Shown: piece after piece, positions 1-62,068 of the stretch
How the letters are laid out: the number at the start of each line of letters is the position of its first letter
How positions within the stretch are numbered: the stretch's first letter is position 1
Source: Synergistaceae bacterium
Lineage (GTDB): Bacteria > Synergistota > Synergistia > Synergistales > Aminobacteriaceae
Reading direction: 5' to 3'
DNA: 62,068 nt
Assembly (NCBI GenBank): GCA_031272035.1
Contig: JAISUO010000047.1
Coordinates: 1-62,068 of the forward strand
Translations under genes and position numbers: made by a program
The notes under the pieces: model-generated
What the model saw: the letters and a program-made list of their open reading frames with translations, nothing else
What the model was told of the DNA's origin: nothing
Database searches by the model: none

Positions 1-2
1 CC

Positions 3-350
3 GCCAACGATCCTGAAAGTACCGGCCTTCTTTTTGAAGAGACCGGCTGGCAGCCTGAGGAAACGATCCTTCTCTACCATCATCGGCCCGACCGTGAAGC
101 GCGGCTGAAAAACTTCCGGACCTGGATTGAAGAGCGCCCCTGGAAAGAGACGGTGTTTACGCGGCAGCGCCGGCCCCTTTTCCCCAGCGGAGCTGTTCTG
201 TGGAACGACAGGATCACAGATCCTCCGTCCTTCGCCGCCTGGCGCAGGGGACGCGGACGCATCTTCGCCTGCGGGAACGTGGCCGGATGGCCGCTGAAAT
301 TTCTGCTTGAACAGAAAGAACGAAACGAACAAAAGAGGACAGGCGAATGA
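3..350 (+). CDS. pgsB: Poly-gamma-glutamate synthase PgsB/CapB, C-terminal part (5' end outside window)
   Basis: This reading frame is open from the first complete codon of the window and ends in TGA at 348-350. The visible 115 residues begin with an AANDPEST-like stretch and include NDR and a glycine-containing end (IFACGNVAGWP), which resembles the C-terminus of the Mur-ligase-like PgsB/CapB family that joins glutamates into poly-gamma-glutamate at the membrane. The stop codon overlaps the ATG of pgsC (ATGA), indicating translational coupling. The ATP-binding N-terminal part is not in the window, so the assignment rests on the tail and on the neighbouring pgsC and pgsW-like genes. Confidence 0.75.
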   Translation, partial: ANDPESTGLLFEETGWQPEETILLYHHRPDREARLKNFRTWIEERPWKETVFTRQRRPLFPSGAVLWNDRITDPPSFAAWRRGRGRIFACGNVAGWPLKFLLEQKERNEQKRTGE

Positions 351-808
351 TCCCCAACGCACTTTTTTCGTTCACACAAACGCAAAGCCTGACCGTAGCT
401 CTCGGCATCCTGACGGGACTCGTCTGGAGCCGCCGAACGGGTTGGAGCTGCGGCGGCATCATCACTCCGGGGATTCTGGCTCTCTGCATTTCCGACCCGG
501 CTCGAATTCTTTTTTCTCTTCTGCTGGGAACGGCTCTGACCTTCCCTCTGGCTCTGGCGGCCCGCACTTTCAGACTCTATGGAAGAGAGCGCGTCGGCGC
601 CGCGATGCTCCTCGCCCTGGCCGCGAAGATCGGGCTCGCGTTTCTGCTGCCTCCCGGACTTCGTCAGACGGGCTGGGTCGTCCCTGGCCTGATCGCCGCA
701 GACGGCGAACGTCAGGGGCTCGGCATGACGCTCTGCGGCGTGATCGCCTGTACACTCGTCACCGTGTTCGGCATGACTCTGCTGAAGCGGATACTGCCGG
801 GACTGTGA
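347..808 (+). CDS. pgsC: Poly-gamma-glutamate biosynthesis protein PgsC/CapC
   Basis: A 153-residue, very hydrophobic protein with about four to five membrane segments, the usual size for PgsC/CapC, the membrane partner of PgsB in poly-gamma-glutamate polymerisation and export. The N-terminal region contains the conserved-looking GWSCGGIITPGILAL stretch (near residues 33-47), and the order pgsB-pgsC is the family standard. The ATG overlaps the pgsB stop. A PgsA gene is not seen downstream; instead a PgsW-like gene follows 11 bases after the stop. Family assignment is confident. Whether the polymer is a capsule, a released product or something else cannot be read from the sequence. Confidence 0.85.
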   Translation: MIPNALFSFTQTQSLTVALGILTGLVWSRRTGWSCGGIITPGILALCISDPARILFSLLLGTALTFPLALAARTFRLYGRERVGAAMLLALAAKIGLAFLLPPGLRQTGWVVPGLIAADGERQGLGMTLCGVIACTLVTVFGMTLLKRILPGL

Positions 809-819
809 GGGGCAAAAAA

Positions 820-1908
820 ATGACCGACAGGCGAAAAAATCCTTTTTTTGACCGCTCCTCCCCTGCTCGGCTGATTGCCCTGACTCTCATCCTGTTGTCG
901 CTTGAGGGCTTTTTATGGTTTCAGAAGGAAAAAGATTCGCAGAACCCCTATAACTCCAACCAAAAAGTTTCTTTTGAAGAAACGGAACTTTTCCACCGGG
1001 TTCGCAGGGCGCAGGATTATCTCTGGCAGGAACTTTTTCGGCGGGGTATTGAGCTCGACCCTGAAGAGGACGTGGACAAAACCGGATTCATCGGCGTCGA
1101 ATGGAGCCCGATCACGACCACCCTCGGCAGTCTGGAATCGAAGCGCAGCGCCTGTGACCCTCTGTGGGCGGTACAAACGCTGCGCTGGTTCGATCGACTG
1201 GGAATAACATCGGAAGACCGGATTGTCGTGCTTTCCTCCGCCTCGTTCCCCGGAATGCTTTTTTCCGTCCTCGCCGCCGCCGAAACCCGGGGACTCCAGA
1301 TCGACCTGGCGGTTTCTCTGGGCGCTTCGACCTGGGGAGCCAATCGTCCGGAAGCGCCCTGGCCGGTACTGGAAAAAATTTTGAGAAACGGCGGATTTTT
1401 GAAAACGATCCCCTTTTTTTATACTCTCGGCGGAGGTAATGGAGAAAACGGAGGCGGCATCTTCGAAGAGGGAATAACGGTGTTGGAGAAGGCTGTACGT
1501 GAAAATGGGGGAAAGATTGTCCGCACCTCCTCCTTCGAGGCCACCCTCGCCCTGAAAATGTCATTGACAGAAGCGCCGGATCGTCCAAAGGCGAAGCTCC
1601 TGATCAGCATTGGAGGCTCGGAAACCGCGCTGGGGCACGACGCCTCCGCAATCGCTCTGCCCCCCGGTCTGCTGGATCCCGGCGACCGCCTCGAAGCGGG
1701 CAATGGCATCATCGCGCTGGCCCTTCAGCGGGGTTATCCCGTTTTGCATCTCCTGAACCTGCACGCCCTGGCCGATCGCGTGAACCTGGATTTTTACAAA
1801 CGACGTCCGGTCTTTGCGCAGGTCCGTTCACTGTGTCCTGCCATTGCCGGCCTGCTGCTCTTCGTCTTTGTTCTGAGCACACACAAACGCTGGATCTGGG
1901 AAGACTGA
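820..1908 (+). CDS. pgsW: Poly-gamma-glutamate system protein, PgsW-like
   Basis: A 362-residue protein with an N-terminal membrane anchor (about residues 12-26, ARLIALTLILLSLEGFLWF) and a second hydrophobic segment close to the C-terminus (about 335-355), leaving most of the chain outside the membrane. It follows pgsC by 11 bases. I recognise it as the PgsW type found with PgsBC in bacteria that lack a standard PgsA, from its position, size and segments such as GVEWSPITTTLG and SIGG. The start is the ATG at 820; the frame stays open further upstream through pgsC but that part is an out-of-frame reading of pgsB and pgsC. The biochemical role is unproven. Confidence 0.7.
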   Translation: MTDRRKNPFFDRSSPARLIALTLILLSLEGFLWFQKEKDSQNPYNSNQKVSFEETELFHRVRRAQDYLWQELFRRGIELDPEEDVDKTGFIGVEWSPITTTLGSLESKRSACDPLWAVQTLRWFDRLGITSEDRIVVLSSASFPGMLFSVLAAAETRGLQIDLAVSLGASTWGANRPEAPWPVLEKILRNGGFLKTIPFFYTLGGGNGENGGGIFEEGITVLEKAVRENGGKIVRTSSFEATLALKMSLTEAPDRPKAKLLISIGGSETALGHDASAIALPPGLLDPGDRLEAGNGIIALALQRGYPVLHLLNLHALADRVNLDFYKRRPVFAQVRSLCPAIAGLLLFVFVLSTHKRWIWED

Positions 1909-1941
1909 AGGAGCCTGACGGGCACATTTCAGCTCTTCTTC

Positions 1942-1971
1942 TTGACATCCGGCTGTGCGCCAAAATATAAT
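1942..1971 (+). promoter_or_regulatory. Consensus sigma-70-type promoter of the sugar kinase/transporter operon
   Basis: A perfect TTGACA (1942-1947) and a perfect TATAAT (1966-1971) are separated by 18 bases. The predicted transcription start is near 1978, so the mRNA would begin inside or just before the AAGGA at 1976-1980 and only about 6-13 bases before the kinase ATG. This placement excludes the GTG at 1955 as start codon, since it lies inside the promoter. Confidence 0.8.
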
Positions 1972-1990
1972 AAAAAAGGATGACATGGAC

Positions 1991-2932
1991 ATGGAAAATA
2001 AAAAATACGTTGTGGCCATTGGATCTTCTTCTTTGGATACTTACTACGAGTCTCTTTCCTGGCCTGCTTTGGGCGATAAGGTCATGGTCAAAAAAATCGG
2101 AACGAAGGTCGGAGGGCTGATCTCGAACGCTGCCTGTGTCATGGCCTCCTGCGGCATTCCGACATATTTGATAGATACGGTGAAACCCGGACTCAGAGAG
2201 CAGATCGTCCAGGAACTCGACAGGTATGGAGTCTGTACCGATTATGTGACGCCAGGCGACGAGAGTATTGAGAGCGAAACCACCATTATTCTCGTGGGCG
2301 GAGAAAGAACTATTTTCGTCTCGAAGAATAAACCACCGATTGACCTGTCGCCAGCACAGGTTCGATTATTTGAAGAAGCAGCCGTGGTATACAGCATCCT
2401 GCCAGAAATCAGAAAAATACGTGAATGTGAAACGCTTCTTAAATCTCTGAAATCAAAAGGAGTGCAGCTGGTTTGGGACATGGAACCGGCTGCGTTTAAC
2501 GGCGGAATTGAAGACCAGTATTTGATCAAAATGGCGGATTTGCTTTTCTTCAACGAATGGGGCATCGAGAAATATGCCTCTGATTTGTCCCTGCCTGTAA
2601 ACCAGGCGATTGCAGGGTTGTTAGACGCAGGAGTGCGTATTGTCGTGCTGACGCTGGCCAAAAAAGGATGCAGAGTTTTTACAAAAGACCGCGAAATAAA
2701 TGTTGACGGCCATCGCGTGAGCGTGGTGGACGTTACCGGGGCCGGAGATTCTTTCAACAGCGTTTTTATATATGGCTGTCTGAATGGATGGGCTCTTGAA
2801 CGTACGGCAAAAATGGCGAACGCTGCCGGAGCGCGGGCGGTCACCCTGATGGGCCCGAAAAGCGGTGCGGCCACGATAGAAGAAATTTCCGGATTTTTGG
2901 ATCAACACGAGATAAAGTCGGCTGTCGTGTGA
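1991..2932 (+). CDS. PfkB-family carbohydrate kinase (ribokinase-like)
   Basis: A 313-residue kinase of the PfkB/ribokinase superfamily, which phosphorylates sugars or nucleosides with ATP. The signature near the C-terminus, VDVTGAGDSFNS, carries the GAGD anion hole with the catalytic base Asp at about residue 253, and the early GGLISNAA segment fits the substrate-binding Gly-rich motif. It is the first gene of an operon with a sugar ABC transporter, so it probably phosphorylates the imported substrate. I chose the ATG at 1991, 10 bases after AAGGA; an in-frame ATG at 1985 is possible. The substrate is not evident. Confidence 0.88.
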   Translation: MENKKYVVAIGSSSLDTYYESLSWPALGDKVMVKKIGTKVGGLISNAACVMASCGIPTYLIDTVKPGLREQIVQELDRYGVCTDYVTPGDESIESETTIILVGGERTIFVSKNKPPIDLSPAQVRLFEEAAVVYSILPEIRKIRECETLLKSLKSKGVQLVWDMEPAAFNGGIEDQYLIKMADLLFFNEWGIEKYASDLSLPVNQAIAGLLDAGVRIVVLTLAKKGCRVFTKDREINVDGHRVSVVDVTGAGDSFNSVFIYGCLNGWALERTAKMANAAGARAVTLMGPKSGAATIEEISGFLDQHEIKSAVV

Positions 2933-2942
2933 GGATGAGATC

Positions 2943-4448
2943 ATGAGTGGATACGTGCTGCGAGGGGAAAATATCTGCAAATCCTTTGCTGGCAATCAGG
3001 CGCTGAAAAACGTCAATTTTGCTCTGCGCCCCGGACAGGTCATGGGCCTGGTGGGAGAGAACGGCGCGGGAAAATCCACCCTGGTCAAAGTTATTGCCGG
3101 CATTTATGAGCTGAACTCCGGTACGATCTTCCTGAACGATCAACCCGTCGCGTACGCGAACTCTTTACAGGCTTTGCACGCCGGTATCGCCATTATGCAT
3201 CAGGAACTAAACCTGTTCACCAATCTAAGCGTCTATGAAAACATTTATCTTGACCGGAAAGAATACCGAAGCTCTCTCGGAAAAATTGACAGAAAGCGGA
3301 TGCGGGAGGATGCCCGCTCCCTGTTGCAGCGGCTTGGAACGGATATCGATCCCGACGCTCAGGTTTTGTCTCTGCGTATTCGCGAACGGCAGATCGTGGA
3401 AGTTGCCCGCGCCGTCTCCGTCAGCGCGAAAGTTCTCATTATGGATGAGCCATCCGCGGCTTTGACGGAAGGCGAAGTTCAAAAAATGTTCGAAATCGTT
3501 CGAGCCTTAAAAGCGCAAGGTGTGGCTGTCATTTATGTTTCCCACCGAATGAACGAGATACGGCAAATATGCGACACGGTCCTGGTGCTTCGGGACGGAG
3601 AGAACGTCGGGGAGCTTGAGGTTGCTGACACCGAGATTCATGATATTGTCGAATTGATGGTAGGCCGCAGAATTGAAAACTATTATCCGCGCAACAAACA
3701 CGCAGGAGGAGAAACAGTTTTGGAAGTAAAAGAGCTGACTTCCGGATGGCTCCAGGATGTCTCTTTTCAGCTCAGTTCTTACGAAATTCTGGGCTTGTAC
3801 GGTCTGGCAGGCTCTGGCATAACGGACCTTGCGGAATGTCTTTTCGGACTTCGTAAAATATCGAAAGGTTCAATATGGGTCAAAGAAAAAAGATTGAACG
3901 GGACGGGACCCTCCGAAGCCATTCGGAACGGTCTTGCCTATGTTCCTTCGGACAGGCGCAACGAAGGGATCGTGACGGAGTTTTCTGTGGAAAATAATCT
4001 CATCCTGAGTTCATACAAAAAGTACAGTTTTGCAGGACTTTTTCTGCGAAAAAAGGAAATCGGGAAAACAGCGGCTCGCTCGATCATGAATTTCAATATC
4101 AAAACGAGGGATGGAAAACAGCAGATCCGTTTCCTGTCAGGCGGGAATCAGCAAAAGGTGGTCCTGGCAAAATGGCTTGAGACAGAACCCGGCGTTCTTA
4201 TCCTCAACGAACCCACAAGAGGTGTTGACGTTGGAGCGAAAGCCGAAATTTACGCTCAAATAGACCGTCTGGCCGCGCAGGGGATGGGCATTCTCTTCAT
4301 CAGCTCAGAAGTTCCGGAAATCGCAGGAATGGCCGATCGAGTCCTGGTGATTAATAAAGGCCGCGTCGCAGCTGAGATACCGTCTGACCAATGTACTCAG
4401 GAACGTCTTTTGGCATGTGCCTCCGGAAAGGATGTGCAGAGCCGGTGA
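2943..4448 (+). CDS. Sugar ABC transporter ATP-binding protein (RbsA/RhaT type)
   Basis: A 501-residue protein with two fused ABC ATPase domains, the normal length for the RbsA/MglA/LsrA class. The first domain has Walker A GENGAGKST (about residue 38) and a Walker B LIMDEPSAAL; its signature segment (SLRIRERQIVEVARA) is degenerate, as is usual for one half of this class. The second domain has the signature LSGGNQQKVVLAKWL and LILNEPTRGVDVG near the end but no canonical Walker A (LAGSGIT), again typical. It begins 11 bases after the kinase stop. It energises the two permeases that follow at the inner membrane face. Confidence 0.93.
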   Translation: MSGYVLRGENICKSFAGNQALKNVNFALRPGQVMGLVGENGAGKSTLVKVIAGIYELNSGTIFLNDQPVAYANSLQALHAGIAIMHQELNLFTNLSVYENIYLDRKEYRSSLGKIDRKRMREDARSLLQRLGTDIDPDAQVLSLRIRERQIVEVARAVSVSAKVLIMDEPSAALTEGEVQKMFEIVRALKAQGVAVIYVSHRMNEIRQICDTVLVLRDGENVGELEVADTEIHDIVELMVGRRIENYYPRNKHAGGETVLEVKELTSGWLQDVSFQLSSYEILGLYGLAGSGITDLAECLFGLRKISKGSIWVKEKRLNGTGPSEAIRNGLAYVPSDRRNEGIVTEFSVENNLILSSYKKYSFAGLFLRKKEIGKTAARSIMNFNIKTRDGKQQIRFLSGGNQQKVVLAKWLETEPGVLILNEPTRGVDVGAKAEIYAQIDRLAAQGMGILFISSEVPEIAGMADRVLVINKGRVAAEIPSDQCTQERLLACASGKDVQSR

Positions 4449-5419
4449 TTAATTGGAGCAGACAGAAATATGCTTTTTTATTGCGGCAGGAATGTTTGGT
4501 TACGCTTTTCACCGCCCTGGTGATTGCGGTTTTTTCGTCGATACCGGACAGCAATTTTTGTACTCTGCCGAATTTCAGAATCATTCTTTCTCAGGCCGCG
4601 ATCAACGGAATATGCGTCATCGGTCTGACGACCTGCCTTATCATGGGGGGTATAGATTTTTCGATGGGCGCGATTTTGGCGGTATGCGCCTGTTTTTCCG
4701 GAATCCTGGTAAATCATGGACTCCCTGTAATTCTGGTTATATTACTTAGTGTGTCAACAGGGATTCTGTGCGGAGCCGTCAATGGCTTCCTTATTGCATA
4801 TCTGCGCATTGCCCCGATTATCGCGACTTTAGCGAGCATGTACGTGCTTCGAGGCATGTGCGCAATCGCCACCGGCGGCGTCTGGATATCCGACTTTCCC
4901 GATACCTTCAAATGGCCGGGACAGACCACCTGGAGAGGCATCCCGATGCACTTCGTCCTCTGGATCGCGCTGGCGTTTAGTGCGCAGTATATCCTCAACA
5001 ATTTCAACGCAGGACGAAAACTTTACGCCGCAGGTGGAAATCCGGAGGCCGCCAGGCTGTTCGGCATCGACTATGCTGCCTGCAGAATGAATGTTTACAT
5101 GATAAGCGGCGCTTTAATTGGCCTGAGCGGGACGATATACGCTTCCATGGTGGGAACGGTCAGCGCGGACACCACAGGTTTGAACACCGGAGGAGATCTT
5201 CTGGCGGCGGCGCTGATTGGCGGAGTTAATATTAACGGCGGAAAGGGCAACATCTTTGGCGCAGGCATGGGTGTTCTCTTAATGCAGATTATTAGAAACG
5301 GGCTGATTATCTCCAGAATTTCAGAACATTGGGCAGATGCCATCACCGGAGCGATTATCGTGTTTGCTCTCGTTTTGTCTTATCTTGAGAACTATTCACA
5401 AAGAGGAGAAAAGAAATGA
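4445..5419 (+). CDS. Sugar ABC transporter permease 1 (RbsC/RhaP family)
   Basis: A polytopic membrane protein of 324 residues with the BPD_transp_2 family features: GGIDFSMGAILAV in the first third and GGVNINGGKGNIFGAGMGVLLMQIIRNGL in the last third. The start is taken as GTG at 4445, which overlaps the stop of the ATPase gene (GTGA) and is preceded by an AAAGGA; the frame is open further upstream but that would overlap the ATPase by more than 50 bases. It ends with ATGA overlap into the second permease gene. With its paralogue at 5416 it should form a heterodimeric channel. Confidence 0.88.
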   Translation: MINWSRQKYAFLLRQECLVTLFTALVIAVFSSIPDSNFCTLPNFRIILSQAAINGICVIGLTTCLIMGGIDFSMGAILAVCACFSGILVNHGLPVILVILLSVSTGILCGAVNGFLIAYLRIAPIIATLASMYVLRGMCAIATGGVWISDFPDTFKWPGQTTWRGIPMHFVLWIALAFSAQYILNNFNAGRKLYAAGGNPEAARLFGIDYAACRMNVYMISGALIGLSGTIYASMVGTVSADTTGLNTGGDLLAAALIGGVNINGGKGNIFGAGMGVLLMQIIRNGLIISRISEHWADAITGAIIVFALVLSYLENYSQRGEKK

Positions 5420-6372
5420 ATAACCTGAGCATCAATTCTTTTTTCCGGGACAGAAACCGAATCACATGGATACTGCTGACGCTCCTGATAACGATGATCT
5501 TTGTTTTTGCCTGTATGTCCGACAGTTTCCTCTCCAGGCGTAACTTCCTGAACATCATGCGTCAGACGGCGGAAACGGGTATGATCGTTATCACGGTGGC
5601 TTTTTTGGTTTTTTCGCGAGACATAGACATTTCCATGGGCTCTGCCCTGGGTTTTTGCTGCGTCGTGTTGGGTTTGTTACTGAAAAGCGGCATGAACATG
5701 TATCACGCCGGACTGCTGACGATACTTGCCGGGGCATTTATCGGCGCGATCAGCGGGATTATGGTGGCCGGACTTAAGCTGGAAGGCATGGTGGCCTCCG
5801 CGGGGCTTCTGATTTTGCTGCGAGGGATGTGTTATGTTCTCACAAAAGGATATCCCATCAGCGGCTTTTCGGATGAATTTCTGGCCGTGGGACGTATGCG
5901 TTTCTGGAATATCCTGCCTTTGTCGTTTCTGTGCCTTATTGTCATAGTTATCATTGCATGGGTCATCATGGAAAAAACGAACATCGGCCTTCAGATAACA
6001 GCTGTTGGAGCAAATAAAACAGCGGCCAGGTTTTCCGGGATTAAAGTCGGCAAAATCAAATTTCTGCTTTTTACCGCAAACGGAATGATGATCGCCTTCG
6101 CGAGTTTTTTTCTGCTTTCACGAATGGCAAGCGCCGAGGCTACTACCGGGCACAGCTACGATCTGGACATTCTGGCTTCCTGTCTTCTGGGAGGCCTGAG
6201 TTTGCATGGCGGCAGCGGGAACATTTTTTCAGTTTTCCTGGGCCTCATGTGCATTGGAATCATGAGGAATGGCTTCAATCAGCTGGCCATTCCCGCAATT
6301 TACCAGGATATCGTATTGGGGGTGGTCATAGCGCTCAATGCGGCGAACTGGACCAAAGAGAGACGAGAGTGA
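5416..6372 (+). CDS. Sugar ABC transporter permease 2 (RbsC/RhaQ family)
   Basis: A 318-residue polytopic permease of the same family as its upstream neighbour, with SRDIDISMGSALGF near residues 64-77 and CLLGGLSLHGGSGNIFSVFLG near the C-terminus. Its ATG overlaps the stop of permease 1, so the two are translationally coupled. Paired non-identical permeases plus one double-ATPase are the arrangement of rhamnose (RhaSTPQ) and autoinducer-2 (LsrACDB) importers, in contrast to the single permease of ribose importers. That limits the substrate guess to a sugar-like molecule but does not identify it. Confidence 0.9.
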   Translation: MNNLSINSFFRDRNRITWILLTLLITMIFVFACMSDSFLSRRNFLNIMRQTAETGMIVITVAFLVFSRDIDISMGSALGFCCVVLGLLLKSGMNMYHAGLLTILAGAFIGAISGIMVAGLKLEGMVASAGLLILLRGMCYVLTKGYPISGFSDEFLAVGRMRFWNILPLSFLCLIVIVIIAWVIMEKTNIGLQITAVGANKTAARFSGIKVGKIKFLLFTANGMMIAFASFFLLSRMASAEATTGHSYDLDILASCLLGGLSLHGGSGNIFSVFLGLMCIGIMRNGFNQLAIPAIYQDIVLGVVIALNAANWTKERRE

Positions 6373-6436
6373 AAGGTATGTCTGCAGGCAGGGTATTGAT
6401 CATTATTATTTAGAATTATCTTGAGGAGGGAAAATA

Positions 6437-7423
6437 ATGAAACGCAAAGTATGGCTGGGAATTTTAATGTTGACAGTGATGGGCATCGCCGAGACCGCCG
6501 CGCAAAGCGGGGCAGCCGACACCTATTTCATCTGCCCTAAAACTTTAGGGCCTGTTTATTGGACCCTGGCGGAACAGGGAGCGAAAACCGCAGGGAAAGA
6601 ACTGGGAGTGGACGTTATTTTCAACGGCCCCTCGGAAGCGGTATCTTCCAAACAAATCAATATGATTGAAGATATGCTGTCGAAGGGAATACAGGGACTG
6701 GCGATTTCGCCGAACGACGCGCAGGCCATCAAGCCGCTCATCGCTGACGCCATTGATGAAGGCGTAACGGTCGTCACTTTTGACTCGGACGCGCCGGAGT
6801 CAAAACGAGCCTATTACATCGGTCCGGCGTCTGACCAGCAGAACGGAAAGGATATGGCGGACTACATCGCGAAAAAAATCGATTACAGGGGACAAATCGC
6901 CTTTATGTGCGGCGGACTGGCAGCTGAAAATCAGGTTGCTACTATGAATGCGGCGAAGGAAGAACTTTCGAAGTACCCGGATATCACGGTAGTGGCGACG
7001 CTTCCTTCCAACAACGACATGCAGAAATCTTACGAAAATGCCACAACCTTGATTAAGACCTATCCGAACCTCAAGGGGATTCTTGGATTTACGGGAGGTC
7101 AACCGCCTGCAGCCGCAGAAGTGATTGAACAGGCGATAGCCGCCGGAGAACTTAAAAAGGGCCAGATCATTGTAACCGGCGTAGGTTTTCCCAGTAATTG
7201 CCGCAAATACATCAAGAGCGGAACTCTTGAGCAAATTTTTTCCTGGGAATCTGAAAAACTGGGTTATACCAGTGTTCACGTCATTCACAGGCTAAGGAAC
7301 AAACAACCAATCGAAAGCGGTGTCACATTGCCCAAAATAGGAAAACTGACGGTTGAGGGGCAGCGGATTTGGACCGGCATGACCATCGTGACAGCCGATA
7401 ACGTCGACCAGTTCACTTTCTGA
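6437..7423 (+). CDS. Periplasmic sugar-binding protein of the ABC transporter (RhaS/LsrB/RbsB-like)
   Basis: A 328-residue substrate-binding protein with a cleavable signal peptide (charged MKRK, hydrophobic core, AAQSGA near residue 25) and a Peripla_BP_4 fold: FNGPSEAVSSKQINMIEDML, a GIQGLAISPNDAQAIKPLI motif and VTFDSDAP. The last gene of the operon, it is separated from permease 2 by 64 bases and has a very strong GAGGAGGG ribosome site seven bases before its ATG, consistent with the high binding-protein excess such systems need. The features NGPSEA and WESEKLGYTSVHV resemble rhamnose or AI-2 binders more than ribose binders; the ligand is not provable here. Confidence 0.88.
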   Translation: MKRKVWLGILMLTVMGIAETAAQSGAADTYFICPKTLGPVYWTLAEQGAKTAGKELGVDVIFNGPSEAVSSKQINMIEDMLSKGIQGLAISPNDAQAIKPLIADAIDEGVTVVTFDSDAPESKRAYYIGPASDQQNGKDMADYIAKKIDYRGQIAFMCGGLAAENQVATMNAAKEELSKYPDITVVATLPSNNDMQKSYENATTLIKTYPNLKGILGFTGGQPPAAAEVIEQAIAAGELKKGQIIVTGVGFPSNCRKYIKSGTLEQIFSWESEKLGYTSVHVIHRLRNKQPIESGVTLPKIGKLTVEGQRIWTGMTIVTADNVDQFTF

Positions 7424-7472
7424 GCAGCAGAGTCCAAGCCCGTCAAACTGAGGTAAAAGCAGCATTTCAATG

Positions 7473-7509
7473 AGGAACCATGGCAGAAGCGCGCTCATGG
7501 TTCTTTTAT
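7473..7509 (+). terminator. Probable terminator of the sugar transporter operon
   Basis: Arms at 7473-7482 and 7496-7505 (AGGAACCATG against CATGGTTCTT) form a 10-bp stem with one G-U pair and a 13-base loop, followed by a short T-rich stretch. It lies 50 bases after the binding-protein stop. The T-run is modest. Confidence 0.6.
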
Positions 7510-7602
7510 CATTCATCATTGAGAGAACCTGCAAGGGACATTTTCCCTGACGAGTTACAGGAGGACATTATCACAGACGAACAACAAGCATTTTTGGAGG
7601 GC

Positions 7603-7631
7603 TTGACAAAATCGATTTGGGCGAATAGAAT
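7603..7631 (+). promoter_or_regulatory. Promoter of the ilv operon
   Basis: TTGACA at 7603-7608 and TAGAAT at 7626-7631 are separated by exactly 17 bases. It lies about 110 bases upstream of the leader peptide, giving a transcript that contains the leader ORF and the attenuator hairpins before ilvN. Confidence 0.75.
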
Positions 7632-7740
7632 CATGCACTATTAAATAATATAACCTTTGATAATTTTTCTGAATTGTTAAGTCAAATGTGATTTTTGTTT
7701 TTGAAGCGTCGCCATTTTTGAAAGAAGGAGGGGCCTGTCG

Positions 7741-7833
7741 ATGAACCAGCGGGGTATTTCCATGAATGTCGTCCTCGTTATTATTATTAGCTTGCTTATT
7801 CGCGGGTCCTCAGTTGGGGTGGTCGGCGTTTAA
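7741..7833 (+). CDS. ilv operon leader peptide (attenuation control)
   Basis: A 30-codon ORF starting with ATG after a strong ribosome site (GAAGGAGG about 10 bases upstream) and ending in TAA. Residues 10-20 read VVLVIIISLLI, and VGVVGV ends the peptide, so 17 of 30 residues are Val, Leu, Ile or small neighbours, exactly the substrates controlling branched-chain synthesis. It is followed by a small hairpin over its stop codon (7826-7841) and a rho-independent terminator at 7862-7893, then ilvN. This is the standard design in which ribosome stalling at Val/Leu/Ile codons under starvation prevents terminator formation. The peptide itself is not expected to have another function. Confidence 0.85.
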   Translation: MNQRGISMNVVLVIIISLLIRGSSVGVVGV

Positions 7834-7861
7834 GCGCCGTGATGTGAAGAAAAGACTCCAG

Positions 7862-7893
7862 ACCGGGACCCGTAAAAGGGCCCCGGTTTTTTT
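7862..7893 (+). terminator. Attenuator terminator of the ilv operon
   Basis: Arms ACCGGG-A-CCC (7862-7871) and GGG-C-CCCGGT (7878-7887) form a stem of 9 pairs with one internal mismatch around a GTAAAA loop, followed by seven T residues. It lies 28 bases after the leader-peptide stop and 43 bases before ilvN, so it acts as the regulated terminator. The earlier hairpin at 7826-7841 (CGGCG/CGCCG) overlaps the leader stop codon and could act as pause or protector structure. Confidence 0.85.
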
Positions 7894-7936
7894 ATACCAT
7901 CTTAAAACGAGACTGAACTGAACGGAGGAGACGACA

Positions 7937-8473
7937 ATGAGGTGTACTTTCAGCGTTTTGACACAGGATGCTCCAGGAGTGCTGATGAGAATTGCAAGTC
8001 TGTTCTACAGACGGAATTACAACATAGAAAGTTTGAGCGTCAGCCCCACGGACAACGCGGGAATATCACGCTTCACGATTATGATCGACGCGGACGAATG
8101 GGCCCATGAACAGGTCGAAAAACAACTTTCCAAGCTCATCGAAGTGATTTCCGTGGAGAATCTGAACCACAGGGGCCGTTTTGTCGAACGGTGGTTTTCG
8201 CTGATCAAGGTTCGAACGACCATGGAAACGCGACCTCACATTCTACAAATCGCTGACGTTTTCAGGTGCCGCGTCGTCGATTTCGGCGTCGATGCCCTGA
8301 CCTTCGAAATCACGGGGGACGAAGACAAGATTCATGCCTGCACGGAGGCGTTTCGAACCTACGGCATCATCGAAACGGCCGGCTCCGGCTCAGTGGCCCT
8401 CCGACGCGACGAAACCCGCGCCGGCGACGTTTTCGCACAGCTGCCGTCTTATCCGCGCGCAGTCAATGCATAA
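7937..8473 (+). CDS. ilvN: Acetolactate synthase small (regulatory) subunit
   Basis: A 178-residue protein with an N-terminal ACT domain (residues 1-75, beginning MRCTFSVLTQDAPGVLMRIASLF, with the RRNYNIESLSV motif) and the ALS_ss_C domain after residue 80. It binds valine and controls the IlvB catalytic subunit, the first common enzyme of valine, leucine and isoleucine synthesis. The ribosome site GGAGGAG precedes the ATG. It is the first structural gene of the attenuated operon, which is unusual: ilvB normally precedes ilvN, whereas here ilvC lies between them. Confidence 0.95.
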   Translation: MRCTFSVLTQDAPGVLMRIASLFYRRNYNIESLSVSPTDNAGISRFTIMIDADEWAHEQVEKQLSKLIEVISVENLNHRGRFVERWFSLIKVRTTMETRPHILQIADVFRCRVVDFGVDALTFEITGDEDKIHACTEAFRTYGIIETAGSGSVALRRDETRAGDVFAQLPSYPRAVNA

Positions 8474-8541
8474 CGTCAAATTGCTTTCAATCAAATGTTA
8501 ATTAAGAAGCCAATGTATAACTTATGAGAGGAGATTCTGAA

Positions 8542-9552
8542 ATGGCAAGGGTATATTACGACAGAGATGCAAATTTGAAACTGCTTGGGGGCAAAACCGT
8601 GGCGATTCTGGGCTACGGAAGTCAGGGACACGCTCACGCGCTGAATCTGAAGGAGAGTGGAGTGTCGGTCATCATCGGTCTGCACGAAGGCAGCAAATCC
8701 AGAGAAACGGCCAAAAAGGACGGTTTCGAAGTTTATTCCGTTCCGGAGGCCGCGTCCCGGGCGGACATCATCATGTTCCTGATGCCGGACCATATCCAGA
8801 GCGACATCTACAACCGCCTCGTCGCCCCCGGCATGAAAGAAAACGCGGCGATCGCTTTTGCCCACGGTTTCGCGGTTCATTTCGGGCAGGTGACGCCTTC
8901 GAAAAAACACGACGTTTTCATGGTAGCGCCCAAAGGGCCGGGACACATCGTCCGTCGCATGTACACGGAGGGCAAGGGCGTTCCCGCTCTGGTCGCGGTT
9001 CATCAAAACGCTTCGGGCAAAGCCATGGAAATCGCCCTCGCCTACGGATCGGGAATCGGCGCGGGACGGGCCGGCCTTCTGGAGACGACCTTCCGCGAGG
9101 AAACGGAGTCCGACCTCTTTGGAGAGCAGACCGTCCTCTGCGGAGGCGTGACGGAGCTGATCAAGGCGGGGTTCGAAACGCTGGTGGATGCGGGGTATCA
9201 GCCGGAAATCGCCTATTTCGAGTGCCTGCACGAAATGAAGCTGATCGTCGATATGATCTTCGAGGGCGGGCTTTCCTGGATGCGCTATTCCGTCAGCGAC
9301 ACCGCAAAGTACGGAGACAGCATATCGGGCAAACGGGTGATCGACGCCCACACCCGCGCCGTCATGAAGGACATTCTGAGGGAAATTCAGGACGGCTCTT
9401 TCGCGAAAAACTGGATTCTCGAAAACATGGCCGGGCGGCCCGGAATGAAAAAATGGCTGGTCCAGGAACGGGGACAACTGCTGGAAAAAGTGGGCAAAGA
9501 TCTGCGCGGCATGATGTCCTGGCTCGACACGAAAGAAGCGCCGGAATATTGA
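8542..9552 (+). CDS. ilvC: Ketol-acid reductoisomerase (class I)
   Basis: A 336-residue class I enzyme that converts acetolactate or acetohydroxybutyrate to the dihydroxy acid with NAD(P)H and Mg2+. The nucleotide-binding [13 protein letters not shown] (residues 25-37) and the C-terminal knotted domain with the [12 protein letters not shown] metal-binding region are clear. I start at ATG 8542, 10 bases after AGAGGAG; an upstream in-frame ATG at 8524 would put that ribosome site inside the gene. The cofactor loop after beta-2 reads GLHEGSKS (46-53), with a Glu and no Arg, which may mean relaxed or NADH-leaning specificity. It lies between ilvN and ilvB. Confidence 0.95.
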
Positions 9553-9574
9553 GGCCGCAGGGAGGAAGATCGTC

Positions 9575-11254
9575 GTGGAACTCACCGGTGCTCAGATCAC
9601 GGTAAAATCGCTTGAGGACGAGGGAGTTAAAACCGTTTTCGGCCTGCCAGGGGGGACGGTCATTCCTCTTTATGACGCTCTTTACGATGCTTCGCTGCAA
9701 CACGTGCTGGTTCGCCACGAGCAGGCGGCGGCTCACGCGGCGGACGGATTTTCCCGAGTGGGAGACGAGGTGGGAGTCTGCATCGCCACTTCCGGCCCCG
9801 GAGCGACCAACCTCGTCACCGGACTGGCCACCGCGCACCGGGATTCTTCTCCGATGGTGGCCATAACGGGACAGGTGTCGACGGCATCCATTGGCACGGA
9901 TTCCTTTCAGGAAGCGCATATGATGGGAATTTCCCTGTCCATCGTGAAACACAGTATGCAGGCCCGGCGCCCTGAGGATATTCCCCGCATGATGCAGGAC
10001 GCCTTTTTTATCGCCTCCACCGGACGACCCGGCCCCGTCGTCCTGGACCTGCCGCTGGACGTTCAGAAAGCCGTCGGGGAATATCGGCGCCCTTCCCGGC
10101 CGGGAGTCAGCTATCCCGGATATTCCGCGGAACTGCCGGAGGACCTTTCGCGGCTCGACGAGGGAGTGAAGCTGATCCGCGACGCGGAACGGCCCGTGCT
10201 GCTGGCGGGCAACGGCGTCAATCTTTCCCGGGCCTTCGACTCCCTGAGAAATTTTTCCGAAGAGCTGGAAATACCGGCGGCGACCTCTCTTCTGGGCAAA
10301 GGAGCGATTCGCGACGATCACCCGAACTTCATCGGAATGATGGGAATGCACGGCAGCGCGGCCGCGAACCAGGCGATCATGACGGCGGACCTGATCATCG
10401 CCGTGGGAACGCGCTTCAGCGACCGCAGCACCGGCAGAAGTTCCGAATTCGCGCAAACCGCCCGTGTGCTGCACATCGATATTGACAACTCCGAAATCCG
10501 CAAAAACATCAAGGCCGACGTTTACCTCATTGGAGACGCGGACAGGGTGCTGCGTCTGCTGACCCGGGAGGCCGCCGGCCACAACTCCGCCTCCCGACGG
10601 AACTGGAGGGAAAAGATCCGGCAAATCGCGGCGGAGAGCGCGCAGCCCGACGTTTCGGACGACCTGATCCACCCCCGGCAAATCCTGGAGGCCCTCGACG
10701 ACGTGACTCAGGGAAATGTGATCGTAACCACAGAAGTGGGACAGCATCAGATGTGGGCGGCGCAGTATCACAAAGCCCTCTCTCCGCGCTCGTTTGTAAC
10801 CTCCGGGGGGCTTGGCACAATGGGGTTCGGCATCCCGGCGTCCATCGGGGCTCATTTCGGACGCCCCGGTCTGCCCGTCGCCTGTATAGCGGGAGACGGC
10901 AGCGCCATGATGAACATTCAGGAACTGGACACCTGCGCGCGTTACAACCTGCCGGTCAAGGTGCTGCTTTTCGACAACAACTGTCTCGGAATGGTGCGGC
11001 AGTGGCAGCAGCTGTTTTACAGCAACCGTTATTCCCAAACCCTTTACGCCAGACAGCCGGATTTTGTAAAAATCGCTCAGGGCATGGGAGTCGAGGCGTT
11101 TTCCGTGTCCTCTCCGGAAAAAATCAGGATCGCTCTGAAACGGGCTTTCGAAATTCCGGGGCCGGTTCTGGTTCATTTTCCCATCCCCCAGACTGAGAAC
11201 GTGTTTCCCATGGTTCCGGCGGGAGAGTCGCTGGCCAACATGCTTCTGAACTGA
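9575..11254 (+). CDS. ilvB: Acetolactate synthase large (catalytic) subunit
   Basis: A 559-residue thiamine-diphosphate enzyme, the usual length for IlvB. The catalytic Glu lies in RHEQAAAHAADG (E49), the central FAD-binding domain covers roughly 190-340, and the ThDP/Mg motif runs from GDGSAMMN (about 440) to LFDNNCLGMVRQWQ. The start is GTG at 9575, seven bases after GGAGGAA, and there is no competing ATG. It is the last gene of the ilvNCB operon. The 46 bases to the next gene contain no obvious terminator, so some read-through is possible. Confidence 0.95.
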   Translation: MELTGAQITVKSLEDEGVKTVFGLPGGTVIPLYDALYDASLQHVLVRHEQAAAHAADGFSRVGDEVGVCIATSGPGATNLVTGLATAHRDSSPMVAITGQVSTASIGTDSFQEAHMMGISLSIVKHSMQARRPEDIPRMMQDAFFIASTGRPGPVVLDLPLDVQKAVGEYRRPSRPGVSYPGYSAELPEDLSRLDEGVKLIRDAERPVLLAGNGVNLSRAFDSLRNFSEELEIPAATSLLGKGAIRDDHPNFIGMMGMHGSAAANQAIMTADLIIAVGTRFSDRSTGRSSEFAQTARVLHIDIDNSEIRKNIKADVYLIGDADRVLRLLTREAAGHNSASRRNWREKIRQIAAESAQPDVSDDLIHPRQILEALDDVTQGNVIVTTEVGQHQMWAAQYHKALSPRSFVTSGGLGTMGFGIPASIGAHFGRPGLPVACIAGDGSAMMNIQELDTCARYNLPVKVLLFDNNCLGMVRQWQQLFYSNRYSQTLYARQPDFVKIAQGMGVEAFSVSSPEKIRIALKRAFEIPGPVLVHFPIPQTENVFPMVPAGESLANMLLN

Positions 11255-11300
11255 ATCCGTTCAAACGAGTTAAATTATAACTGAGAATTGAGGGACCGCC

Positions 11301-12599
11301 TTGCTGTTTTTCCGTAATCGATCTGATCATGCTCTAAGATATGACGCGTTTTTCAGGCTTAAAGAGGCCCGATCGCCAAAAGCCGGAGATGACGTTTTTG
11401 CCCTCGTCTCTCAGGCGGCGGAGGAAATCGTGGCCGAAGCCGAGCGATATTCGCTCAGAGGGGACATATGGGAGGCCTTCTTCGCGCTGCTGCTGGCCGA
11501 GGACGAAAATCCTCTCGGACAGATTTCGGAGCTGGGGGAAGCGCCTTCGGGCTCCATCGCCGCGCTGGCCGCGGCAGAACTCCAGGACCTTCACGAGGTT
11601 ATCTCCTTCGCGCGGCATCTGGTCCGCTCCGAAGAAAGATTTCAGTTCCTGCGTCCTCTGGAAAATTATGTCCCGTCGGGGAGCCGTTCCTTTCGCCTTT
11701 CGAGAGGACAGAGCGAAGTTATGGAGGGCCTCTCGCGCCTGTCGGAGGCCTTCGGAAAATCCACAGGACCGGAGGATGTCTGTCAGGCCCTCGTCGATTT
11801 TTACAGGACCTGGGGTTCGGGTTTTTTCTCGCTGAACCGGGCCTTTCGCTGGTCGGACGGTCACGGCCTGACGCCGGTGAAAGAGCTGGATCCCCTGTCT
11901 CTGACCTCTCTGGTGGGCTATGAAACTCAAAAGAAAGAGCTTCTGAGCAACACGAAGCTTTTTCTCAGCGGCAGAACAGCGAACAACGTGCTGCTTTTTG
12001 GCGACAGCGGAACGGGCAAATCCTCCTCCGTGCGGGCTCTCCTGAACCAGCCGGGATTCGCCCGGCGGGGTCTGCGTATCATCGAGGCGCGAAAGGACCA
12101 GTTCATCCACATTCCCGAGATTCTGGACCGGATACGGTTTCGCAATTACCGGTTCATCCTGTTCATGGACGACCTGTCCTTCGAGGAATTTGAGACGGAG
12201 TACAAGCATCTGAAAGCCCTCATTGAAGGGGGAATCGAGCCAAAACCGGAAAACACCGTCATCTACGCCACGTCCAACAGAAGAAACATTGTTCGGGAGG
12301 TCTGGGCCGACCGGGGCAGGGCCTCCGGCGACGACGTACACGGAGGAGACACGTTGCAGGAGAAGCTCTCTCTGGCGGACCGGTTCGGCGTCACCCTCTG
12401 GTACGGCTCGGTGGGGAAAAAAGAGTACATGGAAATGGTTCAGGCTCTCATCCAGGAGCTGACAAAAGAATCGGGACTGAACCTGTCCATAAGCGATACG
12501 GAGCTGGAAATACTGGCCATGCGCTGGGAGCTGGGCAAAGGCAGCTTCACCGGCAGAACGGCCAGACAGTTCGTGCAGAACCTGCTGGCAGAATATTAA
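11301..12599 (+). CDS. DUF815-family AAA ATPase
   Basis: A 432-residue protein of the DUF815 P-loop ATPase family. Walker A is GDSGTGKSS (about residues 234-242), Walker B LFMDDLSFEEFE follows about 60 residues later, and the sensor-like region contains ATSNRRNIVREVW. The N-terminal 200 residues are helical and without a recognised domain. The start is TTG at 11301, about eight bases after GAGGGA; no better ATG precedes the conserved part. The biological role of this widespread family is not established. It precedes an ABC-F gene by 21 bases, so the two may be co-transcribed. Confidence 0.88.
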   Translation: MLFFRNRSDHALRYDAFFRLKEARSPKAGDDVFALVSQAAEEIVAEAERYSLRGDIWEAFFALLLAEDENPLGQISELGEAPSGSIAALAAAELQDLHEVISFARHLVRSEERFQFLRPLENYVPSGSRSFRLSRGQSEVMEGLSRLSEAFGKSTGPEDVCQALVDFYRTWGSGFFSLNRAFRWSDGHGLTPVKELDPLSLTSLVGYETQKKELLSNTKLFLSGRTANNVLLFGDSGTGKSSSVRALLNQPGFARRGLRIIEARKDQFIHIPEILDRIRFRNYRFILFMDDLSFEEFETEYKHLKALIEGGIEPKPENTVIYATSNRRNIVREVWADRGRASGDDVHGGDTLQEKLSLADRFGVTLWYGSVGKKEYMEMVQALIQELTKESGLNLSISDTELEILAMRWELGKGSFTGRTARQFVQNLLAEY

Positions 12600-12620
12600 G
12601 GAAACAGTGCAGGTGTTCGA

Positions 12621-14246
12621 ATGATTTCGCTGCGCGACGTTTCCTTCGTTCTGCCGGATGGACGATTGCTGTTGGATCGTCTCAACGAAAGTTTTGGCGG
12701 CGGCGCGGGCGAAGGAGGAGAACGCGCCGCCCTTGTGGGGCGGAATGGCGTGGGGAAAACGATCCTGGCTCGAATCATGGCGGGTTTGCTGTCTCCTTCC
12801 TCCGGCAAAATTATCCGTGAAGGAATCGTTTTTTATCTCGACCAGATGCTGAATCCGGCGCATTTCGACAGAGTTGCCGACCTGATCGGAGCCTCGACCG
12901 CGCTGGACGCCGTGCGAAAAGCTGAAAAGGGAGAAGCGACGGAAAAAGACCTGGAACGGGCGGAAGGGCACTGGGATCTGGAGGAACGCGCCTTTCGCGA
13001 ATTCAGTCTTGCGGGCCTGCCTCACCTGACCCTGGACACTCCGGCTCCGACTCTGAGCGGGGGAGAATGCACAAGGGCCGCTCTCGTCGGCGCGTTTCTC
13101 TCCGAAGCGGATTTTCTCATCCTGGACGAGCCCACCAATCACCTGGATGCCCCCAGTCGAGCGGCTCTGACGGAATACCTGAACACCTGGAAAAAGGATT
13201 TGCTGGTCGTCAGTCATGACCGGGCGCTCCTCGAAGAGATGGAACGCATCGTGGAGCTTTCTCCGCCCCCCGGCGGGCTCAAAAGTTATGGCGGCAATTA
13301 TTCCCTGTACCGGGAGCTGAAGGCGCAGGAGCGCGCGGCGGCTCTGGACCGCCTGAATCACGCCAAAGCGGAGCGCAAACAGGTTGCCTCCCAGCTGCGG
13401 CTCGTCGCCGATCGTCAGAGAAAACGCGCAGCCGCCGGAAACAGGCTCAGGGATTTTCACGATACCCCCAGAGCCCTGCTGCACGCCATGAGAAATACGG
13501 CTGAAAAAACGACGGGCAAACTGAACAGGCTGAAAACCGATAAAACGAAAGCCCTGGCCGAAGCCGAAAAGGAAGCCTTTTTAAAAGCCGGAATCGAGGA
13601 CGCGGTGGTTCTCATCCCTCCCGCCTGTTCCGTTCCGGATGGCAAAGTCGTACTGAGGATGGAAGGCGTCGTTCTTCCCTATGGAGCTCACAGGGCTCCC
13701 ATCGACCGGACGATAAGGGGGCCTCTGCGCCTCGCCGTCGAAGGCGCGAATGGAAGCGGCAAGACGACCCTGCTGCGTATTCTGACGAACGAGATTTCCC
13801 CCCTGCAGGGAACCTGTGAAGTGAAAGTCCCCTGGGCCATGCTGAACCAGTTTGCGGACGGACAGGAGGAGCGTTCGTCTCTTGAGCTGCTGCGTGCCGG
13901 GGGAGCGGGGAAAAACCTCGACGAAGGCGAAGCCGGCGCCCGCCTCGCTCAGGTTGGCGTCGCCGGGGAACGGATGAAAATGCCGGCGGGGCTGCTGAGC
14001 GGAGGCGAACGTCTGAAGGTCGCCCTGCTTTGCGCGCTTCATGGCGATCCGCCTCCACAGCTTCTGATCCTGGACGAGCCCACCAACCATTTGGATGCGG
14101 ACTCCGTGGAATCAGTGGAAAAACTTCTGAACGCCTGGACCGGCGCTCTCATCGCCGTTTCCCACGACAGCCGTTTCCTGGAGCGCATCGGCGTTACAGA
14201 AAGACTCCTTCTGGCCGGTGAGAATCGCGAAGACAGATTTCGATAA
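12621..14246 (+). CDS. ABC-F family ATP-binding protein
   Basis: A 541-residue soluble protein with two ABC ATPase domains and no membrane segments, the ABC-F layout. Domain 1 has Walker A GRNGVGKT (about residue 40), signature LSGGECTRAAL and Walker B FLILDEPTNHLD; domain 2 has GANGSGKT (about 377), LLSGGERLKVAL and LLILDEPTNHLD. The linker between them (about 225-300) is rich in Lys, Arg and Glu. ABC-F proteins act on ribosomes as translation factors or as antibiotic-protection proteins; the sequence does not tell which applies here. It ends four bases before the convergent minus-strand gene. Confidence 0.88.
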   Translation: MISLRDVSFVLPDGRLLLDRLNESFGGGAGEGGERAALVGRNGVGKTILARIMAGLLSPSSGKIIREGIVFYLDQMLNPAHFDRVADLIGASTALDAVRKAEKGEATEKDLERAEGHWDLEERAFREFSLAGLPHLTLDTPAPTLSGGECTRAALVGAFLSEADFLILDEPTNHLDAPSRAALTEYLNTWKKDLLVVSHDRALLEEMERIVELSPPPGGLKSYGGNYSLYRELKAQERAAALDRLNHAKAERKQVASQLRLVADRQRKRAAAGNRLRDFHDTPRALLHAMRNTAEKTTGKLNRLKTDKTKALAEAEKEAFLKAGIEDAVVLIPPACSVPDGKVVLRMEGVVLPYGAHRAPIDRTIRGPLRLAVEGANGSGKTTLLRILTNEISPLQGTCEVKVPWAMLNQFADGQEERSSLELLRAGGAGKNLDEGEAGARLAQVGVAGERMKMPAGLLSGGERLKVALLCALHGDPPPQLLILDEPTNHLDADSVESVEKLLNAWTGALIAVSHDSRFLERIGVTERLLLAGENREDRFR

Positions 14247-14250
14247 TAAA

Positions 14251-16197
14251 TTATCTTTCGACTTTCAGCCAGACGACTTCCTGTCCGTCGTAGGGTTCGC
14301 CGGAGGGCGCCAGGTCGAGGCCCGCGGAACCTGTAAACCCGAATTTTTCGGCGTTTTCGATCAGCTCCAGCTTATCGGCGTCTCCCGCCACCTGCACGCC
14401 GATGTACAAACTGCCGTTCACCTCAAAGAAAAACACGAAATCGGAAAATTCCTCTTTCAGCTCCTCGATACTCGTGTCGGGGCTCTCGGCCTCAATCGCA
14501 TCGCGAACCGTCAAAAGAAGGGTAAGCGGGGATTCCTGACCGTCGTCGGAGAGGTCCAGCTTTTGCGCCGACGCTATGATCCGGGGAAGAAGGCGCTTTT
14601 CCGGAGCCACCTCCACAAGAGAAATATCAAGGAAACCCATTCCCAGTTCGGCAGCCTGCATCGTGATGAAAGAGACCGGCAGATCCGCCTCCAGAACATT
14701 TTGAATCGCTTCTTTCCAGGCGGGCTGAAGCGTCGACAGAGCCTGCCCCATCAGGGAGTCGGCGTCGTAAAATTCCGCTCTTATCCGGCTCCAGATCTGA
14801 GCGACGTCGATAAAGCCCACGGAAAAAAACTCTTTCTCCAGAAGCGGGGCGGCCGCCGGCGCAACTTCCGGCTTTACATTCAAATCTTCGGAGTTCAGCA
14901 TCCCGAAAAAGAGCGTGTCGTCTCTGTTTCCCAGCAACAGCGGCGCCGGAACCAGAGCGGGGTCCACTCGCACGAGCGTCTCCCATCCCTCGACCTTCAG
15001 GGGTGCGAAGGGGATGGCGTTCGTCAGCTCCGGATTTTCAAAAATCTTTTTCAGGATCGAAGCCGCGGCTCCCTCCTGCCCCGTCAGAGTGACATACGCT
15101 CCCGGCACGGGATAACCCTCGACAGAGGCCTCCCCGCCCACCACCAGAGAAAGATTCCCCGACAGAAGGTTCTCGATCTCCTTCTCCGTAACGCCGATCC
15201 GGGATGCGCCGGCCACAATCTGCTTCCACGCTTTCTCCAGCTCCGGCCAGAGTTTCAGGTTCGCCGCGCTGAAAAACGGTTTTCCCGCCATTCCCAGCAG
15301 AACTGTCCCCCTGCCGGCCAGAAACATGCCGCCCCCCGGGATGGGTTTTTCTTTTTTAAGGCGTTCCTCACCGGAAAAAGCCTCAATGTTCACCGCAGTG
15401 GAAATTCTGAAATTGCCGGGGTCGGAGCGGAAAGCCGTCTCGACTTCCAGAGGCGCTTTGAAGAAACTCTTCAGGAAATTTGCCGCTTCCGCCTCTTTGG
15501 GATTGTTCATATCGGCCGCCGCCATTATCGTGGCCATATCCGCGTGCAGGAAATAATAGTCGGGATCGTTGAATTTACGTTTTGGAGCGAAGCGATTTTT
15601 CGCATTGCTCAAAGCATCGAGAGAACTCTGAAGGTCGCCGGGGGAAAGCGCCAGCAGCAGCAGGTCCTCCTTTGCGCTCAGAGCGATTTCGTTGTCGATG
15701 AGATAGTAGGGCCCCGATTTCCCCTTTCGCAGGGCCGGTTTGACGGCCCCCGCCAGAAGCAGTCCGGCATCTCCCAGCACAAGCGTGACCATGTCCTCCG
15801 CTTTGGCCTTTCCCGCCGCAATGAGATCCAGTTTGGAGCGCATCTCCGGCGGCAGGGCAATGGCTGCCTGCAGAAAGGGCTTTTCGTCCTTGTCCATTCC
15901 CATCAGCACAGCCACCGACCGGGCAGGAATCTGCGAGGCAATCCCGGCCACGAGCCGAAGATTGCTGGCGTCGCTGAGGGCCATCCCCGGGGTGATGAAC
16001 ATCTCCACATTTTCCGGAGAAAAAACGGTTCTCAGCACGCCCCCCAGGTCTTCCAGACGAATCGAAAGCCAGACCGATTTCTCAGGCCTGACGCTGAGCG
16101 CCTCTTCGGGATTCCTTCCCCAGGCGGAGGCCGGAGCGATAATCAGAATCAACGCGGGAACGAGCACACATAAGAGAAATCTTCGGAATTTTAACAA
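14251..16197 (-). CDS. Exported protein of unknown function
   Basis: A 648-residue protein that I do not recognise. It has a clear signal peptide (MLKFRRFLLCVLVPALILIIAPASAWG) and no later membrane segment. The chain is rich in Leu, Ala, Glu and Lys with repeated patterns such as LSLVVGGEASVEGYPVPGAYVTLTGQEGAA and many short beta/alpha alternations, suggesting a large periplasmic or surface fold, possibly of duplicated domains. The start is TTG at 16197, preceded by GGGGAGG at six bases; an in-frame ATG further upstream (16239) would overlap tpiA. It is 19 bases after tpiA and probably co-transcribed with the glycolytic genes. Confidence 0.75.
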   Translation of the reverse strand: MLKFRRFLLCVLVPALILIIAPASAWGRNPEEALSVRPEKSVWLSIRLEDLGGVLRTVFSPENVEMFITPGMALSDASNLRLVAGIASQIPARSVAVLMGMDKDEKPFLQAAIALPPEMRSKLDLIAAGKAKAEDMVTLVLGDAGLLLAGAVKPALRKGKSGPYYLIDNEIALSAKEDLLLLALSPGDLQSSLDALSNAKNRFAPKRKFNDPDYYFLHADMATIMAAADMNNPKEAEAANFLKSFFKAPLEVETAFRSDPGNFRISTAVNIEAFSGEERLKKEKPIPGGGMFLAGRGTVLLGMAGKPFFSAANLKLWPELEKAWKQIVAGASRIGVTEKEIENLLSGNLSLVVGGEASVEGYPVPGAYVTLTGQEGAAASILKKIFENPELTNAIPFAPLKVEGWETLVRVDPALVPAPLLLGNRDDTLFFGMLNSEDLNVKPEVAPAAAPLLEKEFFSVGFIDVAQIWSRIRAEFYDADSLMGQALSTLQPAWKEAIQNVLEADLPVSFITMQAAELGMGFLDISLVEVAPEKRLLPRIIASAQKLDLSDDGQESPLTLLLTVRDAIEAESPDTSIEELKEEFSDFVFFFEVNGSLYIGVQVAGDADKLELIENAEKFGFTGSAGLDLAPSGEPYDGQEVVWLKVER

Positions 16198-16216
16198 AGG
16201 ATTACCTCCCCGATTT

Positions 16217-17008
16217 TTATATTCCGGCATAACTTTCATAAATCTGCAAAAAGGACTCCGCCTTCAGGGAGGCTCCGCCCACAAGAGCGCCGTCGATGGC
16301 GTCCATGGAGAGAAGCTCCCGGGAATTATCGGGTTTGACGCTGCCGCCGTAAAGCACCACAGGGGAAAGAGAACGTCCGCTCCGCTCCTGAATGAGCTTT
16401 TTGCTGAACGCACAAACCTCCTGGGCTTCGGAGGACGTGGCGGACCTGCCCGTTCCAATGGCCCACACCGGTTCGTAGGCATAGACGATTTTTTCCATCT
16501 CCTCGGGGGAAAGCACCTCCAGAACCGCCTTCAACTGTCTCGACACGACGTCAAAGGTCTTTCCGTCCTCCCGTTCGCCCAGGGTTTCTCCATAACAGAA
16601 AACCGGCGTCATTTCCGAGCTCAGAGCCGCTTTAACCTTTTTGGCGATCAGGCCGTCGCCCTCGCCAAAGATCGCCCGCCGTTCGCTGTGCCCCAAAATC
16701 ACGTGGGTGCAGCCCGCATCCTTCAGCATGGGGAGGGAAACCTCTCCGGTAAAAGCGCCCTTTGCCTCGAAATACGCGTTCTGAGCGCCCAGAATGGGAG
16801 CCAGCGTTTTGTCCATGTCCCGAATGGCCGTCTCCGCCGCGGAGAGGGAGGTAAAAGGAGGGAAGACGGCCAGCTCCAGCGTATGCCCCGCCGCCGCGGC
16901 AAGCGCAGGAACCGCGGAAAAACGCGCGGTCAGATCCCTGAAAAACGACGCCGTTTCTCCCCGGGTCAGGTTCATTTTCCAGTTGCCGTATAAATGGATT
17001 TTCTTCAT
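16217..17008 (-). CDS. tpiA: Triosephosphate isomerase
   Basis: A 263-residue enzyme interconverting glyceraldehyde-3-phosphate and dihydroxyacetone phosphate. The beginning LYGNWKMN carries the substrate Lys, HVILGHSERR the electrophilic His, and YAYEPVWAIGTG the catalytic Glu; the phosphate-binding YGGSVKPDN and GALVGGASL loops are near the end. ATG at 17008 fits the family start; an in-frame TTG three codons upstream is closer to the GGGAG ribosome site and cannot be excluded. It follows pgk by 64 bases on the same strand. Confidence 0.95.
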   Translation of the reverse strand: MKKIHLYGNWKMNLTRGETASFFRDLTARFSAVPALAAAAGHTLELAVFPPFTSLSAAETAIRDMDKTLAPILGAQNAYFEAKGAFTGEVSLPMLKDAGCTHVILGHSERRAIFGEGDGLIAKKVKAALSSEMTPVFCYGETLGEREDGKTFDVVSRQLKAVLEVLSPEEMEKIVYAYEPVWAIGTGRSATSSEAQEVCAFSKKLIQERSGRSLSPVVLYGGSVKPDNSRELLSMDAIDGALVGGASLKAESFLQIYESYAGI

Positions 17009-17072
17009 TATTAACAAAGTCTCCCTTATTTAAAAAATTTCTCCCTTCACGGGCACTTCACGGGCATCGCAT

Positions 17073-18260
17073 TTACTTCTGTTCAAGAGGAGCCATGCCC
17101 GGCAGCTTTTTTCCCTCACAGTATTCGAGACTGGCCCCTCCGCCGGTGGAAACCCAGGAGACTTTGTCGTCGAAGCCGAACTCCCGAACGGCGGAAGCCG
17201 TGTCTCCGCCTCCAATGACGGTGGTTGCCCCGGCCGCGGTGCATTTTACGACGGCCTCCCCCACCGCTGTGGTTCCGGCGGCGAAAAGCCTGTTTTCGAA
17301 CACGCCCATGGGACCGTTCCAGAGCACGGATTTCGCGCCTGTCAGGGCTTCAGCGAAAAGTTTCGACGTTTTGGGTCCAATGTCGAGTCCCATTTTATCG
17401 GCCGGCATCGAAGCGCTGTCGACCACAGCCGTTTCCGTCGCGTCCAGCCCGTCGGCAGCGACGCTGTCCAGGGGCAGGAGAATTTTGACGCCCTTCGCCT
17501 CCGCCTTTTTCAGGGTTTCACGGGCAAAATCGATCCGGTCCTCCTCGCAGAGGGATTTTCCCACGGAATACCCCTGCGCCCTCAGGAAGGTATAAGCCAT
17601 GCCTCCTCCGATGAGGATCGTCGTGGCCTTGTCCAGCAGGTTCCCCACCACCTCGATTTTGTCGGAGACCTTGGCTCCCCCCAGGATGAGGACATAGGGC
17701 TTCACGGGAGACTCGCTGACGGCCCCCAGCATCTCCCCCTCCTTCACGAGGACATCTCCGGCGAAGGAAGGCAGCACGGACATGATGCCGTTTGTGGAAG
17801 CGTCGGCTCTGTGGGCGGCGCTGAAGGCGTCCATGACGAAAACGTCGAAGGGTTTCCCAAGCTCCGCGGCGAAAGCGGCGTCATTTTCCTGCTCTTCGGC
17901 GTGAAAACGGACGTTCTCCAAAAGCAGAATTTCTCCCTTCGGAAGTTTTTCCATGGCAGCCGCCACCTTCGGCCCCACGCACTCATCGACAAAATGCACT
18001 TTTGCGCCGTAGGCCTTTTCCACATCAGGGACAATCTGTCCAAGGGACATCTCGGGAACGGGCTTCCCCTTGGGGCGGCCAAAATGCGACGCCAGGGCCA
18101 CCTTCGCCCCGGCAGACAGAAGTTTTTTCACCGTCGAAGCGTGAGCGCGTATACGAGCGTCATCCGTAACCTTTCCGTTTTTAAAGGGAACGTTAAAATC
18201 GACGCGAACCAGCACTTTCCTGTTTGCGACATCCTGAGGGCCAAATGTTTTCAGTTTCAC
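17073..18260 (-). CDS. pgk: Phosphoglycerate kinase
   Basis: A 395-residue glycolytic enzyme producing ATP from 1,3-bisphosphoglycerate. The N-terminal VLVRVDFNVPFKNGKVTDDARI, the SHFGRPKGKP loop and the C-terminal nucleotide region (WNGPMGVFE, TVIGGGDTASAVREFG, STGGGASLEYCEG) are all present. The start is GTG at 18260, eight bases after AAGGAGG; the frame is open 23 codons further upstream without a better site. It lies downstream of whiA by 65 bases and upstream of tpiA, giving a pgk-tpiA pair. Confidence 0.96.
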   Translation of the reverse strand: MKLKTFGPQDVANRKVLVRVDFNVPFKNGKVTDDARIRAHASTVKKLLSAGAKVALASHFGRPKGKPVPEMSLGQIVPDVEKAYGAKVHFVDECVGPKVAAAMEKLPKGEILLLENVRFHAEEQENDAAFAAELGKPFDVFVMDAFSAAHRADASTNGIMSVLPSFAGDVLVKEGEMLGAVSESPVKPYVLILGGAKVSDKIEVVGNLLDKATTILIGGGMAYTFLRAQGYSVGKSLCEEDRIDFARETLKKAEAKGVKILLPLDSVAADGLDATETAVVDSASMPADKMGLDIGPKTSKLFAEALTGAKSVLWNGPMGVFENRLFAAGTTAVGEAVVKCTAAGATTVIGGGDTASAVREFGFDDKVSWVSTGGGASLEYCEGKKLPGMAPLEQK

Positions 18261-18325
18261 CGCAGTATCCTCCTTAATTGGTTTGCAGACATTTTCATCG
18301 GGGAAAAACTTCCCCGACATGTTTT

Positions 18326-19198
18326 TCACTCACTCAGCAATTCACATAAACGTTTCCATCGATATTTTATCGTACTTTTCGTCACCGGAGGAGATAAAAC
18401 GTCCCCAAGTTCCGCCAGCGACGACTCGGGATATTCCAGTCGGGCCTCCACAAGAGACCTCAGAGGGCCCGGCAGCGTTTCAATCCGTCCTTCCCTCTTC
18501 AGCTTTCGGGCCAGCTCCAGCTGCTCCTCGGCCACTTTCAGGGTTTTTCGAATATTGGCCGTGTCGCAGTTGCGCATACGATTGGCGCGGTTGCGCACCG
18601 ACCGCAGAACCGCCCTGTCCTCTATGGAAAGCGACACTCCCGAAAGGCCGATTTTACTCAGAAAAGTCACAATTTCCTCCTGATCCCGCAAAATCGCCTC
18701 CCAGGCGCTGTGTACCGCGCGCTCGCTCCAGAGGATACGGGCCCTTTGCAGAATTTTCCCCACGCGGGAAAAGACGTCTTTTTCCTTCAGGCGAAGGGCG
18801 AGATAATAACCGGATTTCGGAAAATAAAGAGAACCGCAGCTCCCCCACAGGCCCCGCATCCAGTCCCAGTTCCTCTGAGGCGCGAAACGCGTCACCTCTT
18901 CGTAAACGTCTTCAGGCAGGGCAAGCCGCACGGGCCCCTTCGTCGTTTTGGAGACGAGGGTCCGTCCGCTCAGGTCCAAAACCCGCTCCCACCCTGAAAG
19001 CCTCCAGATTTTCAGGAGACGCCGCAAAACCCACAGGCGGGAACTGCTGAGAAATATCTCGTCCGGAGCGTTCTTCCGGGTTCTGACGCCCGCCCGCAGT
19101 CCCGTCACGATGCCCGCCGCCTCCGACGTGGCTCTCTCTTCGGAAGAAAGCGGAAATGACGCCCATTCGTCCCAAAGGTCTTCCTCCGGAGAGTGCAT
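18326..19198 (-). CDS. whiA: WhiA-family DNA-binding protein
   Basis: A 290-residue protein with the two WhiA parts: an N-terminal LAGLIDADG-like fold without nuclease residues (roughly 1-190, including RGLWGSCGSLYFPKSGYYL) and a C-terminal helix-turn-helix region containing NRANRMRNCDTANIRKT and, at the end, LAELGDVLSPPVTKSTIKYRWKRL. WhiA controls cell division or chromosome segregation in Gram-positive bacteria. It is the third member of the conserved rapZ-yvcK-whiA trio here, starting three bases after the yvcK stop. Confidence 0.93.
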   Translation of the reverse strand: MHSPEEDLWDEWASFPLSSEERATSEAAGIVTGLRAGVRTRKNAPDEIFLSSSRLWVLRRLLKIWRLSGWERVLDLSGRTLVSKTTKGPVRLALPEDVYEEVTRFAPQRNWDWMRGLWGSCGSLYFPKSGYYLALRLKEKDVFSRVGKILQRARILWSERAVHSAWEAILRDQEEIVTFLSKIGLSGVSLSIEDRAVLRSVRNRANRMRNCDTANIRKTLKVAEEQLELARKLKREGRIETLPGPLRSLVEARLEYPESSLAELGDVLSPPVTKSTIKYRWKRLCELLSE

Positions 19199-19200
19199 GG

Positions 19201-20310
19201 CTATGGGTTTCGCTCCGGCTCACGGCAGAGACGCAGAAGGATTCCCGCCAGCTTGAAGGAATCGTGCCTCACGAGTTTCATGTCGAGGACCTGCACCATG
19301 GGAACTTCGATGATCCTGCACTGAAGCGCCTCAATTTTTTTGCGCTGATGGCGGTCCAGATAGAGGGGTCTGGCGTTTTCCTGCCGATAACCCGCCGCCA
19401 GTTCATCCGGAATCGGAGCGTTGTTGACGACGATATACTCCGGAACCTGACCCAACGCGGCAGAAACCCACTCCAGGTGATTCAGAATGTTCATCCCCTC
19501 CGTTTCCTCCGGCTGGGTCATGAGGTTGCAGATGTACACCTTCGGCACGGGGGACTCCCGAAGTTTCTCCGCAAACTCCGGAAGCAGAAGGTTGGGAATG
19601 ACGCTGGTGAAGAGGCTGCCCGGCCCCAGGGCGATGATGTGGGCATCGTCAATGGAGTGAAGCACCTCCTCCAGAGGCCGCGCGCCCTCCGGTTCCAGCC
19701 AGATTTCCTTCAGGCTGTGGCCGTACTTCGAGATCTCCAGTTCTCCCCGCACTTTCCGGCCGTCCAGGGTGAGCCCCACCAGAGAGATCGCCTCCGTGGT
19801 CACGGGCAGAACCTTGCCCCGAATGGCCAGCAGGTCGTTCATCTGTTCGACGGCGATCCGAAAATCCCCGCACAGTTCTGAAACCGCCAGAAGAAGCAAA
19901 TTTCCCAGGCTGTGGCCGGCCAGTTCTCCGTGGTCGAAGCGAAAATCCAGCACCCGCCTCAGAGCGTTGTCGTTTTCGGCCAGAGCGACCATGCAGTTGC
20001 GCACGTCCCCCGGCGGCAGCACGCCCCATTCCATTCTGAGCCGCCCCGAGCTTCCTCCCTCGTCCGTCACCGCCACCACCGCCGTAATGTTGCGGGTAAA
20101 GCCCTTGATTCCTCTCAGCAGCGTGGAAAGTCCCGTGCCTCCCCCAACCGCCACGATACAGGGTCCGGTGGCCAGCCGGTAGCTCATGGCCCCTCTGAAG
20201 GGATCGTTTCCTTCCTTATTACGTGTTCTCCTCAGTCCTCGAACGTCGAAAACGACAATAATAAAAAAAGCGGTAAAAATACCGACGATAAACCCCGTGG
20301 TCCAATCCAT
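19201..20310 (-). CDS. yvcK: YvcK/CofD-like protein (gluconeogenesis factor family)
   Basis: A 369-residue member of the YvcK family, which binds UDP-sugars and influences carbon metabolism and cell shape. Residues about 50-75 carry VAVGGGTGLSTLLRG, followed by VVAVTDEGGSSGRLR and PPGDVRNCMVAL; the HIIALGPGSLFTSVIPNLL segment is near the middle. An N-terminal hydrophobic segment (about residues 6-22) suggests membrane attachment, a variant seen in part of the family. It starts one base after the rapZ stop and precedes whiA, the order found in Bacillus. Confidence 0.93.
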   Translation of the reverse strand: MDWTTGFIVGIFTAFFIIVVFDVRGLRRTRNKEGNDPFRGAMSYRLATGPCIVAVGGGTGLSTLLRGIKGFTRNITAVVAVTDEGGSSGRLRMEWGVLPPGDVRNCMVALAENDNALRRVLDFRFDHGELAGHSLGNLLLLAVSELCGDFRIAVEQMNDLLAIRGKVLPVTTEAISLVGLTLDGRKVRGELEISKYGHSLKEIWLEPEGARPLEEVLHSIDDAHIIALGPGSLFTSVIPNLLLPEFAEKLRESPVPKVYICNLMTQPEETEGMNILNHLEWVSAALGQVPEYIVVNNAPIPDELAAGYRQENARPLYLDRHQRKKIEALQCRIIEVPMVQVLDMKLVRHDSFKLAGILLRLCREPERNP

Positions 20311-20311
20311 T

Positions 20312-21208
20312 TCAGAATACCTGCAGTTTCGAAAGGTCTCTGTGGTTCACGCTGATTCCTCCGGGAATATCCCTGTAATGCTCGAAAAGCCACTCCACGA
20401 CGGCCACCGATCGATGCCGCCCTCCCGTGCATCCCATGGCCACGTGGAGCAGGGACTTGCCCGTATTGAGGTAACGGGGAATGACGAAATCGAGAAATTG
20501 CGTGCAGGAGGTCAAAAATTCTCCAGTTTCCGAAAAAGATTTCAGATACTCCCGAACGGCCTCGTCCATGCCCGAAAGGAGCTTCAGTTCCGCCACGTAA
20601 AACGGATTGGGAAGGAAACGCACGTCGAACACGTAATTGCTGTCCTGAGGAACCCCGTGCTTGAACCCAAAAGAGGAGAGCATCAGAGAAACGCTGCCCT
20701 GTCTGCGTCCGAACTCGCCGATGAGATATTTGCGGTACTGCTGGGGATCCATGAGCGAGGTGTCCAGCACCAGGTCCGCCTTTTCCAGAACCGGCGCCAG
20801 TAAAAGGCGTTCCCTGCGTATGCCCTCCTGAACCGACAGGTTCTCTCCCAGAGGGTGACGGCGTCGGGTCTGCTCGAAACGGCTGAGCAAAGCCTCCTCC
20901 GAGGCGGTCAGAAAAAGAACCGTCACATTGGAGGTGATCTCCTTCATCAGCGCCACGGCCTTCGTAAAATCATCCGGAAGCCGGTCGCTTCGCACGTCGA
21001 TTGTGACGGCGATGCCCATTTCCGTGGCCGCCCTGTGGTCCGATAAAAGATGAAAAAGCTGAGGCAGAAGCAGGGGGGGAATGTTGTCTATGGCAAAAAA
21101 ACCCTCATCTTCCAAAACCTTGAGCGTCGTGGTTTTTCCAGCCCCGGACATCCCCGTGACGATAATGCACTGCCGGACGCCTTCTTTTGTTTTTTCCATT
21201 TTATACAT
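20312..21208 (-). CDS. rapZ: RapZ/YvcJ-family nucleotide-binding protein
   Basis: A 298-residue protein with Walker A GMSGAGKTTTL near the N-terminus and the conserved C-terminal domain containing SFGFKHGVPQDSNYVFDVRFLPNPFYV and GCTGGRHRSVAVVEWL. In Enterobacteria the family controls glucosamine-6-phosphate synthase through small RNAs; in Gram-positives the paralogue YvcJ is a GTPase with less clear function. I chose the ATG at 21208; another ATG three codons later (21199) and one at 21262 are possible because the ribosome sites are weak. It heads the rapZ-yvcK-whiA group. Confidence 0.93.
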   Translation of the reverse strand: MYKMEKTKEGVRQCIIVTGMSGAGKTTTLKVLEDEGFFAIDNIPPLLLPQLFHLLSDHRAATEMGIAVTIDVRSDRLPDDFTKAVALMKEITSNVTVLFLTASEEALLSRFEQTRRRHPLGENLSVQEGIRRERLLLAPVLEKADLVLDTSLMDPQQYRKYLIGEFGRRQGSVSLMLSSFGFKHGVPQDSNYVFDVRFLPNPFYVAELKLLSGMDEAVREYLKSFSETGEFLTSCTQFLDFVIPRYLNTGKSLLHVAMGCTGGRHRSVAVVEWLFEHYRDIPGGISVNHRDLSKLQVF

Positions 21209-21505
21209 CGCCCAAACTTTCTTTTTAATACTTTTAAATACTTTATTAATAATTTTATTCATAATTCAATAATTTCTTCATAATTCTAACTCAAACCGCG
21301 CGGTGAAAGCGCCATGAGAATCACCGGGCCGCGATAATTGTATACCTTCCAGGAAAAATCCCCGAGACGAACGGGAAACAAAGGAAAGAGTTCCGCGAAA
21401 ATCCGCGCAAAAAAAAAGTTTTTCGCGAGAAGGGCGTTTTTCTTCATATTTTCTCCCCTTTTTTTTTCTATCATGTAAGACAGACATATTTCTGGGGGTG
21501 TTTGC

Positions 21506-22198
21506 ATGAAAATACTGATCGTGGAAGATGAACCCGCCATCGCTGACGTGATCGGGGCCTACGCCACCCGCGAAGGGTATCAGACCCGATGGGCCGCGGA
21601 TGGCGAACAAGCCCTCGAATTCTGGGCCCGGGAACCCTTCGACCTGGTGCTGTTGGACCTCATGCTTCCAAAACTTTCCGGCGAGGAGGTCTGCCGGAAC
21701 ATCCGTTCCGCCTCCGCCGTCCCCATCATCATGCTGACGGCCCGGGGGAGTGAAAACGACGTCATTGCCGGTCTCGACGCCGGCGCCGACGATTACGTGG
21801 TCAAACCTTTCAGCCCCCGAATCCTCATGGCCCGCATCCGGGCCAACCTCCGCAAAAACGGCGAAACTCAGGGAGATTTGAAAAATATTATAAAGATAGG
21901 TTCCCGAATCGAGGTGGACCCCAACCGTGTGGAGATCCGTAAAGACGGACGCCCTGTATCGGCCACCCGCAACGAATTTCTGATTTTCTCCACACTCGCC
22001 ACGCCTCCCATCCGAACCTGGTCCCGGGACGACATTATCCGCGTCGCTCTGGGAGACGAGTACGACGGGTTCGACCGCACCGTGGACACCTATATCAAAA
22101 ACCTCCGCAAAAAACTTGCCGAACCGGGCTGTGAAAACGGGTGGATACAGACCGTTCACGGATTTGGTTATAAAATCGACGACACCCGACCGGAATGA
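21506..22198 (+). CDS. OmpR/PhoB-family response regulator
   Basis: A 230-residue two-component regulator: receiver domain (1-115) with acidic pair ED at 7-8, phospho-acceptor D51 (LVLLDLMLPKLSG), Thr at LTARG and Lys in VVKPF; then a winged-helix DNA-binding domain (about 130-225) with the recognition region TVDTYIKNLRKKL and VHGFGYKI. Its stop overlaps the start of the sensor kinase gene (ATGA), so the pair is translationally coupled. The signal is unknown. The 297-base divergent region upstream holds its promoter but I found no strong -35/-10 match. Confidence 0.93.
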   Translation: MKILIVEDEPAIADVIGAYATREGYQTRWAADGEQALEFWAREPFDLVLLDLMLPKLSGEEVCRNIRSASAVPIIMLTARGSENDVIAGLDAGADDYVVKPFSPRILMARIRANLRKNGETQGDLKNIIKIGSRIEVDPNRVEIRKDGRPVSATRNEFLIFSTLATPPIRTWSRDDIIRVALGDEYDGFDRTVDTYIKNLRKKLAEPGCENGWIQTVHGFGYKIDDTRPE

Positions 22199-23613
22199 AC
22201 ATGAAAATCAAACATTCCCTGCGAGCCCACCTGCTGCTGCTCTACGTTTTACTGGCCCTGCTCTCGGGCATTCTCGTCCCCATGGCCAGTATATACATTA
22301 CCCTGGAGGAATTCAGGGGATATTTACAGGAACGGAAGAAATACGATATCCGAGAGATCGCCGGTTCCCTGATTTCTCTTTATCAGGAGGAAAATTTCTG
22401 GGACCCCACCCGGGTTCGGGACGTCCTGCGTCAGGCCTCCAGAATGCCCATGATGAGCCTGGCCCTCTACAATGCGGACCGACGTCGGGTGTTCCCGGCA
22501 AATCCCGGCGAGGGAGGGCCTCCTCCCATTCTGCCCCCGGAGCCGGAGCACCGCGAAAGAGAGGGCTCGAAAGCGGGTCCGGGTGAAAGAACGCTCCGGA
22601 GCGGCTTCAACAGGATTCCCCTCGAACACGAGGGAAAGCCCATTGGAACGCTGATCGTCGCCCTGCCCCCGATGCCCGGAAAAGGCGAGATGCTGTTCGT
22701 GAAACGCCTCGGAATCTACGCCATAGAAGGGGCTGCACTTATGGTGGCCCTGGCCTGCGCTCTGGGATTTTTCGTGGCGGGAGATCTCAGCCGTCCCGTG
22801 CTTCGAGCCGCGGAGCAGGCGCAGCGCATCAGCCGGGGGAACTACGACGCGCCTCCGGAAAAACCCAGCGGCATCCTGGAGATGGACGCGCTTTCTGAAA
22901 GTGTGAAGGAGCTGGGGCGCGCGCTGGACGGACAGGAAAAACTGCGTCAGCGTCTCATGGTCGACATCGCCCATGAACTGAGAACCCCTCTGACGGTCAT
23001 CAAATCCCAGCTCGAAGCTCTGGCAGACGGCGTATGGGACGCATCTCCGGAGCGGCTGGGGCTCTGCGTGACGGAAATTGACCGCCTGAGCGAGCTGATC
23101 GCGGAGGTGGAGCGGCTGTCGAACCTTGAGGGAGAAACCCTCTCCCTTCAAATGGAAGAACGGAACCTGGGGGATTTTCTGTGGAAAATACTGGACTCCT
23201 TCGAACAGCTTTTTGCCCGGTCCGGAATCACGCTGATCCGAAAATTTCCGGAAAAAAAGCAAATTATGGTGAATATCGACTCCGGACGTTTTCGTCACGT
23301 CATCGAGAATCTCCTGTCCAACGCCGTGCGTTACACAGAAAAGGGCGGGACGGTGACCCTGAGCCTCGACGCCTCGGAGGAAAACGCCAAAATCGACATC
23401 GAGGACTCCGGCATGGGAATCGAACCGAAGGACCTGCCTCACATTTTCGAACGGTTCTACCGCGCCGACGCATCCAGAACACGGGGGACCGGAGGCCGCG
23501 GCGTGGGGCTGTCCATTGCCCGGGCGGCGGTGGAAGCCCACGGCGGCTCCATTTCCGTCCGAAGCGAGCCCGGCAGGGGCAGCACCTTCACGGTCCTTCT
23601 GCCGCGAATCTGA
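22195..23613 (+). CDS. Membrane sensor histidine kinase
   Basis: A 472-residue kinase with two membrane segments (about 12-33 and 175-195) flanking a roughly 140-residue periplasmic sensor that has a Pro-rich stretch (GGPPPILPPEPEHRERE). HAMP follows (about 195-245), then HisKA with the phospho-acceptor H260 in IAHELRTPLTV, and the HATPase with N-box IENLLSNAVRY, G-box EDSGMGIEPKDL and G2 GGRGVGLSIARAAV. It is the partner of the OmpR-type regulator directly upstream, with which it overlaps by four bases. Confidence 0.94.
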   Translation: MNMKIKHSLRAHLLLLYVLLALLSGILVPMASIYITLEEFRGYLQERKKYDIREIAGSLISLYQEENFWDPTRVRDVLRQASRMPMMSLALYNADRRRVFPANPGEGGPPPILPPEPEHREREGSKAGPGERTLRSGFNRIPLEHEGKPIGTLIVALPPMPGKGEMLFVKRLGIYAIEGAALMVALACALGFFVAGDLSRPVLRAAEQAQRISRGNYDAPPEKPSGILEMDALSESVKELGRALDGQEKLRQRLMVDIAHELRTPLTVIKSQLEALADGVWDASPERLGLCVTEIDRLSELIAEVERLSNLEGETLSLQMEERNLGDFLWKILDSFEQLFARSGITLIRKFPEKKQIMVNIDSGRFRHVIENLLSNAVRYTEKGGTVTLSLDASEENAKIDIEDSGMGIEPKDLPHIFERFYRADASRTRGTGGRGVGLSIARAAVEAHGGSISVRSEPGRGSTFTVLLPRI

Positions 23614-23678
23614 AAAAATGACGGCTCATGTGACGTTGTGTCCCGCGGTAAAATGACGGACAATAGGCGGGATATAAA

Positions 23679-24197
23679 ATGAGGAGTGTGACCCCCATGG
23701 GATCGAACGGTTCTGCCGGTTTTACATCAAAAAGACTGACATGGAAAGGATTTTCCAAAGCTTTGCTTTTTATCTGGGGAATGGCGGGAGGCGTCGCCGC
23801 GGGTCATCTTTTTTACCTTGAACGTTACCCGGCCGGACTGGCGATGTTCGCCCTGACCGCTCTTTTCCTGTATTTCGCCGTCGGGGAGCCCCGTCGGCCC
23901 CGGAGAGACGACGCCGGGGACAACGTCGTCTCCGGCGGAAAGGGAGACCGGGAAAGCACCCTGAGAGAACTGGCCCTTCTGGTTTCTGAAAATGCCGTAA
24001 CCGCCGCGAAGAACATCGGACGCACCCTTCCCTGCACTCCCACCGAGCTCTCAAAACTGGAGGATCGGCTGGTGGCCATTTTGGACGAACTGGACGTTCC
24101 CGCCGAGGGCAAAAACGCAATCGTCGAGGAAATCGAAAAACTTCGCACGCGAACCCGTCAACTCGAAGGCCGGCGCGCTCTGAGCGGCAGATTTTAG
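23679..24197 (+). CDS. Small membrane protein of unknown function
   Basis: A 172-residue protein with two adjacent membrane segments (about 28-48 and 52-67, FIWGMAGGVAAGHLFYLERYPAGLAMFALTALFLYFAVG) followed by a charged cytoplasmic helix region ending in EEIEKLRTRTRQLEGRR, which looks like a coiled coil. I do not recognise a family. It sits 65 bases downstream of the kinase gene on the same strand and ends at a strong terminator, so it may belong to that operon. A closely following in-frame ATG at 23697 is an alternative start. Confidence 0.65.
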   Translation: MRSVTPMGSNGSAGFTSKRLTWKGFSKALLFIWGMAGGVAAGHLFYLERYPAGLAMFALTALFLYFAVGEPRRPRRDDAGDNVVSGGKGDRESTLRELALLVSENAVTAAKNIGRTLPCTPTELSKLEDRLVAILDELDVPAEGKNAIVEEIEKLRTRTRQLEGRRALSGRF

Positions 24198-24215
24198 AGC
24201 CGGCGGCTCTTTTTT
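24196..24215 (+). terminator. Rho-independent terminator after the two-component operon
   Basis: AGAGCC (24196-24201) and GGCTCT (24205-24210) form a 6-bp GC-rich stem with a 3-base loop, followed by a run of T. It begins within the stop codon of the preceding gene. Confidence 0.75.
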
Positions 24216-24404
24216 GCCTCAATCCGATCAGCGTCCGGAAGTTTCAGGCGCCGGTTTCCGGATGAGATTTCGGATGAAATTGTGGTTGTACAGGCTTTCA
24301 TATTTTCCCCGGAACATGATACACTTGAGTCATCGCAGAACAATAAAAACAAAATAGATATTTAAAACATTTTCTTACAAAAAACTGAGGAAAGTGGATG
24401 AGTG

Positions 24405-25463
24405 ATGGAGCGTATATTGGTTGTAGACGATAATTTGACGGTTCTGAAACAAATTGGCGTACAGCTCGCGGGAACCTACGACGTTCTTCTCGCGCGGTCG
24501 GGAGAGCTGGCTCTCCAGATATGTGCGCAGGAAAGTCCCGATCTCATTCTGCTTGACGTTGAAATGCCGGATATGGACGGGTTCGAAACCATCGCGGAAC
24601 TCCAGAGAACGCCGCCGCTGAACCAGATCCCCGTCATTTTTCTGACGAGTCGCAACGACGTGGCCACCGAGGTCAGGGCCCTCGAATCAGGGGCCATGGA
24701 TTTCATAGTCAAGCCGGCCCACCGAGACATCCTCCTGCACAGAATCGACCTTCACCTCCGATGTTCCACCTATCAGCACCATCTGGAGCAGATCGTGAGA
24801 GAACTGGAAGACAACGTGGTCATCTCTTTTGCGGAACTGATCGAATATAAGGACGAAAAAATGGGCGGGCATGTTCTGCGGACCAGCAAATACGTGGAAC
24901 TGCTGGGACGCGCCCTGATGCGGGACGGAAAATACTCCGACGCCTTCAGCGAAAAAGATCTGAACCTCATGATCCGGGCCGCCCCCTTTCATGACATCGG
25001 CAAGATAGGCGTAAGCGACGTCTTTCTGCTGAAACGGGGATCCCTGACCCCCGAAGAATACGACGAGGTCAAAAAACACACGGTTATCGGCGCCCAGGTT
25101 CTGAAGTCCATTCACGATCGAACCCCCACCCAGGACTATCTCAAATACGCTCAGCTGTTCGCGGAAGGCCACCATGAGCGATACGACGGAAAAGGCTATC
25201 CCTACGGACTCGAAGGCGAAGATATTCCCCTGTGCTGCAGGCTCATAGCCGTGGCGAACGTGTACGACGCCTGCATAACGCCCCGTATTTACCGGCCCGC
25301 TCTGACCCACGAAGAAGCGCGGCAGGTCATCCTGGCCGGAAAAGGCACGGAGTTTGACCCTTACATTGTGGACGTTTTTGAATCTCTGTACGATGATTTT
25401 TCGAAACTGCACGCGAGATCAAGGCTGCTGGGGAAAAGGTTCGGAGGCGACCCGGGGCTGTGA
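24405..25463 (+). CDS. Response regulator with HD-GYP domain, possibly degenerate
   Basis: A 352-residue protein: receiver domain (1-120) with phospho-acceptor D51 (LLDVEMPDMDGFE), then an HD-GYP domain (about 135-345) that in active members hydrolyses cyclic di-GMP. HD is at 196-197 (FHDIGKIGVSD), HHERYDGKGYPYG at 256-268 supplies the His pair and GYP. The downstream helix reads VANVYDAC where the tandem paralogue reads VADVYDAL, so the Asp expected among the metal ligands is Asn (residue 285), and the following segment is also divergent. It may be weak or purely regulatory. The ATG at 24405 is used; a GTG precedes it directly. It overlaps the next gene by four bases. Confidence 0.92.
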   Translation: MERILVVDDNLTVLKQIGVQLAGTYDVLLARSGELALQICAQESPDLILLDVEMPDMDGFETIAELQRTPPLNQIPVIFLTSRNDVATEVRALESGAMDFIVKPAHRDILLHRIDLHLRCSTYQHHLEQIVRELEDNVVISFAELIEYKDEKMGGHVLRTSKYVELLGRALMRDGKYSDAFSEKDLNLMIRAAPFHDIGKIGVSDVFLLKRGSLTPEEYDEVKKHTVIGAQVLKSIHDRTPTQDYLKYAQLFAEGHHERYDGKGYPYGLEGEDIPLCCRLIAVANVYDACITPRIYRPALTHEEARQVILAGKGTEFDPYIVDVFESLYDDFSKLHARSRLLGKRFGGDPGL

Positions 25464-26491
25464 AACGCATCCTCATCGTGGACGACAACATAACGAGTCT
25501 GCGGCAGGCTGCCGCTCAGCTTGCCGCGGATTATGAGGTTCTGCTGGCAAAGTCCGGCGCTCTCGCCCTGCAGATCTGCATCCAGGAGAAACCGGATTTG
25601 ATCCTGCTGGACGTCGAAATGCCGGACATGGACGGATTCGAAACCCTTGCCCGTCTGAGGCAAAATCCCTGGCTGGAGCATATTCCCGTCATCTTCCTCA
25701 CCTCCCGGGACGACGTCGAAACCGAGGTGCGAGGGCTCTCTCTGGGGGCGAGGGACTTCATTTCAAAGCCCGTGGAAAAAAGCATATTGCTCCACCGCCT
25801 CGGACTTCATCTGCGTTTTTCTGCCTGGCAGACCCGTCTGGAAAACTCCGTTATGGAAATGTCGGACGGCATCGCTTCTTCCTTCGCCGACCTGATTGAG
25901 TGCCGTGACGAAAGCACGGGAGGCCATGTCATGCGCACCAGCAGATACGTGGAAATCCTGGGGCGGGAAGTGATGAAATGCCGTCACTTTTCGGATGAAA
26001 TTTCCGCGGAGGAACTGAAGTCCGTTATTCGAGCCGCGCCCCTGCATGACATCGGCAAAATCGCAATCAGCGACCGCATTCTGCTCAAACCGGCACGGCT
26101 GAACGAGGTGGAATTCACCGCCATGAAGCGTCACACCATCATCGGGGCCGAAATTCTGAAGCACATGTACGAGCGGACCCCCGCTCAGCGATATTTGCAG
26201 TACGCAACCATGATCGCGGCCTCCCACCATGAGCGGTACGACGGAAAAGGCTATCCCCAGGGTCTCGAGGGGAACGATATTCCCCTGATCGGTCGTATTA
26301 TGGCGGTGGCGGACGTTTATGACGCTCTGGTGGACGACCGCGTCTACCGCAGCGCCATGAGCCCCAGCGAGGCCCGAAGCATTCTTCTGGAGGGCAGGGG
26401 CACTCAGTTCGATCCAATTCTCATCGACATTTTCGACGCCTGCAGCAAGGAATTCGAAAAAATGGTAACGGACAGGGGAATTTTTTCATGA
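25460..26491 (+). CDS. Response regulator with HD-GYP domain (c-di-GMP phosphodiesterase)
   Basis: A 343-residue protein with the same receiver plus HD-GYP layout as its upstream neighbour and colinear with it nearly throughout, so the two are a tandem duplication. D51 is the phospho-acceptor; HD is at 196-197, HHERYDGKGYP at 256-266, and the helix AVADVYDALVDDRVY has the standard Asp (285), so this copy looks catalytically complete. The start is GTG at 25460 overlapping the upstream TGA; its own stop overlaps the FIST gene. Phosphorylation could come from the hybrid kinase encoded at 27742. Confidence 0.94.
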   Translation: MKRILIVDDNITSLRQAAAQLAADYEVLLAKSGALALQICIQEKPDLILLDVEMPDMDGFETLARLRQNPWLEHIPVIFLTSRDDVETEVRGLSLGARDFISKPVEKSILLHRLGLHLRFSAWQTRLENSVMEMSDGIASSFADLIECRDESTGGHVMRTSRYVEILGREVMKCRHFSDEISAEELKSVIRAAPLHDIGKIAISDRILLKPARLNEVEFTAMKRHTIIGAEILKHMYERTPAQRYLQYATMIAASHHERYDGKGYPQGLEGNDIPLIGRIMAVADVYDALVDDRVYRSAMSPSEARSILLEGRGTQFDPILIDIFDACSKEFEKMVTDRGIFS

Positions 26492-27642
26492 TTAAGGTAT
26501 TGACCGCCTGCACGGAAGAACTGGACGACCTGACCTCCAGCGTCGAGCTTCTTCTGGAGCGGCTGGACCTGGAGCACAGCCTGCTGAAAAATTCCGTGGG
26601 GCTTTTGGCCTGCTGTGCGGACAGCGTGACGACAGGGCTTGTCAGTGCTCTTGCCGCGCGTCTGCCCTTTGACCTCGTGGGCGTCAACACCCTGGGCAGC
26701 GCCACCCCTGGGGGAGGCGGGCAGCTGGTTCTTTCCCTGGCGGTCCTGACCAGTGACGACGTTTCCTTTTCCGCCGGGCTCTCGGACTCTCTGGAGGGAG
26801 GATACGAAAAAGGGCTGCGGGACCTCTACGACAGAGTCGCCGGCCCTTTACCGGAAAAGGCCGCGCTGATGCTCTCCTTCGTTCCGGTACTCAAGGGGAA
26901 AGTCCCTCTGGATCTGCTGGTGAAACATTTGGACGCAATTTCGGGAAATATTCCGATATTCGGCATGCTTCCTTCCGATTTTACAGCTTTCTTCAGAAAA
27001 CCTCTCGTTATCTACAACGACCAGGTTCGGGAGGATTCCTTCGCCATGGTCCTTGTGTCGGGGAACATCAAACCCAGGTTCAGAGTCTCCTCAATTCCCG
27101 AAAACAAAATCATGAAGCGCAAGGCCATCGTCACCGCGTCCGAGGCCAACATTCTGAAAGAAGTCAACGGCATAGCCGTCATCGAATACATGAAGTCCCT
27201 GGGCCTCGTGAGAGAGGGCAAAATCTCGGGAACCCAAACCATTCCCCTGATCGTGGACTGCAACGACGGGACCCCCCCGGCCGTATACGCCATCTATGGA
27301 CAGACGCCGGAGGGATATGCCGTTCTGGGAGGCACGGCCCCGGTCAACTCCACCATTGGAATCGGGACCATCGACGCCGATGACGTTCTGGAGTCGGCGG
27401 AGAGGCTGGTGGAAACGACTCTGAACGAAAGGCGCGATTTTTTGCTGGTGGGGTCCTGCGTGGTCAGAAATTTCGCCCTGAAATGGAAAAACAGAGCGGA
27501 ACTCGATCTTTTTCGCTCCGGTCTGGGGGAGAATCCCTTCCTGTTCGCCTACACGGGAGGGGAAATCTGTCCGGTACGGGACTCCGACGGGCGTCTGGTG
27601 AATCGTTTTCACAACCTGGCTCTGACGACCTGCGCGTTTTGA
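26488..27642 (+). CDS. FIST domain sensory protein
   Basis: A 384-residue soluble protein with the FIST_N plus FIST_C arrangement, a predicted small-ligand (possibly amino acid) sensory module of signal transduction proteins. FIST_N covers about 30-215 (SVGLLACCADSV, FDLVGVNTLGSATPGGGG, VPIFGMLPSDF-like strand), and FIST_C about 225-370 (GIAVIEYMKSLGLV, GGTAPVNSTIGIGTID, FAYTGGEICPV). It starts with ATG overlapping the stop of the HD-GYP gene and precedes a hybrid kinase by 99 bases. Having no output domain of its own, it probably feeds the neighbouring kinase or regulators. Confidence 0.88.
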   Translation: MIKVLTACTEELDDLTSSVELLLERLDLEHSLLKNSVGLLACCADSVTTGLVSALAARLPFDLVGVNTLGSATPGGGGQLVLSLAVLTSDDVSFSAGLSDSLEGGYEKGLRDLYDRVAGPLPEKAALMLSFVPVLKGKVPLDLLVKHLDAISGNIPIFGMLPSDFTAFFRKPLVIYNDQVREDSFAMVLVSGNIKPRFRVSSIPENKIMKRKAIVTASEANILKEVNGIAVIEYMKSLGLVREGKISGTQTIPLIVDCNDGTPPAVYAIYGQTPEGYAVLGGTAPVNSTIGIGTIDADDVLESAERLVETTLNERRDFLLVGSCVVRNFALKWKNRAELDLFRSGLGENPFLFAYTGGEICPVRDSDGRLVNRFHNLALTTCAF

Positions 27643-27741
27643 AAACATCTCCAGATTTATATGACTTTGGAGTAAAATAACTCAAACGGAAGACACTGTC
27701 ACACAGTCAGAACGACGGCGGGACAGAAGGCGGCGAATTTT

Positions 27742-30174
27742 TTGTTTGATGAGATTCCAACACCCGAAGAGTATCGGCAGTTAAAAGAAGAAACGGAACG
27801 GCTGCGCGGAGAAAACGCAAAGCTGGCCCGACGCCTGAGGACGATGCTGGAACTGGCGGAAAGGGTTCAATCCACCACCGTCGGCAGTATGGCCCTGAGC
27901 GCCGTGCTGTCGGCGGAAAGATCCCATCGTGAAATTTTTTTGGACCTGATACTGGAAAACAGCCCCGACATCATCCTTCTGTTCGATCAGGAGGACCGAT
28001 TTCTTTACTCCACGGATACTTTTCTGAAAAGCGCTCAAATCCGAAACTTTGGATTGATCGGAGGCAGAAAATTTTTCGAGGTGTTCAGCTCCCTGATGGA
28101 AGCGGGAGAAGCCCGACGCCTCGCCGATATTTTCGTTAAATCGAAGAAAGAGCGGACCAGCGCCTATCTGGAGTGGACCATCGATTTCAGCAGAAGGGGA
28201 AATCCCCACACCTACACCATTCATTTCACTCCCATGCTGGACGGCAAAGGCCGCATCACGGGCTCCATGGCGCTGTTCCACGACCTCACCGACGTTCTGC
28301 AGGCCCGTCAGTCCGAGGCGGCCTCTCAGGCAAAAAGCGCCTTCCTCGCCACGATCAGTCACGAGATTCGCACGCCCCTGAACGCCATCATCGGCCTTTC
28401 CGAGATGGAACTGCGCAACACGCTGCCGAAGAAAACCCACGAAAACCTGGAAAAAATTTACAACTCGGGGTCGAACCTTCTGAGTATCGTCAACGATATT
28501 CTGGACATTTCGAAAATCGAGTCGGGGAGCTTCGAGCTGCTGCCGGCCCGTTACGACATCGCAGCCATGATCAACGATACGGTCCAGCTCAACATGGTTC
28601 GCATCGGCTCCAAAAACATCACCTTCGAACTTTTTCTGAACGAAACCCTCCCCTCCTTCTTCTGCGGAGATGAACTGCGAATAAAGCAAATTTTAAATAA
28701 CCTTCTCTCCAACGCCATCAAATACACGGACGCGGGAAAAGTGACCTTCCGGATCGACTGGGAGTATCGATCGAAAACCGCCTGGCTGATTTTCGAGGTG
28801 ACCGATACGGGACACGGTATCCGCAGGGAGGACATGGGCAGGCTCTTTTCAAGGTACACCCAGATTACCACCCAGGCGAACCGCCACATCGAGGGAACGG
28901 GGCTGGGCCTTTCCATTACGAAGAACCTTGTGGACATCATGGGCGGGACGATCTCGGTGGAAAGTGAATACCAGAAGGGCAGCAGCTTCAAAGTCGAGAT
29001 TCCCCAGGTCGTGTCCGACGAGACGCCCATCGGCGAAGAAACCGTGAAAAAACTGAAAGAATTTCACTTTATTGAGACAAGGCGCTCTCGAAGCAAAAAT
29101 CTCATTCGCACCTACATGCCCTGGGGCAAGGTTCTGATCGTGGACGACGTGCCCATCAATCTGGACGTGGCGAAGGGCCTCATGCTCCCCTACGGCCTCA
29201 CCATCGACTGCGCTGAAAGCGGAGAGGAGGCTCTGGAGAAAATTCGGCAGGAAAAGCCGAAATACGACATCGTGTTCATGGACCACATGATGCCGGGAAT
29301 GGACGGCATCGAGGCGACCCGAATCATCCGTGAAATGGAAACGGACTACGCCAAAAATCTGCCGGTGGTGGCCCTGACGGCGAACGCGCTCGCCGGAAAT
29401 CGCGAAATGTTCCTGGCAAACGGATTTAACGGTTTTATCTCGAAGCCCATAGATATTATGCAGCTTGACGCGGTTCTCCGGCAGTGGATTCCCAAACCGG
29501 ACCGGACGGCGCTGCAATTGATGGAACACACGGAAAAAGACCGGGAAAACGCGAAACCCCTGCTTCCGCGTCAGGAGCTGTTGAAGGGAAAAATCCTGGA
29601 GGGCGTGGACCTGGTGGCGGGCATCGAATGCTGCAACGGCGAGGAAGCCTATCTGGACGTTTTACGGTCCTACGCGACCCACACCCCCGACCTGTTGGAA
29701 CAGATGCTCCAGGTGAGCAGAGAAAATCTCGAAGACTACGTGATTACGGTACACGGACTGAAGGGCGCCAGCTACGGCATACGGGCCGACGCCACAGGCC
29801 GGAGGGCGGAGTCGCTGGAGCAGGCGGCCCGGGCGGGACATTTCGAAATGGTGCGGGCGGGGAACGTGTCCTTTGTGGCCACGGTGAAGGACCTGCTTTC
29901 CAGACTGGAAGAACTCCTTGCCGGCATATCATCGGAAAGCACGAGGGGAAGGGAACGGGTGGCAGGCCCGGACAGCGCTCTTCTGACAGAGCTGCTGGAG
30001 GCCTGCAAACATTACAAATCTTTGCTGATGGAAGAAATTCTCACGGAACTGGAGCGTTACGAATACGAGACGGGAAACGAGCTGATTCAGTGGCTGAGGG
30101 AACAGCTCAACGCCCTGGAGTACGAGACGATACGGGAGCGGCTGGAAAACCTCCTCGCAGAAAAAAAGAACTGA
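27742..30174 (+). CDS. Hybrid sensor kinase: PAS-HisKA-HATPase-REC-HPt
   Basis: An 810-residue cytoplasmic hybrid kinase. An N-terminal coiled coil (about 8-45) is followed by a PAS-like domain (70-185), HisKA with H207 (ISHEIRTPLNAI), HATPase (about 315-435, NNLLSNAIKYTD, DTGHGI, GTGLGLSI), a receiver domain with acidic residues VDDV and phospho-acceptor D514 (FMDHMMPGMDG), and a C-terminal HPt domain with H671 (TVHGLKGAS). There are no membrane segments, so it reads an internal signal. The start is TTG at 27742 after a GAAGGCGG-type site. It closes the HD-GYP/FIST cluster and has all modules for a phosphorelay to the two HD-GYP response regulators. Confidence 0.92.
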   Translation: MFDEIPTPEEYRQLKEETERLRGENAKLARRLRTMLELAERVQSTTVGSMALSAVLSAERSHREIFLDLILENSPDIILLFDQEDRFLYSTDTFLKSAQIRNFGLIGGRKFFEVFSSLMEAGEARRLADIFVKSKKERTSAYLEWTIDFSRRGNPHTYTIHFTPMLDGKGRITGSMALFHDLTDVLQARQSEAASQAKSAFLATISHEIRTPLNAIIGLSEMELRNTLPKKTHENLEKIYNSGSNLLSIVNDILDISKIESGSFELLPARYDIAAMINDTVQLNMVRIGSKNITFELFLNETLPSFFCGDELRIKQILNNLLSNAIKYTDAGKVTFRIDWEYRSKTAWLIFEVTDTGHGIRREDMGRLFSRYTQITTQANRHIEGTGLGLSITKNLVDIMGGTISVESEYQKGSSFKVEIPQVVSDETPIGEETVKKLKEFHFIETRRSRSKNLIRTYMPWGKVLIVDDVPINLDVAKGLMLPYGLTIDCAESGEEALEKIRQEKPKYDIVFMDHMMPGMDGIEATRIIREMETDYAKNLPVVALTANALAGNREMFLANGFNGFISKPIDIMQLDAVLRQWIPKPDRTALQLMEHTEKDRENAKPLLPRQELLKGKILEGVDLVAGIECCNGEEAYLDVLRSYATHTPDLLEQMLQVSRENLEDYVITVHGLKGASYGIRADATGRRAESLEQAARAGHFEMVRAGNVSFVATVKDLLSRLEELLAGISSESTRGRERVAGPDSALLTELLEACKHYKSLLMEEILTELERYEYETGNELIQWLREQLNALEYETIRERLENLLAEKKN

Positions 30175-30229
30175 CGTTCCCGGAATCACCTGTCACAAAG
30201 TATCGTATCCATCCGTCTGTTCGCCGGCA

Positions 30230-32755
30230 TCAGCAGGGCATCAGTCCATGCTTGCGCACCGGAGGAAACTCCCGTTTGTTTGTGGTCATGAGCAACGCCT
30301 GATACACTGCGGGACGCGTTTCCTCCGGCAGAATAACCCGCTCGACAAACCCTCTTCCCGCCGCGGCGTACGGGTTTGCGAAGGCCTTGCGATATTCCTC
30401 GATTTTTTCGAGGCGCAGCGCTTCTTTATCCGCCGAAGCCTCAATCTCTTTGCGAAAGATGATGTTTGCCGCCCCTTCCGCACCCATGACGGCAATTTCC
30501 GCGCCCGGCCAGGCCAGCACCACATCTGCGCCAAGGTCTTTGGCGCACATTCCGATGTAGGAACCTCCATAAGCTTTTCGCAGGACAACGCAAATTTTGG
30601 GGACGGTCGCCTCGCTGTAGGCGTAAAGAAGCTTCGCCCCGTGTTTGATGATCCCGCCCATTTCCTGCTTCAGACCGGGAAGATAGCCCGGTACGTCCTG
30701 AAAGGTGAGGATCGGGATGTTGTAAGCGTCGCAGAGACGGATATGGCGAGCGGCTTTGGTGGAGGCGTCGATATCGAGGCACCCGGCCATGACTTTGGGC
30801 TGGTTGGCGATAATGCCCACACTTCTGCCTCCGACGCGGGCAAATCCGATGACGATGTTTTGCGCGAACATCTCCTGAATCTCGAAGAAACCTCCATCGT
30901 CGACGACTCTGCGAATGACGTCCCGAACGTCATAGGATTTATTCGACTGAACCGGAACAATCTTCCGCAAAGAGACGTCCATGCGGTCGGGGGTGTCTGC
31001 CGTTTCCCGGAAGGGCGGATCTTCCATGTTGTTGTTCGGAAGAAAGGAGAGAGTTTTGCGCACCTGTTCATAGCACTCGTCTTCATTTTTGGCGAAAAAA
31101 TGCGCCACGCCGGAGGTTTGATTGTGCGCCCGGGCTCCCCCGATCTGTTCCGACGTAACGTCCTCCCCCGTCACCGATTTGATGACCTGCGGGCCGGTGA
31201 TGTGCATAATCCCAACCTGATCCACCATGAACACGAAATCGGTGAGCGCGGGACTGTAAACGGCGCCCCCCGCGCAGGGGCCGGCGATGATCGAAAACTG
31301 GGGAATGACGCCGGAGGCCCTGACGTTGCGATAGAATATCTGACCATAACCGGAGAGCGCGTCGACAGCTTCCTGAATGCGGGCGCCGCCCGAGTCGTTG
31401 ATCCCGATACACGGCGCGCCGTTCGTCATCGCGAGGTCCAGGATCTTGCAGATTTTTTTGGAGTGCATCTCTCCCAGAGAACCTCCGACAACGGTAAAGT
31501 CCTGACTGAACAGGTACACAATTCTTCCGTCGACAGTTCCGTACCCCGTCACCACCCCGTCTCCCAAATAAGACTGTTTTTCCATGCCGAAGTTCGTACA
31601 GCGGTGAACGACAAATTCATCGAGTTCCACAAAACTTCCCGGATCCACAATTCGTTCGATGCGCTCTCTGGCGGTCAATTTGCCCTTCTCATGCTGTTTC
31701 GCAACGGCTTTTTCTCCGCCCCCCCGAACCGCGGTTTTCCTCTTTTCCTCCAGTTCTTCACAGAGCCTGTCCATGAGAAAAGCCCCGTCTGACTGGAATT
31801 GAAGCTGGAATGGAAGCTGGAATTGAAGACGGCAGGTCTCCCGGTAACGACAGTCCGCGAGCCAGAGCTCCTGGGCCTCGTCAACGCCGATTTCCTGAAA
31901 GCGAATGACGGTTCCCGGCTGACTTTGCGCGAGCAGGGGAATATCGACGGATATGACCGTCGCAATTTTTGCGTAACCACCCGTCGTCTGCCTGTCAGCC
32001 AGCATGATGATTGGCTGACCGTTGGACGGAACCTGAACCGATCCCATGACGATTCCGTCGGAAATGATGTTGCCGTCTTTGACGTGCTCGACGACGGCCC
32101 CCTGCAGACGCGCTCCCATGCGGTCGTACTCGTTGGTGACGGCGTAAGAGGCGGAAAAAAAAGTTTCGTACCCTTTCTTCGTAAAGGCGTCACTCTGAGG
32201 CCCGCGCACGACCCGCAAAACGACCTCTCCCCCGGGAAATATTTCCGGCGTCAGACTGCGCAGGTCCATTCCGGGCAATGATTTTTTCGGCGCGGTAAAG
32301 TTCAGCGCATCCCCCGTTTGCAGTTTCCGTCCCTGATACCCCCCAAAACCGCCTCGCAGATAGGTCGATTTGCTTCCCATTACGAGCGGGACGTTCAGGC
32401 CTCCGGCAAAAGCGATATAAGCGCGGCAGCCACTTTTAGAAACGTCCATGGAGAGAACGTCTCCTTTTTTGGCGGCCGTCGCGGAGTAACGACAGATGGG
32501 AATTCCGTTGAGGCATGGATTCAAATCCGCTCCCGTTACAGCGAAAACGTTGTCCTCCTCGAAGCGGAGAACGGGGCCGACGAGCGTCGCTTCCAGCGCG
32601 GCCTCGTTTTCGTCGTTGTCCACAAGCAGGTTCGCGAGCCTCAGAGATCGCAAATCCATTGCGCCGGCGACAGGGACTCCAAACTGCTGCCAGCCCGTTC
32701 GTCCGGCGTCCTGAATGGTCGTCAGGGCTCCTCCTTTCTCAACGACGAGGCTCAT
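30230..32755 (-). CDS. Fusion of 5-oxoprolinase subunit C with methylmalonyl-CoA decarboxylase/propionyl-CoA carboxylase alpha-type carboxyltransferase
   Basis: One uninterrupted frame of 841 codons contains two complete family-length proteins. Residues 1-327 are PxpC (KipA/AHS2 fold: TTIQDAGRTGWQQFGVPVAGAMD at 12-34, LADRQTTGGYAKIATV at about 262-277). From the internal ATG at 31774, 514 residues form a carboxyltransferase of the MmdA/PccB family (GKLTARERIERIVDPGSF, GGSLGEMHS, GINDSGGARIQEAV, KAYGGSYIGM). The join is LQFQLPFQLQFQ, encoded by three 12-bp repeats. PxpC is part of ATP-dependent 5-oxoprolinase; MmdA moves the carboxyl group of methylmalonyl-CoA to biotin. No stop or frameshift separates them, so the product may be fused, or MmdA may also be made from the internal ATG (only a weak GGGG ribosome site). 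No biotin carrier gene is seen. Confidence 0.88.
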   Translation of the reverse strand: MSLVVEKGGALTTIQDAGRTGWQQFGVPVAGAMDLRSLRLANLLVDNDENEAALEATLVGPVLRFEEDNVFAVTGADLNPCLNGIPICRYSATAAKKGDVLSMDVSKSGCRAYIAFAGGLNVPLVMGSKSTYLRGGFGGYQGRKLQTGDALNFTAPKKSLPGMDLRSLTPEIFPGGEVVLRVVRGPQSDAFTKKGYETFFSASYAVTNEYDRMGARLQGAVVEHVKDGNIISDGIVMGSVQVPSNGQPIIMLADRQTTGGYAKIATVISVDIPLLAQSQPGTVIRFQEIGVDEAQELWLADCRYRETCRLQFQLPFQLQFQSDGAFLMDRLCEELEEKRKTAVRGGGEKAVAKQHEKGKLTARERIERIVDPGSFVELDEFVVHRCTNFGMEKQSYLGDGVVTGYGTVDGRIVYLFSQDFTVVGGSLGEMHSKKICKILDLAMTNGAPCIGINDSGGARIQEAVDALSGYGQIFYRNVRASGVIPQFSIIAGPCAGGAVYSPALTDFVFMVDQVGIMHITGPQVIKSVTGEDVTSEQIGGARAHNQTSGVAHFFAKNEDECYEQVRKTLSFLPNNNMEDPPFRETADTPDRMDVSLRKIVPVQSNKSYDVRDVIRRVVDDGGFFEIQEMFAQNIVIGFARVGGRSVGIIANQPKVMAGCLDIDASTKAARHIRLCDAYNIPILTFQDVPGYLPGLKQEMGGIIKHGAKLLYAYSEATVPKICVVLRKAYGGSYIGMCAKDLGADVVLAWPGAEIAVMGAEGAANIIFRKEIEASADKEALRLEKIEEYRKAFANPYAAAGRGFVERVILPEETRPAVYQALLMTTNKREFPPVRKHGLMPC
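31793..31828 (-). repeat. Three 12-bp tandem repeats at the PxpC-MmdA fusion joint
   Basis: Units 31793-31804, 31805-31816 and 31817-31828 are identical except for one base in the middle unit (minus strand CTTCAATTCCAG). They encode LQFQ-LPFQ-LQFQ. Because the unit length is a multiple of three, copy-number change would keep the two halves in frame. Confidence 0.9.
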
Positions 32756-33507
32756 GGCCGCACCTCCCTGTTTTCAAAGCGACACCGGTAAACTCCCGCT
32801 TCCACCTGTTCGGCAATTTTATCGAACCCGGCCTGATCGACGGACCGGAAACGAACCCACATGCCGGCTTTAAACAAAAAGGGATTTTCTTCCCTCATGT
32901 CAAAAATCCTCACCGGCGTCTTTCCGATGACGTTCCAGCCCGTTGGAGCTGTGATGGGGAAAACGATCGACTGATTTGCCCAAATAATGACGGCGCCTCC
33001 CTCGACCTTAAGACGCGGAGACTGTCTGCGGGGAATGGTCAGCCCGTTGTCGGACCCCAGGTACCCCATGCCGGGCGTGAATCCCATCATGTAGTTGAAA
33101 TTATCGTGAGCGGTATGGATATCGATAATTTCCTGCGGAGTTTTTTTGTGGTAAACGGCAACTTCATCAAGGTCGACTCCAAACTCACCTCCGTAAAGAA
33201 CGGGAATTTCACAGATTTCTTCCTTCGATAAGCTAAAAGAATAATCGAGATCCAAATTTTCAAAACGTTTTTTGCAAGCCTCCAGCAAAGCGCCATACCG
33301 AATGACATCAGGGCGATAATTTATCATAAGCGCCCGGTAGGTGGGCACCGTCTCGGCAATCCCCTCGACGGGATTGTCCTCAAGGCATTGTTTCAAAGCG
33401 TAAACCCTGCGGCTGACGGCTAAACTGATTTCATCTCCGACCTGTACGGACACCGCAGTGTCGCCAACCGGCAAAAAAGCTGCGTTCATCACCGTATCTC
33501 TGTTCAC
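32752..33507 (-). CDS. pxpB: 5-oxoprolinase subunit B (PxpB/KipI family)
   Basis: A 251-residue protein of the KipI/PxpB family (cyclophilin-like AHS1 domain), containing FLPVGDTAVSVQVGDEIS at the start and NFNYMMGFTPGMGYLG followed by IPRRQSPRLKVEGGAVIIW in the middle. PxpB, PxpC and PxpA together hydrolyse 5-oxo-L-proline to glutamate with ATP. The GTG start overlaps the pxpA stop (GTGA); an in-frame ATG at 33489 is an alternative. The stop overlaps the start of the fused pxpC by four bases, so the three subunits are translationally linked. Confidence 0.92.
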   Translation of the reverse strand: MNRDTVMNAAFLPVGDTAVSVQVGDEISLAVSRRVYALKQCLEDNPVEGIAETVPTYRALMINYRPDVIRYGALLEACKKRFENLDLDYSFSLSKEEICEIPVLYGGEFGVDLDEVAVYHKKTPQEIIDIHTAHDNFNYMMGFTPGMGYLGSDNGLTIPRRQSPRLKVEGGAVIIWANQSIVFPITAPTGWNVIGKTPVRIFDMREENPFLFKAGMWVRFRSVDQAGFDKIAEQVEAGVYRCRFENREVRP

Positions 33508-34274
33508 GCGACAAAGTCGTTCAGTTTTGCCACCTGAACACCCTCCGCCGTCAACGCGCTTCTGAGATTTTTAACGATTTCGACGGCCGTGGGCGTATCT
33601 CCATGTACGCACACCGAATGAACGGAAACGTCCACCACCTTGCCGGTGATGGTTTCGACCTTCCCCTCTTTGATCATGCGGATGATGCGTTTCGCGGCGA
33701 ATTCAGCGTCGTGGATCATGGCGCCCGGCTGGCTGCGCGGTACAAGGGTGCAGTCGTCCCGATAAGCGCGGTCCGCAAACACCTCGTTCGCGAAACGCAG
33801 GCCCATTTCCTGCGCTTTTCTGATAACCGCTCCATTCACGAAACTCAAAAGAATAATGTTTTTGTCCACTTCCGCCACCGCTTCGCAAATAGCGCGCGCC
33901 AGAATTTCGTCCTTGTTGGAGTCGTTTCCCATGGCGCCATGGGCTTTCAGGTGCTCTACCTTCACTCCGCTGGAGGCGGCGAAGGCCATTAACGCTCCCA
34001 ACTGGTACTTCACGCAGGCCTTCGCTTCCTCAAAGGACAGCTCCATATGCCGCCGTCCAAAGCCCATCAGGTCGGGATAGGAGGGATGCGCGCCCACCGC
34101 GACGCCCGCTTTGGCGCACATTTTCACCGTATTCTCCATAATGATGGGATCCCCCGCGTGCCATCCGCAGGCCATGTTGACGGAAGAGACGTGTTTAATG
34201 ATTTCGGAATCCATTCCCAGTTTATAAGCGCCGAAACTTTCTCCAAGGTCACTGTTCAGATCGATCTTATGCAT
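33504..34274 (-). CDS. pxpA: 5-oxoprolinase subunit A (PxpA/LamB-YcsF family)
   Basis: A 256-residue LamB/YcsF-family protein with the typical opening IDLNSDLGESFGAYKLG, SVNMACGWHAGDP, VGAHPSYPDLMGFGRR and, near the end, VCVHGDTP. In the PxpABC enzyme this subunit carries out the ring-opening step on phosphorylated 5-oxoproline. I start at ATG 34274; the frame is open for 22 more codons into the upstream gene but the family begins here and a GGAAGTGAG ribosome site precedes it. It overlaps the DUF1445 gene by eight bases and pxpB by four. Confidence 0.94.
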   Translation of the reverse strand: MHKIDLNSDLGESFGAYKLGMDSEIIKHVSSVNMACGWHAGDPIIMENTVKMCAKAGVAVGAHPSYPDLMGFGRRHMELSFEEAKACVKYQLGALMAFAASSGVKVEHLKAHGAMGNDSNKDEILARAICEAVAEVDKNIILLSFVNGAVIRKAQEMGLRFANEVFADRAYRDDCTLVPRSQPGAMIHDAEFAAKRIIRMIKEGKVETITGKVVDVSVHSVCVHGDTPTAVEIVKNLRSALTAEGVQVAKLNDFVA

Positions 34275-35106
34275 TGTGCTCACTTCCTTTTTTATAAACG
34301 GCTTCTTTACAGCCAAACAGTTTTTCTTCCAGTTCCTCATCTTTTATGTCCGCAACCAGCATACAGGCGGGGGTATGCGTGATCACCAGGTCGGGTTTGG
34401 CGTTCTCTATCGCCGCCTGAGGCGTCACACCGCAGGCCCAGAAAACGGGAACCTCCCCTTCGTTGAAGCGGGTTGGAACTCCCCAGTCCGGCTTATTCAG
34501 GTCTACACCGAGTTTGGAAGGGTCTCCATGATAGAGAGGCATCCCATGAACGTGCGGCAGTCTGCCCGTAACCTCGTAAGCCAGGTCCACCTTACTCTCC
34601 GGCACGGGACGCATGGTCGCGACGACGGGGCCCTTGAAAATACCCGCCGGGGCGCAGGGTATACAGGTTTTGTACACGGAAACCATGTGACCGTCGACGA
34701 TGTTGCGGATTTCAATGCCCGCTTTCGTCAGAGCGTTTTCAAACGAGAAGCTGCACCCGATCAGAAAGCAGACAAAGTCATTTTGCCAGCAGCCTGTAAT
34801 GTCATAAGGCTCGTCAACGAGGACGCCATTTCGAAAAACCCTGTAACGGGGAATATCCGTGCGAATGTCGGCATGATCCGCGATTTTTTTCAGAAAAGGA
34901 TCCCCCGGCTCCGTGATTTCCAGGATTGGGCAGGGTTTGGGGTTGCGCTCCGCGAATTTTCTAAAATCTTCCGCGTACTTTTGAGCTAAAATAACCAGAT
35001 TGGCCTGCACAAAACCGGAGCACATCCCCGAAGTTTCCCCGGTGATTTTTTGTTCCCGGATAAGCCGACGGAGGTCTTTTGGAGACATTTCAGCATAATT
35101 TGCCAT
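34267..35106 (-). CDS. DUF1445 / D-glutamate cyclase-like protein
   Basis: A 279-residue protein of the YcsI/DUF1445 family (annotated elsewhere as putative hydro-lyase; the mammalian relative is D-glutamate cyclase, which makes 5-oxo-D-proline). Typical features are TSGMCSGFVQANLVILA, WQNDFVCFLIGCSFSFENAL, IPCAPAGIFKGPVVATMRPV and VFWACGVTPQAAI. It sits directly upstream of pxpABC with an overlap of eight bases, which makes a role in glutamate/5-oxoproline interconversion likely. The start is ATG 35106, about nine bases after AGAGGG; a GTG three codons upstream is less well spaced. Confidence 0.88.
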   Translation of the reverse strand: MANYAEMSPKDLRRLIREQKITGETSGMCSGFVQANLVILAQKYAEDFRKFAERNPKPCPILEITEPGDPFLKKIADHADIRTDIPRYRVFRNGVLVDEPYDITGCWQNDFVCFLIGCSFSFENALTKAGIEIRNIVDGHMVSVYKTCIPCAPAGIFKGPVVATMRPVPESKVDLAYEVTGRLPHVHGMPLYHGDPSKLGVDLNKPDWGVPTRFNEGEVPVFWACGVTPQAAIENAKPDLVITHTPACMLVADIKDEELEEKLFGCKEAVYKKGSEHNA

Positions 35107-35157
35107 AACATACACCCTCTTTCAGGCAGGACACGATTCCTGGAGCTTTTGCGTTTA

Positions 35158-36345
35158 TTACGCCAGTTTTGCCAAAGCTCCCTCGATTCTCCTCATGCCC
35201 TCCTCCAAATTTTTCATGGAATTCGAGTAGGAAATTCTCACGTTGTCCGGAGCCTCGAAGGCCACGCCGGGCACAACGGAAACAAGCGCCTCTTCCAGCA
35301 GGTATTTGCAAAAATCGACGGAATTCTCGATTCGCCCGCCGTCGGGCGTTTTTTTGCCGTAATAGGAACTGACGTCCGGCATGAGGTAAAAAGCGCCCTC
35401 CGAGTTCGCGCAGGCGACGCCAGGCAACGCCCTGAGACGCTCTGCCATGTACAGCCGTCTTTGGGCAAACTCGGATTTCATTTCTTCGATGGACTGCTGA
35501 GAGCCCTTCAGCGCCGCCAGCGCGGCCCATTGCACGAAAGATGTGCTGTTTGAGGTCGTATGCCCCTGCAGGGAACGAATGGAAGCCGCCACATCGGAGG
35601 GCGACGCGCTGTATCCTATGCGCCAGCCTGTCATCGCGTAGGCTTTGGAAAAACCGTTGACGGTAATCGTATGTTCCCGAATGTCCTTCGATAAAGAAGC
35701 GATGCTGACGTGTCTGCTCTGTCCATAAATGAGTTTTTCATAGACTTCATCGGAAATGACGTAAAAATCGTGCTCCACAGCCATTTCTCCCAGTTCTCTC
35801 AGGGCCGCTTCGCCGTACACCGCTCCTGACGGATTGTTGGGAGTGTTGATGATCACGGCCCTGGTTCGGGGAGACAAAACCCGTCGAATGGCCTCGTTGT
35901 CAAGCTGAAAATCGGCGTCCGTTTCGACGAGAACCGGCGCGGCATCGGCCAGTTTTACGATTTCGACGTAACTGACCCAGCAGGGCTTTGGAATTATGAC
36001 CTCATCGCCGGGGTTGCAGATGGACAAAACGGCATTGTTCAGCGCCTGCTTGGCACCGGTGGAGACGACGATTTCGTCGGGCGCGTAAAAAACGCCGTTT
36101 TCCGTTTCGAGTTTCTCGCTGATGGCTTTACGGAGAGGCAGGATACCGTCCACCGCCGTGTATTTCGTTTCTCCCTTCAGCATGGCTTCCGCGCAGGCGT
36201 CAATGATGAAACGGGGCGTGTTAAAATCCGGCTCGCCTACATTGAAACCAATAATATTCCTGCCCTCGGCTCTGAGACGCGCCACCGTGCTGTTGATTTC
36301 CATGGTCGCGGAAGGAGTCATGCGCAGAACGCGTTCACTTTTCAT
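35158..36345 (-). CDS. Class I/II aminotransferase (aspartate aminotransferase-like)
   Basis: A 395-residue PLP-dependent aminotransferase. The Schiff-base Lys is K234 in NGFSKAYAMTGWRIGY; INTPNNPSGAVY (about 166-177) and SDEVYEKLIY (198-207) are the other PLP-binding signatures, and an Arg near the C-terminus (VRISYSNS) should bind the substrate carboxylate. It belongs to the subgroup I aspartate aminotransferases common in anaerobes. Between meaB and the 5-oxoproline genes, it most plausibly transfers the amino group of glutamate, giving 2-oxoglutarate for the KorDABC enzyme. Exact specificity is not visible. Confidence 0.93.
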   Translation of the reverse strand: MKSERVLRMTPSATMEINSTVARLRAEGRNIIGFNVGEPDFNTPRFIIDACAEAMLKGETKYTAVDGILPLRKAISEKLETENGVFYAPDEIVVSTGAKQALNNAVLSICNPGDEVIIPKPCWVSYVEIVKLADAAPVLVETDADFQLDNEAIRRVLSPRTRAVIINTPNNPSGAVYGEAALRELGEMAVEHDFYVISDEVYEKLIYGQSRHVSIASLSKDIREHTITVNGFSKAYAMTGWRIGYSASPSDVAASIRSLQGHTTSNSTSFVQWAALAALKGSQQSIEEMKSEFAQRRLYMAERLRALPGVACANSEGAFYLMPDVSSYYGKKTPDGGRIENSVDFCKYLLEEALVSVVPGVAFEAPDNVRISYSNSMKNLEEGMRRIEGALAKLA

Positions 36346-36392
36346 TTCTCGGCGTACCCTCTTTCATATACGGATTTCCACAGATTTCAGGT

Positions 36393-37388
36393 TCACGACT
36401 TACGATCATAAGCGGTTTTTATCCGCTCGACTTTCATTTGAACCCAGTCGAATGGATTGACGGTCCGGTTGTACATATCCGGCAGGCGCTCGTCCAAGTC
36501 CCGTTCCAGCGAAAACAGCCCGTCTATCAGCTTCGACGTTTCGTAACGCAGCAGAAGCAATATCTCCTCGCGGAGGCGTTTTCTTCGCAATTCTTCAAAA
36601 GTTTTCGAGGTATTTACCGCTTCCCGGTGCTTCAGAATGGTTTCCATCAATTCGACCACGCCCTCGCTCTGAAGAGCGGAGGTCAGGACAACGGGCGTCT
36701 TCCAGGTTTCGCTTCCGGACTCTCCGCTCAGTAACTGCGCGGCTCTCAGCATGTTCGCGAACTCCTCCGCACCCTCCCGGTCGGCTTTGTTGACGACCAG
36801 GACGTCAGCAATTTCGAGAATTCCCGCTTTCAGGGTCTGAACGTCATCCCCCAGGCCAGGGACCGAAACCACCAGGGTGGTGTCGGCGATTCGCGCGATT
36901 TCCACCTCCGACTGCCCCACTCCGACGGTTTCTATAAGGATGAAGGCGCACCCGCAGGCATCGAAGATCCGGATCGCGCTCAGGACGGATTCTGAAAGTC
37001 CTCCAAGGTGGCCCCTTGTGGCCATGCTGCGAATAAAGACGTTCTCGTCCAGAGTCAGGTCGTTCATCCGAATCCGGTCTCCCAGAATGGCGCCCCCGGA
37101 AAAGGGGCTGCTGGGATCCACGGCGACGATGCCGATTTTTTGGCCGTCTTTTCTCAATAATTTGGCCAATTTATCGGTCAGGGTACTTTTACCGGAGCCC
37201 GGAGGCCCCGTGATCCCTATCAGCCAGGCGCGACCCGTCTTCGCGTAAACTCGCCTCGATATCTCAAGGCACATTTCAGGGTCGTTCTCCGCAAGCGTTA
37301 TCAACTTCGAAACCGCCCTGCGATTCGCGGAAAAGGCGTCTTTCAAAAGTTTTTCCAGACCCGGGCCGTCGGCCTTTCGTCCATTCAT
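36393..37388 (-). CDS. meaB: MeaB-type GTPase, chaperone of methylmalonyl-CoA mutase
   Basis: A 331-residue G3E-family GTPase that loads and protects adenosylcobalamin on methylmalonyl-CoA mutase. Walker A is GPPGSGKST (61-69), followed by VAVDPSSPFSGGAILGDRIRM, ETVGVGQSEVEIA and the base-recognition NKADREGAEE. It starts two bases after the mutase small-subunit stop, so the mutase and its GTPase are made together. Length and motifs are as expected for MeaB/ArgK. Confidence 0.95.
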   Translation of the reverse strand: MNGRKADGPGLEKLLKDAFSANRRAVSKLITLAENDPEMCLEISRRVYAKTGRAWLIGITGPPGSGKSTLTDKLAKLLRKDGQKIGIVAVDPSSPFSGGAILGDRIRMNDLTLDENVFIRSMATRGHLGGLSESVLSAIRIFDACGCAFILIETVGVGQSEVEIARIADTTLVVSVPGLGDDVQTLKAGILEIADVLVVNKADREGAEEFANMLRAAQLLSGESGSETWKTPVVLTSALQSEGVVELMETILKHREAVNTSKTFEELRRKRLREEILLLLRYETSKLIDGLFSLERDLDERLPDMYNRTVNPFDWVQMKVERIKTAYDRKS

Positions 37389-37390
37389 TT

Positions 37391-37804
37391 TTATTGCTGA
37401 AGCCGCTTCTGTTCCACGGCTTTCTTCACCCAGGCCACCGCTTCCCGGCTTGGCGTTCCCGGAGTAAAAACTTCGGCGATGCCGTTTTCCTTCAGGAACG
37501 GAATGTCCTTATCGGGAATGACGCCGCCTCCGATGACGAGAATATCCTGTCCTTCCCGCTCTCTGAGACACTGCACAACGCGGGGGAAGAGAGTGTTGTG
37601 CGCGCCGGAGAGAATGCTCATGGCGACCACGTCCACGTCTTCCGCCGTGGCAGCGGCCGCGATTTGCTCGGGTGTCTGACGAAGGCCCGTGTAGATAACC
37701 TCGAACCCCGCGTCGCTCATGGCCTTGGCGATAATTTTCGCGCCGCGGTCATGTCCGTCCAGCCCCGGTTTTGCAACTAAAATTCGAATTTTGTCTTCCG
37801 ACAT
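37391..37804 (-). CDS. Methylmalonyl-CoA mutase small (cobalamin-binding) subunit
   Basis: A 137-residue B12-binding protein. The signature is [18 protein letters not shown], in which D16-x-H18-xx-G21 provides the lower axial His of cobalamin; [12 protein letters not shown] and [13 protein letters not shown] supply the other binding loops. It is a separate polypeptide, the split form used by archaea and many anaerobes, and lies 38 bases downstream of the large-subunit gene. With it, it rearranges succinyl-CoA and (R)-methylmalonyl-CoA. Confidence 0.95.
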
Positions 37805-37842
37805 TTTTACACCTCTCAGGTTCGCTTTTCAGATAAATTTAC

Positions 37843-39504
37843 TCAAATGGTTTTGACCGCTTCATACTCGCCGAAGATTTTTCGCATGCTGTCACAGATT
37901 TCGCCCAGTGTGGCGTATGATTTCACCGCCCGCAGAATGAACGGCATGAGGTTGACTTTTTCGTCCCGGCAGGCCGCGGAAAGGGCTTCGAGGGCCGCCT
38001 GACATTCCACGTTATCCCGGCGGTTCATCAGGGCCTTCTTCTTTTCGATCTGAATCTCCTGTACGACGGGATCCACCGAAGTCAAATCCACATCGGCCCG
38101 GTCGTTGCCGGTGAATTTATTCACCCCGATAACCGTCTTCTTTCCGTCCTCGACAGCCATTTGCTGAACATAGGCGCTCTTCGAAATTTCGTTCTGCATC
38201 CATCCGCGTTCGATGGCCGCCACCGCTCCGCCCATATCGATAATTTTTTGAATCAGGGATTCGGCGTCGCTCTCGAACCGGTCCGTCATGTTTTCAATGT
38301 AATAGGAGCCGGCAAGGGGATCGACCACGTCCGCCGCCCCGCTTTCGTAAGCGATGATTTGCTGGGTTCGAACGGCCAGCGTCGCGGACTCTTCCGTGGG
38401 AATCGAAAGCGCCTCGTCGAACGCGCAGGTCGCCATTGAATTCGTCCCGCCCATGACCGCGCCCAAGGCCTGCAACGAAACGCGAATCACGTTGTTGAGG
38501 GGCTGCTGGGCGGTTAAAACGCTCCCGGATGTATGTACATGAACGCGCAGCATCCAGGAAGACGGCTTTTTCGCCCCGAACCGCTCCCTGAGAATTTTTG
38601 CCCAAAGCCTTCTCGCGGCGCGAAATTTCGCCACTTCCTCCAGCAGCCGGATGTCTGCCGTGAAGATCCATGAAATACGCCCCGCGAAGTCGTCGATGTC
38701 CAGTCCGGCGTCGATGGCGGTCTGGATGTATTCAATGGCGTTGGCGAAGGCAAAAGCGATCTCCTGCGTCGGGGTCGCGCCGGCCTCGCGGATGTGGTAC
38801 GCGCCGAGGCTTATGGTGTTCCAGTTCGGGATGACGTTTTTGCAGTACTCAAAAATATTGGCGGTCAGGCGCATCGAAGGGCGCGGGGGATAAATGTAGG
38901 TGCCTCGCGCGATATATTCCTTGAGGACGTCATTCTGCGTGGTGCCCCTGAGCTTATCCGGGGCGACGCCCTGTTTTTCTCCCACTGCCTGATACATGGC
39001 CAGCATCACCGCCGCCGGCGAGTTGATGGTCATCGACGTGCTGACCTTATCGAGAGGGATGCCCTCGAACAGAGCTTCCATGTCCTCCAGAGAGTCGATG
39101 GCCACTCCGACTTTGCCGACCTCCCCGTCGCTGAAAGGGTGATCGGAATCGTAACCGATTTGCGTCGGCATATCGAACGCGACGGAAAGGCCCGTCACCC
39201 CCTGCTTCAGCAAATAACGGAAACGCTCGTTCGTTTCTTTGGCGGTCGCGAATCCCGAATAACTGCGCATGGTCCAGAACCGTCCCCTGTACATGGTGGC
39301 CTGGCCTCCGCGGGTCATCGGATACTGACCAGGAAACCCGATCTTCTTCACATAACCCTCGTAAGACGTATCGACGTCCAACGGCGTATAAATTCTCCCG
39401 TCCTGAAGATTTTCCCGTTCAGGCGTTTTGGCCAGAGCTTTGGCCAGCGGCCCCTCCTGCCATTCCTGCCTGGCTTTTTCAAGAATATGCACGTCGTTCT
39501 CCAT
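37843..39504 (-). CDS. Methylmalonyl-CoA mutase large (catalytic) subunit
   Basis: A 553-residue TIM-barrel subunit. Recognisable segments are GFPGQYPMTRGGQATMYRGRFWTMRSYSGFA (shown in part by YPMTRG and YSGFA), SVAFDMPTQIGYDSDHP, MTINSPAAVMLAMY and NIFEYCKNVIPNWNTISLGAYHIREAGAT, all typical of the acyl-CoA mutase alpha chain. It lacks the C-terminal cobalamin domain, which is encoded separately just downstream. Residues such as YSGF and the R in MRSYSG favour a methylmalonyl-CoA rather than isobutyryl-CoA mutase, and the gene context (Kor, MmdA) agrees. Confidence 0.94.
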   Translation of the reverse strand: MENDVHILEKARQEWQEGPLAKALAKTPERENLQDGRIYTPLDVDTSYEGYVKKIGFPGQYPMTRGGQATMYRGRFWTMRSYSGFATAKETNERFRYLLKQGVTGLSVAFDMPTQIGYDSDHPFSDGEVGKVGVAIDSLEDMEALFEGIPLDKVSTSMTINSPAAVMLAMYQAVGEKQGVAPDKLRGTTQNDVLKEYIARGTYIYPPRPSMRLTANIFEYCKNVIPNWNTISLGAYHIREAGATPTQEIAFAFANAIEYIQTAIDAGLDIDDFAGRISWIFTADIRLLEEVAKFRAARRLWAKILRERFGAKKPSSWMLRVHVHTSGSVLTAQQPLNNVIRVSLQALGAVMGGTNSMATCAFDEALSIPTEESATLAVRTQQIIAYESGAADVVDPLAGSYYIENMTDRFESDAESLIQKIIDMGGAVAAIERGWMQNEISKSAYVQQMAVEDGKKTVIGVNKFTGNDRADVDLTSVDPVVQEIQIEKKKALMNRRDNVECQAALEALSAACRDEKVNLMPFILRAVKSYATLGEICDSMRKIFGEYEAVKTI

Positions 39505-39526
39505 AACAGATTTTCTCCTTCCACCG

Positions 39527-40696
39527 TCAAATAATGCCGTTTCGAGAAAAGGACGCGATTTCTTCCTTTGTGTAACCCAATTCCGTCAGAATTTTCTCGT
39601 TGTGTTCGCCGAGTTTGGGGGCCGTCGTCTCAAGGCGGCCCGGCGTTTCAGATAGCTTTATGGGCTGGCCCAACTGCCGGTAGCGTCCCAGCTCGGCGTC
39701 TTCCACGTCCACGACCAGCTCATTTTCGACAACATGCGGATCTTCGAAAACCTCATCCAGGTTTTTGATTGGCGTTATGCAGGTCTCGCGTCCCTCGAGC
39801 TTTTGGAGCCATTCATTCAGCGTATGTTCCCTGAACGTCGATTCCAGCAGATTTTTGAGCGCCGGAAAATTTTTTTTGTCGTCGATGGCGTCCGAAAGGT
39901 CTTCCCGGCCAAGGACGCCGCAGAGGTTCTTCCAGAATTTCTTTTCAAGAGCTCCGCAGGCGAGGTACCGGCCGTCTTTTGTGCGATAAATGTTATAGTG
40001 AGGCCAGCCGCCGGTCAAACGGCCTTCGCCTCGCGTGGGAATCCCTCCCCCTCCGAAAAGAACGCTGGCATCCGCGGGCAGCATGGCGATCGCCGCCGAA
40101 AAAAGAGACGCGTCCACCTGCTGACCCCGACCGGTGACGCCGCGCCCCTGAAGGGCCACAAGAATCCCGATGACGGCCATGAGACCGCCCGCGAGGTCGG
40201 CGATCTGTATTCCCGGAATGACCGGATCGCCGGTGGGTTTTCCCGTCAGGGAAGGAATGCCGGCGGAGCCGACGTAGTTCAGGTCGTGCCCCGCCTCCAT
40301 CCGGTAAGGCCCCGTCTGTCCGTAACCGCTCAGCGAACAGAACACGAGCCTCGGATTGAGCTCAGACAGCGCCTCGTAGTCCAGTCCCAGTTTTTTCATA
40401 ACGCCCGGGCGGAAGCTCTCGATCACGACGTCGGCGTTTCGGGCCAGTTTGCGAAAAATCTCTTTTCCTTCCGGTTTTTTCAAATCAAGCGTCAGACTTT
40501 TCTTGTTTCTGTTGATGATAAGAAAGCGGTATCCCCTGTCGCCGCGCATGGGCTCGTAACCCCGGGCATAGTCTCCTTCGCCGGGCTGCTCCACTTTAAT
40601 GACCTCGGCTCCGAAGTCCGCCAGGAACATCGTCGCGAAAGGCCCCGGCAGGAGCCGCGTCAGATCGAGAACTTTTATTCCCTCAAGAGCGTTCAT
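39527..40696 (-). CDS. CaiB/BaiF family protein with alpha-methylacyl-CoA racemase catalytic residues
   Basis: A 389-residue family III CoA-transferase fold (LEGIKVLDLTRLLPGPFATMFLADFGAEVIKVE at 4-36 in part, NRNKKSLTLDLK, SLSGYGQTGPY). Three positions match the proton-transfer residues of alpha-methylacyl-CoA racemase as I remember them from M. tuberculosis MCR (H126, D156, E241): H137 in AGHDLNY, D167 in QIADLAGG, 30 residues apart as in MCR, and E251 in GALEKKFW. True CaiB/Frc transferases keep the Asp but lack the GHDxNY His. In this operon it could epimerise methylmalonyl-CoA, for which no dedicated epimerase gene is present. The ATG at 40696 follows GAGGAG. A CoA-transferase role remains possible. 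Confidence 0.85.
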   Translation of the reverse strand: MNALEGIKVLDLTRLLPGPFATMFLADFGAEVIKVEQPGEGDYARGYEPMRGDRGYRFLIINRNKKSLTLDLKKPEGKEIFRKLARNADVVIESFRPGVMKKLGLDYEALSELNPRLVFCSLSGYGQTGPYRMEAGHDLNYVGSAGIPSLTGKPTGDPVIPGIQIADLAGGLMAVIGILVALQGRGVTGRGQQVDASLFSAAIAMLPADASVLFGGGGIPTRGEGRLTGGWPHYNIYRTKDGRYLACGALEKKFWKNLCGVLGREDLSDAIDDKKNFPALKNLLESTFREHTLNEWLQKLEGRETCITPIKNLDEVFEDPHVVENELVVDVEDAELGRYRQLGQPIKLSETPGRLETTAPKLGEHNEKILTELGYTKEEIASFSRNGII

Positions 40697-40770
40697 TTTT
40701 TCTCCTCGCAGAATCAATATATAAGTGTATTGGAAATCAGCTTGTTTCTCTGTCTTTTTTCATACTTTTT

Positions 40771-42222
40771 TCATATTTTTTTCATGCTTCCCGTTTCGCG
40801 GAAACGTCTGTGCCACTCGAAACAGCTCTCCAGCATTTGAGGTTCATGACCTCCGACGCGTTCAACGCTTTCCCTCAGATAACGGAAAAGCTCTTCTTTA
40901 TAGACAGGGCTCGCGCAGTTTTCGATGACGGCGGCTGCGCGCTCCACGGGCGTTTTGCTCCGCAGGTCGGCTACTCCGTCGTCGGTGACGAGGACGTCGA
41001 TATAATGCGCGCTGATGTCCTGCACCGTCACCTTCGGGACGATTCTTGAGATGTCGCCGTTTTTTCCGGCGGAGGGCAGAAGCATTATGGAAAGGCCCGC
41101 GTTATGGGCGAACGTGGTTCCTCCGCCCGTTCCGTTCACCACCCGGCTTCCCATCGCGTGGCTGAGGTTGGCGTTACCGTAAATATCGACCTCCACAGCG
41201 CTGTTCATCGAAATAATTTGCATACGGTCGATAATTTCAGCACAGTTGTTCACTTCGAGGGGACGCAGAACGATTCGTTCTCTGTATCCCCGGGGATCGG
41301 AAGCGAAAATATCTCTGACTTTCCTGGTCGTGTGGACGGAACATCCGGAGGCGCAAATCGCCTGCCCGCTCGCCAGAAGCTCGACGTTGGCCTCCTGCAG
41401 AAGGCCGCAGAAAAACTCCAGATCCCTGAAATCGGTTTTTTGAAGCAATTTGACCAGGCTGTTGGCCATGTTCCCGATTCCGGACTGAATGGGGGGAAAC
41501 TTCTTCCACCGCCGCCGGCGACGCTCCAGCTCCAGAAAGTTGAAAAGGTTGTCCGCAAGTTTTTTGACGGACTCGTCCGGTTCTTTATAGGCTGCGTCCA
41601 CGCCGGGCTTTTCCGTTTCCACGACGCCGATGACTTTCCGGGGGTCGAAGGACAACCCGAAGCTGCCGATGCGCTCTCCCACGCGGCGCAGGGGAATCGG
41701 CGCTTTTCCGGGTCCGGTTTCAGGCCGGTAAATATCGTGCATTCCCTCCAGTTCCTTCGCCTGCGTGGAGTTGATCTCAATGAGAATCTGTTCGGCATGA
41801 TCGACAAAGAGCGGACTGAGCCCGACTCCGGAGGTCAGGATCAGCTCATCGCCGGAAGTGACGCGCAGCGCTTCGATAACGGCCACGTCGATTTTTCCCA
41901 GAGAACCGTTTCTCACCGCGGGGGCGACGCGGGAGAGGGGCATCTCCACAAATTCGATCCGGCCTTTGTTGACCGCCGCCGCACATACGGGCGTCATCTG
42001 GAACGGCGTCAGTCTTTTCACGATGCCGGCCTCCACGCACTCCGATTCGATTTCGGTTCCAAGATTCGAGCTGTTCAGAAGGTTGATCTGAATTGAGTCG
42101 CCCCTTTTTCCCCGTTCGGCCAAAGCGTGCAGAATGGCCTTCGGGTACCCGGCCGCGGCAAAACCGCTGGTCGCCACGGTCATGCCGTCGTGGATCAGCG
42201 CCGCGGCGTCTTCCGCGGACAT
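40771..42222 (-). CDS. Acetyl-CoA hydrolase/CoA-transferase family protein (Cat1/AarC-like) lacking the catalytic Glu
   Basis: A 483-residue family I protein similar to succinate/propionate CoA-transferases: TSGFAAAGYPKAILHAL at the N-terminus, PIQSGIGNMANSLV in the middle and the C-terminal VTDDGVADLRSKTPVERAAAVI. In the family the covalent glutamate sits in a WTEVLQD/YTEVIQD-like segment about 25 residues after the QSGxGN motif; here this reads FFCGLLQEAN, with Gly (residue 273) in place of Glu. Either the enzyme is inactive, works without the usual glutamyl-CoA intermediate, or has another role. The start is ATG 42222 after AAGGAG. It lies between the kor genes and the CaiB-family gene. 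Confidence 0.85.
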   Translation of the reverse strand: MSAEDAAALIHDGMTVATSGFAAAGYPKAILHALAERGKRGDSIQINLLNSSNLGTEIESECVEAGIVKRLTPFQMTPVCAAAVNKGRIEFVEMPLSRVAPAVRNGSLGKIDVAVIEALRVTSGDELILTSGVGLSPLFVDHAEQILIEINSTQAKELEGMHDIYRPETGPGKAPIPLRRVGERIGSFGLSFDPRKVIGVVETEKPGVDAAYKEPDESVKKLADNLFNFLELERRRRRWKKFPPIQSGIGNMANSLVKLLQKTDFRDLEFFCGLLQEANVELLASGQAICASGCSVHTTRKVRDIFASDPRGYRERIVLRPLEVNNCAEIIDRMQIISMNSAVEVDIYGNANLSHAMGSRVVNGTGGGTTFAHNAGLSIMLLPSAGKNGDISRIVPKVTVQDISAHYIDVLVTDDGVADLRSKTPVERAAAVIENCASPVYKEELFRYLRESVERVGGHEPQMLESCFEWHRRFRETGSMKKI

Positions 42223-42279
42223 GAGTTTCTCCTTCATTCGATTACAGCGGCCGGAAGACATGCGCGCCTCATCTCCGTC

Positions 42280-42831
42280 TCATCGCTTCCGCAGGGCCTT
42301 CGCGGCCTCGAAGCCCGCGTCGAACGCCTTTTGATTGACCTCGTGCAGCGAAGGGGGAAAACGCTGAGCGATGGCCTTACGAACGGATTCGGCCCCGACA
42401 AATTCTCCCAAAGCGACAATCGCCCCCATGGCGACGACGTTTGCCGTGATGTCCCTGCCCGTAACTGTTTGAGCGATTTCCGTCATGGGAATGGAATAAA
42501 CCCTTTCAATTCCCTCCGGCAGAGAACGGACGAACGCCGGATCCACCAGCAGGATGCCCTTCGCGCCCAGGTCTCCGCAATATTTGTCGCAGGCCTGCTG
42601 CGTCATGGCGAGGAGCAGGTCCAAGCTCTGAGCTTCCGGATAGTTGATGGGCGAGTCGTCGATAATGAGTTCGGACCGGCACGCGCCGCCCCGCGACTCC
42701 GGACCGTAGGATTTGGTCAGGATGATTTCCATGTTTTCGTAACTGCCGGCGGCTTCGGCGAAAATATCCCCAAGGAGCATCATGCCCTGGCCCCCCGATC
42801 CGCTGAATCGAATCTCATAATGCCTCGACAT
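42280..42831 (-). CDS. korC: 2-oxoacid:ferredoxin oxidoreductase gamma subunit (KorC-like)
   Basis: A 183-residue gamma subunit with IRFSGSGGQGMMLLGDIFAEAA at the N-terminus and KSYGPESRGGACRSELI, both typical for the domain that joins alpha and beta chains in this enzyme family. It is two bases after korB and is the last gene of korDABC. The complex oxidises a 2-oxoacid to the acyl-CoA with reduction of ferredoxin. In this neighbourhood 2-oxoglutarate is the likely substrate. Confidence 0.93.
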   Translation of the reverse strand: MSRHYEIRFSGSGGQGMMLLGDIFAEAAGSYENMEIILTKSYGPESRGGACRSELIIDDSPINYPEAQSLDLLLAMTQQACDKYCGDLGAKGILLVDPAFVRSLPEGIERVYSIPMTEIAQTVTGRDITANVVAMGAIVALGEFVGAESVRKAIAQRFPPSLHEVNQKAFDAGFEAAKALRKR

Positions 42832-42833
42832 TT

Positions 42834-43676
42834 TTATTCCTCTTCCTTCGCGTTTTTGATGAGGACGTCGTACTGCTCCGTGTACTCGGGCAGGTTCGTG
42901 CGGTTCACAAACTCGCCTGTAATGATTTTGCCGCTCAACTCGTCCGGGGTCATGTTTTTCGCCTGCGCAGCCGTGATGAAACGCGTCTTTTTGTCCGCCA
43001 GCATGGCCACCGCGTCGCCCAGTTTGTTGATGCGTCCGAAAAGGGTCGGGCAGTCGCAGATGGCCTCGACGACGGAAAATCCCCTGTGATTCAGGGCTTT
43101 TTCAAATTGACTGACCATCATGGTCGCGTTGGCGATGGTCGAGCGCGCCACATAGGTTGCGCCGGATGTCGCGGCAAGGGAGCAGATATCGAAATTGGGC
43201 TCGATATTTCCATACACGGACGTTTTGGTTCTGGCGTTCACAGGGGTGGTCGGCGAATATTGTCCGCCGGTCATTCCATAGTTGGCGTTGTTGAAAACGA
43301 CGGTGGTGATGTCAATGTTTCTCCGGCAGGCATGAATGAAATGATTGCCCCCAATCGACGTGCAGTCTCCGTCTCCCGTCAGGACAATGACCTTCAGTTC
43401 CGGGTTGTGCATTTTAACTCCGGTGGCGTAGGCCAGCGCCCGGCCGTGGTTGGTGTGCATGCCGCAGAAATTCATGTAGCCGTTGGCGCGGCTGGAGCAT
43501 CCGATTCCGGCGACCAGAACGATTTTGTCCTGCTCAAGCCCCGTTTTATCGATCGCGTGAAGCAGGGCGTTGACGACCGTCCCGTTGCCGCACCCGGGAC
43601 ACCAGATATGAGGCAGTTTATCCTGACGCAGATATTTGTCGAAAATATGTTCTTTTCTTTCAGTACGCTCAGTCAT
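42834..43676 (-). CDS. korB: 2-oxoacid:ferredoxin oxidoreductase beta subunit (KorB-like)
   Basis: A 280-residue thiamine-diphosphate-binding subunit. IWCPGCGNG (24-32) gives iron-sulfur/ThDP region cysteines, VIVLTGDGDCTSIGGNHFIHACRRNIDITTVVFNNANYGMTGGQ (in part GDGD and NNANYGMTGGQ) is the ThDP-Mg motif. These features match the 2-oxoglutarate type (KorB) better than pyruvate oxidoreductases. The start overlaps the korA end by eight bases. Confidence 0.94.
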   Translation of the reverse strand: MTERTERKEHIFDKYLRQDKLPHIWCPGCGNGTVVNALLHAIDKTGLEQDKIVLVAGIGCSSRANGYMNFCGMHTNHGRALAYATGVKMHNPELKVIVLTGDGDCTSIGGNHFIHACRRNIDITTVVFNNANYGMTGGQYSPTTPVNARTKTSVYGNIEPNFDICSLAATSGATYVARSTIANATMMVSQFEKALNHRGFSVVEAICDCPTLFGRINKLGDAVAMLADKKTRFITAAQAKNMTPDELSGKIITGEFVNRTNLPEYTEQYDVLIKNAKEEE

Positions 43677-44811
43677 TTGTCTGAAGCTCCCTGATCGTCG
43701 TCAAAATCTTTTGCGCGGAGATGATTTTTCCGTTATTCTGCGTCACGCGCCTTACATTCGTCCCGCCGGCGGACTCTCTCACCATGTGAAAAAGTTGTCC
43801 TTCGTTCATTTCGCATGTGACGATGGTTCTGACCTGCCCGGCCAGTTCGGCAAGGCGACGTTCCGGGAACGGCCAAAGCGTTATGGGGCGCAGCAAACCA
43901 ACCCTGATGCCCTCGTTTCTGGCCTGGTCGATGGCGGCTTTGGCGGAGCGGGACACCATGCCGACGGCGGAGAGAAGGATTTCGGCATCCTCGGTTCTGT
44001 ACTCTTCGTATTTCTCGATATCGCCGCGGTTGTTTTCAACTTTGGAGAGCAGCCTCCTGATTTGAAGTCCAATCTGTTCCGGTTCATTCGTAACCGGAAA
44101 ACCCGTTTCATCGTGAATGATGCCGCTCACATACCATTTGTAACCGTCACCGAATTTTGCCATGGGAGGAACTCCCGTTCCGTCGTCCTGATAGGGCTTA
44201 TAATCGTTTTTCGCGCAGGTGGGAGTCTTTCTGTTGACGATTTCGTACTCCTTCGCCTCCGGAATGCGAACTCGCTCGCTCATGTGGGCCAGCATCGCGT
44301 CTGAAAGGATGTGGACCGGCGTGCGGTATTTTTCGGCGAGGTTGAAAGCCCGTATCGTCTCGACGTAAACCTCTCCCACCGACGCGGGGGCCAGAGCGAT
44401 CACGGGATGGTCCCCGTGGGTTCCCCATTTCGTCTGCATGAAATCTCCCTGGGCCGGAGCCGTTGCAACGCCCTGGCAGGGTCCCTGACGCATCACGTCG
44501 ACGATAACGATGGGAACTTCCGCGATAATGGCGAATCCCAGATTTTCCTGCATCAGAGAAATTCCCGGACCGCTGGTCGCCGTCATCGCTTTCGCTCCCG
44601 CAAACGAGGCGCCGATCACAGCCGCGATCGAGGCAATCTCGTCCTCCATCTGCATAAACTTTCCATCTTTTTTGGGCAGGAGGGCAGAGGCGATTTCCGC
44701 GATTTCGGTCGCCGGCGTAATGGGGTATCCGGCGAAAAAATTCATCCCCGCGACGACAGCGCCGCGCACACAGGCCTCGTTTCCCGTCATAATCGCAAAA
44801 CGATCTTCCAT
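43669..44811 (-). CDS. korA: 2-oxoacid:ferredoxin oxidoreductase alpha subunit (KorA-like)
   Basis: A 380-residue alpha subunit with GNEACVRGAVVAGMNFFAGYPITPATEIAE near the N-terminus (GYPITPATE is the substrate-side signature), MQMEDEIASIAAVIGAS, and TATSGPGISLMQENLGFA. The C-terminal third holds domain II (LLRPITLWPFPERRL, VTCEMNEGQLFHMVRE). It follows korD by eight bases. The length is that of separate KorA/VorB chains, not the fused KorA with N-terminal gamma. Confidence 0.94.
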   Translation of the reverse strand: MEDRFAIMTGNEACVRGAVVAGMNFFAGYPITPATEIAEIASALLPKKDGKFMQMEDEIASIAAVIGASFAGAKAMTATSGPGISLMQENLGFAIIAEVPIVIVDVMRQGPCQGVATAPAQGDFMQTKWGTHGDHPVIALAPASVGEVYVETIRAFNLAEKYRTPVHILSDAMLAHMSERVRIPEAKEYEIVNRKTPTCAKNDYKPYQDDGTGVPPMAKFGDGYKWYVSGIIHDETGFPVTNEPEQIGLQIRRLLSKVENNRGDIEKYEEYRTEDAEILLSAVGMVSRSAKAAIDQARNEGIRVGLLRPITLWPFPERRLAELAGQVRTIVTCEMNEGQLFHMVRESAGGTNVRRVTQNNGKIISAQKILTTIRELQTND

Positions 44812-44819
44812 TTTCCCCT

Positions 44820-45026
44820 TTATCCTTCCTCGTAGAGGCGAATAGCAAAATCAGGACACTGCAATTCGCACAATCCGCAGCGAATACAATTTTCCCCTGC
44901 ACCGATCACAGGTTTTCCCTCAGCGTCCCTGGATAAAACCCGTTTAGGGCATATTTCGACACAAACGCCGCAGGCTTTGCACAAACGCCTGTCAATTTCA
45001 GGAAAGCTTTTTCCCTTCGTCTCCAA
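44820..45026 (-). CDS. korD: 2-oxoacid:ferredoxin oxidoreductase delta subunit (2[4Fe-4S] ferredoxin)
   Basis: A 68-residue ferredoxin with two classical clusters: Cys 16, 19, 22, 26 (CKACGVCVEICP) and Cys 47, 50, 53, 57 (CIRCGLCELQCP). It is the first gene of korDABC and the first gene after the 207-base gap that contains a LysR-type operator and a promoter, so transcription of the whole 15 kb downstream group probably starts here. It passes electrons from the ThDP subunit to the cellular ferredoxin. Confidence 0.94.
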   Translation of the reverse strand: METKGKSFPEIDRRLCKACGVCVEICPKRVLSRDAEGKPVIGAGENCIRCGLCELQCPDFAIRLYEEG

Positions 45027-45095
45027 GTTGCGTCCTCCTCGTGAAAAATTTACCCGCCGGAACAGTTCATCAGGTATCAGAGAAATATGACATAA

Positions 45096-45148
45096 ATTAT
45101 AGTAAGATCTTTATATAATAAAAATACTAATCTTTTATGCGAACTATA
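45096..45148 (-). promoter_or_regulatory. LysR-type operator and promoter upstream of korDABC
   Basis: On the minus strand TATAGTTCGCATAAAA (45148-45133) fits the LysR T-N11-A dyad, and a perfect TATAAT (45101-45096) follows after 31 bases, with no good -35 element, as expected for an activator-dependent promoter. The block from the operator to the -10 is closely similar to the one at 53755-53808 beside the lysR gene: 15 of 16 operator bases are identical and the A/T-rich spacer aligns with one gap. Confidence 0.7.
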
Positions 45149-45233
45149 ATATTTTTTGTATGACTCCTGCAGGGATTGTGGCACACAAAAAGGATCTTCA
45201 GAGATCTTCAGGGACCTTTGAGAAAAACCCGCG

Positions 45234-46505
45234 TCACAGGCCCAGCAAATTTGGAAGCCCCGTGACTAAAGCGGGAATGTAGGTAATCAGAAAGAGAACA
45301 ATCAAAATAGGGATCAGCATATAACAAAGGTCGCGAAGCATATCGCGCAGGGTGATCTTCGCAATGCCGGCCGCGACAAAGAGACAAACGCCAAGCGGCG
45401 GCGTGCACATGCCGATGGTCAGGTTGACGGCGACCACAACGCCGAAATGAATCAGGTCGATATGATACGCCTGCACCAGCGGCAGAAACAGCGGCACAAA
45501 GATCGTTATCGCGCTGATCGTGTCGATAAACGTGCCGGCGATCAGGAGAACGACATTCATCAAAAGCAACGCCGCCCACTCCGTGTGCACGATCGTCTGC
45601 AACAACGCCGTCACCTGCTGCGGTATCATCTGAATCGTCATAAACCAGATGAAAAGGCTGGCCGTCATCAAAACCGTCAGGATGATTCCGTTCTGAATCG
45701 CCGCGTCGACCATGGCGTTCCACATGCTTTTCCAGCTCAGCTCCCGATAGACCAGCCCGCCGACGATAATTGCGTAAGCGACGGCTGCGGAGGCCGATTC
45801 GGTAGGCGTGAAAACGCCTGAGACGATACCGCCGATGATGATGATCGGCATGATCAGCGCGAGAATCGCGTCTCCAAAATCCTTTGCCACCTCGCGCCAG
45901 GTGCTTTTCCCCGCTTTTCCCACATAGCCCCTCTTTTTACTGATGATGTAGTTGGTGACCATGATCAGAAGACCCATCAGAAGACCGGGGACCACTCCGC
46001 CCATAAAGAGCTTCGCGATTGAGCAGCTGACCATGACGCCATACACCACAAGAGGAATGCTGGGCGGGATGATCGGGCCTATGGAGCCGGATACGGAGAC
46101 GAGCGAAGCCGCATATGCCCTTGAATAGTTCTGACTGACCAGTTCGCTCATCAAAATTCCTCCGATGGCTGCAGTCGCGGCAATCGCGGAGCCGGTGACC
46201 GCCGCGAAGATCATGGACGCAAGCACGACGACCATGCCAAGTCCGCCAGGCATGTGTCCCACCAGCGTCTGGGCGAAGTTCGTGATTCTGCGGGATATTC
46301 CCCCCGCCGCCATCAGGTTGCCGGCCAGCATGAAAAGAGGAATCGCGATAAACGTGATGTTATCGATGCCGGTAAACATCCGCTGTACAATAATCTCCAT
46401 CGGGATGGTGGCGCCCAAAAGCCCCAGCAGCGTCGTGAAGCCCAGCGAAAAAGCGATGGGCGTACCGATAAGAAAGATGCCGAACAGGACGAATACCCAA
46501 ATCAT
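45234..46505 (-). CDS. dctM: TRAP transporter large permease (DctM family)
   Basis: A 423-residue polytopic protein with about 12 membrane segments, the Na+-coupled transport subunit of a TRAP system. The conserved parts include IPLFMLAGNLMAAGGISRRI, ATAAIGGILM, VSGSIGPIIPPSIPLVVYG and a C-terminal FGVVVAVNLTIGMCTPPLGVCLFVAAGIA. It overlaps dctQ by four bases. The SBP gene dctP lies before dctQ, giving dctP-dctQ-dctM. A 207-base gap follows, with a weak GATC-containing hairpin and short T-run that might terminate transcription. Confidence 0.94.
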   Translation of the reverse strand: MIWVFVLFGIFLIGTPIAFSLGFTTLLGLLGATIPMEIIVQRMFTGIDNITFIAIPLFMLAGNLMAAGGISRRITNFAQTLVGHMPGGLGMVVVLASMIFAAVTGSAIAATAAIGGILMSELVSQNYSRAYAASLVSVSGSIGPIIPPSIPLVVYGVMVSCSIAKLFMGGVVPGLLMGLLIMVTNYIISKKRGYVGKAGKSTWREVAKDFGDAILALIMPIIIIGGIVSGVFTPTESASAAVAYAIIVGGLVYRELSWKSMWNAMVDAAIQNGIILTVLMTASLFIWFMTIQMIPQQVTALLQTIVHTEWAALLLMNVVLLIAGTFIDTISAITIFVPLFLPLVQAYHIDLIHFGVVVAVNLTIGMCTPPLGVCLFVAAGIAKITLRDMLRDLCYMLIPILIVLFLITYIPALVTGLPNLLGL

Positions 46506-46999
46506 ATCCCAGCCCCTCCTTCACCGGAGGATACCGCTTTGTCCCTCAAAAAAAGCATCCTGTACGTATCGATCGCCAGCGCGGCGATCATCACCGTCGA
46601 CACTACGGGAAACACCGCGTATACATAGCTCATGGGAAATTCCAGATACGGCGTATATTGATCGGTATTGGCCAGTATGAACGGAATGCTGTATCGCAGG
46701 ACGGCGATTAAAAAAACGCACATGATGACGTTGGAGACGACCCCGAAAATATAACGCTTTTTCTCAGGAATGAACTGGAGCGCCACATCGATGTTCAGAT
46801 GAGCCTTCCGGATAATGCCGACGCAGCTTCCGCAGAAAACGGAAAAAATGAAGCAGATGCGGATGACGTCGGTCGACCAGGGGATCGACATGTCGAAAAC
46901 ATACCGCTGCAAAACCTGCACAAACGAGACGACAAATATGACGATAAGACAAACGCCGCCAATGACGGCAAAGATACGATCCATTTTCCCCACTGACAA
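46502..46999 (-). CDS. dctQ: TRAP transporter small permease (DctQ family)
   Basis: A 165-residue protein with four membrane segments; the second half of segment one to two contains YVFDMSIPWSTDVIRICFIFSVFCGSCVGIIRKAHLNID (in part WSTD and AHLNID), the DctQ signature. Together with DctM it forms the membrane part of the transporter. The ATG at 46999 is 100 bases from dctP, and the gap contains a strong terminator-like hairpin. Confidence 0.92.
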   Translation of the reverse strand: MSVGKMDRIFAVIGGVCLIVIFVVSFVQVLQRYVFDMSIPWSTDVIRICFIFSVFCGSCVGIIRKAHLNIDVALQFIPEKKRYIFGVVSNVIMCVFLIAVLRYSIPFILANTDQYTPYLEFPMSYVYAVFPVVSTVMIAALAIDTYRMLFLRDKAVSSGEGGAGI

Positions 47000-47027
47000 T
47001 CACCCCAAATCTTCCAGGTCGGCCTCA

Positions 47028-47082
47028 ATAAAAAAATAAAAAAGATGAGGCGGCTGCCGACAGTCCGGCAGATCTCCGCCTC
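47028..47082 (-). terminator. Intercistronic terminator/attenuator between dctP and dctQ
   Basis: On the minus strand GAGGCGG (47082-47076) pairs with CCGCCTC (47053-47047) and CTGCCG pairs with CGGCAG inside it, with a 4-base bulge, giving about 13 GC-rich pairs. A long T-rich run (ATCTTTTTTATTTTTTT) follows directly. Its place between the binding protein and the permeases suggests partial termination that keeps DctP in excess. Confidence 0.8.
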
Positions 47083-47099
47083 CTGCAAACAACGATATT

Positions 47100-48092
47100 T
47101 TACTTCGGCGCCTTTGCGGCCTCGCTTCTGAGCAGCGCGACAAGTTCTGCCGGCACGTTGTCGAGGTTCTTTTCGAACCCTTTCGTTATCTCCACAAACG
47201 CCTCTATATCCGGATGTTCTTCCACGATGGTGCCGGCTTTTTTGATGACTTCGAGACGCTCCTGCTCAAGCTGTTCGAGTTTCGCGACCTGGAATTTTCC
47301 GGCCTCAAGCGCCGCTTCTTTTATGATCTTCTGATGCTCCGCGCTGAGGGCATTGAACCATTTGGGATTGGCCAAAACGGCAGTGGGCTCGTAGGTGTGA
47401 GCGTCAAGCGAAAGATACTTCTGCACTTCGTAAAATTTGGAGGAGTAGATTGTGGAGATCGGATTCTCCTCCCCGTCCACGACCTTCTGCTGAAGCGAGC
47501 TGTAAAGCTCCCCAAACGCGATCGGCGTAGGAATGCCGCCAAGCAGCTTGATGAGCTCCATCCATCCCTTGGACTCCATTACGCGGATCTTGAGTCCCTT
47601 CAGGTCGGCCGGCGTCTTAATGGGACGCGTATTGTTGGTGAAATGCTTGAATCCCATCTCCCACCAGTCGAGATTGATGAACCCCTTCGCGTTGACGAGT
47701 TCCGTCATTTTCTGCCCAAACGGGCCGGAATACACGGCGGCCACCTGTTTGCGGGTATGCAGCACGTAAGGAAGTCCGAATATGGCCGTCTCCGGGACAA
47801 AACTCGGCAACGCGCCGCCCGCCGAGATCGTCGTCATTTCCATGGTCCCCATGCGCACGCCCTCGATGGCATCCCGTTCGCTGCCCAGCTGACCCGACGG
47901 GAATATCTGGACGGTAATCTCCTTCCCGGAACGCTCCTCCACGAGTTTTTTAAACTGCTCCAGCGCAATCTGGTACTGGTGCTCGGTGCTGCCGGCGTGC
48001 GCCACCCTTATCTGCACCGCGGCGAAAGCGCCGCCGCACGAAAAGAGCAAAACCGCCGCTGTCAACGCAAAAAACTTCGCATACTTCTTCAT
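47100..48092 (-). CDS. dctP: TRAP transporter substrate-binding protein (DctP family)
   Basis: A 330-residue periplasmic protein with a signal peptide (MKKYAKFFALTAAVLLFSCGGAFAAVQIRVA in outline, cleavage near AFA-AV). The family features are IRVAHAGSTEHQYQIALEQFKKLVEE, GSERDAIEGVRMGTMEM and LKIRVMESKGWMELIKLLGGIPTPIAFGELYSSLQQKVVDGEENP, with the Arg of KIRVMES as the expected carboxylate ligand. DctP proteins bind organic acids; Bordetella DctP6/DctP7 relatives are known to bind pyroglutamate, which would match the 5-oxoprolinase genes downstream. A minus-strand TATAAT at 48115-48110 may be its own promoter. Confidence 0.94.
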   Translation of the reverse strand: MKKYAKFFALTAAVLLFSCGGAFAAVQIRVAHAGSTEHQYQIALEQFKKLVEERSGKEITVQIFPSGQLGSERDAIEGVRMGTMEMTTISAGGALPSFVPETAIFGLPYVLHTRKQVAAVYSGPFGQKMTELVNAKGFINLDWWEMGFKHFTNNTRPIKTPADLKGLKIRVMESKGWMELIKLLGGIPTPIAFGELYSSLQQKVVDGEENPISTIYSSKFYEVQKYLSLDAHTYEPTAVLANPKWFNALSAEHQKIIKEAALEAGKFQVAKLEQLEQERLEVIKKAGTIVEEHPDIEAFVEITKGFEKNLDNVPAELVALLRSEAAKAPK

Positions 48093-48181
48093 TTCTTCCC
48101 CTCCATTCTATTATATGAATGGTCATATCCCCCACCGAAGATGGGAGTGTATGACTTCCTCAGCCCGTTCGATTCCATTTT

Positions 48182-49120
48182 TTAAAATGAACTTACTTCA
48201 AGTTGAAGACCGGTTTTTCTGATAAGGCGTCCGAGCAGAAAATCCACATCATCTTTCGTTCCCGCTGAAAGCGCGGCCACCGGTTCGCGCTGCGCCGCAT
48301 GGGCAATCAATCCCCGTTTGCACAGCACATATTTACGTATGGCGATTCCAATTTTCGGCTGCCCCTCATAGCGCAAATAGGGCAGATGCGCGTCGTATAA
48401 ATCCTGAAATTCGCTTCTTTTCCCACTTTCCACAAGCTTCAGACCTTCCACCAGGAACTCGGGAAAAGGATAGCCCGTCATGGCGCCCGACGCCCCCGCG
48501 GCGTATTCACAGTCCAGGGAAAGCCCGCCATTTCCGCCGAAAATCGGGATATTTCTCATGGAGCCTTCTCTCTTAAACTGATTCAGCGTTCTGAGTTTAT
48601 CCATCCCCGGCCAGTCCTCGTTTTTGATTGCCACGCAGGATTCGTTCCGGTTGACGATTTCCCGCAGGACGTTCGGCGTAAAAACGACCTGATGAACGAG
48701 GGGATAATCCTGAATCACGAAAGGAACGCCGGATCCCAGAGTTCTGGCGACGCAATCGAAATATTCGATAATCTGGGCGTCGCTGCGCAGGTGAGAAGGA
48801 GGCGCTATCTGAACGCCGCCGGCGCCGGCCGCCATTGCGTTCAAGGCGGTGCGTCTCATCGAGGCGAATCCGGGAGAGCTTGCTCCCACAATGATTTCCA
48901 ATCCGCCGGAGTGTTGGACGAACTCCCGAATCACAGCGTCCGTTTCGTCGCAGTCCAGTTTTGTGGCTTCACCGAGCAACCCCAGAATCGTTATGCCGGC
49001 CACTCCGACATTTTTATAAAAGCGGCAAAGCCTGGCGATCGAAGCAAAATCGATCGCTCCGTCCGGCAGGAAGGGCGTCGGAGAGATCGGGAAAACACCC
49101 CTCGTTTCTGTGGAAAGCAT
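48182..49120 (-). CDS. Dihydrodipicolinate synthase/N-acetylneuraminate lyase family protein
   Basis: A 312-residue Schiff-base aldolase fold. The catalytic Lys lies in SCVAIKNEDWPGM and the Tyr in VPFVIQDYPLVHQ; GVAGITILGLLGEATKLD near residue 35-52 is the pyruvate-binding region. It is not in a lysine pathway context; it stands between a class V aminotransferase and the DctPQM transporter and probably cleaves or makes a keto acid related to the transported compound. The exact reaction cannot be assigned. Confidence 0.87.
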   Translation of the reverse strand: MLSTETRGVFPISPTPFLPDGAIDFASIARLCRFYKNVGVAGITILGLLGEATKLDCDETDAVIREFVQHSGGLEIIVGASSPGFASMRRTALNAMAAGAGGVQIAPPSHLRSDAQIIEYFDCVARTLGSGVPFVIQDYPLVHQVVFTPNVLREIVNRNESCVAIKNEDWPGMDKLRTLNQFKREGSMRNIPIFGGNGGLSLDCEYAAGASGAMTGYPFPEFLVEGLKLVESGKRSEFQDLYDAHLPYLRYEGQPKIGIAIRKYVLCKRGLIAHAAQREPVAALSAGTKDDVDFLLGRLIRKTGLQLEVSSF

Positions 49121-49191
49121 GATTTATATCGCCTTCGTTCTCAAATCAGTATTGAAAGCCATTGCCAATATAGGCTTATTCTTAATCCCGT

Positions 49192-50391
49192 TTATTCCGG
49201 CCTTTTCATCCTTAAAAATTCTTCGACGTGGAACAGCAGAGAATCGATGTCGTTTTCAGTGGTGTAATGGTGCATCGAAACTCTGATGCCGCCGGTCCCG
49301 ACGGCACAGCGCAGGGAGACGATCAGCCCTCTGGAGATCAGGTAATCGACCAGCTCTTTTTCACGGGATGATTTTCCGTCCTTTAAGCCGAGATTGAAGC
49401 TGACGGTGGACGACATGTGTTTCCGATTCTTCGAGCTGCAGGTGTCGACGCCGATTTTCTTCAGGCCCTCCGTGAGCCGAATATTCAGCGAAATGATTTT
49501 TTCTTCGATTTTTTCGAGCCCGATGTCAAGCAGTATCTCTATGGCCCGGGTCAAACCCAAAATGCCGATGTAGTTTTTGTAAGCGCCTATCTCGAATTTC
49601 ATCGCGGTCCGCACGTTGGGACAGGGGTCGAAAGGGGTTCTGCTGGGGTTCTCCAGATAAGAGACATAATTCTGATAACCGCTGGGCAGCTCCACGTTGA
49701 AATACGTGTCGTAGCTCGGCTCCAGTTTCTCGACCAGTTCCCGCCTGACGTACAAAAATCCCATGCCGAACGGATTACAAATCCATTTCTTCGAGCCGGT
49801 ACAATAAAAATCCGCGCCGGTCTCCCTTACGTCGACGCGCATCGCGCCGACCTCCTGTATCCCGTCCACCGCGACGAGGCAGTTGCTGCGATGGGCCAGC
49901 TCGGATATTTCTCGGACATCGGCCCGAAAGCCGTTGATCTCCTGGACGGAAGCGAGCACGATGAGTTTTGTATGCTGATCAATGTATTTTCCGAAGATTT
50001 CCGCCGTGATCTCCCCGCCGACGTTTTCCACCCTGCGTATTTCGAAGCCGACTTTCCTTTGTTTTGGCCTGAGACAGAGGTAGGACGCCTGATATTCCAG
50101 GTCACAGATCAGCACGTTGTCCTCAGGCGCCAGCTCGACGATTTCAGATACGATACCCAGCCCGTGAGTCGTGCTCTCCACAAGCGCGATTTCGTCCGGA
50201 GAGCAATTAATCAGCCTTGCGACACGCTCGCGGCATGTCGCGAGGTACGACCGCATGATATTTGTCTTTTCGCTTCCCGGCAGCTGGCGATTACGCATAA
50301 GTTCCACGAAATCCCCCGCGCACGACAAAACCTCATCAGGATAAATTCCCGCGCATGCGCTGTCCAGGTAAATCGATTTTTCCGTCTCCAT
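49192..50391 (-). CDS. Class V PLP-dependent aminotransferase/desulfurase-like enzyme
   Basis: A 399-residue fold-type I PLP enzyme of the SufS/isopenicillin-N-epimerase-like branch. The PLP Lys is in FYCTGSKKWICNPFGMGFLYV; YLDSACAGIYPDEVL opens the chain, ALVESTTHGLGIV and VAVDGIQEVGAMRVDV are further PLP contacts. There is no obvious mobile catalytic Cys region, so a desulfurase role is uncertain; an amino-acid lyase, racemase or epimerase activity is equally possible. It is downstream of the TAXI permease by 27 bases and upstream of the DHDPS-like gene. Confidence 0.85.
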   Translation of the reverse strand: METEKSIYLDSACAGIYPDEVLSCAGDFVELMRNRQLPGSEKTNIMRSYLATCRERVARLINCSPDEIALVESTTHGLGIVSEIVELAPEDNVLICDLEYQASYLCLRPKQRKVGFEIRRVENVGGEITAEIFGKYIDQHTKLIVLASVQEINGFRADVREISELAHRSNCLVAVDGIQEVGAMRVDVRETGADFYCTGSKKWICNPFGMGFLYVRRELVEKLEPSYDTYFNVELPSGYQNYVSYLENPSRTPFDPCPNVRTAMKFEIGAYKNYIGILGLTRAIEILLDIGLEKIEEKIISLNIRLTEGLKKIGVDTCSSKNRKHMSSTVSFNLGLKDGKSSREKELVDYLISRGLIVSLRCAVGTGGIRVSMHHYTTENDIDSLLFHVEEFLRMKRPE

Positions 50392-50418
50392 TATCCTTAC
50401 GACTGCCTCCCTGTCTGG

Positions 50419-52383
50419 TTATGCCGCCGACTCTGCCCGCGAGCGTTTCCGATACTGGATGAATACGGCGGCAGCGGCGACCACTCCGGCCGCGAAGTTG
50501 AGCAGATAGGGAGTAGTCAGCAGAGTGATACCCGACGCAACAAAAATCACACGTTCAAGGATATTCATGTTTGTTACGAAATATCCGGTCAGGCCGGATG
50601 CCACCAGGAACATGCCGATAACCGCCGTCACTATGGCATAGACAATATGCAGGACGTGCGGGTGAATCAGGATCAGCTCCGGGCTGTATACGAAGATGTA
50701 AGGGACGACAAAAGCCGCGATAGCGAGCCGGGTGGCGTTGACTCCCGTCCGCATGGGCTCCGCTTTCGCCACGCCCGCCCCCGCGACCGCCGCGAGGCAG
50801 ACGGGAGGCGTGATATCCGCGATGATTCCGAAATAAAAGACGAACATATGAGCGGCGAGAACCGGCACGTTCAAAGCGAGCAGAGCCGGGGCGGCGATCA
50901 CGGACGTGATGACGTAATTTGCCGTCGTGGGGACGCCGATGCCGAGAATGAGCGACGTCACCATGGTGAACATAAGCGTGAGCATCAGATTTCCTCCGGC
51001 GACGGCAACCAGCGTCGAGCCAACCTTCAGCCCAAGACCCGTCTGCGTCACAACGCCGATGATGATCCCGGCGCAGGCGCAGGGCGCAATAATCGAGAGC
51101 GCGCTTCTGGCGCCGTTTTCAAGTCCGTTGAGAAAATCCCGAAGGGACATGCGCGTGCTTTTTTTGAACATCGAACACACGATCGCGGCCACGATGGCGC
51201 CGAGAGCCGCATAAGCGGGGGAAAATCCGTCTATCAGCAGATACAGAACGACCAGAATGGGCAAAAGAAGGTGTCCGCGGGATTTGAGAACTTCAGACGT
51301 CTTTTTCAGCTGTTCTTTCGGAAGGCCGAGCAGACCGTGTTTCAACGCCTCGTAGTGAACGCCGGCCCAGATTCCAAAGTAATACAGAACGGCGGGTATG
51401 GCCGCAGCGGTGATAATTCTGAGGTACGGAGTGTTGGTAAACTCAGCCATGATGAACGCGGCGGAGCCCATTATGGGAGGCATCAGCTGCCCGCCGGTGG
51501 AAGCGGCAGCCTCGACCGCGCCGGCAAATTCAGGGCGGTATCCCAGACGTTTCATCATCGGGATGGTGAAGCTGCCGGTTCCGACGACGTTTGCGACGGA
51601 GCTGCCGGAGAGAGTTCCCATCAGCGCGCTGGACAGGACGGCCACCTTCGCCGGCCCGCCAGGCTTATTTCCGGCGATGGAGTTGGTCAAATCCATGAAA
51701 AATTCACCCATTCCCGTTTTTTCGAGAAACGCGCCGAAGAGCAGGAACAGAAAAATGAAAGTGGACGATACGCCGATAGGCAGCCCCAATATCCCTTCCG
51801 TGGAGAAAAACTGATGCTGAATAAAGACGCCGAAGCTGATGCCCCTGTGAGCGAGCCTGCCGGGAACGAGCCTTCCATAAAAAGCGTAGAGCATGAAGAT
51901 CAGAGAAAGTATGACCATCGGCCAACCCACAACGCGACGCACGGCCTCCAGCACCAGGATGAACATAATGACTCCCACGACCAGGTCGGTCTGGCTGATC
52001 AAACCCGCGCGGAGGACGATGGCTCTGTAGTTGATCACAAGATAGAGGCTGCAGGACAAAGCGATGAAGGAAAAAGCGACGTCGAGGGGATGTATTTTTT
52101 CATGCCACCTGGAGGTCATGGGGTAGAATAAAAAGATCAAAAATAAGCCAAAGCCGAGATGTAACGCCCTCAGCAGAATCGCGTCGAGCGTGATCACCGT
52201 GGATGTGACCAGTTGAAATACGGAAAACAGGATAAGAAGAACAGAGACGACTTTTGCAAAGGGACCCGCGAAAGCCCTGATATTGAAAGTTTTGTCATAC
52301 TTTCTTAAAATATTGTCGACTTCGCTCGCGGAAAGCGCTGCGTCCTGTTGGATATTTTCTTCGTGAAGGTCGTCGGACATCAT
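50419..52383 (-). CDS. TAXI-family TRAP transporter fused permease (DctQ-DctM)
   Basis: A 654-residue polytopic protein in which a DctQ-like four-helix part (about 40-170) is fused to a DctM-like part, the standard form for TAXI transporters. Recognisable are FMLYAFYGRLVPGRLAHRG, LPIGVSSTFIFLFLLFGAFLEKTGMGEFFMDL, GSSVANVVGTGSFTIPMMKRLGY and GAVEAAASTGGQLMPPIMGSAAFIMAEF. It lies 111 bases after the TAXI binding protein. The TAXI class includes glutamate transporters, which fits the downstream glutamate/5-oxoproline genes; the substrate is still an inference. Confidence 0.94.
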   Translation of the reverse strand: MMSDDLHEENIQQDAALSASEVDNILRKYDKTFNIRAFAGPFAKVVSVLLILFSVFQLVTSTVITLDAILLRALHLGFGLFLIFLFYPMTSRWHEKIHPLDVAFSFIALSCSLYLVINYRAIVLRAGLISQTDLVVGVIMFILVLEAVRRVVGWPMVILSLIFMLYAFYGRLVPGRLAHRGISFGVFIQHQFFSTEGILGLPIGVSSTFIFLFLLFGAFLEKTGMGEFFMDLTNSIAGNKPGGPAKVAVLSSALMGTLSGSSVANVVGTGSFTIPMMKRLGYRPEFAGAVEAAASTGGQLMPPIMGSAAFIMAEFTNTPYLRIITAAAIPAVLYYFGIWAGVHYEALKHGLLGLPKEQLKKTSEVLKSRGHLLLPILVVLYLLIDGFSPAYAALGAIVAAIVCSMFKKSTRMSLRDFLNGLENGARSALSIIAPCACAGIIIGVVTQTGLGLKVGSTLVAVAGGNLMLTLMFTMVTSLILGIGVPTTANYVITSVIAAPALLALNVPVLAAHMFVFYFGIIADITPPVCLAAVAGAGVAKAEPMRTGVNATRLAIAAFVVPYIFVYSPELILIHPHVLHIVYAIVTAVIGMFLVASGLTGYFVTNMNILERVIFVASGITLLTTPYLLNFAAGVVAAAAVFIQYRKRSRAESAA

Positions 52384-52494
52384 GTCATTCTCCTTTGCGT
52401 CTGAAGGCTTGGCGGATTAACCCGGTAAAATACCTGTCGTCTCTCTGTCGGATTGCATGACCCCGCAGGGGGTGTATCTGGTCCGGTTATCGTT

Positions 52495-53460
52495 CTATTT
52501 GATAACACCCTTGTCCTTGAAGAATTTCTGCGCGCCCGGATGCAACTCGATGCTCATTCCCTCCAGCGCCGTCTCCTCAATGATGAATTTACCGGCCGCG
52601 TGGGAGTTGATGATGCGCTGTTTGTTGGCGTACATGGTCTCAAGCATTTTGTACAGCAGGTCGGCGTCGAAATCCGCCTTTACGGCGATGATCGAGCGAA
52701 CGGCGACGGACTGTATGTCTTTTGTCTGGCCGCGATACGTGTTGGCCGGAATCGTGAACCTCACATAGTAGGAATAATTTTTGAACAGATTTTCAATGAC
52801 GTCCTCGTCGACCGGAGTGAGCTTGATTTCATTCGTGGTGGCAAGGTCAACGATGGCCGCCGTCGGAACGCCCACAAGAACAAACGTGGCGTCGATCTGA
52901 CGGTCCTTCATCGCGGTCGCGGCCTCGTTGAAGGAGAGGAACTTCGCGTCGATGTCCTTGTCCGCGTCGATGCCCGCCGCCTTGAGAACCTGACGCGCGC
53001 AAGCCTCAGACCCGCTTCCGATCGCTCCGATGGCGACTTTTTTGCCCTTCAGGTCCTTCACGCTGCTGATATTGGCAGAGGCCTGGGTCACCAGCTGAAT
53101 CGGCTCCGAGTAGAGGGACGCCACACCCTTCAGGTCAGGAAATTTACCGTTCGGGAAGAGAACAATTCCTTCTTTGGCGTAATAGCAAACGTCGTTCTGA
53201 GCGATGGCCATTTCCACTTCGCCGGTTTTGAGCAGGTTGATGTTGGCGACAGAACCGCCGGTCGTCTGCACGGTGGCGTTGACGCCCGGGATGTTATTGT
53301 TCCAGATATCGGCGAACGCGCCGCCCAGAGGATAATAAGTTCCGCCCGTTCCTCCCGTCGCGATGTTGATAAAAATCTGATCGGCGGCGGAAACCGGCGA
53401 AACTGCCGTAAACAGGCAGAAAACTATAACTGACAGCACAAAGAATTTTTTACTCATCAC
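52495..53460 (-). CDS. TAXI-family TRAP transporter substrate-binding protein
   Basis: A 321-residue periplasmic binding protein with signal peptide (MSKKFFVLSVIVFCLFTAVSPVSA in outline) and the TAXI features INIATGGTGGTYYPLGGAFADIWN directly after cleavage, QTTGGSVANINLL, GAIGSGSEACARQVLKAAGI and a C-terminal EGMSIELHPGAQKFFKDKG. It is the first gene of the 23 kb minus-strand run. The upstream region to lysR (53461-53844) carries its promoter and the LysR operator. An in-frame ATG two codons into the gene is an equally possible start. Confidence 0.94.
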   Translation of the reverse strand: MMSKKFFVLSVIVFCLFTAVSPVSAADQIFINIATGGTGGTYYPLGGAFADIWNNNIPGVNATVQTTGGSVANINLLKTGEVEMAIAQNDVCYYAKEGIVLFPNGKFPDLKGVASLYSEPIQLVTQASANISSVKDLKGKKVAIGAIGSGSEACARQVLKAAGIDADKDIDAKFLSFNEAATAMKDRQIDATFVLVGVPTAAIVDLATTNEIKLTPVDEDVIENLFKNYSYYVRFTIPANTYRGQTKDIQSVAVRSIIAVKADFDADLLYKMLETMYANKQRIINSHAAGKFIIEETALEGMSIELHPGAQKFFKDKGVIK

Positions 53461-53844
53461 AATGTTCCTCCTTTTTGTTTTTCGTTACGTTCTTTTTTCC
53501 CATAGTCCGGTCAAAACGATTTCAACCTGTCATCACCTCTTTTCAACTGTGAACCCTGATCATGTATCGCGAAAACATCATCCATAAAAAATAACGAATT
53601 TTTAAGCGGGAAGTCTCTTACAAAATTAATTTAAGCACGATATTTCATAAAAAATATGTTTCATTTGAAGCATAAAAAACAATAACAATACATTATCCCC
53701 AAAAATCGCAGACAAAAATCAAAAATAAGCACAAATTTAGGAAGATGATTTTTTATTATATGATGCTCATAATATAATCAAAAATATCAATTTTTTATAC
53801 GAACTATATTTTATTTCATATACCTTAGAGAGAGGGCGCCTTTC
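53461..53844. other. Divergent AT-rich intergenic region between TAXI operon and lysR
   Basis: This 384-base stretch has no gene. It is markedly more A/T-rich than its surroundings and contains the LysR-type site and minus-strand -10 described at 53755-53808, plus several near-repeats of ATTTCATA. It should carry both the TAXI promoter and the autoregulated lysR promoter. Confidence 0.8.
53755..53808 (-). promoter_or_regulatory. LysR-type operator and TAXI operon promoter
   Basis: On the minus strand TATAGTTCGTATAAAA (53808-53793) contains the dyad TATA-N5-TATA, a perfect T-N11-A box. A perfect TATAAT (53760-53755) follows after 32 bases. The same module stands upstream of korDABC at 45096-45148. 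The site ends 36 bases before the lysR start, the usual place for LysR autoregulation. Confidence 0.75.
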
Positions 53845-54768
53845 ATGAACATCGAACACTACCGAAATTTTTTGCAGGTTGTCGAAGCCGGTTCCATTTC
53901 AGCGGGAGCCAAAATTCTCCGCATCGCGCAACCCGCTTTGAGCATCCAGATCAAGGCGCTTGAACAGGAGCTTGGGACGGCTTTGCTGAAACGCGGCGCG
54001 CGCAGGGTGGAGCTGACCAGCGCCGGAGAGATTTTTTATGAAAAAGCCAAAAACATTTGTTATCTGGACGACGCCGTGAAAAAAGAAATCGAAACCTGCA
54101 TCAGCGGCCACCAGGGAATACTGTGGCTGGGGCTGACGCCGGCCTATCCGGATCCCTTCATGGGCAATCTCCTGCTGGATTTCCACGAAGCGTATCCCCA
54201 GATCCGATTTGAGATTTTCGAAGCCAACTCCGACGAACTGGTGGAATCTCTGAAAATTGGCAACATCGAAATCGGAGTGATTCGAACGCCTTCTTTCATT
54301 CCACCCATGCTGAAGGCCTCGATTTCTCTCGAAGAACATCTGATGGTGGTTTATAGAAAGGAAAACCCCTGGTTTTCTCCCGATATGAAGGAGATAAATA
54401 TCACCGCGCTGGAAGGAGTCCCTCTATGCGTATCCAAAGGCTTCAGGCAAAAAATCAGCGATTCCTGTATGGAGGCCGGTTTTCATCCCAGCTTTCTCTC
54501 TGTCAGTTCTTCCCGCGGCTCCGCTCTGATGTGGGCAGCACGTGGAACGGCCGTGGCCATCATCGTTTCTCCCCGCACGGAAGATCAGGAAACGGAGGAT
54601 TTGTGCTGCCGCATTCTCACCGGACGAGCCATGTCCACCCGAAGGTCTTTCGCCGTCAGCAAAGAACGGTCGCTTTCCGCCGTCGCGCAGACTTTCCTTG
54701 ATTTTTGCGTGGAAAGGCCCGACTTAATCAACGAGAATAAACCTGAATCCAATATAATGCCAATTTGA
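53845..54768 (+). CDS. LysR-family transcriptional regulator
   Basis: A 307-residue regulator: winged helix-turn-helix (1-60, YRNFLQVVEAGSISAGAKILRIAQPALSIQIKALEQELG in outline), linker helix, and the LysR substrate-binding domain from about residue 90. It is divergent from the TAXI operon, which it probably controls; the ligand pocket should sense the transported or catabolised compound. A matching operator also occurs upstream of korD. The ribosome site GAGAGAGGGCG precedes the ATG. Confidence 0.93.
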   Translation: MNIEHYRNFLQVVEAGSISAGAKILRIAQPALSIQIKALEQELGTALLKRGARRVELTSAGEIFYEKAKNICYLDDAVKKEIETCISGHQGILWLGLTPAYPDPFMGNLLLDFHEAYPQIRFEIFEANSDELVESLKIGNIEIGVIRTPSFIPPMLKASISLEEHLMVVYRKENPWFSPDMKEINITALEGVPLCVSKGFRQKISDSCMEAGFHPSFLSVSSSRGSALMWAARGTAVAIIVSPRTEDQETEDLCCRILTGRAMSTRRSFAVSKERSLSAVAQTFLDFCVERPDLINENKPESNIMPI

Positions 54769-54812
54769 AATCATAAAGTGCAGGCGTAATGTAAGCAGGT
54801 GTAATGTAAATT

Positions 54813-54845
54813 GAGGGCGGTTTTTGGCCGCCCTCACGTCAATTT
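54813..54845. terminator. Bidirectional terminator between lysR and the protease gene
   Basis: GAGGGCGG (54813-54820) and CCGCCCTC (54828-54835) form an 8-bp stem with a TTTTTGG loop. The genes on both sides are convergent (lysR on plus, protease on minus). The T-tract is poor on either side. Confidence 0.6.
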
Positions 54846-54865
54846 ATAAACCAGCGCGGAAATTT

Positions 54866-56557
54866 TTACCGTTTCCTTCCCGCTGCGAACGCCGCGAGAG
54901 CCGTCAGGAACATGAAGGGGCCGAAAGCGCCCGCGCTGCATCCCCCGCCGCTGGACTTTTGCTCTGACGCCGCCACGGTGAACGCCTTGACGTTCACGTC
55001 GAAGTTCCGGGGCGAGTATTCGTCCCAGGCGTCGGTCATCACGAGCTGGTAGGTGTCCAGCCACTCGGGGCCGTTCCCCACGTCGGAGTAAAGATAGCTG
55101 TGGCCGGGGGAGACGGCGGCGTCGTCGCTGTATCCGGGGATCATCGCCTCCGCCGGCAGGTACGCCTCCGACCCGTCCCGCGTCGCGATCTTCACCGCCA
55201 CGGCGAAGCGCTCGCCCTTTTTCACCCGCACGGGCTCCTTCAGCCTCACGGCCCGGTAGCCCATCTCATAAGCCGCGCCGATCTGAGGGGCGGCAAGGGC
55301 CGGTTTGCCCGCGCCGGGCCCCTCGCCCGAGGGGATGTCCCTGTAGATTTGTATCTCGTAGGTCATGTCCTCGTTGGCGGTGACGAAGCCCGCCGCCACA
55401 ACCTCCTCGTCCCGGACGGCCTCGAAAACCGCCGCCTCCAGATGTTCGCTGAGGTTGTTTCCCTCGATGTTCAGACAGTGCCCCAGGGCGTCGTGAAAAT
55501 AGATGCCGTCCCAGCTCTCCAGGGGCTCCAGGGTGATGGAATACGGGCCGGGGACGTCGTCGCAAAACGTCGTGTCCTCATAGGAGATGTAAAAGTACCC
55601 GTTGTCGCCCACGGGCTCGCCATCGAACTCCGTCCCCCAGCTGTTCTGAATTTTCCACGCCCCATCCTCGGCGGGAACCACGTCCCCGGACCTGAAGTTC
55701 TCCCTGGAATACCCGTCGTCCCACCCGACGAGGAGCACCTCGTGATTGGAGTGGCCCTCCGTCGAATAAAAATGAGCGCCCCCGAGATACCCGTCAATGT
55801 CAAAGTTCGCGGACAAAGCGCCGAAATTTTCGTCCATAAGGGCCTTTTTGGCGTCCTCCACGCTGACGTGGCACAGGAAGGACCCGAGCCTGAACCGCGC
55901 GGGAGCGTAGGGCGCGGGGGGAAGGTACGTCGCCCATCCGAGGTCTCCCTCTCCCATGTCGGGGTAGGGCGCGTCCGCCTCCAGAACCGGCCCGGTCCCG
56001 CGCGACAGCATAGCGGCCACCTTGTCGGGCAATCCCCCGGTGTCGAAAATCGGGTTGTGAAGCTCTTCGTCGTTTCTCAAAAGGACGTTCCTGAAATATC
56101 CGGGCAGCCCGTTTCTTTCGTCGAAGCTGTACGTGAAGTACGCCAGGTGCAGCTCCGAAAGGGGCACGTAGGCGCCCTTGTTGATGAGGTTGGACTCCAT
56201 CACCTCGATGGCCGCGAAGGCCCAGCAGGTGCCCCAGCCTTTTTGATTGGCCACGGGAGGCGTGCGCCCCAGCGCCGAGAGGTCGAAGGACGCGGGCAGT
56301 TCTATGTCCACGTCCGCCCCGGTCGCGCGGAGCGTCATTTTATTGTCCTTCCGGGCGGCGCGGGCCTTTTTCACATAGGACCAATCGATGGGGGAAGGCG
56401 GGTAATCCGTCTTCAGCGTCCCCTCTCTGTAACGCACAAAGTCCGGGTTGAGGGGGACGGGCCGAAGCCCGGCAGCCGCCTCCGCGTGGGACGCTCCCGA
56501 AGCGGCGAGCGCGAGAACCGCTAACGCATATAAAAGTTTTCTTATCATTTTTCTCAT
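54866..56557 (-). CDS. Papain-family (C1A) exported protease with Synerg-CTERM sorting tail
   Basis: A 563-residue protein with a signal peptide (about 1-28), a C1A peptidase domain (about 85-325) with oxyanion Gln105, catalytic C111 (GWGTCWAFAAIE), H272 (SNHEVLLVGWDD) and N305 (KIQNSWGTEF), and a C-terminal beta-rich part (about 335-530) like the lectin-like domain attached to such proteases. The last 30 residues, SSGGGCSAGAFGP followed by a hydrophobic stretch and GRKR, match the Synerg-CTERM sorting signal: the Cys is the presumed processing/lipidation site. It should be exported and anchored at the cell surface. It follows the lipoprotein gene by 17 bases and is probably co-transcribed with it. 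Confidence 0.92.
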   Translation of the reverse strand: MRKMIRKLLYALAVLALAASGASHAEAAAGLRPVPLNPDFVRYREGTLKTDYPPSPIDWSYVKKARAARKDNKMTLRATGADVDIELPASFDLSALGRTPPVANQKGWGTCWAFAAIEVMESNLINKGAYVPLSELHLAYFTYSFDERNGLPGYFRNVLLRNDEELHNPIFDTGGLPDKVAAMLSRGTGPVLEADAPYPDMGEGDLGWATYLPPAPYAPARFRLGSFLCHVSVEDAKKALMDENFGALSANFDIDGYLGGAHFYSTEGHSNHEVLLVGWDDGYSRENFRSGDVVPAEDGAWKIQNSWGTEFDGEPVGDNGYFYISYEDTTFCDDVPGPYSITLEPLESWDGIYFHDALGHCLNIEGNNLSEHLEAAVFEAVRDEEVVAAGFVTANEDMTYEIQIYRDIPSGEGPGAGKPALAAPQIGAAYEMGYRAVRLKEPVRVKKGERFAVAVKIATRDGSEAYLPAEAMIPGYSDDAAVSPGHSYLYSDVGNGPEWLDTYQLVMTDAWDEYSPRNFDVNVKAFTVAASEQKSSGGGCSAGAFGPFMFLTALAAFAAGRKR

Positions 56558-56574
56558 AAATTCACTCTCTCTCT

Positions 56575-58527
56575 TTAATCCACCAGCGCCGTGGCCACCT
56601 GGGTGACGACGATGTAGTTGACGTCCGTGGAGTTCGCGCGGGTGACGCGGACCACTCCCTGCCGGGTCGCCCCGGTGGTGTTTTCCTTGAAGGTTATGTA
56701 GAGTTTGTCGTTGGCTTGCGAGACGGTGTACCAGTCCCAGTTGTATCCTGTCGGAATGTCCGCGGTCCAGCCGCCCTCGGCCTGGATCTCCACCGGCGTT
56801 CTCGGCGTCCCCGCCTGTTTGCCGTAGGTCACGGTGTTCGTGCTGAAGCCCATGAGCGGCGGCTGCGGCAGGCTGATGTCCTGGGTGATGGTGTTCGCCT
56901 TCCAGCTTATGCCCCTGCGTTCGACAAGAGAGTTCTCGCCGTTTCCGTCCACGGCTTTAGCCTCCCAGATATTGGAACGGTCCGTCACGTCCAAAGACAG
57001 CCGGAATTTGTTGATTTTCTCCCGCTCTTTGGTGTCGATGCCCCATATCCACGTCTGGCACGGCTTGTAAACGGAGCGGGAAAGCTCCACCGCGTCCTCC
57101 AGCAGGCCCGGCAGCTTAAAATCGTACTGCCACCGGGGGGAAACGCTGTTCTGGATGAATTGCTTCACCGTCACGTCATAAGTCTGATAGCTCATGGATT
57201 TGCTTTGTGTATATCCGTGGAGGAGCATCGGCTTGACGGCGTTCCTGATGAAATTGGTGACCGCCAGTACGTTGCTCAGGGCCCCGGTTCCGCCTCCGCC
57301 CGCCGCGGCGGCTTCGTTGACGCTGGAGTTGCTGCCCACGGTAACCGTGGTCACGTTGTTATACGCCTCCGGCTTGGAATCCGAAAGGACGACGGCCCCG
57401 GAGGAGGCGCCTCCGAGGAGGAGGTCGTCGGCTATGGCGTACTGTGAAATGAAATCCTGAGCGACCTGCAAAGCAGACCCCATTACATAATACACTTTTC
57501 CATGAAGAGTCGCTTTGAAAAAAAGGGGAGGTTCTGCCCCGACTACCGCTTTTTTATATTCATACGGGCCGCCTTTGCCGCTGCCGTCGAGGAGACATTC
57601 CTGATAGACGTAGTACCAATCTTTTCCCATGTCGCCGCTGGCGACGCCGAAATGGTGCGCCGCCTGGATGAAGACGTTGATCTTCATGCTCTTGCCCCAC
57701 GGGTTGGCGGAAAGGGTCGCCGTGTAGCTGGACGCGATGGACCCCAGGTCGGGGCTGTCCCCCTGGGCTTGGGCAACCGCGCTCAGGGCCTTGGAGGCGT
57801 TCAGCGATTTCTCCGCCATGTCCGAATCCTCCAGAAGCCACTCCCTGAAGTCCACGTAGTCGCCGAGAGGGTCCAGGGTCTGAGCTTCGATCGCATCGCC
57901 GCTTGAATCATCGGAAGCGACCTCCCCGTCCTCAATGCCTGGGCAGGCGTCGGCGGAAACGACATCGATGACATCGAAGCTGACCTGTTCGTTTTCCGTC
58001 AGCCACGCGGAGTCGTACTGGACGAAAATCTGATTGGGGTCCGCTTCCGTTTTGCGGAGCCCGTAGAAGAGCACCGGCGGGAAGTCCACTTCGTCATAGT
58101 TCTCAAACCCCACCTTGAATGGGCCGAAGGGCCTGCCCAGAATGCTGTGAATCTCAATGACGCTGAATTTATCGGGCGATATGACGGCGACGCGCCCGGC
58201 GCTTTGAAGCTCGGCGGGCCCGAAGGGGTAGCCGTGCCTGGCGTACGCGTCGGGGTCCACCCCGTCCACAAAGACATCGACCAACGCTTCGTTGGTGATC
58301 AGAATGGGGATGTCCTCTTCGGAATCGTAATCGACGATGGCGATGCCGGCTTCGCTCAGTAATTTCTTCTGATCTTCCGGCAGCTCGCCCAGCACCGCTA
58401 TTTTGGCCCTGAGGTCACTTCCGGAGTTCGCGGAGTCGGAGCCGCCGCTTCCGCACCCGCCGCCGCCGTTCATGATCATTATCAAAAGCAGCGCGGCCAA
58501 CATTTTCCAGAACGTACTCTTTCTCAT
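56575..58527 (-). CDS. Lipoprotein with BACON-like C-terminal domain, function unknown
   Basis: A 650-residue protein with a lipoprotein-type signal (hydrophobic MLAALLLIMIMNGGGGCGSGGSDS; the lipobox is unusual because Gly replaces the expected small/aliphatic residues, but the Cys followed by Gly/Ser/Asp linker is typical). The middle contains CXXX motifs and a segment with DWYYVYQECLLDG; the last 90 residues (VTYGKQAGTPRTPVEIQAEGGWTADIP in outline, with TTGATRQGVVRVTR) resemble a BACON domain, which often occurs in carbohydrate- or mucin-associated surface proteins. The ATG at 58527 is used (AAGGAGA at ten bases). I do not recognise the central part. Confidence 0.75.
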   Translation of the reverse strand: MRKSTFWKMLAALLLIMIMNGGGGCGSGGSDSANSGSDLRAKIAVLGELPEDQKKLLSEAGIAIVDYDSEEDIPILITNEALVDVFVDGVDPDAYARHGYPFGPAELQSAGRVAVISPDKFSVIEIHSILGRPFGPFKVGFENYDEVDFPPVLFYGLRKTEADPNQIFVQYDSAWLTENEQVSFDVIDVVSADACPGIEDGEVASDDSSGDAIEAQTLDPLGDYVDFREWLLEDSDMAEKSLNASKALSAVAQAQGDSPDLGSIASSYTATLSANPWGKSMKINVFIQAAHHFGVASGDMGKDWYYVYQECLLDGSGKGGPYEYKKAVVGAEPPLFFKATLHGKVYYVMGSALQVAQDFISQYAIADDLLLGGASSGAVVLSDSKPEAYNNVTTVTVGSNSSVNEAAAAGGGGTGALSNVLAVTNFIRNAVKPMLLHGYTQSKSMSYQTYDVTVKQFIQNSVSPRWQYDFKLPGLLEDAVELSRSVYKPCQTWIWGIDTKEREKINKFRLSLDVTDRSNIWEAKAVDGNGENSLVERRGISWKANTITQDISLPQPPLMGFSTNTVTYGKQAGTPRTPVEIQAEGGWTADIPTGYNWDWYTVSQANDKLYITFKENTTGATRQGVVRVTRANSTDVNYIVVTQVATALVD

Positions 58528-58889
58528 AAAACCCACTCTCCTTTTCTGGTTTATAGCGCTTACACAAATGTCTCTCGGAAATCCCCAATTGACCAGGGTC
58601 GAGGCGTTAATAATAATGATAGCTCAAACTTCGCAGCAGCCGAGAAAAGTTCGCACCCTGAAAATTCAACAACGACAATCAAAAACAGGCAAAAACAGCG
58701 GCATGGGGTCCTTTTTGAGTACAATTCATGCAATGAGAAGCATAACACAGTCCCCCCGCTTTAAAAAGGTCCACGGGTTGATACGGCATCTCTGAATTGA
58801 CAAATATGAGCGCTCTGTCAAAAATGGTATTGCTGAATCTGATCATTTTAGTGACGTTACGAAAATGATGGAAAAGGAGGGCTGACGTA
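58528..58889. other. Gene-free interval between lipoprotein and small antitoxin-like ORF
   Basis: No coding signal was found in these 362 bases. A TTGACA occurs at 58797-58802 but no convincing -10 follows at 17 bases, so a promoter for the small ORF at 58890 is only possible. The region is of lower GC than the flanking operons and marks the change to accessory content. Confidence 0.5.
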
Positions 58890-59075
58890 ATGACCACCAC
58901 AACCACTGAGCAGAAGATTTCCGCCGAAAGAAAGAGCCTGATCGACCTGATCGGCAGGCTGCCCGAAAAGGCAGTTCTGCGGTTGAAGAGGTATGCGGAA
59001 CGCGTGTATAAAGAAGAGCTGGAAGAGGCGGAAGAACCAGAAGAAGAAGAGGACATCTTTGACAGAGAAATATAA
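58890..59075 (+). CDS. Small acidic protein, antitoxin-like
   Basis: A 61-residue protein beginning with a Thr run and ending in a Glu-rich tail (EELEEAEEPEEEEDIFDREI in outline), with a predicted helix SLIDLIGRLPEKAVLRLKRYAERV. The layout (amphipathic helix with LPEKAV..LKRY plus acidic tail) resembles small antitoxins of the DUF2281-like kind. A strong GGAGGG ribosome site lies eight bases before ATG. No complete toxin gene follows, so it may be an orphan. Confidence 0.6.
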   Translation: MTTTTTEQKISAERKSLIDLIGRLPEKAVLRLKRYAERVYKEELEEAEEPEEEEDIFDREI

Positions 59076-59092
59076 AGAATACGAGGCAAAAT

Positions 59093-59263
59093 ATGGCCCA
59101 CTCTATAAGGGATGATTACGATGCCAACGCTCCGCACGAACCCAATGACGAAACTGCGGCTGTTCTGAAGGAATCATCGGATATTCGCGCCCTAACAGGA
59201 CCGTTTAAGGTTCGGAACGAGGGCAATTTTTTGACCGCACCGGGCCTGAACAAGAATGCCTGA
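59093..59263 (+). CDS. Short ORF, possibly remnant of a partner gene
   Basis: A 56-codon ORF (ATG 59093, TGA 59261) with composition like a soluble protein (DDYDANAPHEPNDETAAVLKESSDI). An overlapping frame from TTG 59059 encodes LTEKYKEYEAKYGPLYKG and stops at 59115 just where this frame becomes protein-like, so the two could be one gene of about 68 codons split by a single-base shift. No family is recognised. It lacks a clear ribosome site. Confidence 0.35.
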   Translation: MAHSIRDDYDANAPHEPNDETAAVLKESSDIRALTGPFKVRNEGNFLTAPGLNKNA

Positions 59264-59346
59264 CTTCGCGTATTCCAAACAATTTCAGAAGGATATTTTC
59301 GGCAGATGACCCGCCCGACAGACAGCCACAAAAGGAGCGTGAGGTC

Positions 59347-59823
59347 ATGTCTGAAATCATCAGCTACAGGCAGGTAGAAGAAAAGGTGTTGACCATTCGC
59401 GGTCAGAGCGTCATTCTGGATCGCGATGTGGCGGAGCTTTATGGTGTGGAAACCAAGCGCGTTAATGAGGCGGTAACCCACAATCCCGACAAGTTTCCGG
59501 AAGGCTATATCATTGAACTTACGAAAGATGATTATGAATCTTTAAGGTCGAAAATTTCGACCTTAAACGTTCCCGTCGGTCGCGGGAAGCATACCAAGTA
59601 CACGCCCAAAGCCTTCACCGAAAAAGGATTGTACATGCTCGCAACCATCCTGAAAAGCCCGGCTGCCGCACAAACGACCATCGCCATAGTAGAAACCTTC
59701 GCCAAAATCCGGGAGCTTTCCAGGACGGTTAGCCAGTTATCGGATACCCAGGAGAGAACCCAACAAAAGAGCCGCCTTTTATTAACAGCTCCTGTGTTTT
59801 CATTTCATTTCAGATTGTCTTAA
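59347..59823 (+). CDS. ORF6N-domain protein (phage antirepressor-like), truncated C-terminus
   Basis: A 158-residue protein with an ORF6N domain over residues 1-100: ILDRDVAELYGVETKRVNEAVTHNPDKFP (in outline), the TPKAFTEKGLYMLATILKSPAA motif and VETFAKIRELSR. ORF6N proteins are DNA-binding antirepressors of phages and mobile elements. The normal family continues with a charged helix and GEI-like end; here the chain changes after QERTQQKS to a short hydrophobic tail (RLLLTAPVFSFHFRLS), suggesting a frameshift or deletion. A 27-bp palindrome lies inside the coding region (59541-59567). The ATG follows GGAGCGTGAGG. Confidence 0.82.
   Translation: MSEIISYRQVEEKVLTIRGQSVILDRDVAELYGVETKRVNEAVTHNPDKFPEGYIIELTKDDYESLRSKISTLNVPVGRGKHTKYTPKAFTEKGLYMLATILKSPAAAQTTIAIVETFAKIRELSRTVSQLSDTQERTQQKSRLLLTAPVFSFHFRLS
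59541..59567. repeat. 27-bp palindrome inside the ORF6N gene
   Basis: TTTAAGGTCGAAA (59541-59553) is exactly mirrored by TTTCGACCTTAAA (59555-59567) with a single A between. It encodes SLRSKISTLN and could form a hairpin in mRNA or serve as operator for a dimeric regulator. Confidence 0.85.
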
Positions 59824-59990
59824 ACTGCTGTAAATCAGGTTACTGGCGGAGAAGGTGGAGTACAAATAGATGGTGTAAAATAACTCCATAACTTATTTCT
59901 ATTGGTCAGAAATTTTTCTGTTGTACGGTTTGATGTACGGGAATTTTGCAGGTGGTTTTGACTTTCGAACTTGAGGAGTCTGCCTGCCGC

Positions 59991-60212
59991 TTATGACGCC
60001 GTTATGCTTCCACTCTCACGGCGGGCATCTATGAAACGGTTGATGTCCTCGACGATATACGCGCTCCCGGTCGTGTGCAGCGCGCCGTAGTGGTCATCAA
60101 TGTACCGCAGAACGTCATATTTGCCGAACAGGTCCATCACGTCCCTGCCGTTCAAGTGCTTTGCCGCCTTGTATTCCTCAATGCAGTAAGCCATAAAATC
60201 TATCTCGGACAT
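59991..60212 (-). CDS. DUF3791 protein
   Basis: A 73-residue protein with the DUF3791 pattern: FMAYCIEEYKAAKHLNGRDVMDLF and, after it, KYDVLRYIDDHYGALHTTGSAYIVEDIN (in outline). It is the last gene of a three-gene minus-strand set with the 81-residue protein and the DUF3990 protein, six bases after its neighbour. DUF3791 and DUF3990 genes are often adjacent, and I infer a toxin-antitoxin relation; the function of DUF3791 itself is not established. Confidence 0.85.
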   Translation of the reverse strand: MSEIDFMAYCIEEYKAAKHLNGRDVMDLFGKYDVLRYIDDHYGALHTTGSAYIVEDINRFIDARRESGSITAS

Positions 60213-60218
60213 TTTTTA

Positions 60219-60461
60219 TTACGCCTCCCTCGGAAAAGTCACGCGCCCGGAGTCAAGTTCCTCTCCCAGAAGATCCGCGAGACAGAGAGGGCTTAGATGC
60301 CACAGTTTCGTCTTTTCGTTTTCCAGCTTGCTGTACACGAAAGAAGAATAAAGCAAAGAAAATGCCTCCTGGTCGGTAACATTCCTTGCCTTCATGATCT
60401 CCCTGACGACCAATGGAACGAGCAGTTGAAGCGTCGCCTTGAATTGCTCCTGTTCGTTCAT
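60219..60461 (-). CDS. Small protein between DUF3990 and DUF3791 genes, antitoxin-like
   Basis: An 80-residue protein (ATG 60461, five bases after GGAGGTG) made of helices: NEQEQFKATLQLLVPLVVREIMKARNV and SLLYSSFVYSKLENEKTKLWHLS (in outline). It overlaps the end of the DUF3990 gene by four bases, so the two are coupled. Such small helical proteins beside ADP-ribosyltransferase-type toxins are candidate antitoxins; no family name is certain. Confidence 0.75.
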   Translation of the reverse strand: MNEQEQFKATLQLLVPLVVREIMKARNVTDQEAFSLLYSSFVYSKLENEKTKLWHLSPLCLADLLGEELDSGRVTFPREA

Positions 60462-60958
60462 GGACACACCTCCAAAAAACTCTCAAAGCGCAGGTAAGAA
60501 AGCGCCTTTTCCGTCGCAAAAACCATCTGATCATAAAGTTTTCGCACTTTCAGACGCTCAATGGTTTCCTCTTTCGAGTACAGGCCCGCCTGATAGCCGA
60601 CAAGACACCTGTACACTGTGTCATTCGCCACAGGACCGTAGATCACATCAACCCGTGGACCTTCATAAACGCCTCTGCGATTCGCAAGCACAAAATCAAA
60701 CCAGACAGCATCGGGAGCCTCAAAACGCAGAACGGCAAGCTCCTTTTTCATGTGTTCATACTCCACATTGTAAACGCTGACGAACCGCCCGTCACCTGCC
60801 TTGCCCGTCAATTCCCGTTCGTATACTTTGCGAGCAAAGTCTTCGGCCTGCTTTTGGTTGGTCGTGGTGTAAAATCCGGGGCCGAAGTCCAACGTTCTGT
60901 TCGGGACCAAAAGCCTCGGCTCTTTGACGAAGACGTTGCTTCCATGAAAAACCTTCAT
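60458..60958 (-). CDS. DUF3990 protein, putative ADP-ribosyltransferase toxin
   Basis: A 166-residue protein of the DUF3990 family. The N-terminal part FHGSNVFV (H5) followed by LDFGPGFYTTTNQKQAEDFARKV (Y30 in GFYTTT) resembles the H-Y-E class of ADP-ribosyltransferases, in which His and Tyr bind NAD+; a Glu further down (for example in the KEELAVLRFEAPDAVW or YSKEET region) could complete the triad. The start ATG at 60958 opens the three-gene set. No signal peptide. Toxin function is inferred from family and from the coupled small ORFs. Confidence 0.82.
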   Translation of the reverse strand: MKVFHGSNVFVKEPRLLVPNRTLDFGPGFYTTTNQKQAEDFARKVYERELTGKAGDGRFVSVYNVEYEHMKKELAVLRFEAPDAVWFDFVLANRRGVYEGPRVDVIYGPVANDTVYRCLVGYQAGLYSKEETIERLKVRKLYDQMVFATEKALSYLRFESFLEVCP

Positions 60959-61034
60959 TGGGCTTTGCCTCGATTGTCCATGTCTTCAAACTCCAATTTT
61001 TTCATCTTCGCTCATTTTCGGTGAATTCGGTCAA

Positions 61035-62066
61035 TCATTCATTTTCTTTCCGCGACCGCGATATTGGCTTTCCCTCGTTTTCACCATTCACGATTTCCCA
61101 GTGTCCGAACCTTTTTCCCCCGACGCGAGTGATAATCCCAGCATTTTTCAGTTCTTCCAAATCGCGCAAAACAGTTCTCTTTGTGACATTCATGGTTTGA
61201 GACAACTGCGCGGAAGTAAGCGCTCCATCCGTAGCTATCAACTCCATGAGCTGGTCATGCCTGCTTTTTCCCTTTGTGACATCCTTTGTGACATTTATTG
61301 TGACATCCTTTGTGACATTGGCATCCTCTTCCATGCCATAGTTCAGGTTGTACAGCGTTGTGATGAACCAGGAGTCGTCAGAAAAAAAGACCGGCTGCCT
61401 GCCTGTGCTCTCATATTCTTTTCGGATTTTCTCCAACCCGCTGCCTCGGCGTTCCACCAGTTTGAGGCGCTGAAACAGATCGGCGATCACAGGATTTCTT
61501 CGTTTGGAGGGCACTTTCATAATGTCCATATTTTGGATTCGTTTGCCGTCCACCATACCGCCCGGCGAGGTGATCTCCAGCCTGTCGTCGTATATGTCGA
61601 TATGAATCTCGCTTCCCATGAATGAATAATCACGGTGAATGATGGCGTTTACCAAGGCTTCCCGTATGGCGGTTTGGGGATAATCCGGCATTTCCACGCG
61701 CTTTTCGGGTGTTTTGCGCCATTTGACCTTGTAGTTATTTCGGATGAAATTGAGCCCGTTTTGTAGCAGCGATATCATGTTGCCGGAGTATTCGCTGTCA
61801 TCAAGCGCGTCCACGAAAATGGAGCCTTTTTCCAGACCATTCCAACGGGTGCAGAAAATGCGCGAATTGTACACAGGGCAGGCGTCCGCCAGTAAAGCGC
61901 CGGCGTAAGTCAGACGACCGCCGCCTTCTTCCAGCAAGCCGAAGGATATAAATTCGTCCGGCAGTCGGAGAGCCTGGCCGGTTTCTTTTTTATTCGTCGC
62001 GTTCAACAGGGTGAAACTGTTGTCATCGTAAGAAAATCGGCTTTCAAGGCTGTCGAAAGACTGATG
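61035..62066 (-). CDS. RecG-C/AlbA-type ATP-binding transcriptional regulator, 5' end outside window
   Basis: The frame is open to the window edge; 343 residues are visible. They contain HQSFDSLESRF and a DACPVYNSRIFCTRW segment, a GHKL-like ATP-binding region (IREALVNAIIHRDYSFMGSEI, ITSPGGMVDG, RRNPVIADLFQRLKLVERRGSGLEKIR in outline), a linker of repeated VTKDVT, and a C-terminal winged helix (about the last 70 residues, SAQLSQTMNVTKRTVLRDLEELKNAG in outline). This is the later part of the family with an N-terminal AlbA_2 DNA-binding domain, which is cut off here. Such proteins are common in accessory DNA. Confidence 0.85.
   Translation of the reverse strand, partial: HQSFDSLESRFSYDDNSFTLLNATNKKETGQALRLPDEFISFGLLEEGGGRLTYAGALLADACPVYNSRIFCTRWNGLEKGSIFVDALDDSEYSGNMISLLQNGLNFIRNNYKVKWRKTPEKRVEMPDYPQTAIREALVNAIIHRDYSFMGSEIHIDIYDDRLEITSPGGMVDGKRIQNMDIMKVPSKRRNPVIADLFQRLKLVERRGSGLEKIRKEYESTGRQPVFFSDDSWFITTLYNLNYGMEEDANVTKDVTINVTKDVTKGKSRHDQLMELIATDGALTSAQLSQTMNVTKRTVLRDLEELKNAGIITRVGGKRFGHWEIVNGENEGKPISRSRKENE
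61271..61318 (-). repeat. Four 12-bp repeats encoding a VTKDVT linker
   Basis: Units start at 61271, 61283, 61295 and 61307 (plus-strand CCTTTGTGACAT, with two changes in the third unit). They encode NVTKDVT-like repeats in the linker between the ATP-binding region and the winged helix. The unit keeps the reading frame, so the linker length may vary between strains. Confidence 0.9.
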
Positions 62067-62068
62067 GC

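Follow-up and report, generated by a model that had tools for sequence, protein, structure and literature searches.

The NosR-NosP-NosK operon of Burkholderia pseudomallei encodes, in this order, a REC-HD-GYP regulator, a FIST protein and a histidine kinase; NosR is predicted to be inactive, being degenerate at both HD and GYP (HG-GTP), and is phosphorylated by NosK (PMC12570481). In Shewanella oneidensis, the inactive and degenerate REC-HD-GYP protein HnoD suppresses by contact the phosphodiesterase regulator HnoB, an EAL enzyme that responds to the same kinases (PMC6335343, PMC8846402). Bd1817 of Bdellovibrio bacteriovorus has Asn for the last metal-ligand Asp of its HD-GYP domain, and it also lacks the Tyr of GYP, carries Glu for one ligand His, and in its pocket has Arg instead of a small residue and Glu instead of the usual Arg, with no paired intact copy described in the accounts cited here (PMC8177086, PMC3774798, PMC4159591). 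DvhD of Desulfovibrio vulgaris is a PAS-HD-GYP membrane protein whose non-catalytic HD-GYP domain is used as a c-di-GMP receptor, and which has lost HD and HH and shows no bound metal (PMC13090378). Two HD-type domains in one chain are found in V-cGAP3 (VCA0681), an active phosphodiesterase with the arrangement HD-[HD-GYP] (PMC4212101; 5z7c).

We analyzed a stretch of 62,068 nucleotides from a Synergistaceae bacterium (contig JAISUO010000047.1, hereafter the window), in which four co-directional genes on the forward strand encode two REC-HD-GYP response regulators, a FIST_N/FIST_C protein and a hybrid histidine kinase. The first regulator (copy 1, 24405..25463, 352 aa, with REC at residues 4-114 and HD_5 at 143-320) has Asn285 where the last metal-ligand Asp would be, and the second (copy 2, 25460..26491, 343 aa, with REC at 4-113 and HD_5 at 143-319) carries all seven ligands of the motif H...HD...H...HH...D. 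The stop codon of copy 1 and the GTG start of copy 2 share a GTGA overlap of 4 nt (25460..25463), from which we infer translational coupling. The start of the gene for the FIST sensor protein P0003 (26488..27642, 384 aa) overlaps in turn the stop of copy 2, and downstream lies the kinase, PAS-HisKA-HATPase-REC-Hpt (27742..30174, 810 aa from a TTG, the start being uncertain), with the motifs SHEIRTPLN from residue 206, MDHMMPGMDG with the REC Asp from 513 and VHGLKGASYG with the Hpt His from 670; its Hpt domain scores 20.3 bits, under the Pfam cut-off of 24.6. By domain and position P0003 appears NosP-like, but the module departs from the Burkholderia system in having a pair of regulators, of which one is intact and the other has a single Asp-to-Asn change, where NosR is alone and degenerate at HD and GYP (PMC12570481). 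In contrast to NosK, the kinase of the window is of the hybrid type and has PAS, REC and Hpt domains, and against the NCBIfam NosR model (NF053512, cut-off 400) the two copies score only 157.1 and 151.5 bits.

Copies 1 and 2 align without gaps by BLASTP, with 195 of 335 residues identical (58%), which bears out the proposal of the initial annotation that they are colinear paralogues, and the Asn/Asp difference it pointed to is written in the codons AAC (25257..25259) in copy 1 and GAC (26312..26314) for Asp285 in copy 2. Motif spacing and a phmmer alignment to PmGH (4mcw) both place Asn285 at PmGH D305, one among eight listed metal ligands (PMC4159591). H156, H196, D197, H225, H256 and H257 are all present in copy 1 (P0001), leaving Asn285 as the sole change among the seven dinuclear-motif ligands; the full ligand set of a dinuclear HD-GYP phosphodiesterase is thus found in copy 2 (P0002, 25460-26482) and not in copy 1. 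Both copies have G264-Y265-P266 and the pocket Arg R294. At the bridging-Glu position (PmGH E185) copy 1 has Lys and copy 2 has Ser, so this position does not divide the copies into a broken and an intact one, and the E/D-T-G motif of the trinuclear subgroup is replaced by KMG in P0001 and STG in P0002. At the bridging-Glu position itself, Asn is the commonest residue among the pairs described below (43/51 first copies and 39/51 second copies). Copy 1 had also been called apparently degenerate, which is too strong for a site that is nearly complete and altered at one ligand.

Relatives of the pair were collected with a profile (A1) built from first copies, and detection is therefore biased toward first copies. 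We searched 81 genomes of the family, 185 of the phylum and 195 of one spirochaete family, the last chosen after a contig scan had pointed there among the matches listed. The 51 tandem pairs fetched come from 43 genomes, with 18 pairs in 11 Synergistota genomes and 33 in 32 genomes of that spirochaete family; the source genome has two more pairs besides that of the window (contigs C97 and C114), and two congeners have more. In a sample of 392 genomes drawn evenly from the spirochaete phylum, a match at E <= 1e-112 was found in 2, each of which the family search had recovered before. Left unfetched were five lone matches above 400 bits in the spirochaete family search (G286:C219, G374:C24, G254:C38, G253:C74 and G257:C304), matches near 350-378 bits except the G354 pair, and G142:C36 (356 bits) from the phylum search.

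Residues were read on one HMM alignment of 137 domains. All 51 first copies have Asn at this position, which provides the conservation among orthologues that the initial annotation had proposed as a check, and Asp is present in 50/50 readable second copies, the remaining one (L046, also left out of the dN/dS comparisons) being truncated by the end of its contig ahead of the Asp. The 35 left-over domains comprise 28 with Asp, 4 with Asn, 1 with Ser and 2 that stop short of the position, and 23 of 23 ordinary HD-GYP proteins used as an outgroup have Asp. The Asn is encoded by AAC in 27 cases and AAT in 24, and the use of both codons indicates that the amino acid itself is under selection; together with the 51/51 count, it rules out a chance event or a sequencing error. 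Among the 51 pairs is L193, from a single MAG, in which an in-frame TAG splits the first copy (3804-4829); that copy was kept out of the tree and the dN/dS comparisons, and the piece in front of the stop makes up one of the two short left-over domains. L193 shares its genome, the MAG 'Synergistaceae bacterium Po218_bin34' from the same order as the source genome, with L092, and we take the relatives Po218, Iy174 and Pc512 to be of termite-gut origin.

A tree of 157 rows (quick search, SH-aLRT support only) was built with column 285 excluded. It groups 50 first copies and five lone Asn or Ser domains into one clade of 55 rows (support 100), and the 51 second copies with five lone Asp domains into another of 56 rows (support 99), with 23 lone Asp domains outside both. 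As the first copies lie in one supported clade, with Asn in 54/55 rows and Ser in 1/55, the Asn most likely arose once and was then kept. The joins of the three groups are supported at 66 and 0, and since the two clades are sisters at only 66, the tree does not settle the order of duplication. Some Synergistota rows sit among spirochaete rows (support 78-91).

Conservation within the first-copy clade extends to nearly the whole site. H250, H276, H277, D222, K225, G-Y-P and I294 are invariant (55/55), H189 and H221 are each present in 54/55, D308 in 47/55 and the pocket Arg (R314) in 54/55. The pocket Ala position holds Ala, Gly or Ser in 54/55 rows; in PA4781 it is Glu and in Bd1817 Arg, and c-di-GMP needs a small residue there (PMC3774798). 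These retained ligands and pocket residues describe a site altered at one ligand and otherwise kept, and nearly all first copies have the canonical residue at the further positions at which Bd1817 has changed. Further signatures of the clade are F195 beside the HD dyad, C290, K149 and E135. The initial annotation had described the helix that follows Asn285 as divergent; it does differ between the copies, with Cys290 in 98% of the first-copy clade versus Leu in 94% of second copies (a set to which two lone Asp copies were added manually), but it is a conserved signature of the clade, and this rules it out as a mark of general decay. The phospho-accepting Asp of REC is present in 53/55 first-copy-clade rows and 51/51 second copies. 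One first copy is more decayed (L254:3841-4866), with Tyr for His at PmGH 189 and 221 in addition to the Asn.

We think it probable that the two regulators form the output stage of a phosphorelay made up of the FIST sensor and the hybrid kinase, in which copy 2 would act as the phosphodiesterase and copy 1 as a dedicated pseudo-phosphodiesterase that controls copy 2 by contact. The H-box, REC Asp and HGLKG Hpt motifs of the kinase make a His-Asp-His-Asp relay onto both RECs likely, and the operon, the conservation of REC and the architecture of the kinase suggest that phosphate is passed to both regulators. In PA4781, phosphorylation of REC is needed for HD-GYP activity (PMC3774798). Copy 2, with its intact dinuclear site, is predicted to hydrolyze c-di-GMP. 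For copy 1, in which the metal cage is kept except for the last Asp and the pocket is retained, binding of metal and c-di-GMP is most likely, and turnover would be poor or nil. Two cases bear on its chemistry: Bd1817, which with Asn at this position carries a di-iron site yet shows no activity toward c-di-GMP (PMC8177086, PMC3774798), and the nearest mutant, PmGH D305A, which is strongly impaired but retains residual hydrolysis (PMC4159591). Taken together, these cases suggest that copy 2 is the enzyme and copy 1 a pseudo-enzyme that probably binds metal and c-di-GMP, even though the residual hydrolysis by D305A counts against complete inactivity and Bd1817 differs at further residues, so that its inactivity cannot be put down to the Asn alone. 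Copy 1 may then set the activity of copy 2, upward or downward, through its own phosphorylation and its bound c-di-GMP, much like HnoD acting on HnoB. As with HnoD, copy 1 is a REC-HD-GYP protein whose metal site is altered and whose neighbour is a regulator of the phosphodiesterase type, whereas the partner of HnoD is an EAL enzyme and here it is an HD-GYP paralogue whose gene overlaps or is fused (PMC6335343, PMC8846402). Copy 1 also differs from DvhD, which has lost HD and HH and its metal (PMC13090378). The suggestion that one copy is a non-catalytic sensor or partner of the other fits the conserved gene order, the Asn fixed in one clade, the overlap, four fusions, the kinase context and the retained pocket, while the inactivity of copy 1 is a prediction. 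More tentatively, and at somewhat under even confidence, the two may form a heteromeric enzyme of a catalytic and a pseudo-catalytic subunit, with the Asn-altered site sensing c-di-GMP (or metal or redox state) and gating hydrolysis by the partner.

The residual activity of PmGH D305A (PMC4159591) also leaves room for another reading, which we regard as unlikely, in which both copies are enzymes and labour is divided between them: copy 2 would convert c-di-GMP to pGpG, and copy 1, still active as a hydrolase despite the change in its metal site, would carry out a different reaction such as pGpG to GMP. A specific Asn, rather than a mixture of residues, has been kept alongside the other metal ligands, and the trinuclear bridging Glu is missing from both window copies. 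PA4781 prefers pGpG, and dinuclear HD-GYP proteins are said to perform one step only (PMC8177086, PMC3774798). However, the Asp that is replaced has been proposed to serve in acid-base catalysis (PMC3774798), Bd1817 with Asn is inactive (PMC8177086, PMC3774798), and D308, T186 and R192 are lost more often in first than in second copies.

Several features bear on whether the two copies act as a unit. The genes overlap in 43 of the 47 unfused pairs, 18 of them by 4 nt (start codons were picked by script as those nearest to the domain start), and four pairs are fused in a single reading frame, one of them (L042) in the source genome. V-cGAP3, in which only the second domain is catalytic, has a diverged HD as its first domain, unlike the near-intact REC-HD-GYP paralogue in these chains. 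AlphaFold2 models of L042 have confident domains (pLDDT 86.7 and 89.1 in two runs), and for the HD-GYP domain of the second half the structural matches are to PA4781 (4r8z, Z 29.8, rmsd 2.0 and 1.9 over 217), PmGH and DvhD, with 9rbz among them. In the run with alignment A4, which held first-copy rows only and deepened the first half, both RECs superpose on REC1-REC2 of PleD (1w25_A, 274 residues, rmsd 2.8, Z 30.9; pTM 0.74); in the run with A3, where MAFFT placed all single-copy rows on the second half, no PleD-like REC pair was seen (PleD rmsd about 20 A; pTM 0.72). The two runs disagree on how the halves pack, and we therefore claim no quaternary model.

Over 50 loci, identities among first copies correlate with those among second copies at 0.89 (the maximum of 500 shuffles was 0.30), a value expected for any linked genes. 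The domains behave differently from each other: REC identity is 0.64 between the copies of one locus and 0.65 within each clade, while HD-GYP identity is 0.52 between copies and 0.59 and 0.63 within the clades. Same-locus REC identity (0.639) lies above the maximum of 2000 shuffles (0.622), and same-locus HD-GYP identity (0.516) is barely above its own (0.515), so the two domains differ here in degree. The likeness of RECs at one locus fits regulators that share one kinase or meet through their RECs. The same identities, along with the REC phospho-Asp retained in 53/55 rows, would also be expected if the first copy served through its REC as a phosphate sink or dimerisation partner, with its HD-GYP domain as a mere scaffold. 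Phosphate sinks occur in other systems. We nonetheless find this reading improbable here, as a scaffold would not need the ligands H250, H276, H277 and D222, K225 and GYP to be invariant in 55/55 rows.

That the first copy is a drifting or recent paralogue heading for loss, with an accidental Asn, is very improbable: extra losses occur in some first copies (H189Y and H221Y in L254, the in-frame stop in L193), but as a general explanation it is refuted by the conservation counts, with one clade, 54/55 Asn, a low dN/dS, two phyla and four fusions. The median dN/dS was 0.124 for first copies and 0.099 for second copies (49 comparisons with pS < 0.6 over 49 loci), which rules out a pseudogene; these comparisons are non-independent, nearly all spirochaete, and leave out the window, whose pS to its nearest relative L043 is 0.66.

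Some loci deviate from the arrangement in which an altered first copy would control an intact second one. Three lone Asn copies (L191, L276 and L281) have no adjacent Asp copy and do not lie at contig ends, so the pairing is not absolute; in the genome of L191, a separate contig bears an Asp copy that is likewise alone (L192). The five spirochaete loci L257-L261 deviate in another way: their second copies retain the last Asp yet are without PmGH D183, K225 and the pocket Ala, and their first copies retain D183 and K225 alongside Asn at 305, so that the changes in the two fall at complementary places; two of these first copies also lack the REC phospho-Asp. Given these losses, those pairs cannot work quite as we propose.

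A FIST gene lies behind 20 of the 51 pairs, that of the window included, and a histidine kinase is also present in 19 of these 20. Among pairs with no FIST gene, 12 have a kinase within 2.2 kb behind, 5 within 0.5 kb in front and 1 on both sides; of the rest, 4 stop at a contig end and 9 have fetched flanks that contain no kinase, and a comparison of ten neighbour proteins from five of these nine gave no common partner. Three lone Asp copies (L091, L195 and L198) are followed by FIST and kinase genes, which suggests that the ancestral order was HD-GYP, FIST, kinase, as in nosR-nosP-nosK of B. pseudomallei (PMC12570481). We infer that the HD-GYP gene was duplicated within this three-gene operon, that the upstream copy then changed Asp to Asn, and that in some lines the two later fused. 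The presence of the four-gene module in two phyla may reflect exchange between gut bacteria.

The FIST domains of P0003 score above their cut-offs (PF08495, 53.2 bits against 23.2; PF10442, 39.7 against 28.5), but P0003 had no significant sequence match among solved structures (best E 0.31) and none in a plasmid collection. C42, C324 and C382 are invariant in 25/25 FIST proteins of the module (the window and 24 relatives), and no His is. The source genome (3.2 Mb) has ten FIST-domain matches over the cut-off; when eight of its other FIST proteins were aligned, the first and third Cys were missing from three (L077-L079). A redox or Fe-S signal may be sensed in place of heme-bound NO.

In conclusion, pseudo-HD-GYP regulators and NosR-P-K operons were already known, and the conserved Asn/Asp tandem appears to be new, as a literature search found no description of such an HD-GYP tandem or fusion in the sources it reached. 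NosR, HnoD, Bd1817 and DvhD are described in those sources as single inactive proteins that have lost several site residues where these are specified; here, a single change is kept in one clade, whose members are almost always followed directly by a paralogue with the Asp intact; this holds in two phyla, and some pairs share one chain. The role of a pseudo-HD-GYP thus becomes directly testable, either in one natural fusion or in an operon of two genes, and the FIST operon with one copy could serve as the control. If the heteromeric reading is true, these bacteria would possess a conserved pair of receptor and enzyme that arose by duplication of one HD-GYP gene and is placed under a FIST-kinase phosphorelay. 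The recurrence of the unequal pair, sometimes fused, suggests that the altered twin controls its partner.

Follow-up and report, generated by a model that had tools for sequence, protein, structure and literature searches.

Glycine at the catalytic glutamate position of a class I-fold CoA-transferase: a possible route to CoA transfer without a covalent enzyme intermediate

One gene in the window (the whole stretch of 62,068 nucleotides that was analysed) encodes a CoA-transferase of the AarC/Cat1 type in which glycine occupies the position of the catalytic glutamate (Table 1). Textbooks define class I CoA-transferases by their covalent glutamate. The substitution is real and rare, and the protein, hereafter the Gly-type protein, is probably functional. 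Our leading, though tentative, reading is that it is an active acyl-CoA:carboxylate CoA-transferase which retains the AarC/Cat1 fold, dispenses with the covalent glutamyl intermediate and lets the carboxylate of the substrate attack the thioester directly; we infer activity, mechanism and substrates alike.

Table 1 Features of the Gly-type gene and of the surrounding gene run, with positions in the window
Feature	Position	Strand	Basis
Gly-type CoA-transferase, 483 aa (acetyl-CoA hydrolase/transferase, Cat1/AarC type)	40771..42222	minus	Pfam, PDB matches, model
Probable ribosome-binding site AAGGAG, six bases before ATG 42222	42229..42234	minus	sequence
QSGIG (residues 246-250), QxGhG mobile loop, kept	41473..41487	minus	HMMER map; PMC11659651, PMC4876117
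Gly273, codon GGC, at place of AarC catalytic Glu294	41404..41406	minus	HMMER residue map
Glu277, codon GAG (AarC Asp298), candidate relocated carboxylate	41392..41394	minus	alignment
Asn326 = AarC Asn347 (internal oxyanion hole), kept	41245..41247	minus	HMMER map
Gly367 = AarC Gly388 (external oxyanion hole), kept	41122..41124	minus	HMMER map
Thr370; Asp in 95/95 Glu-type members	41113..41115	minus	alignment
Asp414 (AarC Glu435); Glu in 95/95 Glu-type members	40981..40983	minus	alignment
DHDPS/NAL-family aldolase or dehydratase, head of run	48182..49120	minus	family scan, solved relative
TRAP transporter DctM, DctQ, DctP	45234..48092	minus	family scan (DctP only); DctM, DctQ by position and sequence
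2-oxoacid:ferredoxin oxidoreductase gamma, beta, alpha (KorCBA type)	42280..44811	minus	family scan
Class III CoA-transferase (CaiB/SUGCT-like)	39527..40699	minus	family scan, alignment
Methylmalonyl-CoA mutase large subunit	37843..39504	minus	family scan
Methylmalonyl-CoA mutase B12-binding subunit	37391..37804	minus	family scan
MeaB GTPase	36393..37388	minus	family scan
Aspartate-type aminotransferase	35158..36345	minus	family scan
D-glutamate cyclase family protein	34267..35115	minus	family scan
PxpA (33504-34340) and PxpB (32752-33507), 5-oxoprolinase subunits	32752..34340	minus	family scan
PxpC fused to methylmalonyl-CoA decarboxylase alpha (MmdA) domain, one 841-aa frame	30230..32755	minus	family scan

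The reading frame is intact from its ATG at 42222 to its stop at 40771 on the minus strand, with a GC3 typical of the operon. Both Pfam domains, AcetylCoA_hydro (PF02550) and AcetylCoA_hyd_C (PF13336), scored above cut-off, and the best matches in the PDB were 2g39 (E 8e-108) and AarC (E ~1e-88, 35% identity). An AlphaFold model built with 40 aligned sequences as input reached a mean pLDDT of 94, and its top structural match by Foldseek was AarC-E294A (TM 0.97, rmsd 1.6). In both Pfam domains and in overall fold the product is therefore an AarC/Cat1-type class I CoA-transferase, one that misses the cut-offs of the ScpC/YgfH succinate CoA-transferase families TIGR03458 (507.5 vs 658.7) and NF053853 (483.1 vs 500).

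An earlier note on this DNA had placed Gly273 where the catalytic glutamate belongs and proposed an alignment with AarC and further relatives; the position is borne out. A residue map based on the HMMER alignment sets AarC E294 exactly on G273, is in register at the surrounding landmarks (N347 = N326, G388 = G367, V270 = I249, QSGVG = QSGIG) and recovers the published AarC residues E294, N347, G388, V270 and R228 in its numbering. The catalytic column of 97 aligned family members holds Glu in 95 and Gly in two, the window protein and a protein of an uncultured Oscillibacter (L061, CAJFNE010000046.1), so that almost no relatives share the glycine. A single sequencing error was ruled out as its source, because GAA or GAG to GGC requires two base changes and L061 also has GGC.

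For this column, relatives were taken from each of the 188 genomes of the phylum of this bacterium and, around the Oscillibacter genome, from 350 genomes of its family, 391 of its class and 299 of its phylum. L061 itself was found by an exact scan of 84,980 species with a degenerate Gly motif, blind to Gly proteins with different flanking residues, which matched 29 stretches with L061 as the only family member. The remaining 187 genomes of the phylum yielded no Gly-type orthologue, a single-sequence scan of genome contigs gave no match, nor did the viral contigs scanned, and plasmid relatives were at most 41% identical.

The active site around the glycine has been rebuilt as well. Both Gly proteins depart from the 95 Glu-type members at positions that never vary among these (D93E, H95P/Q, E273G, S368G, D370T/G, E414D) and at two that are nearly invariant (F380M, D277E), with E273G, D277E, S368G, E414D and D93E being identical swaps in the two; H400 and E405 are replaced in the window protein only and retained in L061. 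Kept in both are Asn326, Asn340, Glu344, Gly367 and the QxGhG loop. Acetate in AarC is bound by Ser71, Thr94 and Arg228 (PMC4876117), which correspond here to Asn53, Met76 and Val208, three positions that also vary among Glu-type members. With the oxyanion and QxGhG residues kept while the AarC acetate ligands are replaced, the CoA side of the protein is conserved and the acid side is not. The statement in the earlier note that the rest of the fold is intact holds for the backbone, but not for the active site, where D93, H95, S368, D370, E414, H400 and E405 are all replaced. AarC-E294A is described as inactive (PMC4876117), and loss of the glutamate alone therefore leaves no working enzyme.

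The two Gly proteins come from different phyla and are 46% identical overall. L061 shares with the window protein the glycine, the FFCG-x-LQEAN motif and the remodelled active site, and the best-conserved 21-residue windows between them (265-288, 361-381 and 401-429) reach 71-76% identity; the mean identity of the Glu window is 41% in 1,390 Glu-type pairs of 42-50% overall identity. In the tree the two pair with an SH-aLRT of 99, and the terminal branch of the window protein is the longest (1.08). After removal of the active-site segments they still pair (SH-aLRT 92, long branches), and each is then nearest in identity to some Glu-type protein. The pair may share a single Gly ancestor, with the active site held and the remainder of the protein drifting, or may have converged on a similar rebuilt site, as the drop in support from 99 to 92 and the long branches without the active-site columns would allow. 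Either history would speak for function, and the same glycine within a similarly rebuilt, best-conserved active site of a diverged protein argues against catalysis lost by drift.

The gene belongs to a same-strand run in the order DHDPS-family aldolase, TRAP transporter, oxoacid:ferredoxin oxidoreductase, Gly-type gene, class III CoA-transferase, mutase, MeaB, aminotransferase, D-glutamate cyclase family, PxpA, PxpB and PxpC-MmdA. The established roles of these families suggest a route from glutamate or 5-oxoproline through 2-oxoglutarate, succinyl-CoA and methylmalonyl-CoA to propionyl-CoA. Within this run the Gly-type gene occupies the position that the propionyl-CoA:succinate transferase has in the E. 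coli Sbm/Scp operon. The DHDPS-family protein at its head, with a close solved relative (3dz1, E 4.5e-100) named only dihydrodipicolinate synthase, might help to define the imported substrate. The PxpC-MmdA fusion is unusual and would link oxoproline use to propionate formation. The class III CoA-transferase is closest to succinate-hydroxymethylglutarate CoA-transferase (SUGCT), and the Asp of its ADLAGG motif aligns with the SUGCT Asp, so that CoA transfer in the operon does not depend on the Gly-type gene alone. Its relatives in the other genomes of the phylum do not exceed 43% identity, and for this reason the operon may have been horizontally acquired. Methylmalonyl-CoA epimerisation by an intramolecular CoA swap was dropped as a role for the Gly-type protein because a methylmalonyl-CoA epimerase gene is present elsewhere in the genome and a four-membered malonic anhydride would be strained.

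The neighbours of L061 are an acylating aldehyde dehydrogenase, an Fe-alcohol dehydrogenase, a PEBP-like protein and a TRAP transporter, the transporter type being the sole feature common to both clusters; the mutase and decarboxylase set of the window operon is missing there. Neighbours that differ in this way suggest that the two proteins have a chemistry in common and not a partner. For the Oscillibacter cluster, a role in sulfoacetate metabolism was rejected, its aldehyde dehydrogenase scoring under the SauS cut-off (465 vs 600). An HMG-CoA lyase family gene (L162:9655-10554, minus strand) lies near L061, with a LacI-type regulator on the opposite strand in between, and recalls the transferase-plus-lyase logic of citrate lyase.

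The direct-attack reading would account for these observations as follows. The mobile QxGhG loop and the two oxyanion positions are retained, and so is CoA binding on this reading; with the Glu side chain gone and the acid-binding pocket rebuilt, the substrate's own carboxylate would fill the vacated space. Direct attack of this carboxylate on the acyl-CoA thioester would give an anhydride, mixed or internal, to be opened in turn by the CoA thiolate. On a class I chassis, this would amount to a ternary-complex mechanism like that of CitF or to the intramolecular transfer proposed for ThnP. The operon slot, beside mutase, MeaB and decarboxylase, is the one that the propionyl-CoA:succinate transferase (ScpC/YgfH) has. 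Counting for it are the recurrence of the glycine with a rebuilt site, the conservation of the active-site segments, retention of the CoA side, the CitF and ThnP precedents, and the operon context and GC3. Counting against it are the inactive AarC-E294A, an adjacent class III enzyme that could meet the whole need of the pathway for CoA transfer, the loss of Asp370, the mere two known members of the Gly type, the great distance of CitF with its shifted register in the two-sequence comparison, and the presence of E269 near the ThnP site.

A rival reading is a non-transferring binder of CoA or acyl-CoA, a pseudoenzyme serving for example as operon regulator or scaffold while the class III neighbour carries out transfer. 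In its favour, the CoA-side residues are retained whereas the nucleophile and the AarC acetate ligands are lost; an apparently intact class III transferase adjoins, and the mutant AarC-E294A is inactive (PMC4876117). We nevertheless regard a binder as unlikely, since two distant proteins share specific new active-site residues in the segments best kept of all regions, and since their neighbours, the TRAP transporter apart, differ, which suggests common chemistry over a common partner. The earlier note had left the choice between a changed mechanism and a non-transferring binder; the second Gly protein, the conserved rebuilt site and the CitF and ThnP precedents fit a changed mechanism better, and the retained CoA-side residues leave room for a binding role.

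The best structural rival, because Asp277 became Glu in both Gly proteins, is a relocated nucleophile, in which the catalytic carboxylate moved to Glu277 within the same loop (TEVLQD to CGLLQE) and the enzyme would still be covalent and class I. Glu at 277 occurs in none of the 95 Glu-type members (Asp in 91), and its extra methylene could lengthen the reach. In the model, however, residue 277 begins a helix four residues past Gly273, a usual place for a helix-capping Asp, so its side chain may face away from the thioester, and the aligned CitF position carries no acidic residue in 10 of 10 sequences. We rate this relocation as a little more doubtful than a binder.

Less probable by a clear step is an acyl-CoA hydrolase, in which water would take the place of the glutamate and free acid would be released. 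The family name includes hydrolases, glycine should enlarge the pocket, and a Glu to Asp change in glutaconate CoA-transferase reportedly gives a hydrolase; yet nothing that could act as a new general base is visible, with Asp370 and His400 both lost in this protein, and for an energy-limited fermenter a thioesterase would presumably be a waste of the CoA bond. Slightly less probable again is a decaying gene that lost its glutamate by drift once the class III enzyme took over, as the long terminal branch and the lack of orthologues in the other 187 genomes of the phylum might suggest, but the intact frame, the ribosome-binding site, the operon-typical GC3 and the preferential conservation of active-site segments with L061 speak against it.

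We also consider it possible, with less confidence than the direct-attack reading itself, that the Gly-type proteins represent a class I-fold lineage with independently evolved class II-like chemistry, in which Glu became Gly and the carboxylate of the acceptor acid serves as nucleophile in intermolecular transfer, so far in this bacterium and one Oscillibacter only. A natural lineage that kept the CoA surroundings but replaced the glutamate would reveal how a Glu-less type resembling citrate lyase could emerge from class I enzymes, and substrate-assisted anhydride chemistry could be tested on it. The catalytic residue is worth checking in genes annotated as succinyl-CoA:acetate CoA-transferase.

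With AarC and the Cat1/ScpC/YgfH family the Gly-type protein shares the full-length fold, the QxGhG loop and the Asn347 and Gly388 equivalents, and it differs in the catalytic glutamate, D93, H95, S368, D370, E414 and the acetate ligands. Like ScpC/YgfH, it is encoded in one run with methylmalonyl-CoA mutase, MeaB and decarboxylase. The variant has partial precedent in CitF and ThnP. CitF, the class II alpha subunit of citrate lyase, works with no covalent intermediate on the enzyme (PMC9196870); it belongs to the same CoA-transferase superfamily, and each of 10 CitF sequences from this phylum carries Gly in the aligned column, although CitF is very distant (20-23% aligned identity in the profile alignment). 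A Glu-type-only profile places the catalytic Glu on the CitF Gly and a whole-family alignment gives the same register; this register rests on the larger profiles, because the two Gly proteins by themselves yielded a profile whose alignment to CitF was displaced in this region and scored lower. In 5 of 10 CitF sequences position 414 is Asp, but unlike the window protein CitF retains the Asp equivalent to 370, lacks an acidic residue at 277 (0/10) and works together with partner subunits on a thioester of an acyl carrier protein. The 483-residue protein scored 25.6 vs 501.45 against TIGR01584 and 29.6 vs 27 against PF04223, the latter over a C-terminal stretch only. No acyl carrier protein or lyase subunits occur among the operon ORFs scanned; CitF-type genes lie elsewhere in the genome, with at least three above the family cut-off (G000 contigs C97 (L150), C34 and C11).

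ThnP (N47_E41340, FR695877.1), from culture N47, is an active enzyme reported to pass CoA from one carboxylate to another within a single substrate, a reaction for which its authors propose an internal anhydride; their model also puts a glutamate, E269, near the site in a topologically similar place (PMC11659651). It is likewise a class I enzyme of the Cat1 subgroup with the QxGhG loop and, going by its description, Gly at the catalytic position, but it is shorter (46.5 kDa tagged), uses a cyclohexane dicarboxylate and belongs to a naphthalene degradation operon (PMC11659651). Removal of the glutamate to make room for a substrate carboxylate would be the simplest account to cover CitF, ThnP and, as we infer for this last case, the Gly-type protein.
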